From: Gracilariopsis chorda
Taxonomy: Eukaryota; Rhodophyta; Florideophyceae; Gracilariales; Gracilariaceae
NCBI GenBank assembly: GCA_003194525.1
Contig: NBIV01000195.1
Coordinates: forward strand, 1 to 64,000
Length of the DNA: 64,000 nucleotides
Direction: 5' to 3'
How positions within the stretch are numbered: the stretch's first letter is position 1; each line of letters begins with the position of its first letter. This document shows positions 1-64,000 of the stretch, piece by piece. The translations under genes were made by a program, and so were the position numbers. Below the pieces are notes generated by a model, which did not search any database, was not told where the DNA came from, and saw only the letters and a program-made list of their open reading frames with translations.

Positions 1-23
1 AGCTTTCAATCGATGAAGCAAGA

Positions 24-2547
24 GTGAAATCACTTCGAGAGGCGAAACATCCGACTAATCAAACGGAGCTTCGATCCTTCCTAGGACTTTGCAATGTATA
101 TCGCCGATTCGTCCCGAACTTCGCCGACTTGTCAGCACCGCTTAACGCACTCCTCCGGAAAGGACAACCCACCGAACTGGACGTCTTTGACGAGGCTGAG
201 TCGTCAGCATTCTCGTCTCTTGTCGACGCTGTAACGTCCCCGCCAGTTCTGGCCTTACCGCACCCGGACTTACCCTTCGAAGTGGATACTGACTCAAGTG
301 CCCACCAGGTGGGTTGTGCGTTGTTTCAAGTCACGGAAGAAGGAGAAAGACATCCGATCGGATATTGGTCACGTTCGTTGAACGTTCACGAGCGCAACTA
401 CTCGGTGTCCGAGAAGGAGTGTCTTGCTGTTGTTTGGGCGTTGGCAACACTTCGCCCATACCTTAGGTAACCATTTCAAGGTTCACACCGATCACTCGGC
501 TCTCCGTTGGCTACTCGAAATTCGAGAACCGTCGGGCCGCCTCATGCGTTGGCGTCTCCGACTCTCGGAATTTACATTTGATGTCCTCTACAGAAAGGGA
601 TCCCTGAATACTCAGGCTGACGCCCTATCGCGCTTAGGAACATCAGCGGAAACCGAACCGGTCGACGATCTGGAAATACCATGTTTCATGGCACAATCCC
701 CGGAGGGAACAGAACAAGACGACCCAGACGTGAATGGGGATGACATCTGTGACGATATTCTGGCTGCAAACCCTACGGATCCTCCGGATGACCAGGTTGT
801 TCCCATATCCCCTGAGGAAATGATCCGTGAACAACAGCAGGATCCTTTCTGTGCCCAGATTCGTGCCCGTCTTAACGGGGGCGCACAGATACCCTTTGCG
901 GTGAACGATCGAGGCTACCTAGTCAGGTTGCTGACACGGGCCCCACAGATCGTTGTACCTCACACGCTGCAGCAGCGCGTCTTGCATCTATCGCATTACG
1001 CGAAGTTGGGTGCACATCCCGCGGGGAGGAAACTATACCTGACCCTTCGCAGGGACTTCTATTGGCCTGCTATGGCATTTGACTGCTATGCAGTTCGCCG
1101 CTCGTGCGTGGAATGTGCGAAGAATAATGTGAAACTTCGGAAGTACTCGAAGAAGTTAACACTATTCCCGGCACGGGCGCCACTCGAATATGTCGCTATT
1201 GATATCTTGGGCGAGCTTGTCAAAACCAAACGTGGTTACAAGTATCTTCTCGTCATTACTGACCGCTTCTCAAAGTTGGTGAGAACAGTACCGCTTAAAC
1301 GGATTACCGCGGACGTGGTTGCGCGTGCGTTCGTAACCCACTGGGTCTTTACTTACGGCCCGCCGGTACACCTACTCTCCGACAACGGATCTCAATTTAC
1401 CTCAAAGTTCTTTCAGGACGTATGTAGAATCTTGGGAATCAAGAATATGTTTACTACCACCTACCACCCGCAGTGTAACGGACAAGTGGAACGATTCAAT
1501 CGTACTATGCTCAACGCACTGCGCGCGTATGTCGCGGATCACCCCATGGAATGGGACTTGTATACGGACGCTATTACGTACGCGTATAACACCCAGGTAC
1601 ACCGGGTCACGACCCTTGCTCCATTTGAGCTGGTCCTGTCTCGGATTCCCGCCACCCATGGCTATTGAAGCGCAACCGAACGTCTCGGGGTACCCTTCAC
1701 CAAGGTTATATCGAGATTCCTGGAAGGAATGGTTGAAGAACATGGTCCCTACCGCCCGAAAGGCTATGGGAAAAGCCCAGGAGGCATACAAACAGAACTT
1801 CGACGCGAAGATTCGTTCCCCGATACCCAGGTCTCGGAAGGGGATTCTGTCTTTCCTGCGAAAGGAATATTATAATCCCGAAAGGAGAAGCGCCACAAGT
1901 TGTCACCGATAGTGAATGGACCCTATCGGGTGGTTTCCGTCGCCGACGACACAGTCGTACTGGACATCGATAACCAGTTCGAACGCGTCTCACGCGACCG
2001 CGTAGCCCACGCGCCTGCGCCCCCTGAGGGCTCATCACCGCTCGTGACAATCCCGGAGGATGACCTCGTAACTCGGCCAACGGATAATCTGCTTCCGTCC
2101 CGCCCACCCGTCTTACCGCACCCGAAACGGGGACTCTCGGATCTTCCAATTGCCGATCAACCGGTTGGGCGCGCCGCGCGTATCGTGCAACGCACGCTTG
2201 ACCCCAAACGCCTAACCGTTACTCCGCCCGCGGAGGTCCTTCATCCTGAACCCACCGCCCTCTCACCTAAGGAGGGGGAGGGACGGGAATCGATCGCGCC
2301 ATCGCGGAAGGAAGCTCCGGCGTCGGACGGTGTCCCGTTTCATACGGCATCGTCGGATGAGCACCCCCGGAGCAGGGAGGAGTTGAACGCATCGCGAAGC
2401 GAGAAGGCCGTCTCCGCGGACCCGGATGCACTACTGTCGAGCGAGTCGCTGGGTAGCGAAGGAGGAAGTAGTGAACCGGACTCGGTGTGGTCACTAATGT
2501 GGCGAATGATATCTCCGAGCACGGAGCACATACAACCTCGGTCATAA
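24..2547 (+). pseudogene. pol: Element A pol (RT end, RNase H, integrase), frameshifted
   Basis: Pol polyprotein fragment of a Ty3/gypsy element, which would copy element RNA into DNA and integrate it. Visible in order: the RT connection (TELRSFLGLCNVYRRFV), RNase H (DTDSSAHQVGCALF, then SEKECLAVVWA), the HHCC zinc-binding region of integrase (LSHYAKLGAHP, CVECAKN) and the catalytic core (AIDILGEL, LLSDNGSQFTS, NGQVERFNRT, giving the D,D,E triad). The frame is broken at least three times: near 465 (one extra base after CGCCCATACCTT, within RNase H), near 1655 and near 1885, so the three open segments 24-470, 424-1668, 1529-1912 and 1900-2547 together represent one former gene. The tail from 1900 is proline- and charge-rich, as in D. 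It is a dead copy. Confidence 0.9.
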
Positions 2548-2606
2548 CCAGTTTCGTGGTGAGCTGAAAAAGCAACCGCGGACACGGAGAGTGTGGTTGA
2601 CACTGC

Positions 2607-3332
2607 GTGCGTTACCGCAGAGCCCTACAAATGGACACTGTGACGCCACTGTCACGCGGACGAAGCCCGAAATTCCAAACCGTGGAAAGGTGTACACGTA
2701 CATACCGCCGGCCGGCGTCAGGAGTACAGTCAAGACCCGCGTCGTGGAAAGACCGCGCGCGACACTTGCCGCCAGCGGCCAGCCAATCACAGTGTGTGAT
2801 GCATGGCAATCCGCCTCCTGGCGTCGGAACCGTAGTGAACCGCCTCCCTCACCGTGAACGGTCAAACTCACCAGAGTTGCACGGGTCGCGTGGGAGAAGA
2901 GCTCGCGAGCTGCGCGTCAATAGGGGAATCCGGTTAGAACGGAAGGCCCCCCCCACAAGGAGAGGATTAGGAAGCGGAAAGACCGCAATGCGGTATCAAG
3001 TCCCAGCACTCGCAGCGTCGAGGAAAGCTGACTTTGCCCGCAGGGTCGCGCCAATTTCAGGCAAGTCCCCTCACAGGGTTCTCCCCTTAAGCCCTGCCAT
3101 GACGGGTCAGGAGCCGGCTACGTACGACCAGGAGTTTGTCGTTGACCACATCGTGGATCATGTTCTGGACTCCAAAGGAGTGGGGTTTTACCAAATCCGA
3201 TGGTACGGATACCCCCCGGAAGAGGACACATGGGAGCCCATTCAGCGCCTTCCTCGTTCCAAGGTGATAACCTACCACCGCCGGACGCGGTTCCCACTCC
3301 CATCCACTTTGGACATGGCCCAGGTTGGGTAG
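2607..3332 (+). pseudogene. Element A Pol C-terminus with chromodomain
   Basis: Open frame of 241 codons following the stop at 2547. Its last third reads as a chromodomain: FVVDHIVDHVLDSKG, then YQIRWYGYPPEEDTWEP, matching the chromodomain that ends element B's Pol (YRVHWYGYKPSEDTWEP). In chromoviruses this domain sits at the C-terminus of integrase and is thought to steer insertion to marked chromatin. The first two thirds are arginine- and proline-rich with no recognisable domain. Because B encodes the domain in frame with integrase, I infer that this segment was once continuous with the Pol frame ending at 2547 and was separated by a frameshift or stop. The ATG at 2607 need not be a real start. 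Confidence 0.75.
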
Positions 3333-3668
3333 GACGATACACTGCACTATGCAGAAGATTCCGAAGACGGAAGAGAAGTCTCCGAAGAGAAGAGGACACA
3401 GGAAGAGATCTGGCTACAGAAGGTTACACGAAGTAATGGACTGGATAGGGAAACCAATGGTCATTGGACGTCACACCGCCTAGCGGTCCGACCGAAGTAA
3501 CGGTTTAATGAAGAATACCGCCTAGCGGTCCAGCATGAAGATGCTATGAAGAAGAAAAAGAAGAGTCCGGACATACGGATATAGAAGAAGGAAGTCGTTT
3601 ACCACAAGCTATGGAGCGTTAAGCGCTAACCTATATCAGGTGTGCGTGCCACGGTCCAGGATCCTGAC
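3333..3668 (+). other. Element A spacer between pol and antisense gene
   Basis: No convincing coding frame. The stretch holds two copies of the same tiny hairpin, ACCGC-cta-GCGGT, at 3475-3487 and 3517-3529, 30 nt apart. Pol on the plus strand and the antisense gene on the minus strand converge here. Confidence 0.6.
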
Positions 3669-5291
3669 TTAGGATGAGCCGCTCGTTGGCGGTTGGTAGT
3701 TCGCAGACGCGAAAGCCAATAACTCGCTCACGCTGGTGAGGTTGGAAGGCGCAACCACTCCAATGGACTGGAGGTGAGCCCTGAGGGCAACGGCCTGAGG
3801 GTCCACGGGGACCGGAGATGCGGTAGACGGAGAAGCAGCCGCACTGGCGGCCATATTCCAGCCATCTGGAGCAGCCACATGCTGGCCGGATCCGTCGAGA
3901 TCGTTGACCATCGCCGTTACCGGGGCTACGGCCTCCTCCACCTCATCGGGGTCGTCATCCACCATTGGATCATCCTCGTAGGAACCGTGCCAGTCATCGG
4001 AAAACATGAACCCAACCGGGTGGCCTCGCGGAACAGAGCGTGGTACATCGCGTAACGCTAGCGCGTGAGCCCGTGAAGTCACGGATACCTCCCAAGGGTC
4101 ATAGAAGACGAAGTTGCCAGCGTTTGGATTTCTCCGGCCTGGAGAGCGATCATGCCTGGAAGGCTCACCGTCAGGGACGTTGGAGACTGGGACTGTATCC
4201 CAGTTAACCATATCGATGGTGTTCAGAAGGCACTGAAGCTCATCCACATTGGCTTCGGATCCCAGAGGGATATAGAGATCCAATCGGCGGATAACCTGGC
4301 GTAGATGAGGAGGAATGTACCACAGACGGTTCTTGTCGTACACCTCCCAGAGGAGAAATGCGGCAACGCGAGCAGCCCATTCGGCGAGGAAGAGAGTCCA
4401 GTAACCGGAATCCGGATTGTTGATTAATCGTGAACCGATGTAGCTGAGGCACGGAGGCATCTCCGCAAAGCATCCCCTCGGGACTTCGAACCTGCTCCAC
4501 CAATGGGGAAGAGGTGCATACCGGCCGCGCATCGCGGATGGACGGAGCCTCTCGACCTCGAGATTTTGGTATGGTACCAGAAACCCGAAGCGGGAGCGCG
4601 CCTTTCGCTCAAACCGGAGTCGGTCGAAGAAGGATCCGCGATGATTCGGACGACGAAGATATCGGAACTCTGCACGCAGAATTGGGCGCCTCCAGAGGAG
4701 CATCCCGGCTTCTATTGGAGTGGACCGGAACGGTGTAGATGGCTGGTAGGCAGCAAGGTTCTCGCAGTATGAGACTTCACCGTAGGTACGGTACCGCGAG
4801 AGGTCAAAGCTGTATTCCGTTGGTACCAGCTCATCCGGATAACTCGCGCGGGCGAGACGGTCGTAGGCGACCTTGGCCATCCCGGCACGGGCTTCATTCA
4901 GCGTCTCGAAACCATATCTGGTGCGCTTCCGTGCGAGGAACTGTGGCTCTACCGCGATACGCGTCCTCCAGTCGAAGGAGTCGACCATATCCCGGCCTAG
5001 TCCCCCTGGGAGCTCGCCCTCCTCCACATAGGAGTCGATGAGGTCCGAGTCGGAAACCCATGTGGGGTGGAACCAGGGCGCACGCGAAAAGAGGAGAGCG
5101 TCTTCCCGGGGATTGCGGGCCCAAAGTGTCGATGGTGACACCCAGCCGGCGGCGGTCGCAGTGATCGGTATCGCTTGAGCGGAATTCCAGGCGGCGATAC
5201 TCGCGGCATCCGAGGCATCCAAGGTTGGAACATGAGACGATCCTCCAGGCAGAGGCAAGGAGAGGAACCCAGAGGATGGGTGACGACCCAC
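3669..5291 (-). CDS. Element A antisense accessory protein (aORF), 540 aa
   Basis: An uninterrupted 540-codon frame on the strand opposite to gag-pol. No known domain is recognised. It is clearly homologous along its length to the 594-aa antisense protein of element D: both contain APWFHP (residues 71-76 here), an FDWR/WDWR block, RPILRAEFRYL, a RSRFGFLVPYQNLEVER block, AEWAARVAAFLLWEVYD, an RRLDLYIPLG block, FYDPWE, HPVGF and an acidic DDPMVDDDP stretch, then a short C-terminal helical region. The protein is rich in Trp, Arg and aromatic residues and has no evident signal peptide or membrane segment. Further N-terminal residues may come from another frame (5292-5569, beginning inside the LTR), which is Ser/Thr/Pro-rich like D's N-terminus. 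Transcription from an antisense promoter in the 3' LTR is inferred. The function is unknown. Confidence 0.8.
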   Translation of the reverse strand: MGRHPSSGFLSLPLPGGSSHVPTLDASDAASIAAWNSAQAIPITATAAGWVSPSTLWARNPREDALLFSRAPWFHPTWVSDSDLIDSYVEEGELPGGLGRDMVDSFDWRTRIAVEPQFLARKRTRYGFETLNEARAGMAKVAYDRLARASYPDELVPTEYSFDLSRYRTYGEVSYCENLAAYQPSTPFRSTPIEAGMLLWRRPILRAEFRYLRRPNHRGSFFDRLRFERKARSRFGFLVPYQNLEVERLRPSAMRGRYAPLPHWWSRFEVPRGCFAEMPPCLSYIGSRLINNPDSGYWTLFLAEWAARVAAFLLWEVYDKNRLWYIPPHLRQVIRRLDLYIPLGSEANVDELQCLLNTIDMVNWDTVPVSNVPDGEPSRHDRSPGRRNPNAGNFVFYDPWEVSVTSRAHALALRDVPRSVPRGHPVGFMFSDDWHGSYEDDPMVDDDPDEVEEAVAPVTAMVNDLDGSGQHVAAPDGWNMAASAAASPSTASPVPVDPQAVALRAHLQSIGVVAPSNLTSVSELLAFASANYQPPTSGSS

Positions 5292-5546
5292 GACCCCGGC
5301 GTCGCGAAGGAAGGTTGTCCGCTCGCGGAAGTCCCCTGCGGGGCGCCCGCAGGCGGGTTGTTCGAAAACGGAGTGTTGGTCATAGTAGAGAGGGGCGCAG
5401 AGTCTGTTGAAGAAGGTACTGAGGGTTGATCAGTTGTAACCGTGTTGGTACGGGGGACCGGTATCTCGGCGATTCCCTTGTCGGGACTATTTATACCCTC
5501 GCGCCTCATCTCCTCACGCCTATACTCACGTTCGTTTTCGGCCCTT

Positions 5547-5557
5547 AAGGAGGGGGA
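5547..5557 (+). promoter_or_regulatory. Element A polypurine tract
   Basis: AAGGAGGGGGA lies immediately before the TG of the 3' LTR. This is the expected position and composition for the primer of plus-strand DNA synthesis, and it resembles B's AAGGAGAGGGCGA. Confidence 0.8.
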
Positions 5558-6472
5558 TGTGTAGTGCAATACATTCCCGCGTACGGGCGATGGTGAAACT
5601 CATATCTGAGGTGTACTCGGTGCGAGCGATGAAGCGGGATGCATGAATTTTAGCCCCCGTTTACCGGGCTAATTAGCGGTCGGGTTACCCAGGGTGGTTA
5701 TGGGAACATTCATATTTTGTGGTACTTGCCTGGCAAGGGTGGTGGACACGTGGCTACAGCCCCGGCCAGGAGGCCCAAAACGGCTACTTATTTTAGTATA
5801 GTTTAGGGGTTAATTTTACTTAGGCTAGTGCACTACCTACTGTACTGCACTGAGCTAGTACTTGAGCGTCGGCCGCACGGCGGCGAGCTCACCAAGAAAA
5901 GTAACAAGAGTTCGGCTCTGACTCTATTCGCCATGCGAAGTGTCTAACTCCTCGCGGAGGTACACCGCTTGCCCGATAGTTTCACCCGACTCGCACCACC
6001 GAGGAGACCGTGCTCGTCGTACCCAGTGGGTTGTGACCACTCGTGGTATTCGTTGTTGTCGTGTGACCGCCCGTACAGGCCCTATCTCCGCCCCAGTTTT
6101 GGGTATTGATATTACCGACGTGTGTCGTGAGACCGTGAGACCATCCCTTCCCTTCATATCCCCTAACCGCCGCGCGGTGCGTGTTCGTGTATGTGTATCG
6201 GCACCCCCCTCCGGGGTCTGTTCCCGCTTTCCGCACGCCCCCGTCGGGTGGTCCCTTTCCCCCTTTTGTTCCACTGTTCGCAGGCTACTTCCGGACCAGC
6301 CGTGGTTCCGACCCGTTCTAACCCCTAAACCTCCGAGGTACATCCAGGCTCCCGGCGGAGTTACACCCGTCATACGGGACACGGAGGGCTCTACCCAGCT
6401 GGGCCTACCTCTCCAAGAGAGCAAGGCTTCGAGCTGCCTTGGGTGCCTTTCCCACACCGGGATTGCACCACA
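5558..6472 (+). repeat. Element A 3' LTR (about 915 bp)
   Basis: Starts TGTGTAGTGCAAT directly after the polypurine tract and ends ATTGCACCACA, so it is bounded by TG...CA and by a short terminal inverted repeat. D's LTR in element orientation also ends ATTGCACCACA. The partner LTR is outside the window, so the right end rests on this similarity alone. Confidence 0.7.
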
Positions 6473-6752
6473 TACAATGTCTCTTTCGTCATGACTTACA
6501 TTGCTTAACGTCGGCCTGAGTATCCGTCTCCCGCATTCCCTGAGGTCCTCCTCATTACTCATATTAGAAACTTCACAACAGAGAAAAATCGACAATCTCA
6601 GATCTTGGTATCGTCTATGGCCACGGTAAATATATCGTGCTGTTCAAACACTTACCTATATATTATCTATTGCTTTCTATATATGATTTTGTTATACATA
6701 TACGACTGATGCCCTAAGATCATTTCCTTTATTTTTGATTATGCTTTTTCCC
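6473..6752. other. AT-rich sequence between elements A and B
   Basis: About 280 bp without a convincing coding frame, progressively AT-rich towards B. It may be old host intergenic sequence. I see no gene or repeat in it. Confidence 0.5.
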
Positions 6753-6757
6753 AACTG
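6753..6757. repeat. Element B target-site duplication, left copy
   Basis: AACTG immediately before the left LTR; the identical AACTG follows the right LTR at 15783-15787. Five bp is the usual duplication size for Ty3/gypsy integrases. Confidence 0.93.
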
Positions 6758-7235
6758 TGTAGGATAGTGAGCCAAGTGGGCAAGCTCCTAATGGTCTCGT
6801 GGTAGCGTGGCAGAGCTGGGGGGTCCTAAGGTTAATGAAGCGGCGGCGACACCTCTGGTAATGTTGGCGCAATGGGGTGGCGCTGACTACGCAGTCCTAC
6901 AGGTCGGAATTGCGGTAGCGATACCTTGAAGGCCAAAGGGAATTGTGAGTACCGAGTACGGGGGTGCTCAAGACTCACAAGGGTGTCTGAGTTTACTGTC
7001 CCTAGGGGAGGCGCAGCTCGAGGTGCCTAAGTATCGGCACCGAGGCGCCTCGACCCTGTGGCACTGTAAAGTGCCCTACTCTACAGTAGCTATATCTAGT
7101 CCTATGGTTACTAATTCAATAAAACTAAATAAATTATATAAAATACAGATAGCCATCCTTGGGCCAGATACACAACGTGTATCGTCCACATGGGTCTCCA
7201 GAGTTGCGGAATCCACTGGACTTCACTATCTCACA
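6758..7235 (-). repeat. Element B 3' LTR (left copy, 478 bp)
   Basis: On the plus strand it runs from TGTAGGATAG to TATCTCACA; in element orientation it is TGTGAGATAG...CTATCCTACA, with a TGTGAGATAG/CTATCCTACA imperfect terminal inversion. It matches 15305-15782 base for base as far as I can see. It contains an AT-rich block near 7105-7150 on the plus strand that could serve a core promoter or polyadenylation role; that is not provable here. Confidence 0.95.
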
Positions 7236-7248
7236 TCGCCCTCTCCTT
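7236..7248 (-). promoter_or_regulatory. Element B polypurine tract
   Basis: The minus strand reads AAGGAGAGGGCGA directly before the 3' LTR, the expected plus-strand primer position. Confidence 0.8.
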
Positions 7249-7274
7249 AGGCTTGACCGTCTCGGTCGAACCGC

Positions 7275-7835
7275 TTGTCCTCCACGGGTATCTTCAGCCC
7301 ATTGGCCGGTTACCAAGTTTTTCCTTTGGTCTCACCGTTCCTACAACGCACCTGTCCGATTTCAGCTGTCAGCGGCACCCCGCTGCCGCCTATCCCGGCT
7401 ATCCCTATGGGCGTAACCAATGCGGCCGAAGCTCTCCGTGAGGTCGCTGGTGCCGCTGGCCTCAATGTTTCCGGTGGCCTTGAGGACTTATTGCGCCGCG
7501 CTAGGTCTTGGGCGCGTCGTGCGTCGCGTTACGGGGCCCTGCTGGAGGAGAATGAGGCCCTAAAGGACTCGGTGGAGCAGATCCTACAGGAGAACGCTCA
7601 TGTGCTGTCCAACAAGGTCCTTGCGGACATCGACGCTCGCTATGGGCTCGCTTTGAGCGACAGTAGCGGCGGTGCAGGCTCCGCGTCCAGTGGTCCGCAC
7701 AGTCCTCCGCGCAAGCGCCAGCGCACGGTGGGTCCCAGTGGTCAGAGTTCCGGTGGTCAGGCGCCAACCGATGGCGGTGGTGGTGCGTCTAAGGGCCAGG
7801 GCGGCGACGCGATCACGCCGGCTCCATCGGCCTGA
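7275..7835 (+). CDS. Element B antisense frame, 186 aa, coiled-coil-like
   Basis: This frame lies on the strand opposite to gag-pol and starts 40 bp inside the 3' LTR. No database family is recognised. Residues about 45-130 are charged and helical-looking (AEALREVAGAAGL, then LLRRARSWARRASRYGALL and a Glu-rich helix); the tail is Ser/Gly/Pro-rich with a basic RKRQR patch that could act as a nuclear signal. The helical part resembles the C-terminal antisense piece of element C (EAMRKARGWVLDLRKA, then MAKRDSLMEFIDNQ), and both carry the Leu-Leu helix pattern seen at the C-terminus of the A and D antisense proteins. I infer a shortened version of the same accessory gene. The true start could be a later Met. 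A chance frame cannot be excluded for B alone. Confidence 0.55.
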   Translation: MSSTGIFSPLAGYQVFPLVSPFLQRTCPISAVSGTPLPPIPAIPMGVTNAAEALREVAGAAGLNVSGGLEDLLRRARSWARRASRYGALLEENEALKDSVEQILQENAHVLSNKVLADIDARYGLALSDSSGGAGSASSGPHSPPRKRQRTVGPSGQSSGGQAPTDGGGGASKGQGGDAITPAPSA

Positions 7836-8660
7836 GGGTACTCTTCAATTAGCCTGTTAGGTCTCAATAAGGTCAAGTTATCCATTGGTTATTACGTCCG
7901 TTTCCCTTAGGTCGGCTTGACCGGCCTTCAGGTCAATTAGTGCGGTGGGTTGCCCTCAGGGTGCACTGCGACGGTTCGCGCTCCAGTGGACTTGCAACAG
8001 TTTGCAGTAGCCAATGGAGGCGTAGTGATCTCGCTCGGCGTGGCCGGTTTCTCAGGGCAGCGGTTGTCCAATGGGCGTGGACACGTGCCCAACGTGGGAG
8101 CGCTGGGGCTCGTGCCCATTCTGGACAACACCCTTGGCACTCGAAAAATCAAGCGAAGAAATTGTCCATTGGAAATTGTTGATTTTTTGAGATGCCAGTG
8201 GCCAGCGCGCGCGCTTCTTGCGTGCTCGTCGCACAATGTGCCCGTACGGTGCCGTTTCGGCCGAAACGAGGAGACTCCGAATCGGCTGTCCGTTGGTCTG
8301 TGCGCGGCCTAGAAGCCGAGATATCGGCCGTTCTTTGCTTTGGCCGATTTCGGGGCGTGCAATGCCACTTCAAAAAATTGTCCATTTGGCCGACGGCGTT
8401 TTTGATCAAGCGCGCGCGCCTTGGCAGGCGCTGCCCGCGCTGTAAGTCCATCGGATGTTTCATTGGGCTGATAGTTAGTGCCAAAATTAGTGTGCGCCAG
8501 AGGCAGGCCGCACTATAGTTAGACCAGAGGATGGTTAGCGCTCCGCGCCGTGGCCCATGGAAAGCCAGATCGGCTTAGCGCGCGTAGTGCGCGTGCTTAG
8601 TACGTCTGTCCTATGGTCAGCTCAGCGACTTTAGCGCGATAGCTAGCGACGTCCATTGGA
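7836..8660. other. Element B internal spacer between antisense frame and pol
   Basis: About 825 bp with only short overlapping frames of doubtful coding value. It carries at least eleven CCANTGG/CCTNAGG palindromes, for example at 7882, 7905, 7954, 7983, 8011, 8068, 8166, 8195 and 8653, so it is not plain filler. It may hold structure or the shared ends of the sense and antisense transcripts. Confidence 0.6.
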
Positions 8661-11600
8661 TTAATTCGAACCTTGACCATTGGATTTCAATATGTATGCC
8701 CCCTCCTTAAGGTCGCGCTCCGTGCGGCCCATGCGGCGCCAAAACCTAAGGACAAAGTTCTCCGGGATGTTCTCCCGGGGTTCCCATGTGTCCTCAGAGG
8801 GTTTGTAGCCGTACCAATGGACACGGTATTTGACGACGCCGTCGTCGTCAATGCCGGCATTGACCACACGGTCTATAGCGCTTTCCTTAGGAAGTGAAGA
8901 TACGTCCTTCGGAACATCCACAGGCCACTCCTCGGGGAGATCCATCTCGTCCAAAGGGGCGTAACCATCATTGGCCAACTGGGACGGTACTCCGTCGTTG
9001 TGTTCCTCTTGGGATGAGGGGGCCAGTGGGTCAGCCGAGACGGCCTTTGGAAGTGGTGTAGCGATCAATGGATCTGCCGTAACTACCTTAGGGCGGGACG
9101 AAAGCTGCTCGTCCGTAGGTGTAGAGTCCTGTACGGCGGAATTGGGAGCATCTGAAGGGGCGTCCTCAGGAGTTTCCAAAGGGGAACCAGTGGGCTTCGG
9201 CGGCATAGGCGCGGCCGTAACGCGGTCAATTGCGACGGTGTCCTGTAGGCCATCGATTTCAATAGTGACCGTATGGGACGTAGCTGAGAGAACCTTATAG
9301 GGACCAGTGGACCGTGGGAGGAGCTTTCGAGTGATGACCTCGATATCGTGCTGCGGCTTATCCGATGGAGCGCGGTCTAAGTAGACCATGTCACCGGCCT
9401 TAAAGGATAGCGTAAACCTGACGGACTTATCGAAGTCATCCTTGTACCTCCGTTGGGACTTGTTCAACCGTGCTCTGGCTGTACGGATGATATCGTCAAT
9501 CCGCTTCCGGGTGTACCGTTTGGCCTGGGCAGGGGTCATTTCTGCCGTGAAGTCCTGTGGTATCCAGCTGTCCTTAAGGTCAACCGCGAAGTGCGGGGGC
9601 TGTCGCGTGAGCGTTAGGTCGAAGGGTGTAGTCCCCGTGGACCGATGGACTTGCGTGTTATACGCATAGACCAGTGGTCCGACGTAGTCATCCCAATCGG
9701 CCTGGTGCTCTGCAACATAATGCACCAACCTGTTCTTAATGGTTCTATTGAAGCGCTCAGCCTGTCCATTGGTCTGCGGATGATAAGCCGTTGTGGTGAC
9801 GTGCTTAATTCCTAAGGTCGAACAGACGTGAGCGAAGAATTTCGACACGAATTGTGGCCCGTTGTCCGATAGGAGATAAAGTGGCAGACCATATGGATAC
9901 ACCCAATGGGTCAAGAACGCCATTGCTACGTCAGTGGCCGTAGTGGACCTCATGGGAATAGCTCTGGTGAGCTTGGTGAACCGATCGGTAAGCACCAATA
10001 TAAATTTGTTCCCATGGGTCGTTGACGGTAATGGCCCTAGGATATCCGTAGCGATAAACTCCAGTGGTCCTGCGGCTGGGAACAGCTTCAACTTGGCCTG
10101 ATGGATGGTTTTCGAGCCGCGTGCTTTCACGCACGAAGCGCATGTCCTAGAGGTTTGCCAGAGGTCATTAGCCATAAAGGGCCAGTAGAAATGTTTCCTT
10201 AAGGACTGATACATTCTTGTTCCGCCAGGATGGCCGGCCAACCGGGGGTAATGGGCGAGGTATAGAACTCGTGCCCTGAGGACCTTGGGAATGACCCGCT
10301 GGATTGCTCCGTCCAGAGGGGCTCTGCGACAGAGCAGTCCGAATCGGTCGTAGTCGAACAGACAGCCAGGGGTCCCGACGAGGTCAGCCTGGTTTTTGCA
10401 GTACTCGTCGTCCTTTTGGGCCTGAAGGAGCTCATCCAGCGTGATGGGCAAGAGCTCCTTTTCCTCTGGTTGAACCGCATGAACCTCAAGGGTCCGCGCT
10501 TCGCTATCGTCATCCATAGGCCAGTCCACAAGGTAAACTGCATTCACGTCCACATCGGAGTCATCGCAATTAACGCGTCCTAGAAGGAAGTCATCCTCAT
10601 GGTCAGATTCATAACCTGAAAGGTCCGGCGTGGGTAGCTCGTCGTCCAGTGGGGATTCGTCGGTGCCGTCGGTTAGGATCCTAGAGAGGGCATCCGCTGC
10701 TCGGTGCTTGATCCCCGGCCTATAGGCAACGTCGAAATCAAACTCCGACAGGCGCAATCTCCATCGGGCGAGCCTGCTGGACGCGTCGGTCATGTTCATA
10801 AGCCACCTGAGGGAATGATGATCAGTCCTAATGGTAAAGCGGACTCCTTCCAAGTATGGCCTTAAGGTTAATACTGACCAGACAATGGCTAAGCACTCCT
10901 TCTCGGACGTGCTATAATTCCGCTCTGGGCTCGTTAGCGAGCGGCTCCAATATCCAATTGGTCTATAGTCCTTCGGAGATTCTTGTTCCTGGAGGAGAAC
11001 ACATCCAATTTGGCCATCGGACGCATCCGTATCAAGGATGTACGGTTTGTCCGGTTTAGGCAAGGCCAATATAGGAGGGTTCAGAAGCTTATCCCGCAGG
11101 GCCTCAAAAGCTTCGTATTGTTCGTCCGTCAGGCAATCGAACTCCGATGGGGTCCCTTTGCGCAGCATGTCGTTAAGCGGCGCAGCGATCTTTGCAAACC
11201 CTTGGACAAAGCGACGATAGACGTTGCACAGACCTAAAAAAGAACGCAACTCCGTATGGGTCCTGGGGGGCTTAGCTTGCCGTATGGCGTCAGTCGTCCT
11301 CGAGGCAACCTGTAGGCAGCCAGGGCGGACCACATGGCCAAGATAATCCACAGAGGACTGGAAAAAGAAGCACTTGGGGAGCTTCAAAGTTATTCCGGCC
11401 TCACGGAGAATCCTCAGGACTGTTCTAACATGGGAGAAATGTTCACCAATGGTCTTCGAAAAGATGATAACGTCATCCAAGTAGACCAGCGCGAACTTCC
11501 ATTTGACCCTAGATAGGATAATGTCCATTGCCCTCTGGAACGTCGCGGGTGCGTTCATTAATCCAAAGGGCATCCGAATGAATCGGAAAAGTCCCTCGTG

Positions 11601-12923
11601 GGTCGTAAACGTGGTCAGCGGCTTCGCGTCATCGTCCAGTGGTATTTGCCAATATCCCCAATTGGCGTCCAAGGTGGTAAAGACAGCTGCCTCTCCTAAG
11701 GAATCGAGACAGTCGTCCATCCGGGGGATAGGGTACGAATCCCGTTTGGTCATAGCGTTGAGCTTCCTATAGTCAACGCAAAACTTGACGGAGCCATCCT
11801 TCTTGGCCACAAGGACAAAAGGGCTTGCCCATTCGGACTGATGAGGAGGAGCTGGCTCGATGACGTTGGCCCTCCTCATCTTGTCCATCTGTTCGGCCAC
11901 GATGGTTCTTCCTTTTAGGCCCGTCCTATAGGGGTGCTGGTACACTGGCTTCGCGTCGTCCTTAAGGTCAATTCGGTGCTTTGTCGCCCGAATCTCGCCT
12001 AGCTGGCCAGACCACATGGATTTGAATTCCCGAAGGAGCTCTATAACCTGAGGCCTATAGGATTCGAATTCGTCGCCCATGTTGACGTCCCCCTCCCAGG
12101 ACTCGACGTCCTCGTCGTCGTCCGGTTGGGAGTTGTCCATATTGGTTTCCATAATGGCCACAGGAGCTGGCAGGGCGATGCCAACTACTGTTCCTTTAGG
12201 TAATCGAACCGGGTGGTCAGTGAAGTTACTGATACTGACCACAAAGGGCTGCCGCGGACGGATGTCCATAACTCCATTGGCCATAAGGGTGAGTTGACGC
12301 CGGATCGTCTTGGGATGATTCTGCAGCGTCAAAAGACCAGAGGACTCGCACTGAACCCAAGCGGTGGTCTGAGTCATCGCAGGGATGACCAGGGCTTTTG
12401 TGAGCCTGACCTTATTGGACACAGTGTTCGTCGCCAGTGGAGGTTTCCGCGGGTTTGCCTCAGGTCCCGGCTTGGAACCTATCAGGGCCACAGGATGTGC
12501 GCGATAGAACGCGACTTTCCGAAGGCCAGGGTAGATGGCCTTCACGTAGCGGTCGATGAAGGAAGTCCCAAGGATACATTCCGCTCCCAAGTTTGGACAT
12601 ACGAGGAACCACGTGCGGACTCGCAAACTGCCCAGTTGGACAAATAAAGAAATGATTCCTTTAATGGCCATTGGTCTGCGCGAAGCATCAGTGATCCTAG
12701 GGGTCTTCCTCACCTGAACCTTGTCTTCCCAACCACTCGGTAGGACCTTAGGATGTACCAAATTGGGCCCAGCGCCCGTGTCCAGCACACTCGTAGCCAC
12801 TCTAGAGTGTGAGGGGCGGAGTCCTATGGTCATTCGAACTTTATAGTTCTCCTTCCTCAGGACACAAATAGGGTCCTGGTCATCCAGCGACGGCTCCAAA
12901 GGGTCGTCGATCCATTCGTCCAT
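8661..12923 (-). CDS. pol: Element B Pol polyprotein, 1,420 aa, intact
   Basis: Protease, reverse transcriptase, RNase H, integrase and chromodomain in one open frame, the normal Ty3/gypsy order. Protease: LDTGAG with Asp48. RT: residues about 345-540, Asp419 in TTLDANWGYW and YLDD at 481-484. RNase H: Asp631, Glu675, Asp701, Asp744. Integrase: zinc-binding His891, His898, Cys928, Cys931, and the triad Asp960 (TDILG), Asp1020 (LLSDNGPQF), Glu1056 (NGQAERFNR). Chromodomain about 1348-1397 (YRVHWYGYKPSEDTWEP). All key residues are present. The frame is open well upstream of the ATG at 12923 and overlaps the end of gag in the -1 register, so Pol is probably made as a Gag-Pol fusion by frameshifting rather than from its own start. 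Confidence 0.96.
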   Translation of the reverse strand: MDEWIDDPLEPSLDDQDPICVLRKENYKVRMTIGLRPSHSRVATSVLDTGAGPNLVHPKVLPSGWEDKVQVRKTPRITDASRRPMAIKGIISLFVQLGSLRVRTWFLVCPNLGAECILGTSFIDRYVKAIYPGLRKVAFYRAHPVALIGSKPGPEANPRKPPLATNTVSNKVRLTKALVIPAMTQTTAWVQCESSGLLTLQNHPKTIRRQLTLMANGVMDIRPRQPFVVSISNFTDHPVRLPKGTVVGIALPAPVAIMETNMDNSQPDDDEDVESWEGDVNMGDEFESYRPQVIELLREFKSMWSGQLGEIRATKHRIDLKDDAKPVYQHPYRTGLKGRTIVAEQMDKMRRANVIEPAPPHQSEWASPFVLVAKKDGSVKFCVDYRKLNAMTKRDSYPIPRMDDCLDSLGEAAVFTTLDANWGYWQIPLDDDAKPLTTFTTHEGLFRFIRMPFGLMNAPATFQRAMDIILSRVKWKFALVYLDDVIIFSKTIGEHFSHVRTVLRILREAGITLKLPKCFFFQSSVDYLGHVVRPGCLQVASRTTDAIRQAKPPRTHTELRSFLGLCNVYRRFVQGFAKIAAPLNDMLRKGTPSEFDCLTDEQYEAFEALRDKLLNPPILALPKPDKPYILDTDASDGQIGCVLLQEQESPKDYRPIGYWSRSLTSPERNYSTSEKECLAIVWSVLTLRPYLEGVRFTIRTDHHSLRWLMNMTDASSRLARWRLRLSEFDFDVAYRPGIKHRAADALSRILTDGTDESPLDDELPTPDLSGYESDHEDDFLLGRVNCDDSDVDVNAVYLVDWPMDDDSEARTLEVHAVQPEEKELLPITLDELLQAQKDDEYCKNQADLVGTPGCLFDYDRFGLLCRRAPLDGAIQRVIPKVLRARVLYLAHYPRLAGHPGGTRMYQSLRKHFYWPFMANDLWQTSRTCASCVKARGSKTIHQAKLKLFPAAGPLEFIATDILGPLPSTTHGNKFILVLTDRFTKLTRAIPMRSTTATDVAMAFLTHWVYPYGLPLYLLSDNGPQFVSKFFAHVCSTLGIKHVTTTAYHPQTNGQAERFNRTIKNRLVHYVAEHQADWDDYVGPLVYAYNTQVHRSTGTTPFDLTLTRQPPHFAVDLKDSWIPQDFTAEMTPAQAKRYTRKRIDDIIRTARARLNKSQRRYKDDFDKSVRFTLSFKAGDMVYLDRAPSDKPQHDIEVITRKLLPRSTGPYKVLSATSHTVTIEIDGLQDTVAIDRVTAAPMPPKPTGSPLETPEDAPSDAPNSAVQDSTPTDEQLSSRPKVVTADPLIATPLPKAVSADPLAPSSQEEHNDGVPSQLANDGYAPLDEMDLPEEWPVDVPKDVSSLPKESAIDRVVNAGIDDDGVVKYRVHWYGYKPSEDTWEPRENIPENFVLRFWRRMGRTERDLKEGAYILKSNGQGSN

Positions 12924-13024
12924 TGGTTGGTGAGACTCCGAAGGACTTCTGGAGTCAGATGACTCCTGTCCATCGGGGTTGAGGCAGGGATTCTCAGAGG
13001 GGCGGCTTGCCTCAGGTCGCTCCT

Positions 13025-15199
13025 CTACGCGTTTTCCTGTTCGGTCTTTCCGTGACGGTCCACTGGAGCTTCCACGGGGGTCACCTGAGGGACAGTATCC
13101 GTATCGGAAATATCGACAGCGTTGACCTGAGAGGCTGGAGCCTCCCGCGGCGTGGCGTATCGACTAGACCCTGAGGACTGATTCCGCTGGTACTGACGAG
13201 GGTAATTTCCCTCCGCCCTCCTGGCATGGAAGTTCTCATCCCTTAGGGCCAACAGGTTCTTGCGAACGTCCTCCGGCATGAACTTCATGCAATCACACGG
13301 CCCGGCCGTGGAAAGGCAGAGGTAGCAAGGGGGCCCGCGGGTGAATACGTCCTTCCTAGGTTGGACGAAAGTATACCGCGGCGTCGTTTGTCCAGATGGA
13401 GTAGTAGTAGTTCCAGTGGCCGATATGGATGGAGCACCAGACGGAGCGGAAGAAAAAGAGAGCGCAAGGATATCTCCTTCTTCCGAACGGATGTTACCAG
13501 TGGACTCGCTTTCAGAAGAGTTGACCATATGGACTTTGGAACTCTTCCTTAAGGGTGATGCTCGGCCTCTGGTATCCAAGTCAGCCGCTCGGCGGGATGT
13601 CCTATAGGTCTTGCCGTATCCTTCGGCATATGTGACCAGCTGTCGGAACGAGAGGCGTTGGTTGTCCGAGTGGTGATTACGCACGTGAGTCCTAATGGCC
13701 GGCAGCAATCCAGCGATGAAGTGCTGCTTGAGTCGCCCTTCGGAAAACACATTCCCACAGCGGTACGCCTTCTTCCACAGTTGGTCAGCAAAGTCCGTTT
13801 CGGTTACGTTAGTGCTTTGCCTAAAGGAAATCACGTCCTGATGGGCATCCATGATTACGTCATCAGTGGCGTACGTCTCCAAAAGGTAATGGACGACCTC
13901 TGGGTAGGACCTAAGGAGCTCCCTATCGGTCGCATCCATTGGGTCACTGGAACCGGAGATCTTCGAAACCACATGGTCACGCGCTTGTCCACTGAGGAAA
14001 AACTGAAACAGATACAGAGCGGCTCCCTCGTGGACGCCGTTCTGGTCGCAGGCCGTACGGAATTGAGACAGAAACCTAAGGACAGCAATCGGGTCAGCGC
14101 CCGAGAATTTGTCCGTGACGGTAAGCTGCATCCGTTTGGCCCACTTGGTGACTCGTCGAGCCACCGAACCGGAATACCTTGAGGACCTGTTGTCCAGTCG
14201 GTAAGTCCGATAGTCCAACACTTTCTTAAAAAGTTCGTTGGTGGTTGCCAGCGGCCTGAGGCGTCGAACAGCCGCCTCATCCGCGTCCGTATCGGTCGAA
14301 ACTGACGAGTCCGAACTGGACCCGTCATCGCTCTCGTCCGAATGGTCTCTCCTCTTCCTCGACTTCTTGTTCCTTCTAGGTCTTCTATTCTTCCTTCGGT
14401 CAGCACTTCGCTCGTCCAATGGAGCGATCTCGACATCGCCAAATCCGATGGGTCTGCGGGCCTGCTGGGAGCCCTGGTACCTCATGGGTCGTGCAGTCAT
14501 TAGGCCTTCTTGCCGGGGAGGCTCTCTTCCACTCCCTGGGTGCACTTCCATTTGGTCGTCCTGTTGGTTTACTCGGCGAGGGGCTGGTAAAGCAGCCACT
14601 CCCGGGGGTTCGGAGTGTGGTTGCCACACGGAGGCCGAAGGAATACTTTGAATATTGGCCGCGAGGGCCGGGGTGCCTACCTGGCGTGTGACCTCCGTCC
14701 GTATGGTCGAGGCCATGGCTTCCACGAAGGTCGTGGATTCCAGGACCTGAGGAACGAGGCGAGTAATCCGTTGGTCAATCATTCCGTCAAGGACCTCTGG
14801 AACACGCGTATCCAAAAGGGACTGGACGTGCTCCTCACAGAGCCGTTTCAGCTGCGGCCAAAGGACATCTGCGAGACCCCTGGAGAGGTCTTCCCTCACA
14901 TCTGGAGAAGCTTCCTGTAGGTCTTGCGTCGGCGTGGCCGGCTGGGAATTGATCCTGTTAAGGCGTGAGCGGAGACGAGCGGCCAAATTGGACTCTCTCG
15001 CAATCCGTTCAGGATTATCCACGGGGGTCAATGGACGCCCTAAAGGTTGACTGCGCGTACTCCGTCGGTCACTGCTCGCATCGGCCGCGAGGCCAATGGT
15101 TTCAGGAACCGTCGACAGTCCACTGGGGCCAGCCTGTGGCGTCCTCTGGTCATCTGGTCGGTTGTTATTTTCGGTATCCATGGGGCGGTTGCTTGTCAT
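13025..15199 (-). CDS. gag: Element B Gag protein, 724 aa, intact
   Basis: Structural particle protein. The N-terminal 230 residues are largely disordered; a strongly basic run (RRPRRNKKSRKRRD) is followed by a Ser/Asp-rich segment, then the Ty3/gypsy Gag core (DYRTYRLDNRSSRYSG, DPIAVLRFLSQFRTA, LYLFQFFLSGQARDHVV, SYPEVVHYLLETYAT, FRQSTNVTETDFA). Near the C-terminus is a cysteine cluster CYLCLSTAGPCDC, in the position of a zinc knuckle but without the usual histidine; D's Gag has a standard CCHC there. The start ATG lies about 80 nt after the primer-binding site. The C-terminus overlaps the Pol frame, with the last codons CAG GAA AAC GCG TAG. Homologous to C's gag (26673-27227) and more distantly to D's. 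Confidence 0.94.
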   Translation of the reverse strand: MTSNRPMDTENNNRPDDQRTPQAGPSGLSTVPETIGLAADASSDRRSTRSQPLGRPLTPVDNPERIARESNLAARLRSRLNRINSQPATPTQDLQEASPDVREDLSRGLADVLWPQLKRLCEEHVQSLLDTRVPEVLDGMIDQRITRLVPQVLESTTFVEAMASTIRTEVTRQVGTPALAANIQSIPSASVWQPHSEPPGVAALPAPRRVNQQDDQMEVHPGSGREPPRQEGLMTARPMRYQGSQQARRPIGFGDVEIAPLDERSADRRKNRRPRRNKKSRKRRDHSDESDDGSSSDSSVSTDTDADEAAVRRLRPLATTNELFKKVLDYRTYRLDNRSSRYSGSVARRVTKWAKRMQLTVTDKFSGADPIAVLRFLSQFRTACDQNGVHEGAALYLFQFFLSGQARDHVVSKISGSSDPMDATDRELLRSYPEVVHYLLETYATDDVIMDAHQDVISFRQSTNVTETDFADQLWKKAYRCGNVFSEGRLKQHFIAGLLPAIRTHVRNHHSDNQRLSFRQLVTYAEGYGKTYRTSRRAADLDTRGRASPLRKSSKVHMVNSSESESTGNIRSEEGDILALSFSSAPSGAPSISATGTTTTPSGQTTPRYTFVQPRKDVFTRGPPCYLCLSTAGPCDCMKFMPEDVRKNLLALRDENFHARRAEGNYPRQYQRNQSSGSSRYATPREAPASQVNAVDISDTDTVPQVTPVEAPVDRHGKTEQENA

Positions 15200-15282
15200 T
15201 ACCAGTCCGTCGGTCCAAAGTCCAAAGGTAGAATCCCGTAAATTCTTCTTTCCTAAAGGTCTGTATCGAAACGTCCAAAGGG

Positions 15283-15302
15283 GATTCTAGGTCGGGAGAC
15301 CA
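15283..15302 (-). promoter_or_regulatory. Element B primer-binding site
   Basis: The plus strand reads gattctaggtcgggagacca, two bases from the 5' LTR. As a tRNA 3' end this fits the geometry exactly: half T-loop, 5-nt T-stem strand CTAGG, 7-nt acceptor strand TCGGGAG, discriminator A, CCA. The same 20 nt occur at D's primer site (57283-57302). The amino-acid identity of the tRNA cannot be decided from this. Confidence 0.9.
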
Positions 15303-15304
15303 AA

Positions 15305-15782
15305 TGTAGGATAGTGAGCCAAGTGGGCAAGCTCCTAATGGTCTCGTGGTAGCGTGGCAGAGCTGGGGGGTCCTAAGGTTAATGAAGCGGCGGCGACACC
15401 TCTGGTAATGTTGGCGCAATGGGGTGGCGCTGACTACGCAGTCCTACAGGTCGGAATTGCGGTAGCGATACCTTGAAGGCCAAAGGGAATTGTGAGTACC
15501 GAGTACGGGGGTGCTCAAGACTCACAAGGGTGTCTGAGTTTACTGTCCCTAGGGGAGGCGCAGCTCGAGGTGCCTAAGTATCGGCACCGAGGCGCCTCGA
15601 CCCTGTGGCACTGTAAAGTGCCCTACTCTACAGTAGCTATATCTAGTCCTATGGTTACTAATTCAATAAAACTAAATAAATTATATAAAATACAGATAGC
15701 CATCCTTGGGCCAGATACACAACGTGTATCGTCCACATGGGTCTCCAGAGTTGCGGAATCCACTGGACTTCACTATCTCACA
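15305..15782 (-). repeat. Element B 5' LTR (right copy, 478 bp)
   Basis: Identical to 6758-7235. It is followed by the target duplication AACTG (15783-15787). Confidence 0.95.
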
Positions 15783-15837
15783 AACTGCACTGTTGCATTG
15801 GAGCAAGATCTCAACACCACCCCGTACTATAATGATA

Positions 15838-16440
15838 TACACACAAGTAGAAGCGGCCTTCGGCCGCGGGCGGCGCTGCGCGCCGCTGTGGTGGGGCAAT
15901 TGGAAGGGATTCGCATGCGTTTTTGCTCGCTATCGCTCCGAAACGGCCTGCAAAGCAATGAAGGCTGCGGCGCAGAGAGTGAATATGGTAGAGTTGCGGT
16001 TGAGCGCTCGCGCTTTGGTGATTGGCTGGCACTGCAGTTGTGTATAGAGAGTACAGTAGATTGTAATTGGCTGGCACGGCCAAAACAACTGTAGTGCCAG
16101 GCACTGTGCAGTGGGGTGGCTGGCACTGCTGCAGTGACAGCCAGGTAGCAGCTGCTGCAGTCAACATGCAGCAGCAACCAATGAGCTCTGAGCTCTGCTG
16201 CTGCTGCTGCTGAATTTTTCAAGTAGCGGGAAGGCGTGAAAATTGTTTGCACCGACGGGGGCGTGCAAGATAATTTTTTGGCGCAACCCCTCTTGTCAAT
16301 CAACAACACCCCCCTCGTATATGTGTAATCCATTATAGTACGGAGGTGTTGAGAAAAGGGCAGGCGGCCTTCGGCCGCGGGCAGCGCCGCGCGCCGCGCG
16401 CCGCGATGGAGGAGTGATAAACACCGGTCAGAAGAAAAAA
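15838..16440 (+). repeat. Palindrome- and CAG-rich repeat, unit 1
   Basis: Begins with the hairpin GCGGCC-ttc-GGCCGC (15853-15867), then carries CTGGCACTGCAG motifs, a CTG run near 16195-16212, a cgcaacccctcttgtcaatc block and a second GCGGCC hairpin (16364-16378). Read in reverse complement it matches 18804-19310 over most of its length, giving a widely spaced inverted repeat. It directly follows the 3' end of the minus-strand Helitron relic (16511-17830), and similar sequence follows the plus-strand Helitron at about 26040. It may therefore be a Helitron terminal region or a non-autonomous derivative. Confidence 0.7.
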
Positions 16441-16510
16441 AACGGTGGAGAAAGCAAAACCAGAGAAGCAAGTAGTTTAATTCAGTGAATGAAGAACGCA
16501 AGAAATATGA

Positions 16511-17389
16511 TTACGGTTGTGGAGGGATGCAGAACTGAATGGGTTCAGGCGGCAGTGGGTTGGTGATGTCCACAGGCATGGGATGAATTGTGTGCGCTTT
16601 TGCAGATGTAAGCTGCGTATCATGCAGGAGCAGCACATGGTCGTTACTTCGAACGTGCCACACTGCGACATACAGCTGACTGGCGCAGAACAAGTTGGAT
16701 CTCACGTCCACAACAAAGCAATCCAACCTCTTTTCCTTTCCTTTGTGAACGATAGCTGCGAACACGAGACGAATGGGCAACTGCATTCGAATGATGCGAA
16801 TGTCTGCGAAAGAAAACTCGAAGTCGATACGATACAGGAGCTGTCGTTCCAGCACCTGTCCGATCTCGTCGAATCGAGCCACCTGCATCGTAAACTGATC
16901 GACACGCACGACTACGACCAGCTTTCCGTTGACCACAGCGGAATGCAGCACGTTCCGAATGACCATAACTGGCACACTGATCTTCAACTCCAAGTTATGA
17001 GGCGGTACTCCAGTAGGCGCATACTGATATGCAAAATAGGGGACGATAGAACTTGCGAAGTCAGACTCTAGATTCTTTCCACGATCAGTTTGTACCGTCG
17101 TAGCTGACGGAAGAGTGAAGCGTTCACCAGGAAATAGATCTAGCGCTGCCGCATTGTGTTCGTCGACCAACTGGTTTGTGGAGGCAATGAGCACTTTGCT
17201 GAGATACACATCCTCCTTGCGTCGTGTTGTGAGCCACTTCCACAGAAATTGGTAGGCGGTTTGCATGCCAATGATACATCTGAGTCGTAGTGGAGCGTTG
17301 TTAAATATTGTATTGCGTGCAATGGAACGTAACAGTGACGCAAATGCCGTATCATCGGCTTGGCGTACTTGTTCGGTGAGGTACAGCAC
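16511..17389 (-). pseudogene. Helitron helicase C-terminal part, copy 1
   Basis: 292 open codons matching the C-terminal half of a Pif1-like helicase as found in Helitrons: LTEQVRQADDTAFASLLRSI, the LIASTNQLVDEHNAAAL block (helicase motif region V-VI), and a C-terminal region that includes LYVAVWHVRSNDHV, in the place of the Pif1 signature LYVALSR. The plus-strand copy at 25040-25963 is very similar, so these two sequences are inverted repeats. The frame is separated from its upstream part (17390-17830) by a stop at 17390. It is a fragment without Rep domain, so it cannot move on its own. Confidence 0.85.
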
Positions 17390-17830
17390 TTAAACCGAGC
17401 ACAATGTCCACAGATCACTCTTCCACGGCAATTCGTTGAAAATTTTTGTGTAAACTGGTCTCACATTTCCACTTGGCTTGGCCTCCATATACAACTGCGG
17501 CACCACTGGAAGCAGCTGGGCGTAGTCGCCGGATAGAACGATGGTCAAGCTCCCAAACGTAGGCGGGTTTTCCATTCCACTGCAGTGAAGATCTTTGAGC
17601 AACGCATTCATGAGTTCAAAGAGCTTTCGTGAGAGCATGGACGCCTCATCCAAGAAGAGCAGTTGTATTTCACGTAGCAGTTTTGCACGTTGAGATAGGG
17701 GACCGTACTTTGACAAAGTGGCTGTGGTGCTGCTTGTACTGTCCCTATCAGCTACACCCAGTCCGAGCAGGCTATGTAAAGTGCAGCCATCTTCGTACAA
17801 CGATGCTGCAATGCCTGTTGTAGCAGGCGA
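17390..17830 (-). pseudogene. Helitron helicase N-terminal part, copy 1, truncated
   Basis: Continues the helicase of 16511-17389 upstream. Visible: a TTGIAASLYEDG segment, HSLLGLGVAD, the Walker B-like LLFLDEASMLS and the downstream GDYAQLLPVV (helicase motif III). The Walker A loop and everything upstream are missing: helicase similarity stops at about 17825, exactly where the terminal inverted repeat of the 17826-19811 element begins. Residues coded beyond that point belong to the inserted element, not the helicase. The homologous plus copy lies at 24600-25040. Confidence 0.85.
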
Positions 17831-18109
17831 CCTGCACACGAGCTCGGCCTTGCCTAAATCCCAGGCCAGCAACAGTGCCTAAAGTAGCAACACTTTGCGA
17901 CACTGTGCTATTGGTCAAGCCTGAATGCGATACAAAACAGTGGTTAGGTTCAGCCTGCGAGATGCATTTGGCACTGCGCCAGTGCAGTATATACGTCTGT
18001 TGCAGGCATTTCTGCAATGAAACTTCAGTATACACTGCACTGGCGCAGTGCAACTTGCTACGCGTCGGAATGAACAGCCGAGTTTTGCTTCTGAGTGGCT
18101 GACACTACA

Positions 18110-18500
18110 ATTTGATTGTATTGAAAGCCATTCAGCAGCCATTGCACAGTCAAAATGCAGCAGCAGCAGTTGATTATCTGAACGCTTTGCTGCTGCTGCT
18201 GCTGCTGAATTTTTTTGATGGTAGGGAGGCGTTGCGCCAAATGGGCGTTTTGCATGCGCAAACGGCGTCATGCAAGACGATTTTGTGGCGCAACGCCTCC
18301 ATTCAATCAAGAACACCCCCCTCATACATGAACAAATACTTATAGTGGAGAGACAAGTGGAAACGGCCTTCGGCCGTCGGCGGCGCTGCGCGCCGCGTTG
18401 TTTTTGTAGCTTTGTGTATTTAGTAGCGTTTGGAGGCTCTCCGAGCACTTTGCTCGCTTGCGCTCGCAATAGCGCTCGTAGAACCACGAGGCGCCGCGGC
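18110..18500 (-). repeat. Palindrome- and CAG-rich repeat, unit 2
   Basis: Same family as unit 1: CTG run at about 18187-18207, ggaggcgttgcgccaaatg block, tcaatcaagaacaccccc block, and the hairpin CGGCC-ttc-GGCCG (18364-18376) next to a gcgctgcgcgccgc segment. No coding content is believed. Confidence 0.65.
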
Positions 18501-18539
18501 GCCTAGACTATGTGGAGCCTTAGGGGTTTTGTTTAGGTA

Positions 18540-18803
18540 CCTATATTGACTGCAGTGCCAGCCAATGATGAGAAAGCGCGACACGTTGCTTTTTGTAACT
18601 GGCTGGCACTGCAGTCATTATGGGAGTGCCAGCCAGTTAGCAGCAAGCTTTGCTGCTGCTGCTGCTGCTGAATTTGTTAAGTGGTAGGGAGGCGTTGCAC
18701 CAAATGGCAGTTTTGCATGCGCGTAGAGGGGCATACAGGGCGGTTAATTGGCTCAACGCCTCCCGTCAATCAAGAACACCCCCCTGATACATGTGTAAAT
18801 CAT
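18540..18803. repeat. Palindrome- and CAG-rich repeat, unit 3
   Basis: Partial unit: ctggcactgcagt, a CTG run near 18652-18670, gggaggcgttgcaccaaatg and tcaatcaagaacacccccctg. The next unit begins in the opposite orientation just after it, so the blocks meet near 18800 head to head. Confidence 0.6.
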
Positions 18804-19330
18804 TAAGAGTGGGGTGTTGAGATGTATGAGGGAGGTGTTGTTGATTGACAAGAGGCGTTGCGCCAAGAAATTCCCTTGCACGCCCCCTTCAGCGCATGCA
18901 ATTTTCACGCCTCCCCGCCAATTAAAAAATTCAGCAGCAGCAGCAGCAGCAGAGCTCGGGGCTCATTGGCTGCTGCAGCATGTTGACTGCCGCAGCTGCT
19001 AAATGGCTGGCACTGCAGCAGTGCCAGCCATACCGCTGTACAGTGGCTGGCACTGCAGTTATTTTGGCCGTGCCAGCCAATTACAATCTACTGTAATGTG
19101 TATACACAACTGCAGTGCCTGCCAATCACCAACGTGCGAGCGCTTAACCGCAACTCTGTACCATATTCACTCTCTGCGTCGCAGCCCTCATTGGTTTGCA
19201 GGCCGTTTCCGAGCGATAGCGAGCACAAACGGCATGCAAAACCCCCACAATTACCTCAATTCAGCGGCATGCAGCGCCGCCCGCGGCGCAAGGCCGCTTC
19301 TACTTGTCTCTCCATTCTATAGATTTAAAA
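18804..19330 (-). repeat. Palindrome- and CAG-rich repeat, unit 4
   Basis: Reverse complement of unit 1 over about 500 bp. It contains CAG run 18935-18952 and the best palindrome of the region: TGGCTGGCACTG-cag-CAGTGCCAGCCA at 19004-19030, a 12-bp perfect stem. It ends in a GC-rich segment followed by cttctacttgtc, also seen (as cttcctcttgtg) after the plus-strand Helitron near 26067. Confidence 0.7.
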
Positions 19331-19349
19331 GCGTATGAGCGCCTACATC

Positions 19350-19700
19350 TTCATTGAACGGAGGCGTTGTGCCAATAAACACGCCCGCACGCCCTCTTCG
19401 GCGCCTGCATAAACCTCTTTCGGCGAAACGCCTCGTTGCCTTCCGAAGAATTCACCAGCAGCAGTAGCAGCAACAGCAGCGGCAGCAAAGCTCAAAGCTT
19501 ATTGGCTGCTGCTGTTTGTTTACTGCCACTGCTGCTGAGTGGTTGGCACTACAGTAAATGACTGCAGTGCCAGCCACTCAGCAGTAGCTGGCTTGCACGA
19601 CACGTGGCTGCCTTTTTGCACTACGCCAGTGCAGCACGCATATATACTGCACTGGTGCAGTGCAAAAATCATCTCGCTTGCTCACCCTAACCACTATTTT
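19350..19700. repeat. Palindrome- and CAG-rich repeat, unit 5 (divergent)
   Basis: Diverged unit with ggaggcgttgtgccaataaac, an imperfect CAG run (19455-19490), and cactacgccagtgcagc paired with actgcactggtgcagtg. It leads into the right terminal inverted repeat of the 17826-19811 element. Confidence 0.5.
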
Positions 19701-19811
19701 CACCTCCCACTTCAGGCTTGGCCAATAGCGCAGTGTCGTAACCTTTTGATACTTTGGGCACTGTTTGCTCGCCTGGGACCTAGGCAAGGCCGAGCTCGTG
19801 TGCAGGTCGCC

Positions 19812-20321
19812 ACATGAGTAACCTACTAAGTACCAGGGATATGGGAAAGTCGGGTGCTCCTCTGTGGTATACTGGTCGTTTGACGGCGATCAGGAATTCT
19901 GAGGGTTTCCCGGACCTAATACCAGCTTGCTGTGCAGGGTCCGGGGCGGCCGCCGTGTCGTACCTCTTGGGGCCGGAAAGCACACTTCGTTGTGTGAGTA
20001 AAGGCAGACCAATCCTTACAACCGGACGCGGGTTAAACATCAAACGGCTTGAAAACCAGCTGGGCACACTCCGCCCGTCATAATCCAGCTGGAGTGTGTC
20101 GAGAGTCCCTGTGCTGCGCACGACTGCATCAGGTAAACATAAGTCTTGCAGCAATTTTTTATTTGCTTATGCGACTAGGCCCAGTGGGTGCAATGCAACA
20201 ACCTGCAACCATTTTTTCACACTCAACTTTTTGTTATGTTGGAAATTATTCTGGAACTTTGACAAATGTTTTACCGGTTTAAAAATATAGAATTATTTTT
20301 TTCCTTTTTTGGTAAATTGAA
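19812..20321. other. Unassigned sequence before the Helitron tandem-repeat frame
   Basis: About 510 bp. Frames of 89 codons on the plus strand (19814-20083) and 124 on the minus strand (19780-20154) overlap each other and neither resembles a known family. The last 150 bp are AT-rich and could be promoter for the frame at 20322. Confidence 0.4.
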
Positions 20322-20657
20322 ATGACTCGAGGAGGTCCACGTCCAAATTCTGGTGGGGCCAGACCAAACTCTGGAGGTGCTCGGATGAATTCTGGAGGTG
20401 CCAGAGCCAATTCTGGAGGTGCACGAGCAAAGTCTGGAGGTGCAATAGCCAAATCTGGAGGTGCAAGAGCCAATACCGGGGGTGCTCGAGCCAATGCCGG
20501 AAGTGCCAGAGAGAATTCTGGAGGTGTCAGAGCCAGTTCCGGAGGGGCCAGACACAATGCTGGAGGTGCTCGAACAAACGCTGGAGGCGCCACAGCCAAT
20601 TATGGAGGGGCCAGAGTGAACCCTGGCGGCGCAAGGCCAGGATCTGGACGACCTTGA
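20322..20657 (+). CDS. Tandem heptapeptide-repeat protein (GGARxNS), 111 aa
   Basis: Nearly the whole frame is a run of about fifteen copies of a 7-residue unit, GGARANS with variations at the fifth and sixth positions, ending GGARPGSGRP. At DNA level this is a 21-bp minisatellite (unit like tctggaggtgccagagccaat). The arginine-glycine-proline pattern, particularly the final PGSGRP, resembles AT-hook-like DNA-binding tails. It lies just upstream of the Helitron frames in the same orientation and may be the N-terminal part of the Helitron protein or a small separate gene; a TGA at its end separates it from the ATG at 20688. The frame has stayed open despite the decay around it. Confidence 0.55.
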   Translation: MTRGGPRPNSGGARPNSGGARMNSGGARANSGGARAKSGGAIAKSGGARANTGGARANAGSARENSGGVRASSGGARHNAGGARTNAGGATANYGGARVNPGGARPGSGRP

Positions 20658-20687
20658 CGATTACCAGTTCCTCCTGCTCCAGATCAC

Positions 20688-21467
20688 ATGCCGGTAAATG
20701 AGAGCGGAGCAAACGTGCAAGGACCCATTGTTCCAGCCATGGAAGAGGACAAAAATACTCCTGCACCTACTTCGGTTGCAGCTGCAGATAGCACAAGCGC
20801 CGCTGGAGCCAGTGGGTCCGCTGCCATAGGTCTACCCACTTTGTGCCCAATTCCTGGATTTCTGGAGTTTGTGAGAGGCTTTCCAAGTCACATCCGAACG
20901 CATCTGATGCCTCCCCCTCTCCCACCGATGCCTGCAGAACAGATGCCGGTTGCGATGAAGTTGGAAGAGGATGAGATCATCCCTGCTCCTTCACAGCCAC
21001 CGCTGTCACCACCGCCGCCACAGCAGCCTGCTCTGCCACAAGCTGAACAAGAGGAAGAACAGATGCCAGTCCCGATGGAAGTGGGTGAAGATGAGATCAC
21101 CCCGGCTCCCTCACACCCACCGCCGCACCCTGCGCTGCCAAAAGCTGAGCAGGAAGAACCACACGTGCCCATTCCGATGGAAGTGGAAGAGGGTGAGATC
21201 ACACCGGCCCCCTCACACCAGCCACAGCATCAGCCACAGCAACAGCTTGATACGACGATCATGCAGTGTGCTGGACGTTTGGATCGAGGACGTTATTGCG
21301 TGTACTATGCATGGGATACACGGCTGATGAACTTTGAAATGATCCGTCCCTCCGGGCAAGCGTTGCAGAGTTTGAGATGCTTTCCACTGCGCGTCAAAGG
21401 CGATGCGGAAGATGCGGCGAGCACGCACACACGCTCTCCTCCTGCCCGTATCCAGACTGGACATTGA
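20688..21467 (+). pseudogene. Helitron protein N-terminal region, Pro/Glu repeat-rich
   Basis: 259 open codons. The middle has three tandem copies of a roughly 40-residue unit containing MPVPMEVGEDEITPAPS followed by a proline/glutamine run, a low-complexity acidic linker. The last 60 residues (RGRYCVYYAWDTRLMNFEMIR) look like a folded segment. The frame is lost at 21467 and the following sequence continues in the frame beginning at 21377, so a frameshift lies between about 21380 and 21460. It is placed as the N-terminal part of the Helitron protein by position and orientation. Confidence 0.6.
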
Positions 21468-22036
21468 GAATTCATTTCTGCAAGTACTGCGGATGCGTTC
21501 TGCTTGGCAAAGAGAGCAATTTAGTGTGCCGTGGAATGAAAAGAATGTCAGGGTGGGGCGTCACGTTCCGCAGAAGGCATGGCAGCGAGTTGGTTCGCAG
21601 TCTTAATAGCCTGAGAGCCTTTCACAGCCATTTCCTCAACTTTAATATGCTTTTCGTGGCGACGCTAGCGTTCATGGACATGTTTTGTGTCGCTGGAGGC
21701 GGTCCGTCCTTTCTCAGACTTGAGGGCAACGCAGCTCTTGCTCTGCCCACGCAGAACCAGAACAACACCCGCTACAGCTTTCTGTGGGGTACCGTCCCGC
21801 CTTCCTTGGATCCATCACACTATTCTCGTGCCGATATGCGTGCGTTCATTCAGGACATCAACTTAAGAGACATCGTACCCAAGTTGTACGATGTCATCCA
21901 GCCCAAACCAGACTTGGTGCACGAACGTTACCGATCCTTGCTTAGTACGGAACAGCAACAACAACAACAAAATGCAGAGACCGCCGTGGATATCAGCGTG
22001 CACGCAGCGGAACAAGGAGTATTCGTACGTGGGTAG
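21377..22036 (+). pseudogene. Helitron protein, zinc-finger region
   Basis: 219 open codons. Starts with a zinc-knuckle-like RCGRCGEHAHTLSSCP (Cys-x2-Cys-x4-His-x4-Cys) and a second pair CKYCGC, then LDPSHYSRADMRAFIQDINL and a polyglutamine run (21952-21971). Such cysteine clusters precede the Rep domain in many Helitron proteins. The frame stops at 22036 while related sequence appears to go on in other frames, so it is a decayed segment. Confidence 0.6.
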
Positions 22037-22263
22037 GAAGGAACCCGCATTGCTACAGTCAGTACTCCTCATGCAGGTGCTGGCCCTCTCCCTGAAGATG
22101 TTCCAGGTGAGGGGCCAACTATGATGAGAACACTCGTCGTTGATCCGACTGGCCTGTACTGAGTTGAGTCTCAGGTACCGCTCTTGGTAGAAGAAACCGT
22201 AACCGAAGAGCACGCTGCAGTGACAAGTGCTGCTGCTGCTAGATCAGGGGTGGCTGCAAATGC

Positions 22264-23632
22264 CCCAAACAATGCGCAAGTGCAGTAACGACTTCTAAAA
22301 CGGGCATCCAAACTTGCAGAGAAAGGCACTTTCCCTCTTCTCTACCCGTACGGGGATCAGCGCAAACCGTTTGACATTGGCCTGTTTCTGGATACAAGAA
22401 ACTTCACACAGCAAAGCTCAGGTCTCAGCGTCAACAAGTAGAAGCTCCGAAAGCTCACCTGGGCTCAGAACGCGAAACGACGTCTGTACTTGGACAACAT
22501 CGTCCTCAACAGTGGACGGTTGATGCAGATATGGATGCTCCGCACTCACAAAAACATTGAGAACATGCGACTACGTTTCCTGGAGAGAGAACAACAGGCA
22601 CTTATTGTACAAGAGCAAGATATTCAGCAAGCACACCAGCAAACAGCTCATGTGTCACCATCACAGGTCGCACAAATGGGACGCATATTTCTGCCCGATG
22701 ACTCGGTCAACTCAGCAGCGTACTGGAAGTACAAGCGCATGGATGTACAGGCCATCATAGCGCGGAGAGGACCGCCTTCTCTGTTCATTACAATCACCAT
22801 GAACATCTGGAGGGAGGACATCCAGCGCCTTGGTATGGATACCAGCAATCGGAGCGCATTTACGGGACAGAGTAACCGCCCTCGACCATTTGACCGACCT
22901 GATCTGATTGCAAGGTTGTACAACCAGTAGGCAAACGACTTCATGAAGGATTTGGAGAAGAACTCGGAGCACATCTTTGGATTGAAGTGCCTGGGGCTTG
23001 GATCAAAGCTCGAGTTTCGAGAGCGCAATGTGCTTCATCACCACATGCTCGTGTGGCTCGAAGGAGGCGTGATTGAAAAAGTTGATGTGATTGACGAGCT
23101 CATTCGTGCAGATCTTCCTTTTCTCGGTGAAGACGACGAGTTGCGTGGCCTCATTCGTTCCATGCACAGGCACCGCCACTCTTTCTATTGCCAGAATCGC
23201 ACTGGGCGTTGCAAGTTTGGATATGACGGCAACATAATTGTGCCGGAGACGTACCTTGAAGAAGGCAAGAATCCAGTGGTCTACCGCAGAAGAAGGCAAC
23301 ATGAACTCAAGATTTTGCCGTACAACCCAACTCTGACCAAGACGTACCGCTCTCATATCAACGTAGAGCGCACGCAACGAGGGGGCGCAGTGGCTTATCC
23401 GATGAAGAACGCGTTTAAGCAGCCGAAAGCCCAGGAGCTGGTGCTCAATGTGAGTGATGCTAATGAGACAGGCACAAAAAACGACCAGCAACAAGAGCCA
23501 CAGGCGCAGAACGACATTCGTGCACATATGCGAGCGCGTGTGGTGGGCGCCGTCAATGCCGCTTGGAGAATTTTCGAGTTTCGACATGTTCACATCGTGC
23601 CACAAGTAGAGCGACTGGCCATTCACCGGTAA
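22264..23632 (+). pseudogene. Helitron Rep (Helitron_like_N) domain, interrupted
   Basis: Rolling-circle replication initiator region. Visible: FPLLYPYGDQRKPFDI and a truncated LTWAQNAKRRLYLDNIVLNSG across a stop at 22440, then GPPSLFITITMN (typical Helitron N motif), the end ARLYNQ followed by a TAG at 22928-22930, then the metal-binding HUH region LEFRERNVLHHHMLVWLEGG, and HRHRHSFYCQNRTGRCKFGY. In intact families this nicks the element ends. Stops at 22440 and 22930 and a terminator at 23632 make it inactive. The segments 22490-22930 and 22943-23632 are the two long open blocks. Confidence 0.8.
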
Positions 23633-23635
23633 GTA

Positions 23636-24475
23636 GTGCGATCGGTTCTTCTCAGAGGTACAAATCAAATGTATTCCTCATCGCCTCCGTCTACGTTGGA
23701 GAGATACTTTGCAAGGCCCGAAGCATATGCGAACCTCGACTACCTTTCGTGCTTTGAAAAAGTTCGATTGTATCGCACGCTTCCAGCCCGCGTGCTTAAC
23801 CAATACAACGGAGACAGCACTCAGGTTCCCACAGACGACTGCGATCCGCCCATGTACGTAGTAGAGCGCACGGAAGACGAGCAGTGCGTCGCAAGGATCA
23901 GAGGTGTTTCACCGTCCAACATTGAGCTCTTTGCTCTGCAGTTGCTGCTCATGAATCACGGCTCGACCTCTTATGAAGACGCAAGGACTTTCAACGGAAA
24001 GCAGTATGAAACGTATCGTGAAACTGCGATTGTAAGCGGACTGCTCGCGAACGGATCTGAGTTTGATATTGCATTCCAAGAAGCAGTGCAGATTTACAGC
24101 ACGCCCTCCGAGCTACGACCTCTGGTTGTCACACTATACCAACAAGGCGCAGACCTACGAAAAATGGGCGTCGAAAACTGGGAAGCACTATGTAGCGACA
24201 TAAATACAGGAGACGAGCAGCAACGAAAGCAAGAAATGCACCGACGTGTGGTGGATATCTCAGACCGGCACGGTGGGCGACTGCTTCGCGATCACAGCTT
24301 CTTCTCCAAACACCTACAGCAGAACCAAGTAGCATTGAATGAGGCAAATAGAGCTACAACATCTCGAAACGCGCGAGTGGTGCGAAATTCGTCAACTTTT
24401 CAATCAAGGTACGCCACCTTAAAACCTAGCCAAATACAAGTCATTGACACCATCATTGCCGCATTGAAACAATGA
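23636..24475 (+). pseudogene. Helitron linker region between Rep and helicase
   Basis: 279 open codons joining the Rep and helicase parts: YFARPEAYANLDYLSCFEKV, YVVERTEDEQCVARI, a FALQLLLMNHGSTSYEDARTFNG block typical of Helitron proteins preceding the helicase, and a C-terminal part ending TLKPSQIQVIDTIIAALKQ, the start of the Pif1 domain. A stop (24473-24475) cuts it from the helicase core. Confidence 0.75.
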
Positions 24476-25963
24476 CAGGGGCTGCAGGAGCGAACAAGCA
24501 CTCCTGAAAAACGTGTTCTTTGTGCAAGGATCCGCAGGAACTGAAAAGACATACGTGCTCAACCTCCTTCGTGATATCGCTGAGTCGGAAGGAATGCTCG
24601 CCGAAATGAGTGCTACAACAGGCATTTCAGCATCGTTGTACGAAGGTGGCCGCAATTTACATAGCCTTCTTGGACTGGGTGTAGCTGATAAGGACAGTAC
24701 AAGCAGCACCACAGCCACTTTGACTTTGTCAAAGTACGGACCCCTATCTCAACATGCAGAACTGCTACGCGACATAAAACTGCTCGTCTTGGATGAAGCG
24801 TCCATGCTCTCATGAAAGTTCTTCGACTCATGGATGCGTTACTCAAAGATCTTCACTGCAATGGAATGGAAAACCCGCCTACGTTTGGGAGCTTGACCAT
24901 CGTTCTATCCGGCGACTACGCCCAGCTGCTTCCAGTGGTGCCGCAGTTGTATATGGAGGCCAAGCCAAGTGGAAATGTGAGACCAGTCTACACAAACATT
25001 CTCAACGAATTGCCATGGACGAGTGATCTGTGGAAATTGTGCTCGGTTCAAGTGCTGTACCTCACCGAACAAGTACGCCAAGCCGATGATCCGGCATTTG
25101 CGTCACTGTTACGTTCCATTGCACGCAACACAATATTCAAAAACCCTCCACTACGACTCAGATCTATCGTTGGCATGCAAAACGCCTACCAATTCCTGTG
25201 GAAGTGGCTCACAACACGACGCAAGGAGGATCTGGATCTCAGCTAAATGCTCATTGCCTCCACAAACCAGTTGGTCGACGAACACAATGCAGCAGCGCTA
25301 GATCTATTTCCTGGTGAACGCTTCACTCTTCGGTCAGCTACGACGGTACAACCTGATCGTGGACAGAACCCAGAGTCTGAATTCGTAAGTTCTATCGTCT
25401 CCGAGTTTGCATATCAGTATGCGCCTACTGAAGTACCGCCTCATAACTTGGAGTTGAAGATCAGTGTGCCAGTTATGGTCATTCGGAACGTGCTGCATCC
25501 TGCTGTGGTCAAAGAAAGCTGTTCGTAGTCGTGGGTGTCGATCAGTTTACGATGCAGGTGGCTCGATTCGACGAGAACGGACAGGTGCTGGAACGACAGC
25601 TCCTGTATCTTATCGACTTCGAGTTTTCTTTCGCAGAAATTCGCATCATTCGAATGCAGTTGCCCATTCGTCTCGTGTTCGCAGCTATCGTTCACAAAGG
25701 AAAGTAAAACACGTTGGATGGCTTGGTTGTGGACGTGCGATCCAACTTGTTCTGCGCCGGTCAGCTGTATGTCGCAGTGTGACACGTTCGAAGGAACGAC
25801 CATGTGCTGCTCCTACATGATACGCAGCTTACATCTGCAAAAGCGCACACAATTCATCCCATGCCTGTGGCCATTGCAAAACCAGTGCTGCATGAGGCCA
25901 TTTAGTTCTGCATCCCTCCAAACCCATAATCCTATTTCTTGCGTTCTTCATTCACTGAATTAA
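24476..25963 (+). pseudogene. Helitron Pif1-like helicase, copy 2
   Basis: Helicase that would unwind the displaced strand during rolling-circle transposition. Walker A reads GSAGTEKTY: the invariant second glycine of GTGKT is glutamate, which should abolish ATP binding. Walker B LLVLDEASMLS is present but followed at once by a stop (24814). Further segments: GDYAQLLPVV, YLTEQVRQADDPAFASLLRSI, LIASTNQLVDEHNAAAL (after a stop at 25244), and the C-terminal part in another frame from 25535. At least three stops and one or two frameshifts. 24600-25963 is an inverted duplicate of 16511-17830. Confidence 0.85.
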
Positions 25964-26300
25964 AGTACTTGCTTTTCTGGTTTTGCTTTCTCCACCAATT
26001 TTTTCTTCACACCGCATTTATCAATCCTCTACAGCGGCGCACAGTGCTACCCATGGCCGAAGGCCGCTTCCTCTTGTGTGACTCCTAAACATTCTTATGT
26101 ATCAATTTGAGAGACAGAGTACATTGTAATCAATCTTCATTCAGTTATTGCAATCGTAGCTTTTATCAACACTATGACCGCAGATCACTCAAAAACGTTA
26201 TCTGATACCACCCTCCTGAAATTTGCAATAGTGATTCGCAAACACGCAGCTACAACCAGTAGCCGCGTTTCAGAGTGCATCTTCGGGACAGGAGAGGATC
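25964..26300. other. Helitron 3' flank and junction with element C
   Basis: The first 110 bp parallel the sequence after helicase copy 1 (ttttgctttctccacc, then a ggccgaaggccgc hairpin segment near 26055-26068). The remainder has no recognised LTR for element C, so C appears to lack its 5' LTR and primer site. Confidence 0.5.
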
Positions 26301-26672
26301 CCTCTATCAACAACTAAGGTAACGCCAGGCCGATAAAGACAAGATACTGCCATTCCTCGCGCTGAAGAAGGACAGGGTACAGCCCAAAGAAAATAGCAAA
26401 GCCTTAAGAATACCGCTATCAACCGTTTGGACCTGAAAACCTACGGAGGAGGACAGAATAGCGATCGAGACATAATTCACCTTCGCAGAGGAGGACAGGA
26501 TACTCCGGTGGTTAATTGCGATAACGGGGACCACGTCAGACCCCCAGACACCACTAAGGAAAACCAAAGCCGTAAACGGAGGTAGAGAAGAATAAATAGA
26601 AGACACCGCGATTCGGAGAGTAATACGGGCTCCAATTCTGAGAACAGCTCCGACTCAGAAAATGAGCCGCCT

Positions 26673-27890
26673 TTGAAGAAGAAATTACCAAGGGTCAGGA
26701 AGATCGTTACGGTAAACGATCTCTTTGCCAAGGGGGTAGATTATGAAACCTACAGGTTGAATGATCGCTCCACTGTTTACGACACGTCGGTCACTAAACA
26801 ACTTACGACGATTCAGCGCCAAATGGATATTCAAATGAAGAAATGCACCTTTTCAAACAAAGACCCGTTCTCAGTGCTGAAAGTCCTTACACGCTCCTAT
26901 TCGGCGTGCAACACCAACGGCGTGCATGACGGTGCCACCATCTGGTGCTTTCAGTTTTACCTCACTGGGCAGGCGCACACCCTCGTGCAACCCCGCCTCA
27001 CAGGAGAAAGGGCGATTGTGGATGATCCTGGAACGGAAGTCCTGTTGACGTTCCTCGAGGTGGTCAACGCCCTTCTCAAACGGTACGCCACAGACGACTG
27101 GACTGCAGATGCCCACTCTGACGTCACCTCCTATCGGGAGAGCACGGGAATGACTGAAACGGAGTACTACCAGAACTCTGGAGCAAAGCCCCCAGGTGTG
27201 GAAAAGTGTACTCCGAACGGCTGTTAAAGTCGCTATTCGTCGAGGGACTCTCCCTTCGATAGGCCCGAGGGTGGGCAACCATTTGACCACCCACCCTCAG
27301 ACCACCTATACGGAGTTAGTGCGCTTCGCGAAATCCTACGGGGATACCCACCGCACTGCACGGCGAAGCCACGCTCCACTTTCGTCAAACCATGCACCTC
27401 AAGGAGTTGCAAGGCTACGGCCTTTACGTTGGACACCAGAACCTCAAGAAATGCTGAAAATCTAACGATCGACGACGAGCAACACGCCCTTGCTCTCAGC
27501 TTTGCGTCATCTTAAAAGGCGCCGTCTCTTTCATAAACTACCTCGTCACCCACCTCATACACCTCAGCGGGATCCTTTACGAACGTCCGCTTCGCAAGTC
27601 CTCGAAGTTACCCACCACTTCTTAGAAGTTATTTGTCCCGAAAAACCGTGCAATGCACCACTCTCACCCCGACAATAAGTGGCTCCATCATTCAGGAGAG
27701 GAAGATGTATTTTCAGACAGCGAAAGACATCTATGCGGAGAATGATAGTTACCATACCGCTTATGGCGATTTCTGCTCCCCTCAAGGTCGTTATGAATAC
27801 TGCACCCCATTGAAAAAAGCGGCTCAACCAGTCCCGGCACCTCCTACGCAGGGACCGGCCGCCCCGGCTGCAGCTCCTATCACGCTGTAA
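26673..27890 (+). pseudogene. gag: Element C gag, decayed
   Basis: The first 185 codons (26673-27227) match the Gag core of element B: VDYETYRLNDRSTVYD, DPFSVLKVLTRSYSACN, CFQFYLTGQAHTLV, LLKRYATDDW, YRESTGMTETEY. After 27227 the similarity continues through frameshifts, with ALALSFASS near 27490 corresponding to B's ILALSFSSA, and a final Pro/Ala-rich segment ending at 27890. The zinc-knuckle area is not recognisable. Sequence upstream (26301-26672) reads partly as the disordered N-terminus but with stops. It is a non-functional copy. Confidence 0.85.
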
Positions 27891-28189
27891 GGGAACGCTG
27901 TGACCTCGTTTGCACCGCTGTAACCAAACGCTGCGCTTGGAACTCCGACACCCTCCACTCAGGGATCCTCAGGACTGCGCGTAGAGGCTCCGCGTGGCCC
28001 CTTTCCTTCGAGTCTCAGTCCAACGGAAGTCGCCTCTGGGAAAGGGGGGAAACCCGTTTGCCAAGTTGCAATGGAATTGGTGGACCCCCCACTCCAAAAT
28101 GGGACGAAAGCACCCCGATTTTCAGCGGACCCGTCCACCACCTTCGAGATATCAGTATATCTGCTCCGACGCTAGAACTATAAAGTATT

Positions 28190-28850
28190 TGTTTCCTTAG
28201 GATGCTCCCCTCTCGCATAAACCACCTCACGTTCCATTTTGGACACAGGCGTTGGTCTAAACCTAGTACATGTTGACATGATCCCCCGGTGAGCTCTGAA
28301 CTCCCTAAGGATGGAAAAACTACCAACGGTGCGGGATTCCTCGCGGCCAACGTTAGAAATCCTCGGAGCTCTGCCCTTATATCTCCGTGTCGGATCCTCA
28401 AAGGAGATAATGTGGTTCCTGTTGGTGACAAACTTGGCCACACGCTGCATACTGGGGATTTCTTTCGTAGACCGGTATTTGCGTGCCATCTACCCACGCT
28501 TGCGGAAGGTGACATTTCATACTGCCGCCCCTGTAGGTATCGCATCCGCATCTCCGGGACCCGACGCAAATGCGCGTCAAGTGGGTAGACTTCTAAAGGA
28601 GGCGCAATCGAACAAACTTCGCGTGGTGAAAAACGTTCAAATACCCGCGAGGAGCCACACCGAAGTCTGGGTGCAATCATCCACCTCAGTTTTGTCCTTC
28701 TTGCAGGGGAATCCTTACCTTATTACGAGGCAGCATTCCATGATGGCAAATGGTGTCATGGAAATAGTGCCAACCATCCCCTTCGGGGTTCTCGTTGCCA
28801 ACCTTAAGGAGTCTCTTTTAAGGCTTCACAAGGGAACCGTAGTGGGATAG
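28190..28850 (+). pseudogene. Element C protease region
   Basis: Aspartic protease start of Pol. The catalytic DTG survives at 28242-28250 in ILDTGVGLNLVH, matching B's VLDTGAGPNLVH. A stop and a frameshift follow almost at once; the frame from 28311 then gives ILGISFVDRYLRAIYPRLRK (B: ILGTSFIDRYVKAIYPGLRK) and MMANGVMEIVPTIPFGVLVA before a TAG at 28848-28850. The coding ability is lost. Confidence 0.85.
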
Positions 28851-28924
28851 CTCTACCCGTTCCTACAGGACTGGCTCAGATCCCGCCAACGGAATATCTC
28901 TCCGTACAGGACACTTTCACCGCA

Positions 28925-30400
28925 ATGGAGACTGATTTTTCACCGTCGCCTCCTAAGGAAACACCCCCTGCCCCATGGCAGGAGAAGCTCGAAATTGGCG
29001 AAGAATTCGTAAATTATCGCCAAAGGATATTAGTTATTTTATCCGCCTTTGAAGATATGTGGTCCGGCCGGTTGGGCCAAGTGAGCTTGACCAAGCACTG
29101 GATCCAGTTAACACCTGAGGCAAAAGCGGTACATCAATTCTCAAGGAGAGCCGGACCCCATGCACGCGATTTGGAGCGTGAGGAGATCCACGATCCACCG
29201 CATGTTGGACAAGGGCGTGATTGAGCCGTCCACCTCCGAATGGGCCTCCCTGGTTGTTTGCCAAGAAGAAAGATGGATCTCAGAGGTTTTGTATTGATTA
29301 CAGGCGCCTGAATGAGGTACCCGTGGGGGATTCCTACACGACAGCACGCATGGATAAATGTATCGACTCCTTAGGCGATGCGTCGCGATTCTCTACTCGG
29401 GACGCCAATAGTGGATACTAGCAAATTGGGATGGACCACACTGATAAGGGCAAGACAACATTCACCACCCACTGTGGCATATTTAGATTCGTAAGGATGC
29501 CTTTCGGACTCAAGAACGCTGCCGGAACATTCCAGTGGGCAGTTGACATAATCCTGTCAAATGTGAAGTAAGAATACGCCCTGGTATACATTGAAGACGT
29601 CATAATCTACTCTCGAACGGTGGAGGAGCACTTCACGCATGTGGGACCCGTCCTCCAACTCCTGAAGGATGCCGGCCTAGCTCTGAAGCTAGAAAAATGC
29701 TTCTGCATCAAGTCCTCTGCAGCTTACCTAGGGCACGTAGTGCTCTCCGGTCACCTAAAGGTATCAAGCAAGCCTCAAGATGCCATCAAAGAAGCCGAAC
29801 TGCTCACAGACCAGACGGAACTACGTCCCTTCCTAAGTTTGTGCAATGTCTTCCACAGTTTTGTCTCTAATTTTTCCCGAATAGCGGCCCCATTGAACCG
29901 CCTTTTAGAGAAAGATAAACTGACGTAGATTGGCACATTGACGGACGAGGAGTATGAAGCATTCGACATCCTGAAGAGGAGGCTGATTGAACATCCGATA
30001 ATGGTTCTAGCGAAACTGCACAGACGTATGGTTTTGTATATGGAAGCCTGTAAGTACCAGGTGAGATGTGCTTTCCTACAGGAACAACCGGAAGGTGGAC
30101 TGTAGCCAGTAGGTTACTGGGGTCGTAGCCTCTCTCAAGCAGAGCGGAACTACCCCACCTCAGAGTGGGAATGTCTAGCGATGGTGTGGGCAGTACTACT
30201 ACTGTGCCCTTACTTGGAGGGTACTCGCTTCACCTTGAGGACTGATCATGCTCGACTGAAGTGGATATTGTCCTTGACAGACGCCTCCGGACGCATAGAT
30301 CGTTAGAGGTTGCACTAGCTGGAGTACTAGTTTGATATCGTCCACCGCCCAGGCGTGAAACACCAGCCATTGGACGCTCTGTACCATATGTCCACCGATG
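28925..30400 (+). pseudogene. Element C reverse transcriptase and RNase H
   Basis: RT and RNase H in recognisable order but riddled with stops. FCIDYRRLNEVPVGDSY and RMDKCIDSLGDASRFSTRDAN precede a TAG at 29419-29421 that replaces B's Trp426. The polymerase box YLDD is YIED, losing the first catalytic aspartate. Further stops: TAA 29569-29571 in place of Trp475, TAG 29926-29928, TAG 30304-30306 in place of Trp721. RNase H shows GYWGRSLSQAERNY and SEWECLAMVWA. Three of the stops therefore sit at tryptophans conserved in B, which needs only G-to-A changes. Confidence 0.88.
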
Positions 30401-32170
30401 GAGAAGATACAACCACCTTGCAGAACACCGTTTCCTGCCTCATCCCATGTGGCACGGGTGAAGGAAGCGAACATGCAGGAGATTCCGTGGAATGTAATAA
30501 CTCCAGCGGAAAATATGCCGGTATTCCTGAGGTGTTGGCCCTAGTTGAGGAGGAGAAGGACGTACTCCTCACAACCATGGAGGAAGTTTTGAAGGAGCAG
30601 GGCACGGATCTTTTCTGTGAAGAGGGCCGTGGAACTGTTGGACACACCACATCTCTCTTCGATATAGACCGGGATGGCGTGTTGGTGCGCCGCGCACCCC
30701 TTGACTGCGCAGTCCAAAAGGTGGTACCGGCCAGCCTGCGGGCTAGAGTTATGTATCTTTTGCATTATCCGCGCCTTGCAGGACACCCAGGTGGCTCCTG
30801 TATGAATTTCACCATGAGGTGAGAGTTCTATTGGCGACACATGGCCAACAATGCTTTCCAAACAGTGGCAGACTTCCGTTCACGCGCTGCCACTAGGGGT
30901 ACGATAAGGATGCATAGCACTTTCTTAACCTTGTTTCCTCCTTCAGGTCCTTTGGAGTTGTGGCCATGGATATATTGGGCCCTCTACCGAAGTCGGAGCG
31001 AGGATACCGTTATATCCTGGTTATCACCGACCGGGGTTCGAAGCTCCTCCGCGCCATTCCTCCGGGGAGCACTACGGCTGGAGTTAATGCCAACGCCTTT
31101 CTGGAGTATTGGGTCTACCCGTACGGAATACCCCTGTACCTCCTCACGGATAACGGTCCCCAATTTGCGGCAAAACTCTTCGCCCCGATCTCACGAATGG
31201 TGGGGATAATACAGCTGTTTACCACCACCGCCTCTTATCTCTAGACAAATGGCAAAGCGGAGAGATTCAATAAGACCATCGTCTCGAGGTTCAGGCACTA
31301 TATTGCGGACCACCAGAGTGATTGGGACGCATACATGGGCCCGCTCACGTATGCCTATATCATTCAGATGCACCGCTCCACACGGACTTCACCGTTTAAT
31401 CTAGTGCTTTCATGGATCCCGCCAAGCTCCTTGATTGCCACGAACGCTACATCGCACGCTTCGGACGGTCCTCAGGCCCCCACGGCATCCCAATCGAAAA
31501 GGGCAAGCTTCAGGCGGTACGAGAACGCACTCGCGCTCGCAAAGGCTAGGATGACTGCCTCTCAAAAGAGATACAAAGACGAGTTTGACCTGAAGGTGAA
31601 ACGAATCCCAAACCTGAAGGAAGGGGATGAAAGCTTTCTTGACAAACTCCAGGAGACCTCAGAAGAACCGCCAGACGTCACCCGCAAATTGATGCCAAAC
31701 ACCTTAGGACCCTACAAGGTCCTCGCTACCTCTAATGATACGATCGCCATCGAGGTAGACGGGCTCCATGACATCGTCTCGGGAAACCGGGTGACAAAAG
31801 TCCCAGAGCCTCTCCCAGGGAAGGGACCTCAGCAGCCACCCATCGCTCATCCTCCACCGCAGGCGACACCGGCGACAAAACCGGACATGCCCCGTTCACC
31901 TAAGGGAGTATCGGCGGACCCGCATAGCTCGTCCATGAATGAAGATGCCCCTCCTTTAGGAAAACTCCTCGGGATACCCTGGACGTGCTCTCGGCAGCCC
32001 ATGGTGAGACCCTATATGCAGTGGACGACATCGTGTCGCACCTTCAAACCCGTTCAGGAATGAAGTACCACGTCATATGTTACGGCTACATCTCAGCAGA
32101 TGATACGGAAGAACCTCCGAAACACATCCCGGAGAACTTCCTTAGGCTAAACTGGAGCGAAACTGCAACT
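30401..32170 (+). pseudogene. Element C integrase and chromodomain
   Basis: Integrase zinc region: LHYPRLAGHPGG (30760-30800), a TGA within the following segment (near 30821), then a degraded Cys pair. Core: AMDILGPLPKSERGYRYI (first Asp), LLTDNGPQFAAKLF (second Asp), and TNGKAERFNKTI (Glu) across a TAG at 31242-31244 that replaces the Gln of B's HPQTNG. After a frameshift, 31335-32063 carries YAYIIQMHRSTRTSPFNLVL and the GPY motif (NTLGPYKVLATSNDT). A chromodomain remnant follows in another frame: AVDDIVSHLQTRSGMKYHVICYGY with TEEPPKHIPENF. Confidence 0.85.
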
Positions 32171-32405
32171 CATTGTAGACGCCTTCGTTTAAGAAAGGCG
32201 GAGAGACCCACAATGGTCTATCTACACTTTCGTCACCTACAGAAGACACACATTTTGCTACCCTACAGGTTTCTTCTCTTTTCTTTTCGCACCTATAGGG
32301 ACTAATGAACCCAGGTTTACACTAACCTTAGGTGGAACTACTGTACCACCTAAGAGATAACTTTATTGAATTTAGTAACTGGATCTCTACAGGCTATGTC
32401 ACGGC

Positions 32406-32858
32406 CTAAAGATTCCACCCAGAGCGCACCACACACTCCGCATCCAAGCACGCCTTTGCCACAGTGGCCTGGTTATCGATGAACTCCATCAGGCTGTCAC
32501 GCTTCGCCATCAGGGAATCGCTATTCGTACGCGCCTTCCGGAGGTCCAGCACCCAGCCGCGAGCTTTACGCATGGCCTCAACGGGAGAAGCTGGTGTACT
32601 GATACCCACTACCATGCAGGCTTGCAGGAACTCCTGAAATGCGACTGCAATCGCTCCTTTTGGTGACTCGACTGCGGCAGCAACCACCGAGGGAGCTGCG
32701 TATACCCCCGTTGGGGCAGACGCACTAGCCTGGAAAGAAGAAGCCGGTACAGTCACTGAAGTCGATGGCGACGAAGGAGCTGAAGAAATGCCCGCAGGCG
32801 CTGACACCGGAGGTGAGGAAGAAGTCGGCGGTGGCACACTATTCAATGCGGGCTGCAC
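32406..32858 (-). pseudogene. Element C antisense gene, C-terminal piece
   Basis: 150 codons on the strand opposite to C's gag-pol. The first 60 residues are Ser/Ala/Pro-rich; the last 80 are helical and charged (EAMRKARGWVLDLRKAR, MAKRDSLMEFIDNQATVAKA) and resemble the helical part of the B antisense frame (LLRRARSWARRASRYGALL). It is the downstream end of a decayed antisense gene that begins near the 3' LTR. The function is unknown. Confidence 0.6.
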
Positions 32859-32918
32859 CGCAGGAGCCGAAAAAACCGAATAATTTGGACCAACTGGGGC
32901 AGGAACGATCGCATCCTC

Positions 32919-34466
32919 CTACGTAAGCGAAACATCCACCCCCACCGCAGGGCCGCAGGCACCAACGCCGGGGTGACAGTGACAGGAGCTGCAGCAGCAA
33001 CCGCGATTAGGAGAAGTATCAACACTAACTGCTGGAGCTACCGCTAATCCTCCAAGCTTCGGAGGAGCTGGCGTGCGTATCAACAGACTCTCCACCCTAG
33101 GATCATAATCGGAGACCTGCAATCGTGGCACCTTAGGCCCCCTCCCTTCAATATGGCGGGGAAAAGCAAAGTATGCGCGTCCGTCATTGTCACTATTCGG
33201 ACTTCGCCTGATGAGGTAGAATTTGTCTTCCACATATTCATACCACAAGAAACCCGGGGTTTCAGACCAGCCCATCTGAAGGTTTTAGTCAAGAAGAGCC
33301 TCCGCGTCGTCCGCATTCCACGTGGTGCCCCTGACAAGGTTTTGGACACCCAAGAAGCGCATGTACTGGATCATGGCCACCGAAAGAGGACGTCAACGAC
33401 CCGGTGTGGGCTGGTATGACGGGTCCCAGTAGATTCTTCCATTGTGGCTCCGCGTATAGGAGAAGGACACCCTCGTCTGTCGCCTGAAGGTACATCATAA
33501 AGGCCCCCAAAGCGAACTCCGTAGAGGCAATCAACATATGGAAACCTCTCAGGGAGCCGTGGGTAGTCAATACCTCAGAGTTGTGATATGCAAAGACGAG
33601 GCGCGTCGCTACGCTCAGGTGAAGGGTAACCCAATGGTCCCTCCAGGCTTCGAAGATGGGGACGTATAATTTGGAACGCTGACCTGAAGGCATATCATGG
33701 GACTTCGTGTTCTCCCATCTGGAGAAGGGTCCAAATGTGTTCCTGATACGGGTTTCGTCCGCGGGGTTGGTACCTCAGTTTCTGTGGTCTAACCTATAGA
33801 GGCCGTCGTACGGAGGGTCATAAGGAAGCAACGCCAGAGGAAAGCGGGCATCCGAAATGTTGCTAGCACGGTGCTCGGCATGTCGAATGAATTCCTTTTG
33901 AAGGAGAAGTGGCAGACGCGACTGCACTTCTCGTTCCTCGATACACCTAAGATAGGGGGTATCGCAGTACCCCAGCGTTGTCGGAACGATATCGCCGTGC
34001 ACCGGAACTTGGAACGAATGTGCGCGATACAAATTTTCACGGTTACGTTTGCCCTCACTCCAGGGAGTTTCGAGACCTGCGCGAAAGCGTCCCGCCTGAA
34101 TGTACTGCGCAAAATGATGGATTTATTCACCGAGAGAGCACGGTAGGCTGACCCACCAATCTTGGAAAGGCACGAACACCCGAGTGGCGCACCAGTAGAG
34201 GTGTGGTACACCTGAGGATCCACGGGAGTCCAAGATTGATACTTGTAAGCTTGAGACATTCCAAAGGAGAAGAAGAAATCAGAAAGAGCAGAAGAAACTT
34301 GTTTGTTGACACCAGAAGAAGAGAAAGATACCTGCAGAGGAATGTCCATGGTCATATGTCCGTCAGGAATGGCAGGACCATCGCAAAGACGTTGGAGAAT
34401 TCGTGTGGATGACGTCTCGGAAGATGCAGGAGACGTAGGCCGCTGCATCATGTGGAACAGATTCAT
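32919..34466 (-). pseudogene. Element C antisense gene, central pieces
   Basis: Three open blocks in different frames (33789-34466, 33289-33693, 32919-33275) read in order as a broken relative of the A/D antisense protein. The best correspondence is STEFALGAFMMYLQATDEG followed by LLLYAEPQWKNLL, aligning with D's TEWAARAAAYILNEAYDQF and the LWFLPPRVRAAIRNL that follows. PGFLWYEYVEDKFY may correspond to D's FIYFDPWEFQE. The N-terminal block is Ser/Thr-rich as in D. Frameshifts near 33770-33790 and 33280 make it non-coding today. The strand, position and order are the same as in A and D. Confidence 0.65.
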
Positions 34467-34476
34467 AGTTTCGCGT

Positions 34477-34755
34477 TCAGGCGTTCCTCCAGGATATGAA
34501 AATCACCCGCACGAGGAAGTAGAGAAATGGGGCTGAAATGAACCCAATCACCAGAAGGAGTTGCATTTGGGGTGTGAGTGGACGCCAATGGATACGCGTG
34601 AGGTTAGGGCCTATTCTTTGTCTTGGAGATTCCGAACGGACGCCGCGCGGACGGAGAGCGTATGCGAGGACAGCACTTGCGATGGAGGTAACAAAACTCG
34701 CCACTGCAAGGAGCGTCCCAAAAGGACTTGCATAATCACTGAAGCAGACGAGCAC
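34477..34755 (-). CDS. Element C small two-span membrane protein candidate
   Basis: 92 codons beginning 50 bp inside the probable 3' LTR, on the antisense strand, upstream of and nearly touching the next antisense frame (34466). Two hydrophobic stretches look like membrane spans: residues about 12-33 (FGTLLAVASFVTSIASAVLA) and 67-87 (MQLLLVIGFISAPFLYFLVR), separated by an Arg/Pro-rich loop. There is no counterpart in A, B or D. It may be a separate gene, a diverged start of the antisense gene, or a chance frame. Confidence 0.35.
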   Translation of the reverse strand: MLVCFSDYASPFGTLLAVASFVTSIASAVLAYALRPRGVRSESPRQRIGPNLTRIHWRPLTPQMQLLLVIGFISAPFLYFLVRVIFISWRNA

Positions 34756-34791
34756 TTAGGCGTGATGGATCTCGAAGACGTGGCGCAATCC

Positions 34792-34804
34792 AAGAAACGG
34801 GGTA
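34792..34804 (+). promoter_or_regulatory. Element C probable polypurine tract
   Basis: AAGAAACGGGGTA lies just before TGTAGTACAG, the likely LTR start. It is weaker in purine content than those of A and B. Confidence 0.5.
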
Positions 34805-35286
34805 TGTAGTACAGAGGGTACTATGCGTGCTCCTAAGGATGGGCTTTTACGAAAGATTCCTAACGGAGTATCTGTATTTCCTAACTGTGGCCAAGTAGCA
34901 CACCACTCCAGAGGAATCGTTCCAGCGGAGTGTAATTCGACTAGGTAGAATAACCTATAACCTAGATTTTTATATGGTACAATAGCTAGGTTCGGTCGCG
35001 GTCAACTCGTAGCACTGAAAAAAGTACGCCCCTGGAGCTCCAACTACGGGGAAGTAAACTAAGCACCCTCGAGGCTTGTTCTAGTTCGTCTGTTTCAACC
35101 TCGTGATACACACCTTCAGGTACACTACTACGTCATCCTCTAGGTGTGGTTTCTAAGCCACAGATACCCAGAGCGTCCCATAGCAGCACCTGTAGGATTA
35201 TCGTCCGCCCAGTGAATACGCCCTACGCTTGGTGCTTGCGGATCTCCTTTCAGGAGTCACCTGGTTGCCGCTCCTATGTTAAGGGG
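34805..35286 (+). repeat. Element C probable 3' LTR
   Basis: Starts TGTAGTACAGAGGG after the purine tract. The length to the E insertion point is about 480 bp, close to B's 478-bp LTR. There is no partner copy to confirm it, and the end may lie beyond element E. No gene is present. Confidence 0.5.
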
Positions 35287-35291
35287 ACCAC
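35287..35291. repeat. Element E target-site duplication, left copy
   Basis: ACCAC directly before the left LTR; the same ACCAC follows the right LTR at 42838-42842. Confidence 0.85.
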
Positions 35292-35943
35292 TGTTTGAAT
35301 TAGCTATAATTTATCTTTATTTGAATATAATTGGGTCTAGCATCAGTTCTAACGTGCACAACCCAGCTAGTTTTATTCTACTCGATCTCCTGAAGAGATT
35401 GGTTACCCATTTGCCATGCCAAACTGGCCAAAAAGACGAGTTAACATCTTCGTGAAACCCTGTCAATATGACATTACAACATTTTCATGTTAGAGAAGTC
35501 TTAGTTGACCACGTGGAAATATTGGCTCTATAGTAAACGATGCCTAGTACTCACAACGTTGACAGACACTTCACACGGCACAGCAGGGATTGAACAGTCA
35601 TGGACGATTCCCGAGGGAGTCGTGCCAAGTCATCACTGGCACCGTGGGTCCATGCCAGATCATCAAGAATTTGTCTAATGACAAGTCATCATAATTGATG
35701 GAATTTGCCAAGTCATCAAACGACTAGATCTGACACTGAATCCGGTAAGCCAGTCGCGTACGGCGGCCAGCACGAACACCAAGCACCATACCGTTTAACT
35801 CGGACGAATTCTCATCGACTAGTGGCTCTGATAGAAGTAGACTAGAAACTCTATATAAACATTGATGGAAATTCCGAACTTCTAACTGGGATCATAACCA
35901 TCTACTTCCAACCAACTAAACCACTGCCCCTCTGTTTCTAACA
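35292..35943 (+). repeat. Element E 5' LTR (about 652 bp)
   Basis: Starts TGTTTGAATTAGC, ends TTTCTAACA. It contains a repeated motif of the type aagtcatca (35627-35715), and TATATAAAC at about 35851-35859 as a probable TATA element with transcription start downstream. Confidence 0.9.
35851..35859 (+). promoter_or_regulatory. Element E LTR TATA-like box
   Basis: The TATATAAAC sequence within the 5' LTR, about 85 bp before its end, is conserved in the right LTR near 42747. Its position suits the core promoter of the element. Confidence 0.5.
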
Positions 35944-35944
35944 T

Positions 35945-35958
35945 TGGTAGCATCGCAG
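35945..35958 (+). promoter_or_regulatory. Element E primer-binding site
   Basis: TGGTAGCATCGCAG starts one base after the LTR. Its complement ends GCTACCA, like eukaryotic initiator-methionine tRNAs for the last 7-8 bases, so that tRNA or a relative may be the primer. It differs from the site shared by B and D. Confidence 0.65.
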
Positions 35959-36008
35959 GTAAGTATTGCGCTTACCTGAAACTGGTGACCATCCAGCCTT
36001 GGTGAATT

Positions 36009-36747
36009 TTGCTACACAAAAGTGCCCAAGTTTTGATGAGCCACAGAGATCCAAATCATACTGACGGTTTATTTCTGACCAATTGTGTGCTTCCGGTGAG
36101 CACAATACTCCCATCCAGATTACTGCCGTCCTCGACGTCCGTGTACACCAACACCGACATATCCTTCGAACCACCGTCACCACTGCCGCCACCGCCACCC
36201 GTGAACCTTGCCGACCCTGGAACCTCCGTAGCTGATGGCAGCTTCTCCTTCGAACCCCGTACGCCTTCACCCGAACCAGTCGAAAACCTCATCTCGCTTG
36301 AACCCCGGACGCCTCGTAGTCAACCACCACCTCCCGAGCCAGTTGACATAGCCCCAGAAGCCTCAGACGAAAGTCAACCTGCTTCAATTGTCGACAAACC
36401 TTCAGGAGTCCAAACAGTCGGGGAACCTATTCGTCAAGCGTACGACTCCGCCAAACAGAACTGCAAACTTGTCCTGCCGATCAGTGACGCCGGAAACATC
36501 AACCTCTACCTTGTGGCAAATGATGGTATCCGTCGCCAGAGAAAGCGTACACTTCGTCGTTGGCTTCGTTCACCTAGGTGTGACAACTGCAATTTACGCT
36601 TCAAAAGCCGCGTATAACTTGAGGAACACCTCCACGGAGCCAAACACAAAATACGGTGTTGTCAAAGACTTCACCAACTGGTTGTTTTATTTGCCGTACA
36701 CCGTCGTTCAACAACTGGAAGCATTTCGAGGACCACTGCAGAGGTAA
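36009..36747 (+). pseudogene. Element E ORF1, proline-rich with hydrophobic tail
   Basis: An extra frame between the 5' LTR and gag. The first 140 residues (from 36009) contain repeated SFEPRTPSPEP / SLEPRTPRSQPPPPEP phrases. The natural end seems to be in a second frame (open to 36747) with HFVVGFVHLGVTTAIYASKAA and NWLFYLPYTVVQQLEAF, so a frameshift lies near 36500-36540. No family is recognised. It may be the disordered N-terminal part of Gag or an accessory gene of this lineage. Confidence 0.5.
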
Positions 36748-37321
36748 CAAGCATCGTCTGGCTAAAGAAAAGAAACAAAGGCGTCAACAGAATCACTTCA
36801 ACGGGCGTTTTTAACCCGGTAAACACAGCTCAGCAAAAAAAAATAATTATTGGTCGTTCTACCATTTAAGCTACCGTTTGTGGCTGTTTTCAAGCTCCCA
36901 CTGCGCCAATATTACCAAGCCTTGTCAAGGGAGAAGTAGCTATACAGGTCTTACTATCTTCCCAATCTCTTGACCACTGGTAACCTCAGCTGAAAGAACT
37001 CTACTTTAGCCACTCTGACACGCATCCACGTTCTTACAGCGAAGGGAATTGAACTTTAGGCCTCGAACTTCCGTTTGATTGCCTGAAACCACTTCATCAC
37101 ATCGTAGTGTTTTTTTCTGGCGGAACTATGAAAACTCTGCAATATAATTAACGAGATCCAAATTTTTGGCCTGAAAGTCAGACCCATTTGGCAAGGTTTT
37201 TTGTTTCACTTGATTCCCCGCAATTTCGAGAATTCCAAGCAATACTGCACCCTCACTGCAGTCCCACGCAAACCAGAATATACAGAATCTGGGACGAGCG
37301 CTGGAAGATACAAGTGGTAGA
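36748..37321. other. Element E spacer before gag core
   Basis: About 570 bp without a convincing plus-strand frame; stops are frequent. It could be the decayed join between ORF1 and Gag. Confidence 0.5.
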
Positions 37322-38143
37322 ATGGAAAGACTGGAAAGAGAAGCCGAACTGAAGATCTCATCGCTCGAGTACGCTCTCACCCTCCTCCTGAATTCTGGAG
37401 GCCAATCGTCTTCCGCACCAAAGAACAATAAACCTCCTGTGTTTACTGGAAACCAGAACATTGATAGTTGGGTCACACATGTCCGGAACTATCTGGAAGG
37501 AACCTCAAACGACAAAGCGCTTCCCATAGCGCTCGGTGGAGCAGTTCACCAGTGGTACCTCGCCCAAATGAAAAATGGAACAGAATTCACCATACTGGAC
37601 GAGCAATTTGAAGGTCTGAAGACCCGCTTCAGAATAGTGAACAAGGAAAAACTTGTTCATGATAAACTGAGCAAGTGGGAACAAATGACGGACGTCCACC
37701 ACTACAATAAGGATTTTCTGAAGATCATACTGGATATTCCCAATATCAGTATGGAAGAAAAGATAGACAGATACACAAAAGGACTAAAAAGCTTTATTTG
37801 GAACGAGCTTTGTACCAAGAAATACAACTCTGTCACAGACGCGATGAATGATGCGGAAAGAGTGGAGTCAGCGTACAAAACAGGGGGTTCCAGCAGATTT
37901 AGCAGAGGAGCAGGCGGCCACTGGCATAACAATGGAAACTGGAAACGTGAAGTTAGAGAAGCTTATCACAGAAACCAGAGAACACTGCCGCAAGAATGGA
38001 CTTTGTTTTCGTTGCAGAGAACCAAAGCACAGAGCGAAAGACCCGCGCTGCCCAAAAAACTCTCAGAGGAACTGACTCAAATTTCGTCAGTTTCAGTTGA
38101 AATCACTGTACCCACAGAAACAATCAAGATCTACAAAACTTAA
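37322..38143 (+). pseudogene. gag: Element E gag
   Basis: 273 codons with a retrotransposon Gag core: PPVFTGNQNIDSWVTHVRNYL, ALGGAVHQWYLAQ, FEGLKTRFRIVNKEK, LDIPNISMEEKIDRYTKGLK. The nucleocapsid zinc knuckle is coded in the +1-shifted frame at about 37980-38040 (LCFRCREPKHRAKDPRC, Cys-x2-Cys-x4-His-x5-Cys), so a frameshift occurred near 37900-37970. A short Arg/Gly-rich stretch precedes it. It is not functional as it stands. Confidence 0.85.
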
Positions 38144-38641
38144 GTCAAGGTAGAAGAACGCACGGAACACCAGAGTGCGAATACCAAACTAGACCACAAG
38201 AAATATAGACATTTAACGTCAAACGTTGCATCACCATTTGAAACTCCATCTCCAGGACTGTTACTTGCGCAAGTACGCGTAAATGGGAAAATCTGTAAAG
38301 TGTTGTTTGATAATGGATCCGAAATCAGCTACCTTTCAAAGTCTTTCGTTAAACGCGTGCCAATTCCAACAGTTAAAACGAACTACCAAGCAGAGATGGC
38401 GAACGGATCAACTACAGTTTTAGAAGAGACTGGTAAAGATGGTGTCACACTGGAAATAGGACACCTCAAAGAGAAGAGACGGTCCGCCATCTGCCTATTG
38501 TACGGATATGACGAAATCCTTGGAAAAACGGGCTCCCCCAGTACAACCCCTATGTCAACCACCGAACTAACGTCATATCATTTCCCCACGAAAATAAAAA
38601 AGTTGTCATTAAGGCTAAATGGAAACGAAACAACAACATGA
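38144..38641 (+). pseudogene. Element E protease region
   Basis: VLFDNGSEISYLSKSFV in the frame starting at 38300 corresponds to the retroviral-type protease active site, but the expected D-S/T-G reads DNG, so catalysis is probably lost. The downstream segment ends at 38641, and the join to RT is broken by stops between 38641 and 38847. Confidence 0.7.
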
Positions 38642-38846
38642 AAACAATCAAAACTATCAAGACATTCATACAGAAGAAGATACTAGTATTTGTTGTTCTT
38701 GTACGTCCAAAAAATGAAGCAGAAGATACAGAGGTACAAAAACCCAACCTAAAGTAATTGTTAAGTGAATTTGAAGATGTAATTCTAGTCCAACGTCCGA
38801 GAAAGAACGACCCCTAAAGCGAGAACAAGACTTTCATATCGACCCA

Positions 38847-40108
38847 ATGCCAGGTTTTTCGCCGCTCACGAAAGCAGTATATCGAATGTCAGATAAAGAA
38901 ATTACAGAACTACGTAAGCAGCTCGATAAAATTCTTCAACAGGGTTTCAACCGACCAAGTTTAAGGCCTTGGGGTGCACCCGTACTATTCGTCGCCAAGA
39001 AAGATGAGGCATTGAGACTATTAATTGACTACCGATGATGAAACAAACTAACGATGAGGAATAGTTACCCCATACCCCAGATTGATGACATATTTGGTCA
39101 GGTAAGTGGCACTAGAACAATTTCAAAAATAGATCTTCGTTCAGGGTATGATCAAGTAAGACTTTCCGAACAGACAATCCCGAGAACAGCCTTCCGTACA
39201 AGATACGGTCACTTTGAGTTCCTCGTACTTGCTTTTGGTCCTACCAATGCACCAGCTTCTTTTATGAGCCTGATGGATACGTTACTGAGAGAATACATAG
39301 ACGTGTTCGTCTTAGTATATCTAGATGACATTCGTATTTAGAGTAAGAACAAAGAAGAACATTTGAAGCATCTCAGATGTGTACTCAACAAACTTTGCGA
39401 GCACAAGCTTTATGGGAAGCTTTCAAAGTGTGAAGCAGAAATTTGAGTATCTCGGACACATTGTGAGTGCAGAACGTATATCCGTCGAGGCGCAGAAGGC
39501 TGACGCAATCTTGAATTGGAGTATACCTAAAACCAAGAGCGACGTCCAGGCATTTTTGGGATTAGTAAACTACTACCGGAAGGTTTATCGAAAATGGTTC
39601 CAACATATCGAAACCCTTGAACAAACTATGCGGAAAATCTGAATTTGAATGGAAAAAAGAACATGCTGAAAGTTTCGATTCCTTGAAGAAAGCTATTACG
39701 AGAACCCCAGTACTAAGGCACTTTTACCCAAACCTACCCATCATCGTTATCATCGTTACTACAGACGCTTCTCAATATGCCATTGGATCCGTTATGGAAC
39801 AGGTTGAAAACAATGTTAAACGACCTGTAGCATTTTCATCAAGAACATTGAACGCCGCCGAAGAACGTTACGCAGCCCACGAAAGAGAACTCTTGGGGTT
39901 AATAGACACGTTGAGGACATGAAGAGTGTACCTTCATGGCCAAAAAGTTACAGTTTACACTGACCAATACCCTTTGACGTATCTAGAATCTCAACCGAAC
40001 CTGTCTCAAAGACAGTTACGCTGGCTGCGAAACATCGTTGAGTTTGACTTCTGTTTTCAGCTGATCAAAGGGACGTCCAACGTTGTCGCTGATGCTCTTT
40101 CAAGATAA
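38847..40108 (+). pseudogene. Element E reverse transcriptase and RNase H
   Basis: RT: RPWGAPVLFVAKKDEALRLL, then two adjacent TGA codons at 39036-39041, SKIDLRSGYDQVRL (catalytic Asp), FGPTNAPASFMSLM and YLDD intact in VFVLVYLDDIRI, followed by a TAG at 39339-39341. FEYLGHIVSA and NYYRKVYRKW mark the thumb and connection. RNase H: TTDASQYAIGSVM, AERYAAHERELLGL, a TGA at 39920-39922, then TDQYPLTYLESQ and ADALSR. The order is normal; at least four stops and two frameshifts. Confidence 0.88.
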
Positions 40109-41640
40109 CCGAAACAAGTTGAGAATCGTGAAGTAATTAACTGGTCACTACTTCAGGAAGCAATTAATAGAACCTCCAAAGTCAACGGTATGTCCCAGCT
40201 TGGTGAAGTATGCAAAAAGGATGCGCGCGCATTCATCAACAGATATATGAATGACAAGGAATTCAGAAACCTATAAAAATCTCCACAGGGCCCATTCTAC
40301 AAACAAAAAGGATTTTTGTATAGGGAAGGACGACGCTGCGTACCAAAAGGAGAAGTACGACTAAAAATACCACAAGACTACCACGATCAACCTACATCAT
40401 CTCACCTAGCATTTAAGAAAACATATGAATATATTTGGATACTATAATACTGGAAATTATTACGCCAAACGATTAAGGAATTCGTCTACTCATGTCTGAA
40501 GTGTCAAGAAACGAAATCAGGAACCAACAAACCTCAGGTTGGACTACAACCACTAACTCCTCCGAGAAACAAGTGGGCCCAAATTACAATGGACTTCATC
40601 ACACCGCTTCCCAAAACGAAACATGGGAATAGTGCATTGTACGTAGTAGTAGACCGCCTATCCACGTTGATCGGAATTATCCCAACAACATTATATTTCA
40701 CTGCAGTCCAGACTGTAGAATTCTATTTCAAACACGTATACAGACATCATGGCCTCTCCAAAGTACTTATCTCTGACAGGGACAAGACGTTTATAAGCAA
40801 CTTTTGGAAAGAACTATTCCGTCTTGTCGGTACTAAGATAAGGACATCAACAGCATATCACCCACAGACAGAAGGTCAAACCGAGGTAATGAACAAAAAA
40901 ATTGAAGAAATGATCAGAGCATACGTCAACCTTAAGCCATCTAATTGCGATGAACACCTCATAGAATTTGTAGTCGCATACAACCCGTCAGAGAACTCAA
41001 CCACAAAGTTTACACCCTTCTTCTTAACGTATGGGGAGCACCCAAGAGTACGACTGCTCGACACCATCATTTCAGAAAGTTATACACCTCTGAAGTTCAT
41101 ACAAACCATGAAGCAAGTAACAACTGAAGCAAGAACACATATTGAAAAACAGAACCGTTACTCCAAGTCACACACCGATAAGAATCGGTCCACCTGCACG
41201 TTCCAATCGGGACAGAAAATCATGTTGTGCACAAAAAACCTCAATGCAGACCACATGGGAAAGAAGTCCAAACTACGAATCCAATACTGTGGACCGTTCA
41301 GGATCACAGAAAAACTTGGTCCAGTAACATTTCCTCTAAACTTGAGTGATAAAATGAAGTCAAAAATTCATGATGTGTTCCCGGCTAGTGTTCTCAAGCC
41401 TTACCGAGAAGACAAATCAACTCGTCTCGAGCCACATCATCCCACCCCAGCAACACTGAAGGATGGGACAGAAGAATATGAAGTAGAATGTATTGTCAAC
41501 CACAGAAAACGGGCCCGATGATTTGAGTTTCTTGTCAAATGGCTCGGATACCCAAGTCATGAGAACAATTGGATGAAAGAAAGAGACCTCACGAACTGCA
41601 AAGCACTTTTCTGGCAGTATAAGAAGACGAACGAACTCCT
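40109..41640 (+). pseudogene. Element E integrase and chromodomain
   Basis: The zinc region is degraded (CLKCQETKSG near 40495-40520 survives). Core in the long frame 40589-41521: TMDFITPLPKTKHGN (first Asp), LISDRDKTFISNFW (second Asp), HPQTEGQTEVMNK (Glu). The GPF motif is RIQYCGPFRITEKLG. The chromodomain is split by a TGA at 41519-41521: EYEVECIVNHRKRAR before it and FEFLVKWLGYPSHENNW after it. Apart from that stop, the integrase core frame is open for 310 codons. Confidence 0.88.
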
Positions 41641-42186
41641 ACCGAGAAGGAACTTAGCACCCCCGTCTCATCAAACCTTGAAAATGAATCAGAACACCAA
41701 TGTCGAAGACGCGAGAGAGTTTTACAACAATATCAACCTCGGCAGAAGATCGTTACACCACTGGGTGGGTGAAATCACTGGCATTGAAGCAATCAGGCTA
41801 CGTCTTTGCTGGGCAGCCTGTCATATCTCGTTCTCATTCGCCTAACACCGTGGAACCTTCTACACCCAGGAGAATGACATACTGCTGCACCAACTCTTCT
41901 TCAAATATGATAGTGGAGTTCCAACGATTTGGCTTTGGACGATACGTTCGAAATGCATGTCTTCTACTATAAGGTCGCGCGTTACGGACACCTCTCGTGT
42001 GAACGAAGTTTTACGGAGAAAACTGGTTCAATCCTGAACCGCTTCGGAGATGAAGGTCAAGTCCCATTCACCTTGGAATCTGAAACTCAGCGCGACCTGT
42101 TCCCCGTTCCTCCCGAATCTGGGTTTGTGCGAGTCTAAGAATATGTTTGTCACGGGTCGGGTCGACTCTACTGTTCAGGGGACCAC
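41641..42186 (+). other. Element E 3' non-coding region
   Basis: Short frames only, none recognised. It ends in caggggaccac, the likely polypurine tract, directly before the 3' LTR at 42187. Confidence 0.5.
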
Positions 42187-42837
42187 TGTTGGAATTAGCT
42201 ATAATTTATCTTTATTTGAATATAATTGGGTCTAGCATCAGTTCTAACGTGCACAACCCAGCTAGTTTTATTCTACTCGATCTCCTGAAGAGATTGGTTA
42301 CCCATTTTCCATGCCAAACTGGCCAAAAAGACGAGTTAACATCTTCGTGACACCCTGTCAATATGACATTACAACATTTTCATGTTAGAGAAGTCTTAGT
42401 TGACCACGTGGAAATATTGGCTCTATAGTAAACGATGCCTAGTACTCACAACGTTGACAGACACTTCACACGGTACAGCAGGGATCGAACAGTCATGGAC
42501 GATTCCCGAGGGAGTCGTGCCAAGTCATCACTGGCACCGTGGGTCCATGCCAGATCATCAAGAATTTGTCTAATGACAAGTCATCATAATTGATGGAATT
42601 TGCCAAGTCATCAAACGACTAGATCTGACACTGAATCCGGTAAGCCAGTCTCGTACGGAGGCCAGCACGAACACCAAGCATCATACCGTTTAACTCGGAC
42701 GAATTCTCATCGACTAGTGGCTCTGATAGAAGTAGACTAGAAACTCTATATAAACATTGATGGAAATTCCGAACTTCTAACTCGGATCATCACCATTGAC
42801 TTCCAACCAGTTCAACCACTGCACCCTGTTCCTAACA
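42187..42837 (+). repeat. Element E 3' LTR (about 651 bp)
   Basis: Starts TGTTGGAATTAGC, ends TTCCTAACA; nearly identical to 35292-35943, differing at scattered bases mostly in the last 100 bp. Followed by the ACCAC duplication. Confidence 0.9.
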
Positions 42838-42881
42838 ACCACCTCCTACTGGAACTCTATGTCAGGCCGAATCTAAAAGTC

Positions 42882-43733
42882 CTATTTTATGGAGGTTTTG
42901 CTCACCGCTGGCTGTACCCCACTTGTGTATACAGTAGCGTGGTGGCGGAAAGTGCTTCTTCGTTTGTTTGAGTAAGTGTGGTGTGTTTGTGGTTTTTGGG
43001 ACAATCCGTATATGCTTGTCGTCTTACGAGCTTTGGATTCTTTTTTCTCACGCTTGATCGAGCTTTCGAGCTGCTTATAAAACTCTGGATAGGAGAGATG
43101 CTCGGTATCAGGTCTCATGATGGAGTTACTGGCCCATGAATTCCCAATTACTGATTTTCGAAGATACTTTAATTTGTTTGCTTCCGAGCGGCTGTCAGAT
43201 GAACCTTGCGGTGCAAGTTTGGATATCTCTGTTTCCAGATTCTCCATAGTAGCAGTTTCCGACGTAGAGCTGGGTGCGAATGATCCGAAACGAAGATTAG
43301 AGAGAAGATTTTCGATTTTCTTCTCTTTAGCTAAGGAGTTGAACTGGTTCTCCATCATTTCATTGGCTGATTCTAGTGAGCTTGCTGTCGAAATGACAAT
43401 AGTTGTAAAATAACGCTTCGCACTATTTCGGAGGATGTAGTGGAGAAAAGGAAGGAGCTTTTGCTCTGGTATTAGATAGACTTCTGAAGCTCTCTTGTAC
43501 TCGATAAAATAGTCGTTCCACGATTCTTCTAAAGCTCCTAAGAACTTTGCCTCTTTATCCTTGAACCGCATTGAAATAATATTATTGGCAGATTTTGGGA
43601 TATCGATGAATGTCTGAGGTCTTGTAGGATCAACGGCTGTCCGATGTGTAGTTGGATTTTCGAGCCTGTAAGGAATCGGAGGATTCATGTTATGCTCCTG
43701 ATTAGAATTCGTGGCTGGGTTAGACGAAGCCAT
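42882..43733 (-). CDS. Copia-like retroelement Gag, 283 aa
   Basis: An open frame with the Gag signature seen in one fungal Copia-like lineage: MRFKDKEAKFLGALEESWND, YLIPEQKLLPFLHYILRNSA, ANEMMENQFNSLAKEKKIEN, and NKLKYLRKSVIGN. A related Gag fragment lies at 60196-60555 (RLKDKSSRLLGALGECWEE, RLQYLHHLLHGYAKLFY), supporting the call. The C-terminus is basic (KREKKESKARK) and lacks a zinc knuckle; the stop at 42882 may cut it short, and pol is not found downstream, where element E's duplication ends 40 bp away. It is probably a 3'-truncated copy interrupted by the C/E insertions. Confidence 0.75.
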   Translation of the reverse strand: MASSNPATNSNQEHNMNPPIPYRLENPTTHRTAVDPTRPQTFIDIPKSANNIISMRFKDKEAKFLGALEESWNDYFIEYKRASEVYLIPEQKLLPFLHYILRNSAKRYFTTIVISTASSLESANEMMENQFNSLAKEKKIENLLSNLRFGSFAPSSTSETATMENLETEISKLAPQGSSDSRSEANKLKYLRKSVIGNSWASNSIMRPDTEHLSYPEFYKQLESSIKREKKESKARKTTSIYGLSQKPQTHHTYSNKRRSTFRHHATVYTSGVQPAVSKTSIK

Positions 43734-44546
43734 TGAAAGAGAAGATCATTGAATAATATCGATACAATTTTTCGCTATTTCCCTTTCCTCGAGGGTACAG
43801 TAAATGGTGTGTGCAAGTTTTAGCAATGTTCTTTGCAAAGTATGCGCAGATAGATTGCCACCAAGGCTAACAATTAGTGGTACACGAGAACTAAATAATG
43901 CCTTATTTGATGCCAGTTGTGTACTAAGGAGTACATCGAGAGGATAATCTCCACGAATAAATTCGATGAATTAATCATTGGCAAGATCCACAACATCATT
44001 CTAGTAAGACCGGATAGTGTCTAGCATTGACTTTTGGATGCTATTCATAATTACCAGGGCTTGGCCGAATGGTCTTCTTGTATTCCAGGAGGGAGGTGAT
44101 GGAGGTGGATTGATTTGGGGCATATTCATATTAGTGCCTTAACGGGGAAACGTTCAACGAGTATTCACTGGCCGGGTACGGAGTGGGGTTTCCTGTGCCT
44201 AATTTTGGTCTTCAACTTTGCTATGAGAACGGGATACTGGAGGTGTCATAAGGTTCTATTGTAATCTAATCAAGGAAACACTAAATGCAATCGCTTCTTT
44301 TTTTTCTTTCCTTTCTTGTTTTTGTCTTCCTTTTTTATTTTTCTTTCTGCGTTTTCTTTCTTTTTCTTTCTTTTCTTTGCCTTTCTTTTGTTTTCTTTTA
44401 GATAAAATTTTTGTTCAGGGTTTGTTTTCTCTTAGTATTTTCTGTTTTATGTGTGCTTTTTAGTTTACGAATGAATACTTACTATATTACTTTCAGGGTA
44501 GTTGTTCTGGGTTTGATAACGGCGGCTCCTGTAAAGCACTTGCAGG
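43734..44546. other. Non-coding stretch with polypyrimidine tract
   Basis: No coding frame is supported. A T/C-only-like run of about 110 bp lies at 44288-44400 (repeats of tttctttc), a simple-sequence tract. Confidence 0.6.
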
Positions 44547-45095
44547 TCATGCGACTGTGAACCTGATGTCACAAAGCCAACACGTGATGTCACTGTCAGT
44601 GTAGTTGGCACGGCATTCGTTCCTTGTGTGCTTGAGCACTCTTAGATGTACTTCCAATGGGCATAGGCTGACCATCAAAATACAACTTTTGCGATTTATA
44701 AATCGATGCTTTTTAGTTTTATTTTTGTATCGCCTTTCGATTTGGGTTGCCACGCGTGCGATAGGTATGGCACGTCGCTCGGTTAGAGGGTCACAATCTG
44801 GCTCACTGCCACGTGTAAGGTCTGGGACTGGGTTGGCAGCAGCCCTGTCATGGTGTATGACACGTATATTCCCTGTACCTTGCTGGCGAAATGTAGAAGT
44901 TGCCGATGATGATTCTTCTCCCGTAACTTCTGTCTCGAAGTTCACGATAGCTGGCGCAACCACCGAGCCCGTTGAATGGTCCGGCCAAAGTGACGAATAT
45001 TCCGAGGAACTTTCGCTTCGCGGCACTAGGTACAATAGAGGTAGGGGTTAGATGTAATACGTAGTGTCGCAAAAGAAGTAAAGAATACTTACTTT
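44547..45095 (-). CDS. Hypothetical protein with a possible small intron
   Basis: Minus-strand frame of 162 codons (44547-45035), hydrophilic with a Ser/Glu-rich N-terminus (SESSSEYSS), a basic middle (ERRYKNKTKKHRF) and a Cys-x2-Cys near the end (CWLCDI). No family is recognised. Just upstream the minus strand reads GTAAGTATTC (45086-45095), then CTAAC about 45 nt on, then TACCTAG at about 45020, which fits a compact fungal-type intron of some 75 nt; if used, the coding region would enter exon sequence at TGCCGCGAAGC and the ATG at 45035 would be intronic. The plus strand also has a 148-codon frame (44605-45051), so the strand is not certain. Confidence 0.3.
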
Positions 45096-45493
45096 TATAC
45101 TTTAGCTTTTCAGCAAGAACAAAGCAATATTTTCTCTTGTGCTACACCCTTCAATTAGCCACAACAATCGCAATATCAGAGAATGTAAGGGAAAATAAAG
45201 TAGTTCTCCTGCCAATACCAGTAGTTGGTCATTAAATATTGAAGTACTTGATTCGCGAATTTTGTACTACAATGATTACGGAAAGTTGTTGTAATGATGA
45301 TGATGATGTTAATGAGAGTAGAGTTGAACACGGAATATGGAAATGATGGTTCCGGACTAGATGGTTGAAGCCATCTAGTCTTTGCATTTTATACTAGAAT
45401 AGACTAATGAATATTCACAGACGCTATTCCTCTGTGAACCTGAAACCTCTTTGCCATAGTCGGCACCTACGCAATAATACATAATTTGCGTAG
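45096..45493. other. AT-rich intergenic stretch with ATG microsatellite and hairpins
   Basis: Contains a (GAT)n run (about 45294-45309), a perfect hairpin GACTAGATGG-ttgaag-CCATCTAGTC (45355-45380) and another, CACCTACGCAA...TTGCGTAGGTG (45464-45496). These could be ends of a small inverted-repeat element. No gene is seen. Confidence 0.55.
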
Positions 45494-46222
45494 GTGACTG
45501 AAATGTACATGGGTGCCCAATATGTTTCCCACGGAAGCTTATCTGTTTCAGGCATTGTGATGCGGACCGCTGACGTATGTAGGCTTCGTAGGTGCGCATT
45601 AGCCACCATGAAGTCAGTGATCAATTCAGCGGTTGCACATCAAGTGCAGACCGCTGCGGGGGCGTTGGCAGCGACTGAATGGATGCCCCCACCAACCACA
45701 TGCGTGCACTCTGGGAGATGTGCTCAGAGTTTTTTGGTTTGGCCACAGACAGGTGGAGCCAATTGTGGACGGCCAAGAGGAGAGCGCTCATGTCTGATTG
45801 AGCTGTTGAAGCTTTGGGAAGTGCCGAGAATGATCGCTTGCACTTTAGACCTCGAGGCCCTTTTTCCATGCTTCTACCGACGTGTTGCCGCCTTTGGATC
45901 TTCTTCACCAACCGTTCCGTGCCTCTGTGACCCCGTCTCTCACTTTTTCAATGAAACCATCCTTTCTCCCTCCCTTTCGCTCACAGCTTCTATTAGAGCG
46001 CTGCCTCTCTTACCGTCTCCCGCTGTACACTTACATGCAGATAAAAGAGAAAATGAAGTTCGTCTCGTGACTCTTAAGTCAGAAGATCTGACATGGTTGG
46101 ACTCCTCCCAGACCTTGGTCAAATCTATCATGCGGACGAATTCGTTAGAGCAAATGTTCCTCCTGCGTCTACCACAATGCAATGCCTGCGGAATTCTTCC
46201 AGAACACTTATTCGTCAACTAA
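45494..46222 (+). CDS. Hypothetical protein, 242 aa
   Basis: The longest frame in this interval, starting inside the second arm of the hairpin 45464-45496. No family is recognised and there are no signal or membrane features. The composition is mixed with several Cys residues (RLRRCALAT, CVHSGRCAQS, PQCNACG). Another frame on the minus strand covers 45621-45911. It could be a decayed gene or chance. Confidence 0.25.
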   Translation: MTEMYMGAQYVSHGSLSVSGIVMRTADVCRLRRCALATMKSVINSAVAHQVQTAAGALAATEWMPPPTTCVHSGRCAQSFLVWPQTGGANCGRPRGERSCLIELLKLWEVPRMIACTLDLEALFPCFYRRVAAFGSSSPTVPCLCDPVSHFFNETILSPSLSLTASIRALPLLPSPAVHLHADKRENEVRLVTLKSEDLTWLDSSQTLVKSIMRTNSLEQMFLLRLPQCNACGILPEHLFVN

Positions 46223-46918
46223 AGTCAGGTTGAAAAGTTACATCCGGGATAGCCACCAAAAGCAGTGCATCTGAGAGAATCCGCAACTTGACGTTTGTGG
46301 TCAACGCCAGACACCAAAATTGAGAAATGTGAGTAGGGTTACCACATCATGCGATGATGGCTGGCCTAGCTAGACTACACTTTCAGTTGGAAATTCGAGG
46401 AGGCCTTACAAAGTTACAGTGCACAAGATTGCGACACTGTTTGGGCGAGAGAAGAACGTATCTTGCTTCCTTCCTGATCTTCGCAGCCTGCTAACCCACT
46501 GCTCGTTCCTTAAGCAAGTGCTACGTGAAGAACAAACATCCCCGTTTCTCTTCGTAATTCAGTACCCACAATTCTTCTTGACGATCAGGCACAGTTAAAC
46601 CCATGCAGGATTGCAGCAACTCTGTGTCTTTTCTTCTGCCTACTCCCCGCAATCTTCATTGATCCTATTGATGCTATAAAAACCTCAAGGCGAGGCAATG
46701 GCACTTTTCTTGCCCGAATTTCCGAAACCTCAATAGAAAAGGTATTGACTTGACTTTAAGGCTGTTATAGCCCTGCCTCTATCGAACCCTAAAGGTCCAC
46801 CGCAATTTATTCCTCTACCAACCTTTGCAAGCCACATTTCATATATCCGATCTTTTCGAGACGTATGTGAGGCACTTCTGGAAACCACCGAGCTCACCAT
46901 AAAGTGCATATTTCCTAG
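46223..46918. other. Unassigned stretch before element D
   Basis: About 700 bp. The plus-strand frame ending TTELTIKCIFPSLS runs up to the D insertion site and would continue on the far side (58144 onwards) only to a stop. No gene is supported. Confidence 0.45.
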
Positions 46919-46923
46919 CCTTT
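46919..46923. repeat. Element D target-site duplication, left copy
   Basis: CCTTT before the left LTR; CCTTT again at 58139-58143. Confidence 0.92.
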
Positions 46924-47756
46924 TGTGGTGCAATGCCCCAAAGGCGAAAAACACCGAAAGACGTCTGGGATCTTTCTCTCACGAGGTGAACCCAGTTGGG
47001 TAGAGCCCTCCCGGAGGTGTCACGGCGAAGCCAGTTTGTAAGACCAGTGACACCTGTCGCGACTTGCGCAGGGGGGTGAAGGCGAAGAATCGGTATCCAC
47101 GTGAGCGGGGTGTGATCCTCAGTAGAGGTATGTTTCCACGTAAGTGGGGAAGTGTGATCGGTTGCGCACAGGAGGGGCCGTGGGTAGCGGGATGTACTAC
47201 CCTGAAAGGGGGAAAGGAGGAGAGTGAAGGGAAAGGAGGAAGAGTGGGCGAGGGTGAGTCGCGAGAGCGACGAACGAATACGGCAATGCCGGTGGACAGG
47301 AATCCCTATACAGGGCGAAACACCAATGTTATTGGAACAATTATATTCCCAAGGATGGGCCTCTTTAGATGTGCAAGGGGGTTAGATGTCCCGTGGTTTA
47401 CGGCGTTTCCCTCCAAGGAGGAGTAGAGCACGCGCGCAAGCGGTAACAACTAGAGCCAATTCCCCAGGTTGGGGTCCCTTGTTGGGGAAGGTTTACTGGT
47501 GCAACGGCATTGCGCCGTAGCAATAAGTACTAGCTTCCCAGAAATGGGTGTGAAAATAATAAATAAAATCAACTAAAATACTCCACATGTCGTGGCAACA
47601 TCCACTACTGCGGCCAACCGCCAATTGACCCAAAACCGTGTCCCACGTGTCCATACCCACCATTGTGGGGCGTAGTTCATATACACACTACACAACCGAT
47701 AATATCGGGAAAGCGATCAAGTACCAGGAATCCCTCCCTAAGGGCGTTGCACTTCA
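46924..47756 (-). repeat. Element D 3' LTR (left copy, 833 bp)
   Basis: Plus strand TGTGGTGCAATGCC...GTTGCACTTCA. Same length as the right copy with roughly 3-4% difference. The plus strand toward 47750 leads directly into the antisense gene, so an antisense promoter inside this LTR is plausible. Confidence 0.94.
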
Positions 47757-47766
47757 TATCCCCCCC
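47757..47766 (-). promoter_or_regulatory. Element D polypurine tract
   Basis: The minus strand reads GGGGGGGATA directly before the 3' LTR. Confidence 0.75.
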
Positions 47767-47812
47767 ATAAGACGGGAAAACGACAGCGGACGCGGAGGAT
47801 TCCCAGACGAAA

Positions 47813-49597
47813 ATGGGTGATAAAAGCGCGTGCTCTGTCTCCGGTTCTCTGGTAAATCCCTCTGCACCAGAGTCATCGAGCGCACAAACAACAACAACAG
47901 CCACCCTCGAAAACGGAGAAATGAACAACGACAACAACATCAACAACAACAGCCAACCTCCGAGGCCTCTCGGGCGCTACACCACCGGTTTCCGGTCAGT
48001 TCCCCTGCCTCAGGGCGATCGACATCCGGTACAACCGGGGAATATAGCTGCTACAGCCGATCATCCCTTCGCACTACCACGTTCGGTGGGGTCCTCCGGA
48101 ACCGCTCCGGCGTTCAACTGGCCAACCTACAACACCCTGGTGGGGCTCAACACGATGAATTGGAATCACGCGTCGCGCCTGCGCCTTGCCCCGTGGTTTC
48201 ACCCGGTCGCTGTCCTCAATGAGGGATTGGTCACCGCTTATGCGGATGGCTCAGACACCCTTCCGGGGGATCTGCCCAGAGCAGTCACCACATCGTGGGA
48301 TTGGCGTCACCGGATTGCGATTCCGCGTCACCACCTCCGAAGGAGTTCAGGCGAGACCGTCGCTGCGGCGCAGACCGCGTTGACGCGCATGGCATACCAA
48401 CGGCAGAACCGGGCTCCATTCGATATACCGGTCCCACCGGAGTTCGGCTTCGACATTAGCCACTTCTGCACTCGCGGGGAGATTGGGTACGGCAACAACC
48501 TGTTCCACTTCGAGACCCTCGCTTGGAGGAATTTCCCCGCAGCGCGGCAAGAAGCCCTTTCTTGGGAGCGACCGATTATTCGGGCGGAGTTCAGGTATCT
48601 TCCCCGGGAATACCGGTCCAACTTTCTCCAAAACTTCATCCGCTATGAGCGGCGTTGGCGATCCCGATTCGGGTATTTCATCTCGTATCAGAACGTGGAG
48701 ATAGAGCGGATCGCGCCGCCTCACCGACTAGGTCGGTATGTAGCACTCCCCGAGTGGTGGCGCTTCCATGAGGCCTGCCGAGGGTGCTCCATAGAACTCC
48801 CGCCGGTACTTATGTACCTCGGTTCGCTGCTCATGCAGGATCCCTGGTCGGGGTCGTGGTCCGTAGTGGTTACGGAGTGGGCGGCCCGCGCTGCGGCTTA
48901 TATCCTCAACGAGGCGTATGACCAGTTTCGTCTCTGGTTCCTCCCACCGCGTGTGCGGGCAGCGATCCGCAATTTGGATCTTCGCATCCACCTTGGAGGC
49001 CAGGCCGACAATGAAGAGGTCCTCCAATTACTTGGGTACATCGACAGCGTTAGCTGGAGTGAGGTGCCGCTGGAGCAAAGCGGTCGTCTAGATGGCGGCA
49101 GCAGTAACACCGGTGGTCCGGGACTCGGTAGAAACACCGCCCTTGCGGGGGATTTTATCTACTTCGACCCCTGGGAGTTCCAGGAAATTTCCTCGGAGGA
49201 GGCGCGCGAGCTTCGCGATGCGCCCCGGCATGTGCCGGAAGACCACCCTGTGGGGTACGTCGATTCCGACGACTACTACCGCGCATACGGCGGGGATGAC
49301 CCAATGGTCAATAACGAACCGGAAGAACCCGGGGAGATGGACGTAGAGGAAACCGGCGCTAGCGCGGAAGCTTTCCCAGAGGGGGTATCTCCGGCCGAGC
49401 CGGCTGCTGACCCCTCGGCGGCAAGTGCCGGACCTTCTATCCCCAGCGGGGTGACGGCGAATGAAAACGAGATCATCGCACGTTTTCTCCGGGGTGCCGG
49501 TCTGAGCGCTGCCGAGGTATCGGGGGATGTCACCACCATGGCGGACGCGTTGGCCTACCGCCTCGCTGGTGGTTACGCCCCGTCCGACGGCGAATAG
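47813..49597 (+). CDS. Element D antisense accessory protein (aORF), 594 aa
   Basis: An uninterrupted 594-codon frame opposite to gag-pol, starting 57 bp inside the 3' LTR. Residues 1-50 are a Ser/Thr/Asn-rich tail. A conserved body (about 95-400) holds APWFHP (WFHP 128-131), WDWRHRIAIP, RPIIRAEFRYLPREYRSNF, WRSRFGYFISYQNVEIERI, TEWAARAAAYILNEAYDQF and AAIRNLDLRIHLGG; then FIYFDPWEF and HPVGYVDSDDYYRA, an acidic region (NNEPEEPGEMDVEE) and a C-terminal helix (IIARFLRGAGLSAAEV). The matching blocks in A occur in the same order at roughly 40-50% identity by eye. It has no known domain, no signal peptide and no membrane span. It remains open although gag-pol around it has stops, which suggests late loss or separate selection. 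The function is unknown. Confidence 0.85.
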   Translation: MGDKSACSVSGSLVNPSAPESSSAQTTTTATLENGEMNNDNNINNNSQPPRPLGRYTTGFRSVPLPQGDRHPVQPGNIAATADHPFALPRSVGSSGTAPAFNWPTYNTLVGLNTMNWNHASRLRLAPWFHPVAVLNEGLVTAYADGSDTLPGDLPRAVTTSWDWRHRIAIPRHHLRRSSGETVAAAQTALTRMAYQRQNRAPFDIPVPPEFGFDISHFCTRGEIGYGNNLFHFETLAWRNFPAARQEALSWERPIIRAEFRYLPREYRSNFLQNFIRYERRWRSRFGYFISYQNVEIERIAPPHRLGRYVALPEWWRFHEACRGCSIELPPVLMYLGSLLMQDPWSGSWSVVVTEWAARAAAYILNEAYDQFRLWFLPPRVRAAIRNLDLRIHLGGQADNEEVLQLLGYIDSVSWSEVPLEQSGRLDGGSSNTGGPGLGRNTALAGDFIYFDPWEFQEISSEEARELRDAPRHVPEDHPVGYVDSDDYYRAYGGDDPMVNNEPEEPGEMDVEETGASAEAFPEGVSPAEPAADPSAASAGPSIPSGVTANENEIIARFLRGAGLSAAEVSGDVTTMADALAYRLAGGYAPSDGE

Positions 49598-49875
49598 TGA
49601 GACCCTTTTGTCCAGTTTCCTGGTGTTACTTCCCTGGCTATGGCAGTTAGTGTAGTGTAGTATGGAGCTTGCTGCTCCACTAGGTACAATTTCCCGTCTC
49701 GGACGGTGATTTCCAATTAGAATTCCCCGTCTTGGACAGACTTTCCCTTGCTATCCCTTTCTACTGCCCTCCGCTCGCGCGGCAACGTTACCCGACTTGG
49801 GCATTAACCAGCGTGGCTGGGGCTGCAGTTCCCGTTTGACGGTGGTATCGCACGACCTGCGATCGTGGGAGGTGT
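49598..49875. other. Element D spacer between antisense gene and chromodomain
   Basis: About 280 bp where the two converging genes end. No frame is supported; it may contain both transcript ends. Confidence 0.5.
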
Positions 49876-50208
49876 TCAATTGGCTCCCACGTCCCCACTG
49901 GGGTCATACCTGTACCAGCGGACGCGGTATTGTAGAATACCATCCTGGTACCAGGTGTGTACGACAAGTCCGTATACTACGAACTCTCGTTCGTAGACCT
50001 GCTGGCCGTGCCGGGTGGTGGTTGTAATCCCTTTTGAGGGTTGCCCGCGGTGCGGTATAATGACCCTTAGCAGGGTGTTCGGCGATAACTCCGGCGTTGC
50101 CGTGCACTGTGGTAGCGGCCACTGCTCGTGCGGGAGGATATCCCTCAAGAGGGTGTGTGGCGTCATGGATTTCACCGCCAAGTCATTCCCCATTAGGGCA
50201 GGGTCGTT
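49876..50208 (-). pseudogene. Element D chromodomain segment
   Basis: Open frame directly after the Pol stop at 50209-50211 and in the same register, five codons before the ATG at 50193. The end reads EREFVVYGLVVHTWYQDG, then LQYRVRWYRYDPSGD, a chromodomain; the sequence then shifts frame, the expected TWEPIEHLPRS being readable one base over, near 49890. In element B this domain is fused to integrase, so here a stop and a frameshift have removed it. Confidence 0.8.
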
Positions 50209-52707
50209 TCAACTTTCGCGGTATTGCGGGCGAACCACTAGTCGGCGGGGGACTTGGGCTCCGCCTTCGCGGTTGAGCTCACGAACCGCGAGTTTGCGGG
50301 AAGACGACCGCTCCTGTGGAATTGGCGTTTCCACGATCCCCTGGGGGGTCCCGTGTGACACGGTGATTGGATGGCAAACCGCCTCCCTGCCAGGCGCACG
50401 AGCGCTCTGCACCATACGTTCCGGCGATGCCGTTGTGTTCCTGGCTACTGACGGGTTGCCTGGGGCTAACTCTGGTACACCGGTATTTCGGTCAAAATTC
50501 CCCTTTGGGGGGTGCCGTGCAGGTGCCGATGACACCCTTTTCAGGGGCTTGGCCGCTAAGTGCGGTGCACGGTCTCCACGCAGGGGAGCAGCGTCCGGTA
50601 TGACCGGTTTCGAGCGTGCCATGGCGCGCGCTTTTTCCGAGTTCCTCGGTTCTTTCCCGAAGCGTTGCGGAAGTTGGCGCAAATTATTCCCTGGAACGGG
50701 GGCTTCGATTCCGTCGACGACCGGAGGCGTTTCCAGCGCTTGCGCACCAGTAGTCCGTATGTTACGTGTTTCCCGTTGTGACGGCGATATCGTTCCTCGA
50801 AAACGAGTGTTCTCCTCCCCCTCCTTAGACGGAGCGGCGGGATAAGGGATAACATTCCCCGCCTGGCGGGTATAAATTCGCGCCAGGGGGGCGGGCGTGG
50901 TAGGGGCGGGCGCTGAGAGTCCCGAATTACCCGGCTGAGCCGGTGAGTCTGACAGGGTCGGTAGGTCTGAGAATCCTCGGCTGGGGTGTGGTAGTACCGT
51001 AGGCCTAGTACTCCCGGATGATTCCGGTGTTGCAGAGTCCGTAGAAACGGGGTTGCCTGGGTCCAGGACTACCTCTGACGAGGAAGGAGGAGGAGCAAGG
51101 AAAACACGATCACGGGAAATCCGTTCGTGCGTGTCGCCCATCTCTACCACGACAGTGTCGGTGTTTACAGAGATGACCTTGAATGGTCCATCCGCCACAG
51201 GCGAGAGTTTATGGCGCTTCTCCTGTTCCGGGTTGTAGTACTCATTCCTGATGAAGACGTAGTTATTCGCCCGAATCGGGGACGGTTTCCCTCGCAAGCG
51301 AGCATCAAAATCCCGCTTGTAAGCGGCTTGGGCCCGTGCCATAGACGTCCGCGCAGCGAGGACCAGCTTGGAAAGCCATTGCTTCCATTGCTGCCGGTAG
51401 ATACCCAGTGATGGGAGATTGTCCAAGGTGGCTTGGGGTTCCAGCGCCACAGGCGGGGGTGTTCTAGATAGAACCAACTCAAATGGCGAAACTCCGGTAG
51501 TCCGGTGTACCTGCGTGTTGTACGCGTAGGTTACCGCATCACCGTACATGTCACAGTTCTTTGGGTGGTCTGCGACGTAGGAACGTAACGCCGCGAGTAA
51601 CGTCCGGTTAAACCGTTCAACTTGCCCATTACACTGGGGGTGGTAGGTAGTCGTGAACAAGTTCTTGACATCCAGGATGCGACAAACATCCTGGAAGAAC
51701 TTGCTCGCGAACTGTTTCCCGTTATCGGAGAGCAGCTCCACAGGGGGACCGTAGACGAAAATCCAGTGCGTCACCAGAGCCTGGGCAACCGTGAGAGCGG
51801 TTATCCTCCGAAGAGGGACAGTCCGTACCAGCTTAGAAAAGCGGTCGGTAATGACAAGTAGAAACTTGTTTCCACGTTTCGTGGTGAGTAGTGGTCCGAG
51901 AATATCGATCGCGGTAAACTCGAGCGGCGCCCTTGCAGGGAATATTTTCATCTTCTTCGCATTTTTGCGGAGCTTGACGCGATTCTTCGCGCATTCGCTA
52001 CAAAACCGCACGGTTGCGTAGCAATCCACCGCCATGGCGGGCCAATAGAAATCCCTTCGCAGGGTTAGGTAGAGTTTCCTCCCACCTGGGTGACCTCCAA
52101 TGGGGGCGTAGTGTGATAGATGTAACACCCGCGACTGCAGGGAATGAGGTACCACAATCTGTGGGCGGGCTTCGACCTTCCTTACGAGGTAGCCTTTGTC
52201 GTTTACCCCGAAAGGGAGATCTTCACCACCGTTGATACGGGCACGAACCCTCGTACAGAATGGGTCGCCGAATTGTTCTCGGATCATTTCTTCCGGTGAT
52301 ACCGGTACAAAGTTTCTCGGTACCGGGTTCTCAGATTCATCTGGCGATGCGAGTAGCTCGTCAAAGTCAGCATCCTTGTCCCAGTTTTCTGGCCCAGCCT
52401 CGACGGCACATTCCGGATCATCCGGGTCTATGGCCATGAAACATGGGACTTCATCATCCTCCGTTGGGAGTGCTTCCCCGCTTGTGGGTAACCGCGACAA
52501 AGCGTCGGCCTGGGTGTTCTGCGCGCCCTTTTTATAAATGACTTGAAAGTCATATTCCGCGAGGCGGAGTCTCCAGCGCATGAAGCGTCCCGACGGGTCG
52601 GAGATATTCATTAACCACCTCAATGAGGAATGATCCGTGTACACGGTGAAATGAACCCCATAAGGTAGGGGCGCAGAGTGGTCATCGCCCATACGACGGC
52701 GAGGCAC
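50209..52707 (-). pseudogene. pol: Element D Pol: RNase H end, integrase
   Basis: 832 codons. Starts in RNase H (VHFTVYTDHSSLRWLMNI, TQADALSRL), with the preceding part in another frame (52620-53687), so a frameshift lies near 52690. The integrase zinc region is HLSHYAPIGGHPGG and CSECAKNR. Core: TAIDILGPLLTTKRGN, ELLSDNGKQFASKFF, CNGQVERFNRT, the complete D,D,E triad. GPF motif PVADGPFKVISVN. The remaining 280 residues are a long Pro/Ser/Arg-rich tail without a domain, ending in TGA at 50209-50211. The integrase itself looks undamaged. Confidence 0.92.
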
Positions 52708-53777
52708 TCTTTCTCCGATACGGAGTAGTTCCGCTCATGAACATTGAGCGACCGCGACCAATAACCAATTGGGTGTCGTTCCCCCTCGGGGGTGGTTTGA
52801 AAAAGAGCACACCCGACTTGGTACTCGCTCGAGTCCGTATCTACGGAGTATGGCAACCCAAGTTTTGGGAGATGTAGGATTGGTGCTGATGTGACAGCCT
52901 CCTTCCAGGAGTTAAAGGCTTCCGTTTGCTCAGGCGTAAATGTTCCCAGTTTTGGGGGGTTCCCCTTTCGCAACAACGCATTCAGGGGCGGCGCGGTATC
53001 CGAAAAGTTCGGGATAAACCATCGATAGACGTTGAATAGCCCCAAAAGGGAGCGCATTTCCGTTTGAGTACGGGGCTCTTTCGCCTCAACGAGGGATTTG
53101 ACTCGAGATTTCTCGATCGCTAACCGTCCAGGACGGATAATGTGAACCAGGTACTTCACAGTATCTGTAAAAAACTCGCATTTCCTCAACTTGAGGGTAA
53201 TTCCGGCATCGCGGAGTACGGTCAGCACGTCTCGGACGTGAGTGAGATGGTCCTCCAACGAGTTGGAGAAGATGATAATATCATCAAGGTAGACCAGACA
53301 ACTCCGCCACTTAAAGCGGTTGAGTAGAATATCTTCTGCACGCTGAAAGGTGGCGGGGGCGTTGGTTAACCCAAATGGCAATCGCTTGAAGCGGTAAGTT
53401 CCTGCGTGGCAAGTGAATATGGTTTTGTCGCGATCCTCCTGTCTGACAGGTACTTGCCAATATCCCCAATTGGCATCGAGAGCCGTGAAAACGGTGGCGT
53501 CTCCGAGGGAGTCAATACACTCGTCCATACGAGGGATAGGGTACGTGTCCCTAACAGTCATGGCATTGAGCCGGCGGTAGTCGACACAGAACCTCCAGGC
53601 TACGTCGGGCTTCAAAGCCAGTACAACTGGGGATGCCCAGGGTGATTGAGCGGGCTTAATCACACCTGCGCGGAGCATCTTGTCCACTTGGGACTGCTCC
53701 TCTTCCCGAGCTTTCGGACCTGCCCTGTAAGGGGGTTGTGCAACCGGTCGCGCACCGGGGAATAAATCGATCCTGTG
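52620..53777 (-). pseudogene. Element D Pol: reverse transcriptase and RNase H start
   Basis: The RT core is complete: WRFCVDYRRLNAMTVRDTYP, FTALDANWGYWQVPV (catalytic Asp), LPFGLTNAPATFQRA, CLVYLDDIIIFS (YLDD), KYLVHIIRPG. RNase H begins VDTDSSEYQVGCALF and SEKECLAVVWAM. The frame is lost after TTLRPYL near 52690. Upstream it is separated from the protease part by a single TAA at 53778-53780 in the phrase ISAT-stop-HRIDL, where B has ATKHRIDL, so one lysine codon has become a stop. Confidence 0.92.
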
Positions 53778-55007
53778 TTACGTTGCACTAATCTCGCCAA
53801 GCGAGCCATCCCACATTGTGGTGAATTCCCGTAACATTGTACGGAGTTTGTTGCGGTGCGACTCTGGCACATGGCTGAAGACCAGCGCTTCAAGTGCCTT
53901 TTCCGGATCAATCCGGTCGTTGCTCGATGGAGCATTGTCCTGTGGAACAGGTGTGGTTCGCATTTCCGAGTTACTCGGTATGTTCGACGCTGAAGTAGCG
54001 GTTTCCTCCCCCTCCTTAGACTTGACGTCTTCGGACGGCGGGGCGAACTCCTCAGAAGAGGTGGTAACTCCGAGTACATCGGCGGCTGTCATCTTCGTTG
54101 GCAGCAGTCCCATACGATGGGGGGTTACACTCCCAATTACTTGGTGTTTTACCAGATACTGGGGGTGTTTGCCAAGGTTGGCAACCAATATCCGGAAAGG
54201 AACATCTGGGGAAATGGAGACAATTCCATTAGCCAGCGTCAGCTGGGATTTCTCGTACAACGAGGCGAGGGGTTGTATAACCCGAAGACCGTGTTGACGG
54301 GAATTTACCTGCACCCAGACTTGGGACTCAGGTGGTATAGAAACCGAGGCAGCGACGCGGAGCTTGGTGGACTCGCGGGACGCGGGCAGTGGTTCCTGCG
54401 CAGCAGGGAGCGGAACTCGTTTCCGAGAGGACCGCTTTAGTGGGCGGCGAACAATCGGAACCGACGATCCATCGTCAAGTTCTACACGCCTGAGGCGGGG
54501 CCTGATTGCGTCGACAAATCTGTCGCAGTAATCACATCCCAGTATCACTGGTGCTGCCAATGAACGGCAAACGCTGAAGTCCAACTTCACCACAGAGGTA
54601 CCAAGTCTCACGACGAGTTCCACTGTGCCCACTGTTTGTAACGGGTTATTGTTTGCATCCGAAATGTCGGGGACCGCGTCAGAGCGGATACGAGACAGCA
54701 CAAGCGGGGGTAACAATGATTCCACAACAACGTTGGGGCCTGAACCTGTATCCAGGACGGTGAGAAACCTAACCATAAACTGGGGATCAAGGCCAAGGTC
54801 GGCATAGACCTTGTAATTGCGCTTGGCCAAGACCAAGACTCTACCGGGAATCCGGGGATTTTTACTCCGTACCCACGGGCAACGCAACACACTGAGGTGC
54901 GCAGAGTCCGCGTCAGCGGTGTCTTTTCTCGAGAGAATTTTCACCGGGGAGCGAGGCGAGGACGCCTCGGGCGTCAACAGCCTCTTTTCTGAGGACGCCT
55001 CTCCCAA
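53778..55007 (-). pseudogene. Element D Pol: protease part
   Basis: 409 codons with the retroviral-type protease active site TVLDTGSGPNVVVESLLPP (Asp-Thr-Gly) and the following flap-side region ILGCDYCDRFVDAIRPRLRR, matching B's order. Downstream segments TLANGIVSISPDVPFRILVANLG and MWDGSLGEIS correspond to the B linker leading into RT. Its register relative to gag is -1, as in B. The ATG at 55007 is a frame boundary rather than a likely start, because the frame is open upstream into the end of gag. Confidence 0.9.
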
Positions 55008-55024
55008 AGGGGAGACTCCCTCAG

Positions 55025-57199
55025 TTAGTTTGCCGCCTTCGGCGGTGGGTTGGGTTCCTCGACAACGAGTGCTTCATCCCGTTGACGGGGGTTTCTATCC
55101 GCATAAGCGGGGGTTGCAACAGATGGTTGCGTGATCCCCCGAATCGGGGTGTATGAAGCTTGCCGCGCACGCGGGGTCTGTGGTAGGGCATGGGAAAGGT
55201 CCGTTTTAGCACGGAGGTAGGAAGCCGTAGGGACGGAACGTTTCTCCTCTGGAGTGAGTGCCTCGTAGTTTGCCACCACCTTGGCCATATCCTTCAGTGA
55301 GCAGATACACTGAGGCGAGGTATGGCCATGGGCATAACAAAGGTGGCAAATGAGAGCCAACACCGCGACACGCGGGTTATTATTCCGAGTATCGGAAAAG
55401 CGAACCACAGGGCGGGTGTCAGTCCATCCAGGCCGTTGATAACGGGAATGACCGTTTGAAAACGGGAGTGGTTGGGGTTGGACCCGACCGTTACCACTGT
55501 ATAGAACGGGATCTTCTGTTCCCGTATCACGGGTCATCTCCGTCGTTGAAGGTAAATCGGTGGTTGGAATCGACACACCATCCCCCTGCAGTAAATGCAT
55601 GTTATCAAATCCCTGTCCAGGGTTCCCATCCACAGTGAGCGGGAGTGAGGAAGCTTCGCTTTCCAGCAAAAACGCCTTGGCGGATTTAGACCGATTGTTC
55701 GGAGTTCTTGCACGAAGTGCATCCCCTTCCCCTCGAGCGTGTTGGACCAGCTCGAGATAGGTGATCCTCCGCTTTTCCTCCCGATAACGGGTAACTAAAC
55801 TCCGGATTGCCAGGTGAAGACCATCGATGAACATGGTACTGCGCTCCCCAGCGGGGTATACGTTACCACATCTGTGGAAAGCCTTGTTAAGGCGCACCGA
55901 GTAATCGGTCTCAGTCTCTCCAGCACGCTGGCGTGTATCTCGCAAAGCGAGGATAGCCTGGTGAATAGCGGTGTTCGTGGCGTAGGAACGCAGAATATAC
56001 TGCACAGCCTCCGGCCAGCAAGTAACCCCTCCCTCGGAGGCACGAGAAGATCCTCTGACAGAGTTGTATTGGTCCTCCGCCACTCCCCGTAAGAAATACG
56101 GTAAAGCCAAATAGGCTTGTCCCTCATTCATACCGAGGATATCGGCCTCCGCTACAAAGCGGGATAAGAAATCCAGTACCAGGACTGGGTCCTCTCCAGT
56201 AAAATACTGGTTGCGGAGCGAGAGCTGCATTCGCTTAAAGCATTCTCGCACCTTTCCCGTACCACGGGGCGTACGTCCAAGTGACGAATCTTCGAGCCGT
56301 TAGTACCGGTATGATAAAAGCTTCCGGTAATCCGGGTTTGTCGGTTTCAATTCCCGGAGACCGGGGTGTCTTCTCCCCTTCTGGCGGGTTCGGATCACAC
56401 CTTTAGTGGCCGATGACCGCATCGAGCGGGAGGAGTAGCCTCGCTTCTCGTCCTCCGAGTCGGAGTCCGAGGAGCTCGAGCTAACCGAATGGTTTCGGGA
56501 TGAGTCCGACGATGTCGAAGAATCAGAGTCCGAATATTTTCGGTGGTGTTTCCGTCGATGACGGCGTTTCTTCTTCCCAGCAAGCTGGTCGTTGTGCGAT
56601 GCCTCGTTTACTGGATCATTCGGGGATGGTTTGTCCATGAGGACGAACTGCTCCAGCGTCTCCAGGCGGGCACCAATCCGATCAAATTGGGCTTCAACTC
56701 CTTCGATGAAGGTGGCGGGTTGTCCCAAACTGTCCAACACGGAGTTGACGTTATACCGTAAAATACGGAGTTCCTTGACAACCTCCTTTACGGGAGTTGC
56801 CAAGACCACCTCTTGGAGGGACTTTAGTTTTCCTACAAGGGTGTCATGGGCAGTCCACAGAGCGCGGGCCTGGGATTCCAGGGAGGTCCCCTGGGGGGTG
56901 TTATCGCCCGTTCCACGGGGGCTTGAAGCCGCGACAGTGGGAGCAGGCTGGGGTGCCTGGGGCACTGCGGCAACAGGCGGAGTCGATGCTGCATTCCCCT
57001 GCGGGGGTGATAACGAGGGCAAAAGGAGGTTCCGGGGTTCCCGGGCGGGGTTATCATTCCGCAATGAAGCGGCACCAGCACGGCTGGAACTTGTCCGTAT
57101 ATGGATACGGGGTACGAACCGAACTTCAGACGTGTCCGCGTTGTCGCGGGAGCGACTACGCGTAACCACTGGCTCCGCATCGGAGGGATTTCTCGACAT
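55025..57199 (-). pseudogene. gag: Element D gag with one in-frame stop
   Basis: Two blocks in one register: 56300-57199 (299 codons, disordered, with a basic KKKRRHRRKHHRK stretch and a Ser/Asp-rich run) and 55025-56251 (Gag core), separated by a TAA at 56300-56302 and 16 further codons. Core motifs: RMQLSLRNQYFTGEDPVLVLD, LALPYFLRGVAEDQY, AVQYILRSYATNTAI, RQRAGETETDYSV. The zinc knuckle CHLCYAHGHTSPQC is a standard Cys-x2-Cys-x4-His-x4-Cys, unlike B. The last codons are GCG GCA AAC TAA. One nonsense change would separate it from an open gag. Confidence 0.9.
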
Positions 57200-57282
57200 A
57201 AGAAAATACCGTTACGACGGGAAATGATCACGGAACTTCCAGTGAATGAAAACAAACCTCGTAAGAGGCAAAACAAAAAACC

Positions 57283-57302
57283 GATTCTAGGTCGGGAGAC
57301 CA
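57283..57302 (-). promoter_or_regulatory. Element D primer-binding site
   Basis: gattctaggtcgggagacca on the plus strand, three bases from the 5' LTR; the same 20 nt as at element B. Confidence 0.9.
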
Positions 57303-57305
57303 CTT

Positions 57306-58138
57306 TGTGGTGCAATGCCCCAGAGGGGAAAAACACCGAAAGACGTCCGGGATCTTCCTCTCACGAAGTGAACCCAGTTGGGTAGAGCCCTCCCGGAGGT
57401 GTCACGGCGAAGCCAGTTTGTAAGACCAGTGACACCTGTCGCGACTTGCGCAGGGAGGTGAAGGCGAAGAATCGGTATCCGCGTGAGCGGAGTGTGATCA
57501 TCAGTAGAGGTATGTTTCCACGTAAGTGAGGAAGTGTGAGCGGGTGCACACAGGAGGGGCCGTGGGTAGCGGGATGTACTACCCTGAAAGGGGGAAAGGA
57601 GGAGAGTGAAGGAAAAGGAGGAAGAGTGGGCGAGGGTGAGTCGCGAGAGCGACGAACGAATACGGCAATGCCGGTGGACAGGAATCCCTATACAGGGCGA
57701 AACACCAATGTTATTGGAACAATTATATTCCCAAGGATGGGCCTCTTTAGATGTGCAAGGGGGTTAGATGTCCCGTGGTTTACGGCGTTTCCCTCCAAGG
57801 TGGAGTAGAGCACGCGCGCAAGCGGTAACAACTAGAGCCAATTCCCCAGGTTGGAGTCCCTTGTTGGGGAAGGTTTACTGGTGCGACGGCAGTGTGCCCT
57901 CGCACTAAGTACTAGCTTCCCAGAAATGGGTGTGAAAATAATAAATAAAATCAACTAAAATACTCCACATTTCGTGGCAGCATCCACTACTGTGGCCAAC
58001 CGCCAATTGACCCCAAAACGTGTCCCACGTGTCCATACCCACCATTGTGGGGCGTAGTTCATATACACACTACACAACCGATAATATCGGGAAAACGATC
58101 AAGTACCAGGAATCCCTCCCTGAGGGCGTTGCACTTCA
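57306..58138 (-). repeat. Element D 5' LTR (right copy, 833 bp)
   Basis: Same length and ends as 46924-47756. Differences include clusters such as gtgatcggttgcgc against gtgagcgggtgcac. Confidence 0.94.
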
Positions 58139-58143
58139 CCTTT

Positions 58144-58756
58144 CACCCTCCTTTGGTTAATTTGTGTACCAGTGAGCACTTTATAGCGTATTGGAAGGCC
58201 GAAGAAAGCAAGCGGCGTGAGTTATTCTTCGTCAATGGCTCTGCCCTCAGTCGCGATCGTTTCATCGCAGTTGTACGTTTGATGGCCGAAAAAGCGGCGA
58301 GTACTCGAGACTTTGGATGCTCCCAGGACGATCAAGTATTTATCAGACAGTGCCCAGGTTGTTTGTTTGATAATTTGGATGCAGATCCCATTGTGACATA
58401 CCTTCATCATATCGCCTTCACCCACGGGTTCTGTATAGCGTATGCAAAAATCAGAAGGCCATGTGTCATGCATTTTGAACTTTCGCTATCCACACTTTCT
58501 TCTCCGAGGATTAACCGGCTTTGTACTACGGGTGACTGCGATTGCTGAGACAACCTTGATTCAGGTGGTACCATACCTGGGTAAGGGTATCATTGTATCG
58601 CTAGCTGAATGCGGTAATTTGTATGAAGCTCATCAGAATAGAAGTTTTGCTGCAACTTCATGCGCTGTTTGTAACAAGCTGAAAGATTTGGCATTCAAAG
58701 TTATTTCAGTGAGACGTTTTGGTAAGACTTCAGGCATCCAGGCTAGAGATCAGTGA
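58144..58756 (+). pseudogene. Unassigned decayed coding sequence after element D
   Basis: Two overlapping frames (to 58548, and 58442-58756) give a protein-like sequence with phrases such as ELFFVNGSALSRDRFIAVV and CPGCLFDNLDADPIVTYLHHIAF. The first phrase faintly recalls tyrosine recombinases, but the catalytic Arg-His-Arg segment is not seen. D inserted at its left edge. The identity is unknown. Confidence 0.3.
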
Positions 58757-59249
58757 GACCCGTGTTCAGAGTAGCTGTATCGAGACCATTATCTAAATAC
58801 TGGAATTGAGGCAAACTATTGTGGAGTCTGGAATGGAATGTATGTCAACCATTTGTCATAAATTGCCGTCTCAAATGGTCATGGAACCTTTGCCGTTGAC
58901 AGCATTAAGAAAAAAGCATGTGTTTCTTACGCAGTTCATTTTGACATGAGCTATTGCCGTGTGCTTCTGACGAGATTAGGTGTTACGGGTTGGTCTAGTA
59001 TCAGTGAGAGTACCAAATACATTGATTTCCGTGGCCAAAACCCTTCCCGATAGAGTAGAAGAGGGGCAATTAAACAATACCATCTCTCTTCTCCTCACCA
59101 AGGCTTTTACACCGTTCAATTTCATGAGGGGCTAGTTTTCTCTGTACCGCCTTAAGCATTCATAGCATATATCCCTTCCAAGGAAAACCCGTTCGGAGAA
59201 AAAGAATGAGACCGGATGGTAGTGGATGAGATAGGTAGCATCATTCAGG
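58757..59249. other. Stretch without supported features
   Basis: Nothing recognised; only short frames. Confidence 0.5.
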
Positions 59250-59555
59250 TTGGAAAATTTGGAGGAATGCTCTCCCAAGAACATGGCAGAAGATCGGAAA
59301 TTCCCGAGTTGCGTGGTGATGGTGCGACGAAGAAGGGGTGAGAAACTGGAGGAAGAAGGGGAGGAGGCGATGAGATTGGGGGTGATGAATGTTCAAAAAC
59401 TTCTGTCAGCAAAGGCAGGCGATGAACGTATTTCGAAATTGACCACAATACTTTCCTTCTCACAAACAAAAGCAGTTGAAGAATGGCTCTCATTGGATTC
59501 CACAAGGGTCAAATTGATTTCCTCCTCGCTGCGGTGGAACCAGCACGCTTTCTAA
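59250..59555 (+). CDS. Hypothetical protein, 101 aa
   Basis: A highly charged short frame (RRRRGEKLEEEGEEAMRL). No family is recognised; overlapped at its end by a minus-strand frame (59509-59796). It may be chance. Confidence 0.2.
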   Translation: MENLEECSPKNMAEDRKFPSCVVMVRRRRGEKLEEEGEEAMRLGVMNVQKLLSAKAGDERISKLTTILSFSQTKAVEEWLSLDSTRVKLISSSLRWNQHAF

Positions 59556-60195
59556 TACCGCAAAGAATGCGAGTGTGGCCTCTAACGTTACTAACATACG
59601 CTGGGCTTCTTCGAGTTGCCCTGCGCTGAGGAACGTTTCGCAGATGCGGTTGTTCAGAGATACTACGGCGTTCGATATTTGGCTGAGCTACAGATATTGA
59701 TCGCGTTGCAGATTGAGTGATTGAACGCACACTCTCAGCTGGCACGTGTACATTTGGTACTTCAGGTTGAACTGAGTCTCTCTCTTCCTTCAGCAATGGA
59801 ACGGATGTAGATAACAGGCCTTATCTCATCATCGCCATCGTTTCCAATAGCATTATCTCTAGTACTCCAAAGCACCGCCAATTCATTAGATTCATTAAGA
59901 ACATCCAAGAACATAATTCCAACGCTATAACTGCTTATATCATCGAAATGTTAAGGAAGAAGTATCCGCCAGACAATGTACCTACTTATTCTATTTTGAG
60001 TAATGGTTTTTTAATGCATAAGTTCACAAAGTTCCTAGAAGACCAAAGATTAGTTTTTGCAGAACATGAAAGTAATCATCTCTTGAAATACCTAAAAATA
60101 TTGAAAAGGTGTCAAACCCAGACGATGCTTTTGCTGCAATAGATTTATTCGAGCAAGCCCCGCCCGTTGCCTGAAACACCCACAGCTATTCAGGC
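59556..60195. other. Stretch before Copia-like gag remnant
   Basis: Contains only short, unrecognised frames (for example 59948-60142). The left end of the Copia-like element may lie here, but no LTR is identified. Confidence 0.4.
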
Positions 60196-60555
60196 GTGAA
60201 CACTGAAACTCAAGAGACCATTGAAGCAGAGCCAATCCGCAAATTCTCTCAATCCAAACGTGCAATTGAGCAAAACTGCCCACATCAGCTGTGGCGCTCT
60301 CCAATAGCCAAAAATGAACAACAAGAGAATTTTGGACCCAATCGTGACAAGATTGCTCAATATATCACGTCCCGTCTCAAAGATAAATCTTCTAGACTCT
60401 TGGGAGCCCTTGGCGAGTGTTGGGAGGAATTTCTGAGTGCCTATAAGTATGGCTCTTTAGATTACAATTCATCCAACCCCCAACGACTCCAATACTTACA
60501 CCACCTTTTGCATGGATACGCAAAGCTTTTTTATGTACAAAACGTTGATGACTGA
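60196..60555 (+). pseudogene. Copia-like element, gag remnant
   Basis: 120 codons matching the Gag at 42882-43733: RLKDKSSRLLGALGECWEEFL and RLQYLHHLLHGYAKLFY. The frame ends at a TGA at 60553-60555 and further Gag-like sequence continues with frameshifts to about 61000. Together with 61779-61988 and 63515-63976 it outlines one plus-strand element. Confidence 0.7.
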
Positions 60556-61778
60556 GTATGAAGCTTCAGGGAAGCTTCACCAGTCATGGAAAAGGAATAT
60601 AAATCTCTCTCCCATTAGAACCCCATCGCTGCCTATCTACGAAACATACGAATCCAAAATCTTGTTTGAAAGAGCTCTCTATTAAGCCTCACTTTGAAGA
60701 AACTCCACCAAGATATTTCAAAACTTTCCCCACAAGCTATGCACTGCCGATCCTAGTCCAACATAAAAGAATATTTGCAGAATGCTGTTATGGGTCGTTC
60801 TGAAGCCTGAGAGCCGGGCAGCAGAGCCAGTGCGGAACTATTAGCTACCACGAACTCAATGGACAGCTGGAAGCTGTAGTTTAGCTGGATTAAGAGGAGA
60901 AAATCCGTCTCATGCAGGAACAGGAGGATCTTTAGTCAAACTCTCTCTCCACCGACTATTTCCAGATCCCTGAAATAAGTGAGACCTTTCAGGCTGGCCA
61001 GACCCGGTACGTACGCCATCTGCATTCCACCAAAGGTCAAACGTTCGTATATCGAAGAACAAAAGTAACGTTAACCTTTGAAACTATGGTAAGTATGCAC
61101 ATGTAATAACTGAATCTTGGAAACGCACGGACCTCACCAACAATGCTGCCAACCATGTGCAATTTTTGCAACGCAACGGCTATAAAGTTCAGAATAAGGC
61201 TTTCAAATAGGTTCTGTATAAAATTTGTCATCAGCTCGAAGAATACAGTGTCTATGATGAATTTGAAGGCGCGGAAAAACTTTTTGCCTGCGATGTTGAC
61301 TTTGAATTGACACCAATAAGCATGATGAAAAGCCCCATCCGTCCGAGCAATTCTTTGGGTCGAATCTTGAAACGCAAAGTAATGACCCATCTCTTTCGAA
61401 TGGCTTTGAGGATTTTGAACTGGGAGTACGAATGACTTCTGCTGTAGTGCTCCTCACAAGCAGCAGAACAAAAAAAGGACCAGACGATTCCTCCATTTGC
61501 TCACCCCGAATCTTTCGGTTTTTTAGACGCAAACAAGCAAGATAAAGTTCACAAACACCTCATTAAAACTTTCTTGGCATTAAAGACGTGAAGACAAGCT
61601 CATTCGACAAATTACGATGCGAATTTCTAGGCGCATGTCCGGATCTGGCGCAGAACAACCCGTAGTGGGGAAGCAGCAGGCACAAGCGTTATAGGAACTT
61701 GTTTGAATTCTATTTAAGCTGAAATAATCCAGCAAAGCTTTCAAATTTTGAGATGGCATATAATTCAGCCGTGGAACA
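60556..61778 (+). pseudogene. Copia-like element, decayed gag-protease interval
   Basis: Short broken frames. The block near 61100-61400 (NHVQFLQRNGYKVQNKAF, then LEEYSVYDEFEGAEKLF) reads like element coding sequence with stops between. There is no intact domain. Confidence 0.45.
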
Positions 61779-61988
61779 ATGCACGTACGCATTCCAATCC
61801 CTGAACACACTTTCCTTCCACTAGATATTGACGCCATTGACGCCTCTGTACCTCTCCTTATTGGACTCGGTATCTTGGACCTACACGCTATTGTACCTGA
61901 CAAAGTGGACAACATGTTACTTTTAGTGCCATGCCGGGAAGCGGGAGTGCACTGTGGTATTCCAATAATGCCTGTAAGGCCTCGATAG
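61779..61988 (+). pseudogene. Copia-like element, protease-end remnant
   Basis: 69 codons: RIPIPEHTFLPLDIDAIDAS followed by VPLLIGLGILDLHAI. The VPLLIGLDIL type phrase is characteristic of the region between protease and integrase in this retroelement lineage. It is a fragment. Confidence 0.55.
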
Positions 61989-62684
61989 CGGTGTGGAAAG
62001 CCACAAACGAACCACGAATGTGGTTGTTGCCTTGCGGGCACCGGGGCTAGAAGATCAATGCAAAGGTGTGAGCACCAGCGATGGGTAGGTCACGTGTGTG
62101 AAACGATGCGGCGGAGGGGCGGAGGCTCAGCGTAGTCAGAATGATATTAGTATCAGAAGAACCTGTGTCAAGCACAGCAACACGAATAAACAAAAGAGCA
62201 AAACGAAAAAAGTCAGCTGTAAAACGCGCGAGAATATCCTCGGAACAAAGAGCTACTGCTCAGAAACAATTAAGTACTGATACTATAGGTGCTCCTGTGT
62301 CGTAAACGACTTAGGATTCCTGACGGTCTGACCAACAAGTCAAGAACCGAGGGTGTTGGTTGGCCTTTGCCTACCTCACCTGCACAGGTCACCCTTTACT
62401 AGGCTGCGAAGCTACTCAGTCGTATGACTGTAGGGTCTAAATGTGTGGCTCTCCACTAACTACAGTAATAAAATATAAGAAAATAAAATAAATAAGTAGT
62501 GGAGGCCCACTACAGTACCATGCACAGCAGTGCAGTGCTAAATTACTATTCGTAGTCCACATTCCTCCATAAAGGGGTTCCTTTCATAGTCCTCGCTGAA
62601 CAGCCATGTACTGCAGCGGAAAGCAACGAACGCCGTGCTCGACTTAGCTCATTATTCGGTGATCCGATACCAAAGCATCTCGAA
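61989..62684. other. Decayed interval with AT-rich block
   Basis: No gene. An AT-rich block at 62465-62500 and adjacent GC-richer sequence could be another old LTR, without a partner here to prove it. Confidence 0.4.
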
Positions 62685-63460
62685 TGCTCCATGCACCAAA
62701 AGATATTCGGGATATTTTCTCGTTAGAGGTGAGCCCAGTTGGGTAGAGCCCTCCCAGGAGTGGAAAGACTATGTCGGGTTGTAAGGCCGAGGCCAGCCGT
62801 CGCGAATTGCGCAGGGAGGCTAAGGAAAGAATCTGGTATCCGCAGGAGCGGTGTGTGGGGGTGGTCGTCCTCTAGAGAGGTGAGGTTTCCACGTTAGTGG
62901 AACTCGCGAACACGAGCTGTGGGTAGCGGGAAAGCCACCCTGTAACGGGAAAAGAAAGGGGGAGCTGAGTCACGAGTGCCGTGACGAAGACTAACGGAAG
63001 TGCCAGTAAATAAATATTATACACGGCGAACACCAAGACAGTTGGAATAACAATCCGAATACTCGGGTCCTTTAAATAGGCGAGGGGGTTAGACTTTCCG
63101 TATGCTACGGTGCTTCCCTCCAAGGAGGAGTAGAGAACACACGAAGGCGGTGAGGTCTATAGCCAATTCCCCAGGTGGGGTCCCTTGCTGGGGAAGGTTT
63201 ACTGGTGGGACGGCAACTCGCCGGCGCACTAAGTACCAACCATCCCAGAAATGGGTATAAAAATAATCAATAAAATTAACGAAATTACTCCACTTTGGTG
63301 GTTCATGCCCACTATTGTGACCAACCACCAAGTAACTCTTCCCCGTCCCACGTGTCATATCCACTATTAGTGGTCGTAGTTCATGCAATGACTACATTAC
63401 CGAAACCTACGGGAAATCAACCAAGTTCCAAGAATCACTCCCTGAGGGCATTGCACTTCA
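62685..63460 (-). repeat. Solo LTR related to element D
   Basis: Diverged copy of D's LTR: gagcccagttgggtagagcc, gtcgcgaattgcgcaggg, ggttagac...gtgcttccctccaaggaggag, attccccaggtggggtcccttgctggggaagg, and the same end attgcacttca at 63460. It has no internal region, so it is a solo LTR left by recombination. The left edge is approximate and no target duplication is found. It splits the Copia-like element. Confidence 0.8.
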
Positions 63461-63514
63461 TTACTCAGCAAGACGTTCAATTGGTAGATACCAATCACGC
63501 GTAAATTCGGTGAT

Positions 63515-63976
63515 ATGTACTTAGAGTCCGACGTCTCTGAGATACTGTACACAAATAATGAACTCCGGAAAATGCATATGCACTTCTACCATCCAAGTGC
63601 GAACAAGCTTTTTAACTCGATCTCCCGAGCGAAGCCAGAAAATGCCACACCCGAGACTAGGAAACTCATAGGAATTATTTCAAAATCATGTGCTACTTTC
63701 CAACGTTTTGCACCCCGGCCACAGTCCTTTCAAGTATTCATTCCAGGCAAAATAATATTCCACAGTGAAATTGCTTTGGATGTTATGTTTTTGGACAAAA
63801 TGCCAGTTCTAAACATTGTTGATACACATACGCACCTCAGCTTTGCAGTTATCGTCAAGAGTCAAACCACTGAAGCAATCTGGTACGCATTTCTCAGTTG
63901 TTGGGATACATTGTACATTGGATATTCAGACAATATGAAATTGGATAAAGCCATACAATTCATATCCGCTCAATGA
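63515..63976 (+). pseudogene. Copia-like element, GAG-pre-integrase and integrase
   Basis: 153 codons. Zinc region: MHMHFYHPSANKLFN (His pair), then KSCATFQRFAPRP where the second Cys of Cys-x2-Cys is Phe. Catalytic core: ALDVMFLDKMPVLNIVDTHTHL with the first Asp and GYSDNMKLDKAIQF in the position of the second. It is typical of the pol of a fungal Copia-like lineage. It ends at a TGA at 63974-63976, before the catalytic Glu and reverse transcriptase, and further sequence lies outside the window. Confidence 0.75.
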
Positions 63977-64000
63977 AAAGAACTGAACGCATGGCTGGAA

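Follow-up and report, generated by a model that had tools for sequence, protein, structure and literature searches.

What is a long, uninterrupted reading frame doing on the wrong strand of a retrotransposon whose own genes are broken? The question is posed by element D, a complete but broken Ty3/gypsy element in a 64,000-nucleotide stretch of the red alga Gracilariopsis chorda (contig NBIV01000195.1, positions 1 to 64,000; hereafter the window). The gag-pol region of D lies on the minus strand in several frames, where Pfam recognizes reverse transcriptase, RNase H, and integrase. On the plus strand, between pol and the 3' LTR, sits an antisense ORF (aORF). An earlier reading of the bare sequence, here called the original prediction, had located a 594-codon frame opposite gag-pol and near the 3' LTR, and this holds to the base, with the ATG 56 bp from the LTR. 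The same reading ranked the frame as the best candidate in the window for an undescribed system, a view that is not supported, since antisense aORFs beside the 3' LTR are a described class (available portions of PMC7264820 and PMC11963269). Our analysis establishes the aORF as a conserved, protein-coding gene that runs antisense to gag-pol and is kept under purifying selection while the elements multiply. The features on which the analysis draws are collected in Table 1.

Table 1. Features of elements A to D in the window (strand given where assigned)
Feature	Position	Strand	Details and basis
D aORF	47813-49597	+	594 codons, ATG to TAG, no internal stops
D 3' LTR (relative to gag-pol)	46924-47756		Putative origin of the antisense transcript; LTR alignment, ends by eye
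D 5' LTR	57306-58138		LTR alignment, ends by eye
CCTTT target-site duplication, left	46919-46923		
CCTTT target-site duplication, right	58139-58143		
D candidate polypurine tract	47757-47769	-	Minus-strand TATGGGGGGGATA preceding the aORF start; putative, by inspection
D candidate primer-binding site	57285-57302	-	TGGTCTCCCGACC..., adjoining the 5' LTR; by inspection
D chromodomain-like end of pol	49788-49995	-	In two frames; recognized by eye
D pol fragment, RNase H end and integrase	50209-52707	-	Pfam and ORF translations
D pol fragment, reverse transcriptase and RNase H	52620-53687	-	Pfam
D gag/protease region	53778-57199	-	Three separate frames; assigned by position, no Pfam gag or protease match
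A aORF	3669-5509	-	Body spans 3669-5291; frameshifted near 5290; ATG of the family near 5509
A 3' LTR	5560-6472		Ends read by motif
A pol, 3' part	424-3332	+	Three frames, integrase-like to chromodomain-like, convergent with the aORF; by eye and alignment
B aORF remnant	7275-7835	+	3' end of a 738-codon frame; deletion junction near 7373-7384
B 3' LTR	6758-7235		Identical to 15305-15782; TATATAA at 7135-7141
B gag and pol	8661-15199	-	gag 13025-15199; pol with chromodomain 8661-12923; uninterrupted
C, third LTR element	35274-42837	+	gag-like and integrase-like frames; LTRs 97% identical

The two LTRs of D begin and end with TG...CA by inspection and align at 46922-47756 and 57304-58138 with 96.5% identity (29 mismatches in 835 positions). 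The aORF and pol meet tail to tail, and their coding regions do not overlap. In position, in its orientation antisense to gag-pol, and in being conserved like the other element proteins, the D frame agrees with the definition of an aORF-3R. When 64-kb windows were simulated 20 times from local dinucleotide frequencies, their longest runs without a stop spanned 243-376 codons, compared with 594 in D. The window copy is a damaged representative, its pol being broken while open pol frames reaching 1,875 codons and more occur among 74 listed pol places. Between the aORF and the searched pol piece (window 49597-50926), the window copy has 1332 bp, compared with 1664-1830 bp in 20 other matched pairs, so that ~350 bp has probably been lost there. 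Separately, stretches at 62716-63236 are 72-82% like the D LTR and probably represent a related LTR near the end of the window.

We asked how the D aORF fares across the genome, using the 74 best-scored places among 1,909 candidates rather than all copies. At these places, which share 90-100% identity, 62 of the 74 frames contain no stop. The original prediction had stressed that the frame is open despite a ruined gag-pol; open it is, but this is not remarkable, as an equally long pol piece is stop-free at 60 of 74 listed places (stops in 14, compared with 12 for the aORF), and the D aORF therefore decays no faster than pol. The two genes converge in 21/21 matched aORF/pol pairs; the other 53 of the 74 aORF places have no partner in the 74-place pol list. 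Likewise, pol faces the aORF in one copy each of elements A, B (the remnant), E, F, and C50.

Selection on the encoded protein is evident from substitution patterns. By the Nei-Gojobori method, dN/dS is 0.33 for the D aORF in frame (18 of the 74 places, the best-scoring ones, a choice that favors intact frames) and 0.49 for the element A aORF (30 of 80 places), well away from the value near 1 that the original prediction had named as contrary evidence. Four of the five other D frames give about 1.1-1.7 (1.06-1.65). The -1 frame has a ratio of 0.43, yet carries 18.8 stops per copy; its low ratio arises because its third positions coincide with those of the aORF. Within the same 8 D copies, the ratio is 0.34 for the aORF against 0.68 for the pol tail; a corresponding attempt on the element A pol tail found no open frame. 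Changes common to at least two D copies comprise 43 nonsynonymous and 49 synonymous substitutions, where the observed mutation spectrum predicts 2.36 nonsynonymous per synonymous (binomial P = 2e-6). Private changes lie nearer to neutrality, with 93 nonsynonymous and 59 synonymous outside the window copy (P = 0.01) and 21 and 14 in the window copy itself (P = 0.13), all of these P values being rough because related copies are not independent. This is the pattern of a mobile-element gene, constrained during multiplication and relaxed in each dead copy.

The gene is not confined to D. The original prediction had matched D to a 540-amino-acid antisense protein of element A, and the homology is borne out: the two proteins are 41% identical over 448 aligned positions with the same order of blocks. 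The length is another matter, since the GTG-started 540-residue frame in the window is a frameshifted copy of a 613-residue gene; 21 of 30 fetched A copies carry a 643-codon open frame, from whose first ATG 613 residues are read. The LTRs of A and D are, as had been noted, very different, sharing one significant 29-bp match (E = 2e-5) and three shorter nonsignificant ones. The prediction had further counted absence of the frame from other elements as evidence against it, and many further elements proved to carry one. Beyond D and A, relatives occur in four element types, E, F, B, and C50, of which B and C50 are only distantly similar. Searching with the protein BWQ96_03215 (P0004) retrieved six places of the E type at 93-100% identity and six of the F type, five at 61-65% and one at 71%; residues 1-491 of the query are 100% identical to contig C30. 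BWQ96_03215 and FGB62_50g12 of Gracilaria domingensis share 47-49% identity with D across 73-96% of its length, and both carry the name hypothetical protein, with no mention of an antisense element gene. Outside the G. chorda genome, the searches brought up this G. domingensis protein together with two entries that bear the tag "lgn" (probably Logan). Two side observations concern the copies themselves. An E-type copy has ~1.45 kb between pol and the aORF, including a 126-codon minus-strand frame. Some of the A and D copies sit no more than 10 kb from a contig end (e.g., contigs C36, C261, and C78), mostly in one orientation, which is most simply explained by assembly breaks inside elements.

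The B type forms a more distant branch. Its 738-codon protein has as relatives a protein on contig C50 and an outside protein, P0009 (674 residues; 35% identity over 86%). A second database entry, P0010, fuses a bacterial DnaA start (PF00308) to a near-identical P0009 on a 6,041-base ENA contig and is probably a chimeric assembly. BLASTP links the B type to the D family at E = 3e-6 (24% identity over 129 positions), and profile-profile comparison does so with a probability of 95.3% and E = 2e-8 over 289 columns, an E-value that is rough because few sequences enter the profiles (effective numbers of about 1.9 and 1.6). From 11 fetched loci, only L054, L055, L057, L061, and L062 were aligned, the rest being broken or redundant, and L062 was dropped before folding; L068 was left out of 7 further fetched loci. 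Of the analyses that the original prediction had proposed, the profile search joined the D and B types, but structure prediction was uninformative, as two AlphaFold2 models have low confidence (mean pLDDT 30.2 with pTM 0.18, and mean pLDDT 40.6 with pTM 0.42).

How the gene is expressed can be judged in part from its position. With LTR edges placed by eye, the ATG lies 56 bp from the LTR in D and about 47-50 bp from it in A, E, and F, a gap into which a promoter would hardly fit; transcription probably starts within the LTR, and D is probably read from the LTR inward, as originally proposed. This argument does not cover B, for which candidate ATGs of the long copy lie 331-613 bp from the LTR edge; there, either the promoter may be internal to the element or the transcript may have a longer leader. 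Neither strand contains TATAWAW in the 900 bp preceding the aORF of D, A, and E or in the 632 bp preceding that of the long B copy (short of a whole LTR). In D, E, and A, an AT-rich block is present 256-312 bp upstream, and the TATATAA of the B LTR is a TATA-like word readable on both strands.

The original prediction knew of no family with this sequence, and no described family matched here: searches of Pfam, NCBIfam, PHROGs, and PDB sequences yielded nothing convincing. Matches to DUF6220 (E = 0.12) and to a cytochrome P450 chain (E = 0.075) were rejected as weak. Searches of phage records with tblastn returned no relatives, and none of the 90 and 7 pattern stretches retrieved from IMG/VR was confirmed as one. 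Pfam scans detected neither a bZIP domain nor domain evidence of nucleic acid binding. Basic, nuclear-signal-like motifs occur at the C termini of three B-type proteins (PRKRQR, PKRAR, and PARKRPR), whose tails look coiled-coil by eye; a pattern scan found no such motif in the D, E, and F proteins and one KRTR in A.

From these features we propose, as a reading with about an even chance of being correct, that the aORF encodes an accessory protein made from an LTR-started antisense transcript and acting in trans, in the nucleus, on element expression or host silencing. Transcription would be driven from within the 3' LTR, or perhaps from just inside it in B, and would run inward, presumably ending between the two convergent genes. 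Translation would yield a soluble protein of ~590-675 residues (738 codons for the B open frame), consisting of a core rich in tryptophan and arginine, a linker rich in proline and acidic residues, and a predicted helical tail. Both the site and the target of action are presumed, a basic, nuclear-signal-like tail being confined to the B-type relatives. The suggested mode resembles what has been proposed for plant TRP28 antisense proteins and is known for HBZ of HTLV, to which no kinship was detected.

A natural deletion in element B bears directly on this proposal. Among 27 close full-length matches to the B remnant (window copy included), 16 carry a 192-codon frame, 10 the 738-codon frame, and 1 a 172-codon frame. 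The window copy is ~1.93 kb shorter than the copy on contig C69, the junction falling within a short repeat. Four fetched 192-codon copies align to it without gaps across that junction, three of them letter for letter over 40 bases, yet have different flanks. The deleted form has therefore moved, and the aORF is not needed in cis. Its product could be provided in trans, or the gene could be dispensable or could even hold the element back. Such spread is what a trans-acting product would permit, and it also fits a dispensable or a restraining gene. The last of these has its own rationale: if the protein, or its transcript too, limits copy number by lowering transposition of its own family, copies that lose it should expand, and the predominance of 192-codon copies, the junction shared by four of them at different sites, and the identical LTRs of the window B copy are all as such a model would have them. 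A gene that restrains its carrier would be less readily expected to show purifying selection and to persist in two integrase groups, and we regard self-restraint as an unlikely alternative to a trans-acting accessory protein.

Could the aORF instead encode a structural or particle protein, such as a second Gag-like or an Env-like product made from a separate antisense message? The env gene of retroviruses occupies the same place in the element, and the size and long conserved core of the aORF protein would suit such a role. The strand is opposite to that of env, and the maximum 19-residue hydropathy of seven aORF proteins is 1.06-1.52, so no membrane span is expected; an env-like sense ORF was rejected on these two grounds. 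A gag origin was likewise set aside after the D profile matched the sole gag tried, that of element B, with a probability of 0.17%, which is no match. Spread of the deleted B form also speaks against a structural protein, though one could be supplied in trans as well. Together, these points make a particle component improbable.

Capture of a host gene by retrotransposons, once or repeatedly, we hold to be no more probable than a structural role. It would account for the lack of detectable likeness to gag or pol domains and for the hypothetical genes listed in two annotated genomes. No host paralogue came to light at the places inspected, namely 21 of the 74 D places and a single copy each of A, E, F, and C50, all of which lie beside pol. 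Furthermore, the grouping of the distant B and D types mirrors that of their integrases and speaks for a single ancient acquisition. Over 142 ungapped columns, the integrases of A, D, and F are 72-80% identical and those of B and C50 73%, compared with 42-59% between these groups. The aORF proteins split into the same two groups (by pairwise identities, with no tree built), and the gene is thus probably as old as the common ancestor of both. The aORF changes faster than integrase: between A and D, identity is 80% in the integrase core but falls to 41% in the aORF. The gene is not general, as the 646 bp between the integrase-like frame and the 3' LTR of element C contain no ORF of at least 100 residues; the element C integrase is 29-38% identical to all others over the same columns. 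Elsewhere in the window, a cluster of long inverted repeats at 15843-26004 (up to 692 nt at 94%) probably reflects nested or inverted element copies.

A more ambitious form of the trans-acting proposal is possible but doubtful: the aORFs would constitute a superfamily older than the split of the two red-algal chromovirus-type groups, encoding a diffusible, LTR-read anti-silencing or transcription factor that parasitic deletion derivatives share in trans and that arose independently of TRP28 and HBZ. Very improbable is a role mainly as antisense RNA, with double-stranded RNA damping gag-pol and the open frame incidental: convergent genes would overlap in transcription if either read through, and such a role is raised for plants in the available text of the review PMC7264820, but in D the coding regions are separate, and the low dN/dS in D and A, the scarcity of stops, and protein conservation across families and species amount to a codon-level constraint that nearly excludes RNA as the sole function.

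According to the available portions of PMC7264820, Grande, RIRE2, Retand, PvRetro13, and the fungal element Boty all carry an additional ORF in antisense between pol and the 3' LTR; the same source places the Grande protein in the nucleus and its transcription under a promoter upstream of gene23. The aORFs of Grande (gene23), RIRE2, PvRetro13, and Boty thus equal the D aORF in position and orientation, as far as that source describes them. According to the available parts of PMC11963269, all Retand clusters of one survey carry antisense ORFs, 97% of them with TRP28 (PF04195), whose function is unknown and for which those parts report no homologue outside elements. Retand elements are described there as non-chromovirus elements of flowering plants with 2.9-6.6 kb between pol and the 3' LTR; in contrast, the red-algal elements end pol in a chromodomain (by Pfam in B, by eye in A, D, E, and F), and the corresponding region spans ~2.0-2.5 kb in D and more in E. 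PF04195 was not listed at E-values up to 1 for the aORFs of D, A, E, B, and C50 or for two outside relatives; a whole-genome search for TRP28 gave no match, but neither did its controls, so that this search carries no weight. Our protein database searches, which reach relatives sharing short exact words and do not amount to a direct comparison with Grande, RIRE2, PvRetro13, or Boty, returned no entry with a plant or fungal name.

The HBZ protein of HTLV is read antisense from the 3' LTR inward and acts as a trans-acting regulator. The red-algal aORF shares with HBZ and APH-2 the antisense orientation and, probably, the inward reading from the 3' LTR, while trans regulation is for the aORF a model. 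It differs from HBZ in having no detected bZIP or other Pfam domain, in its length of ~600-700 residues, and in belonging to a retrotransposon with no detected env. HBZ and APH-2 are also named in the accessible sections of PMC11963269. The literature that we searched, with subscription journals mostly outside it, contains no report of such an antisense gene in red algae. Novelty therefore lies in the protein family and the host group and, to the extent that the literature was examined, in the chromovirus setting; the layout was already described.

In plants, the retention of a wrong-strand gene by some Ty3/gypsy elements still calls for an explanation. Another protein family at the same site, with no kinship to the plant one detected, in red algae and in chromovirus-type elements, would, if true, point to repeated use of the 3' LTR-adjacent site for accessory genes. 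The long and deleted forms of element B provide a natural comparison, within one genome, for the role of the gene, and some hypothetical proteins of Gracilariales would be relabeled as element genes.
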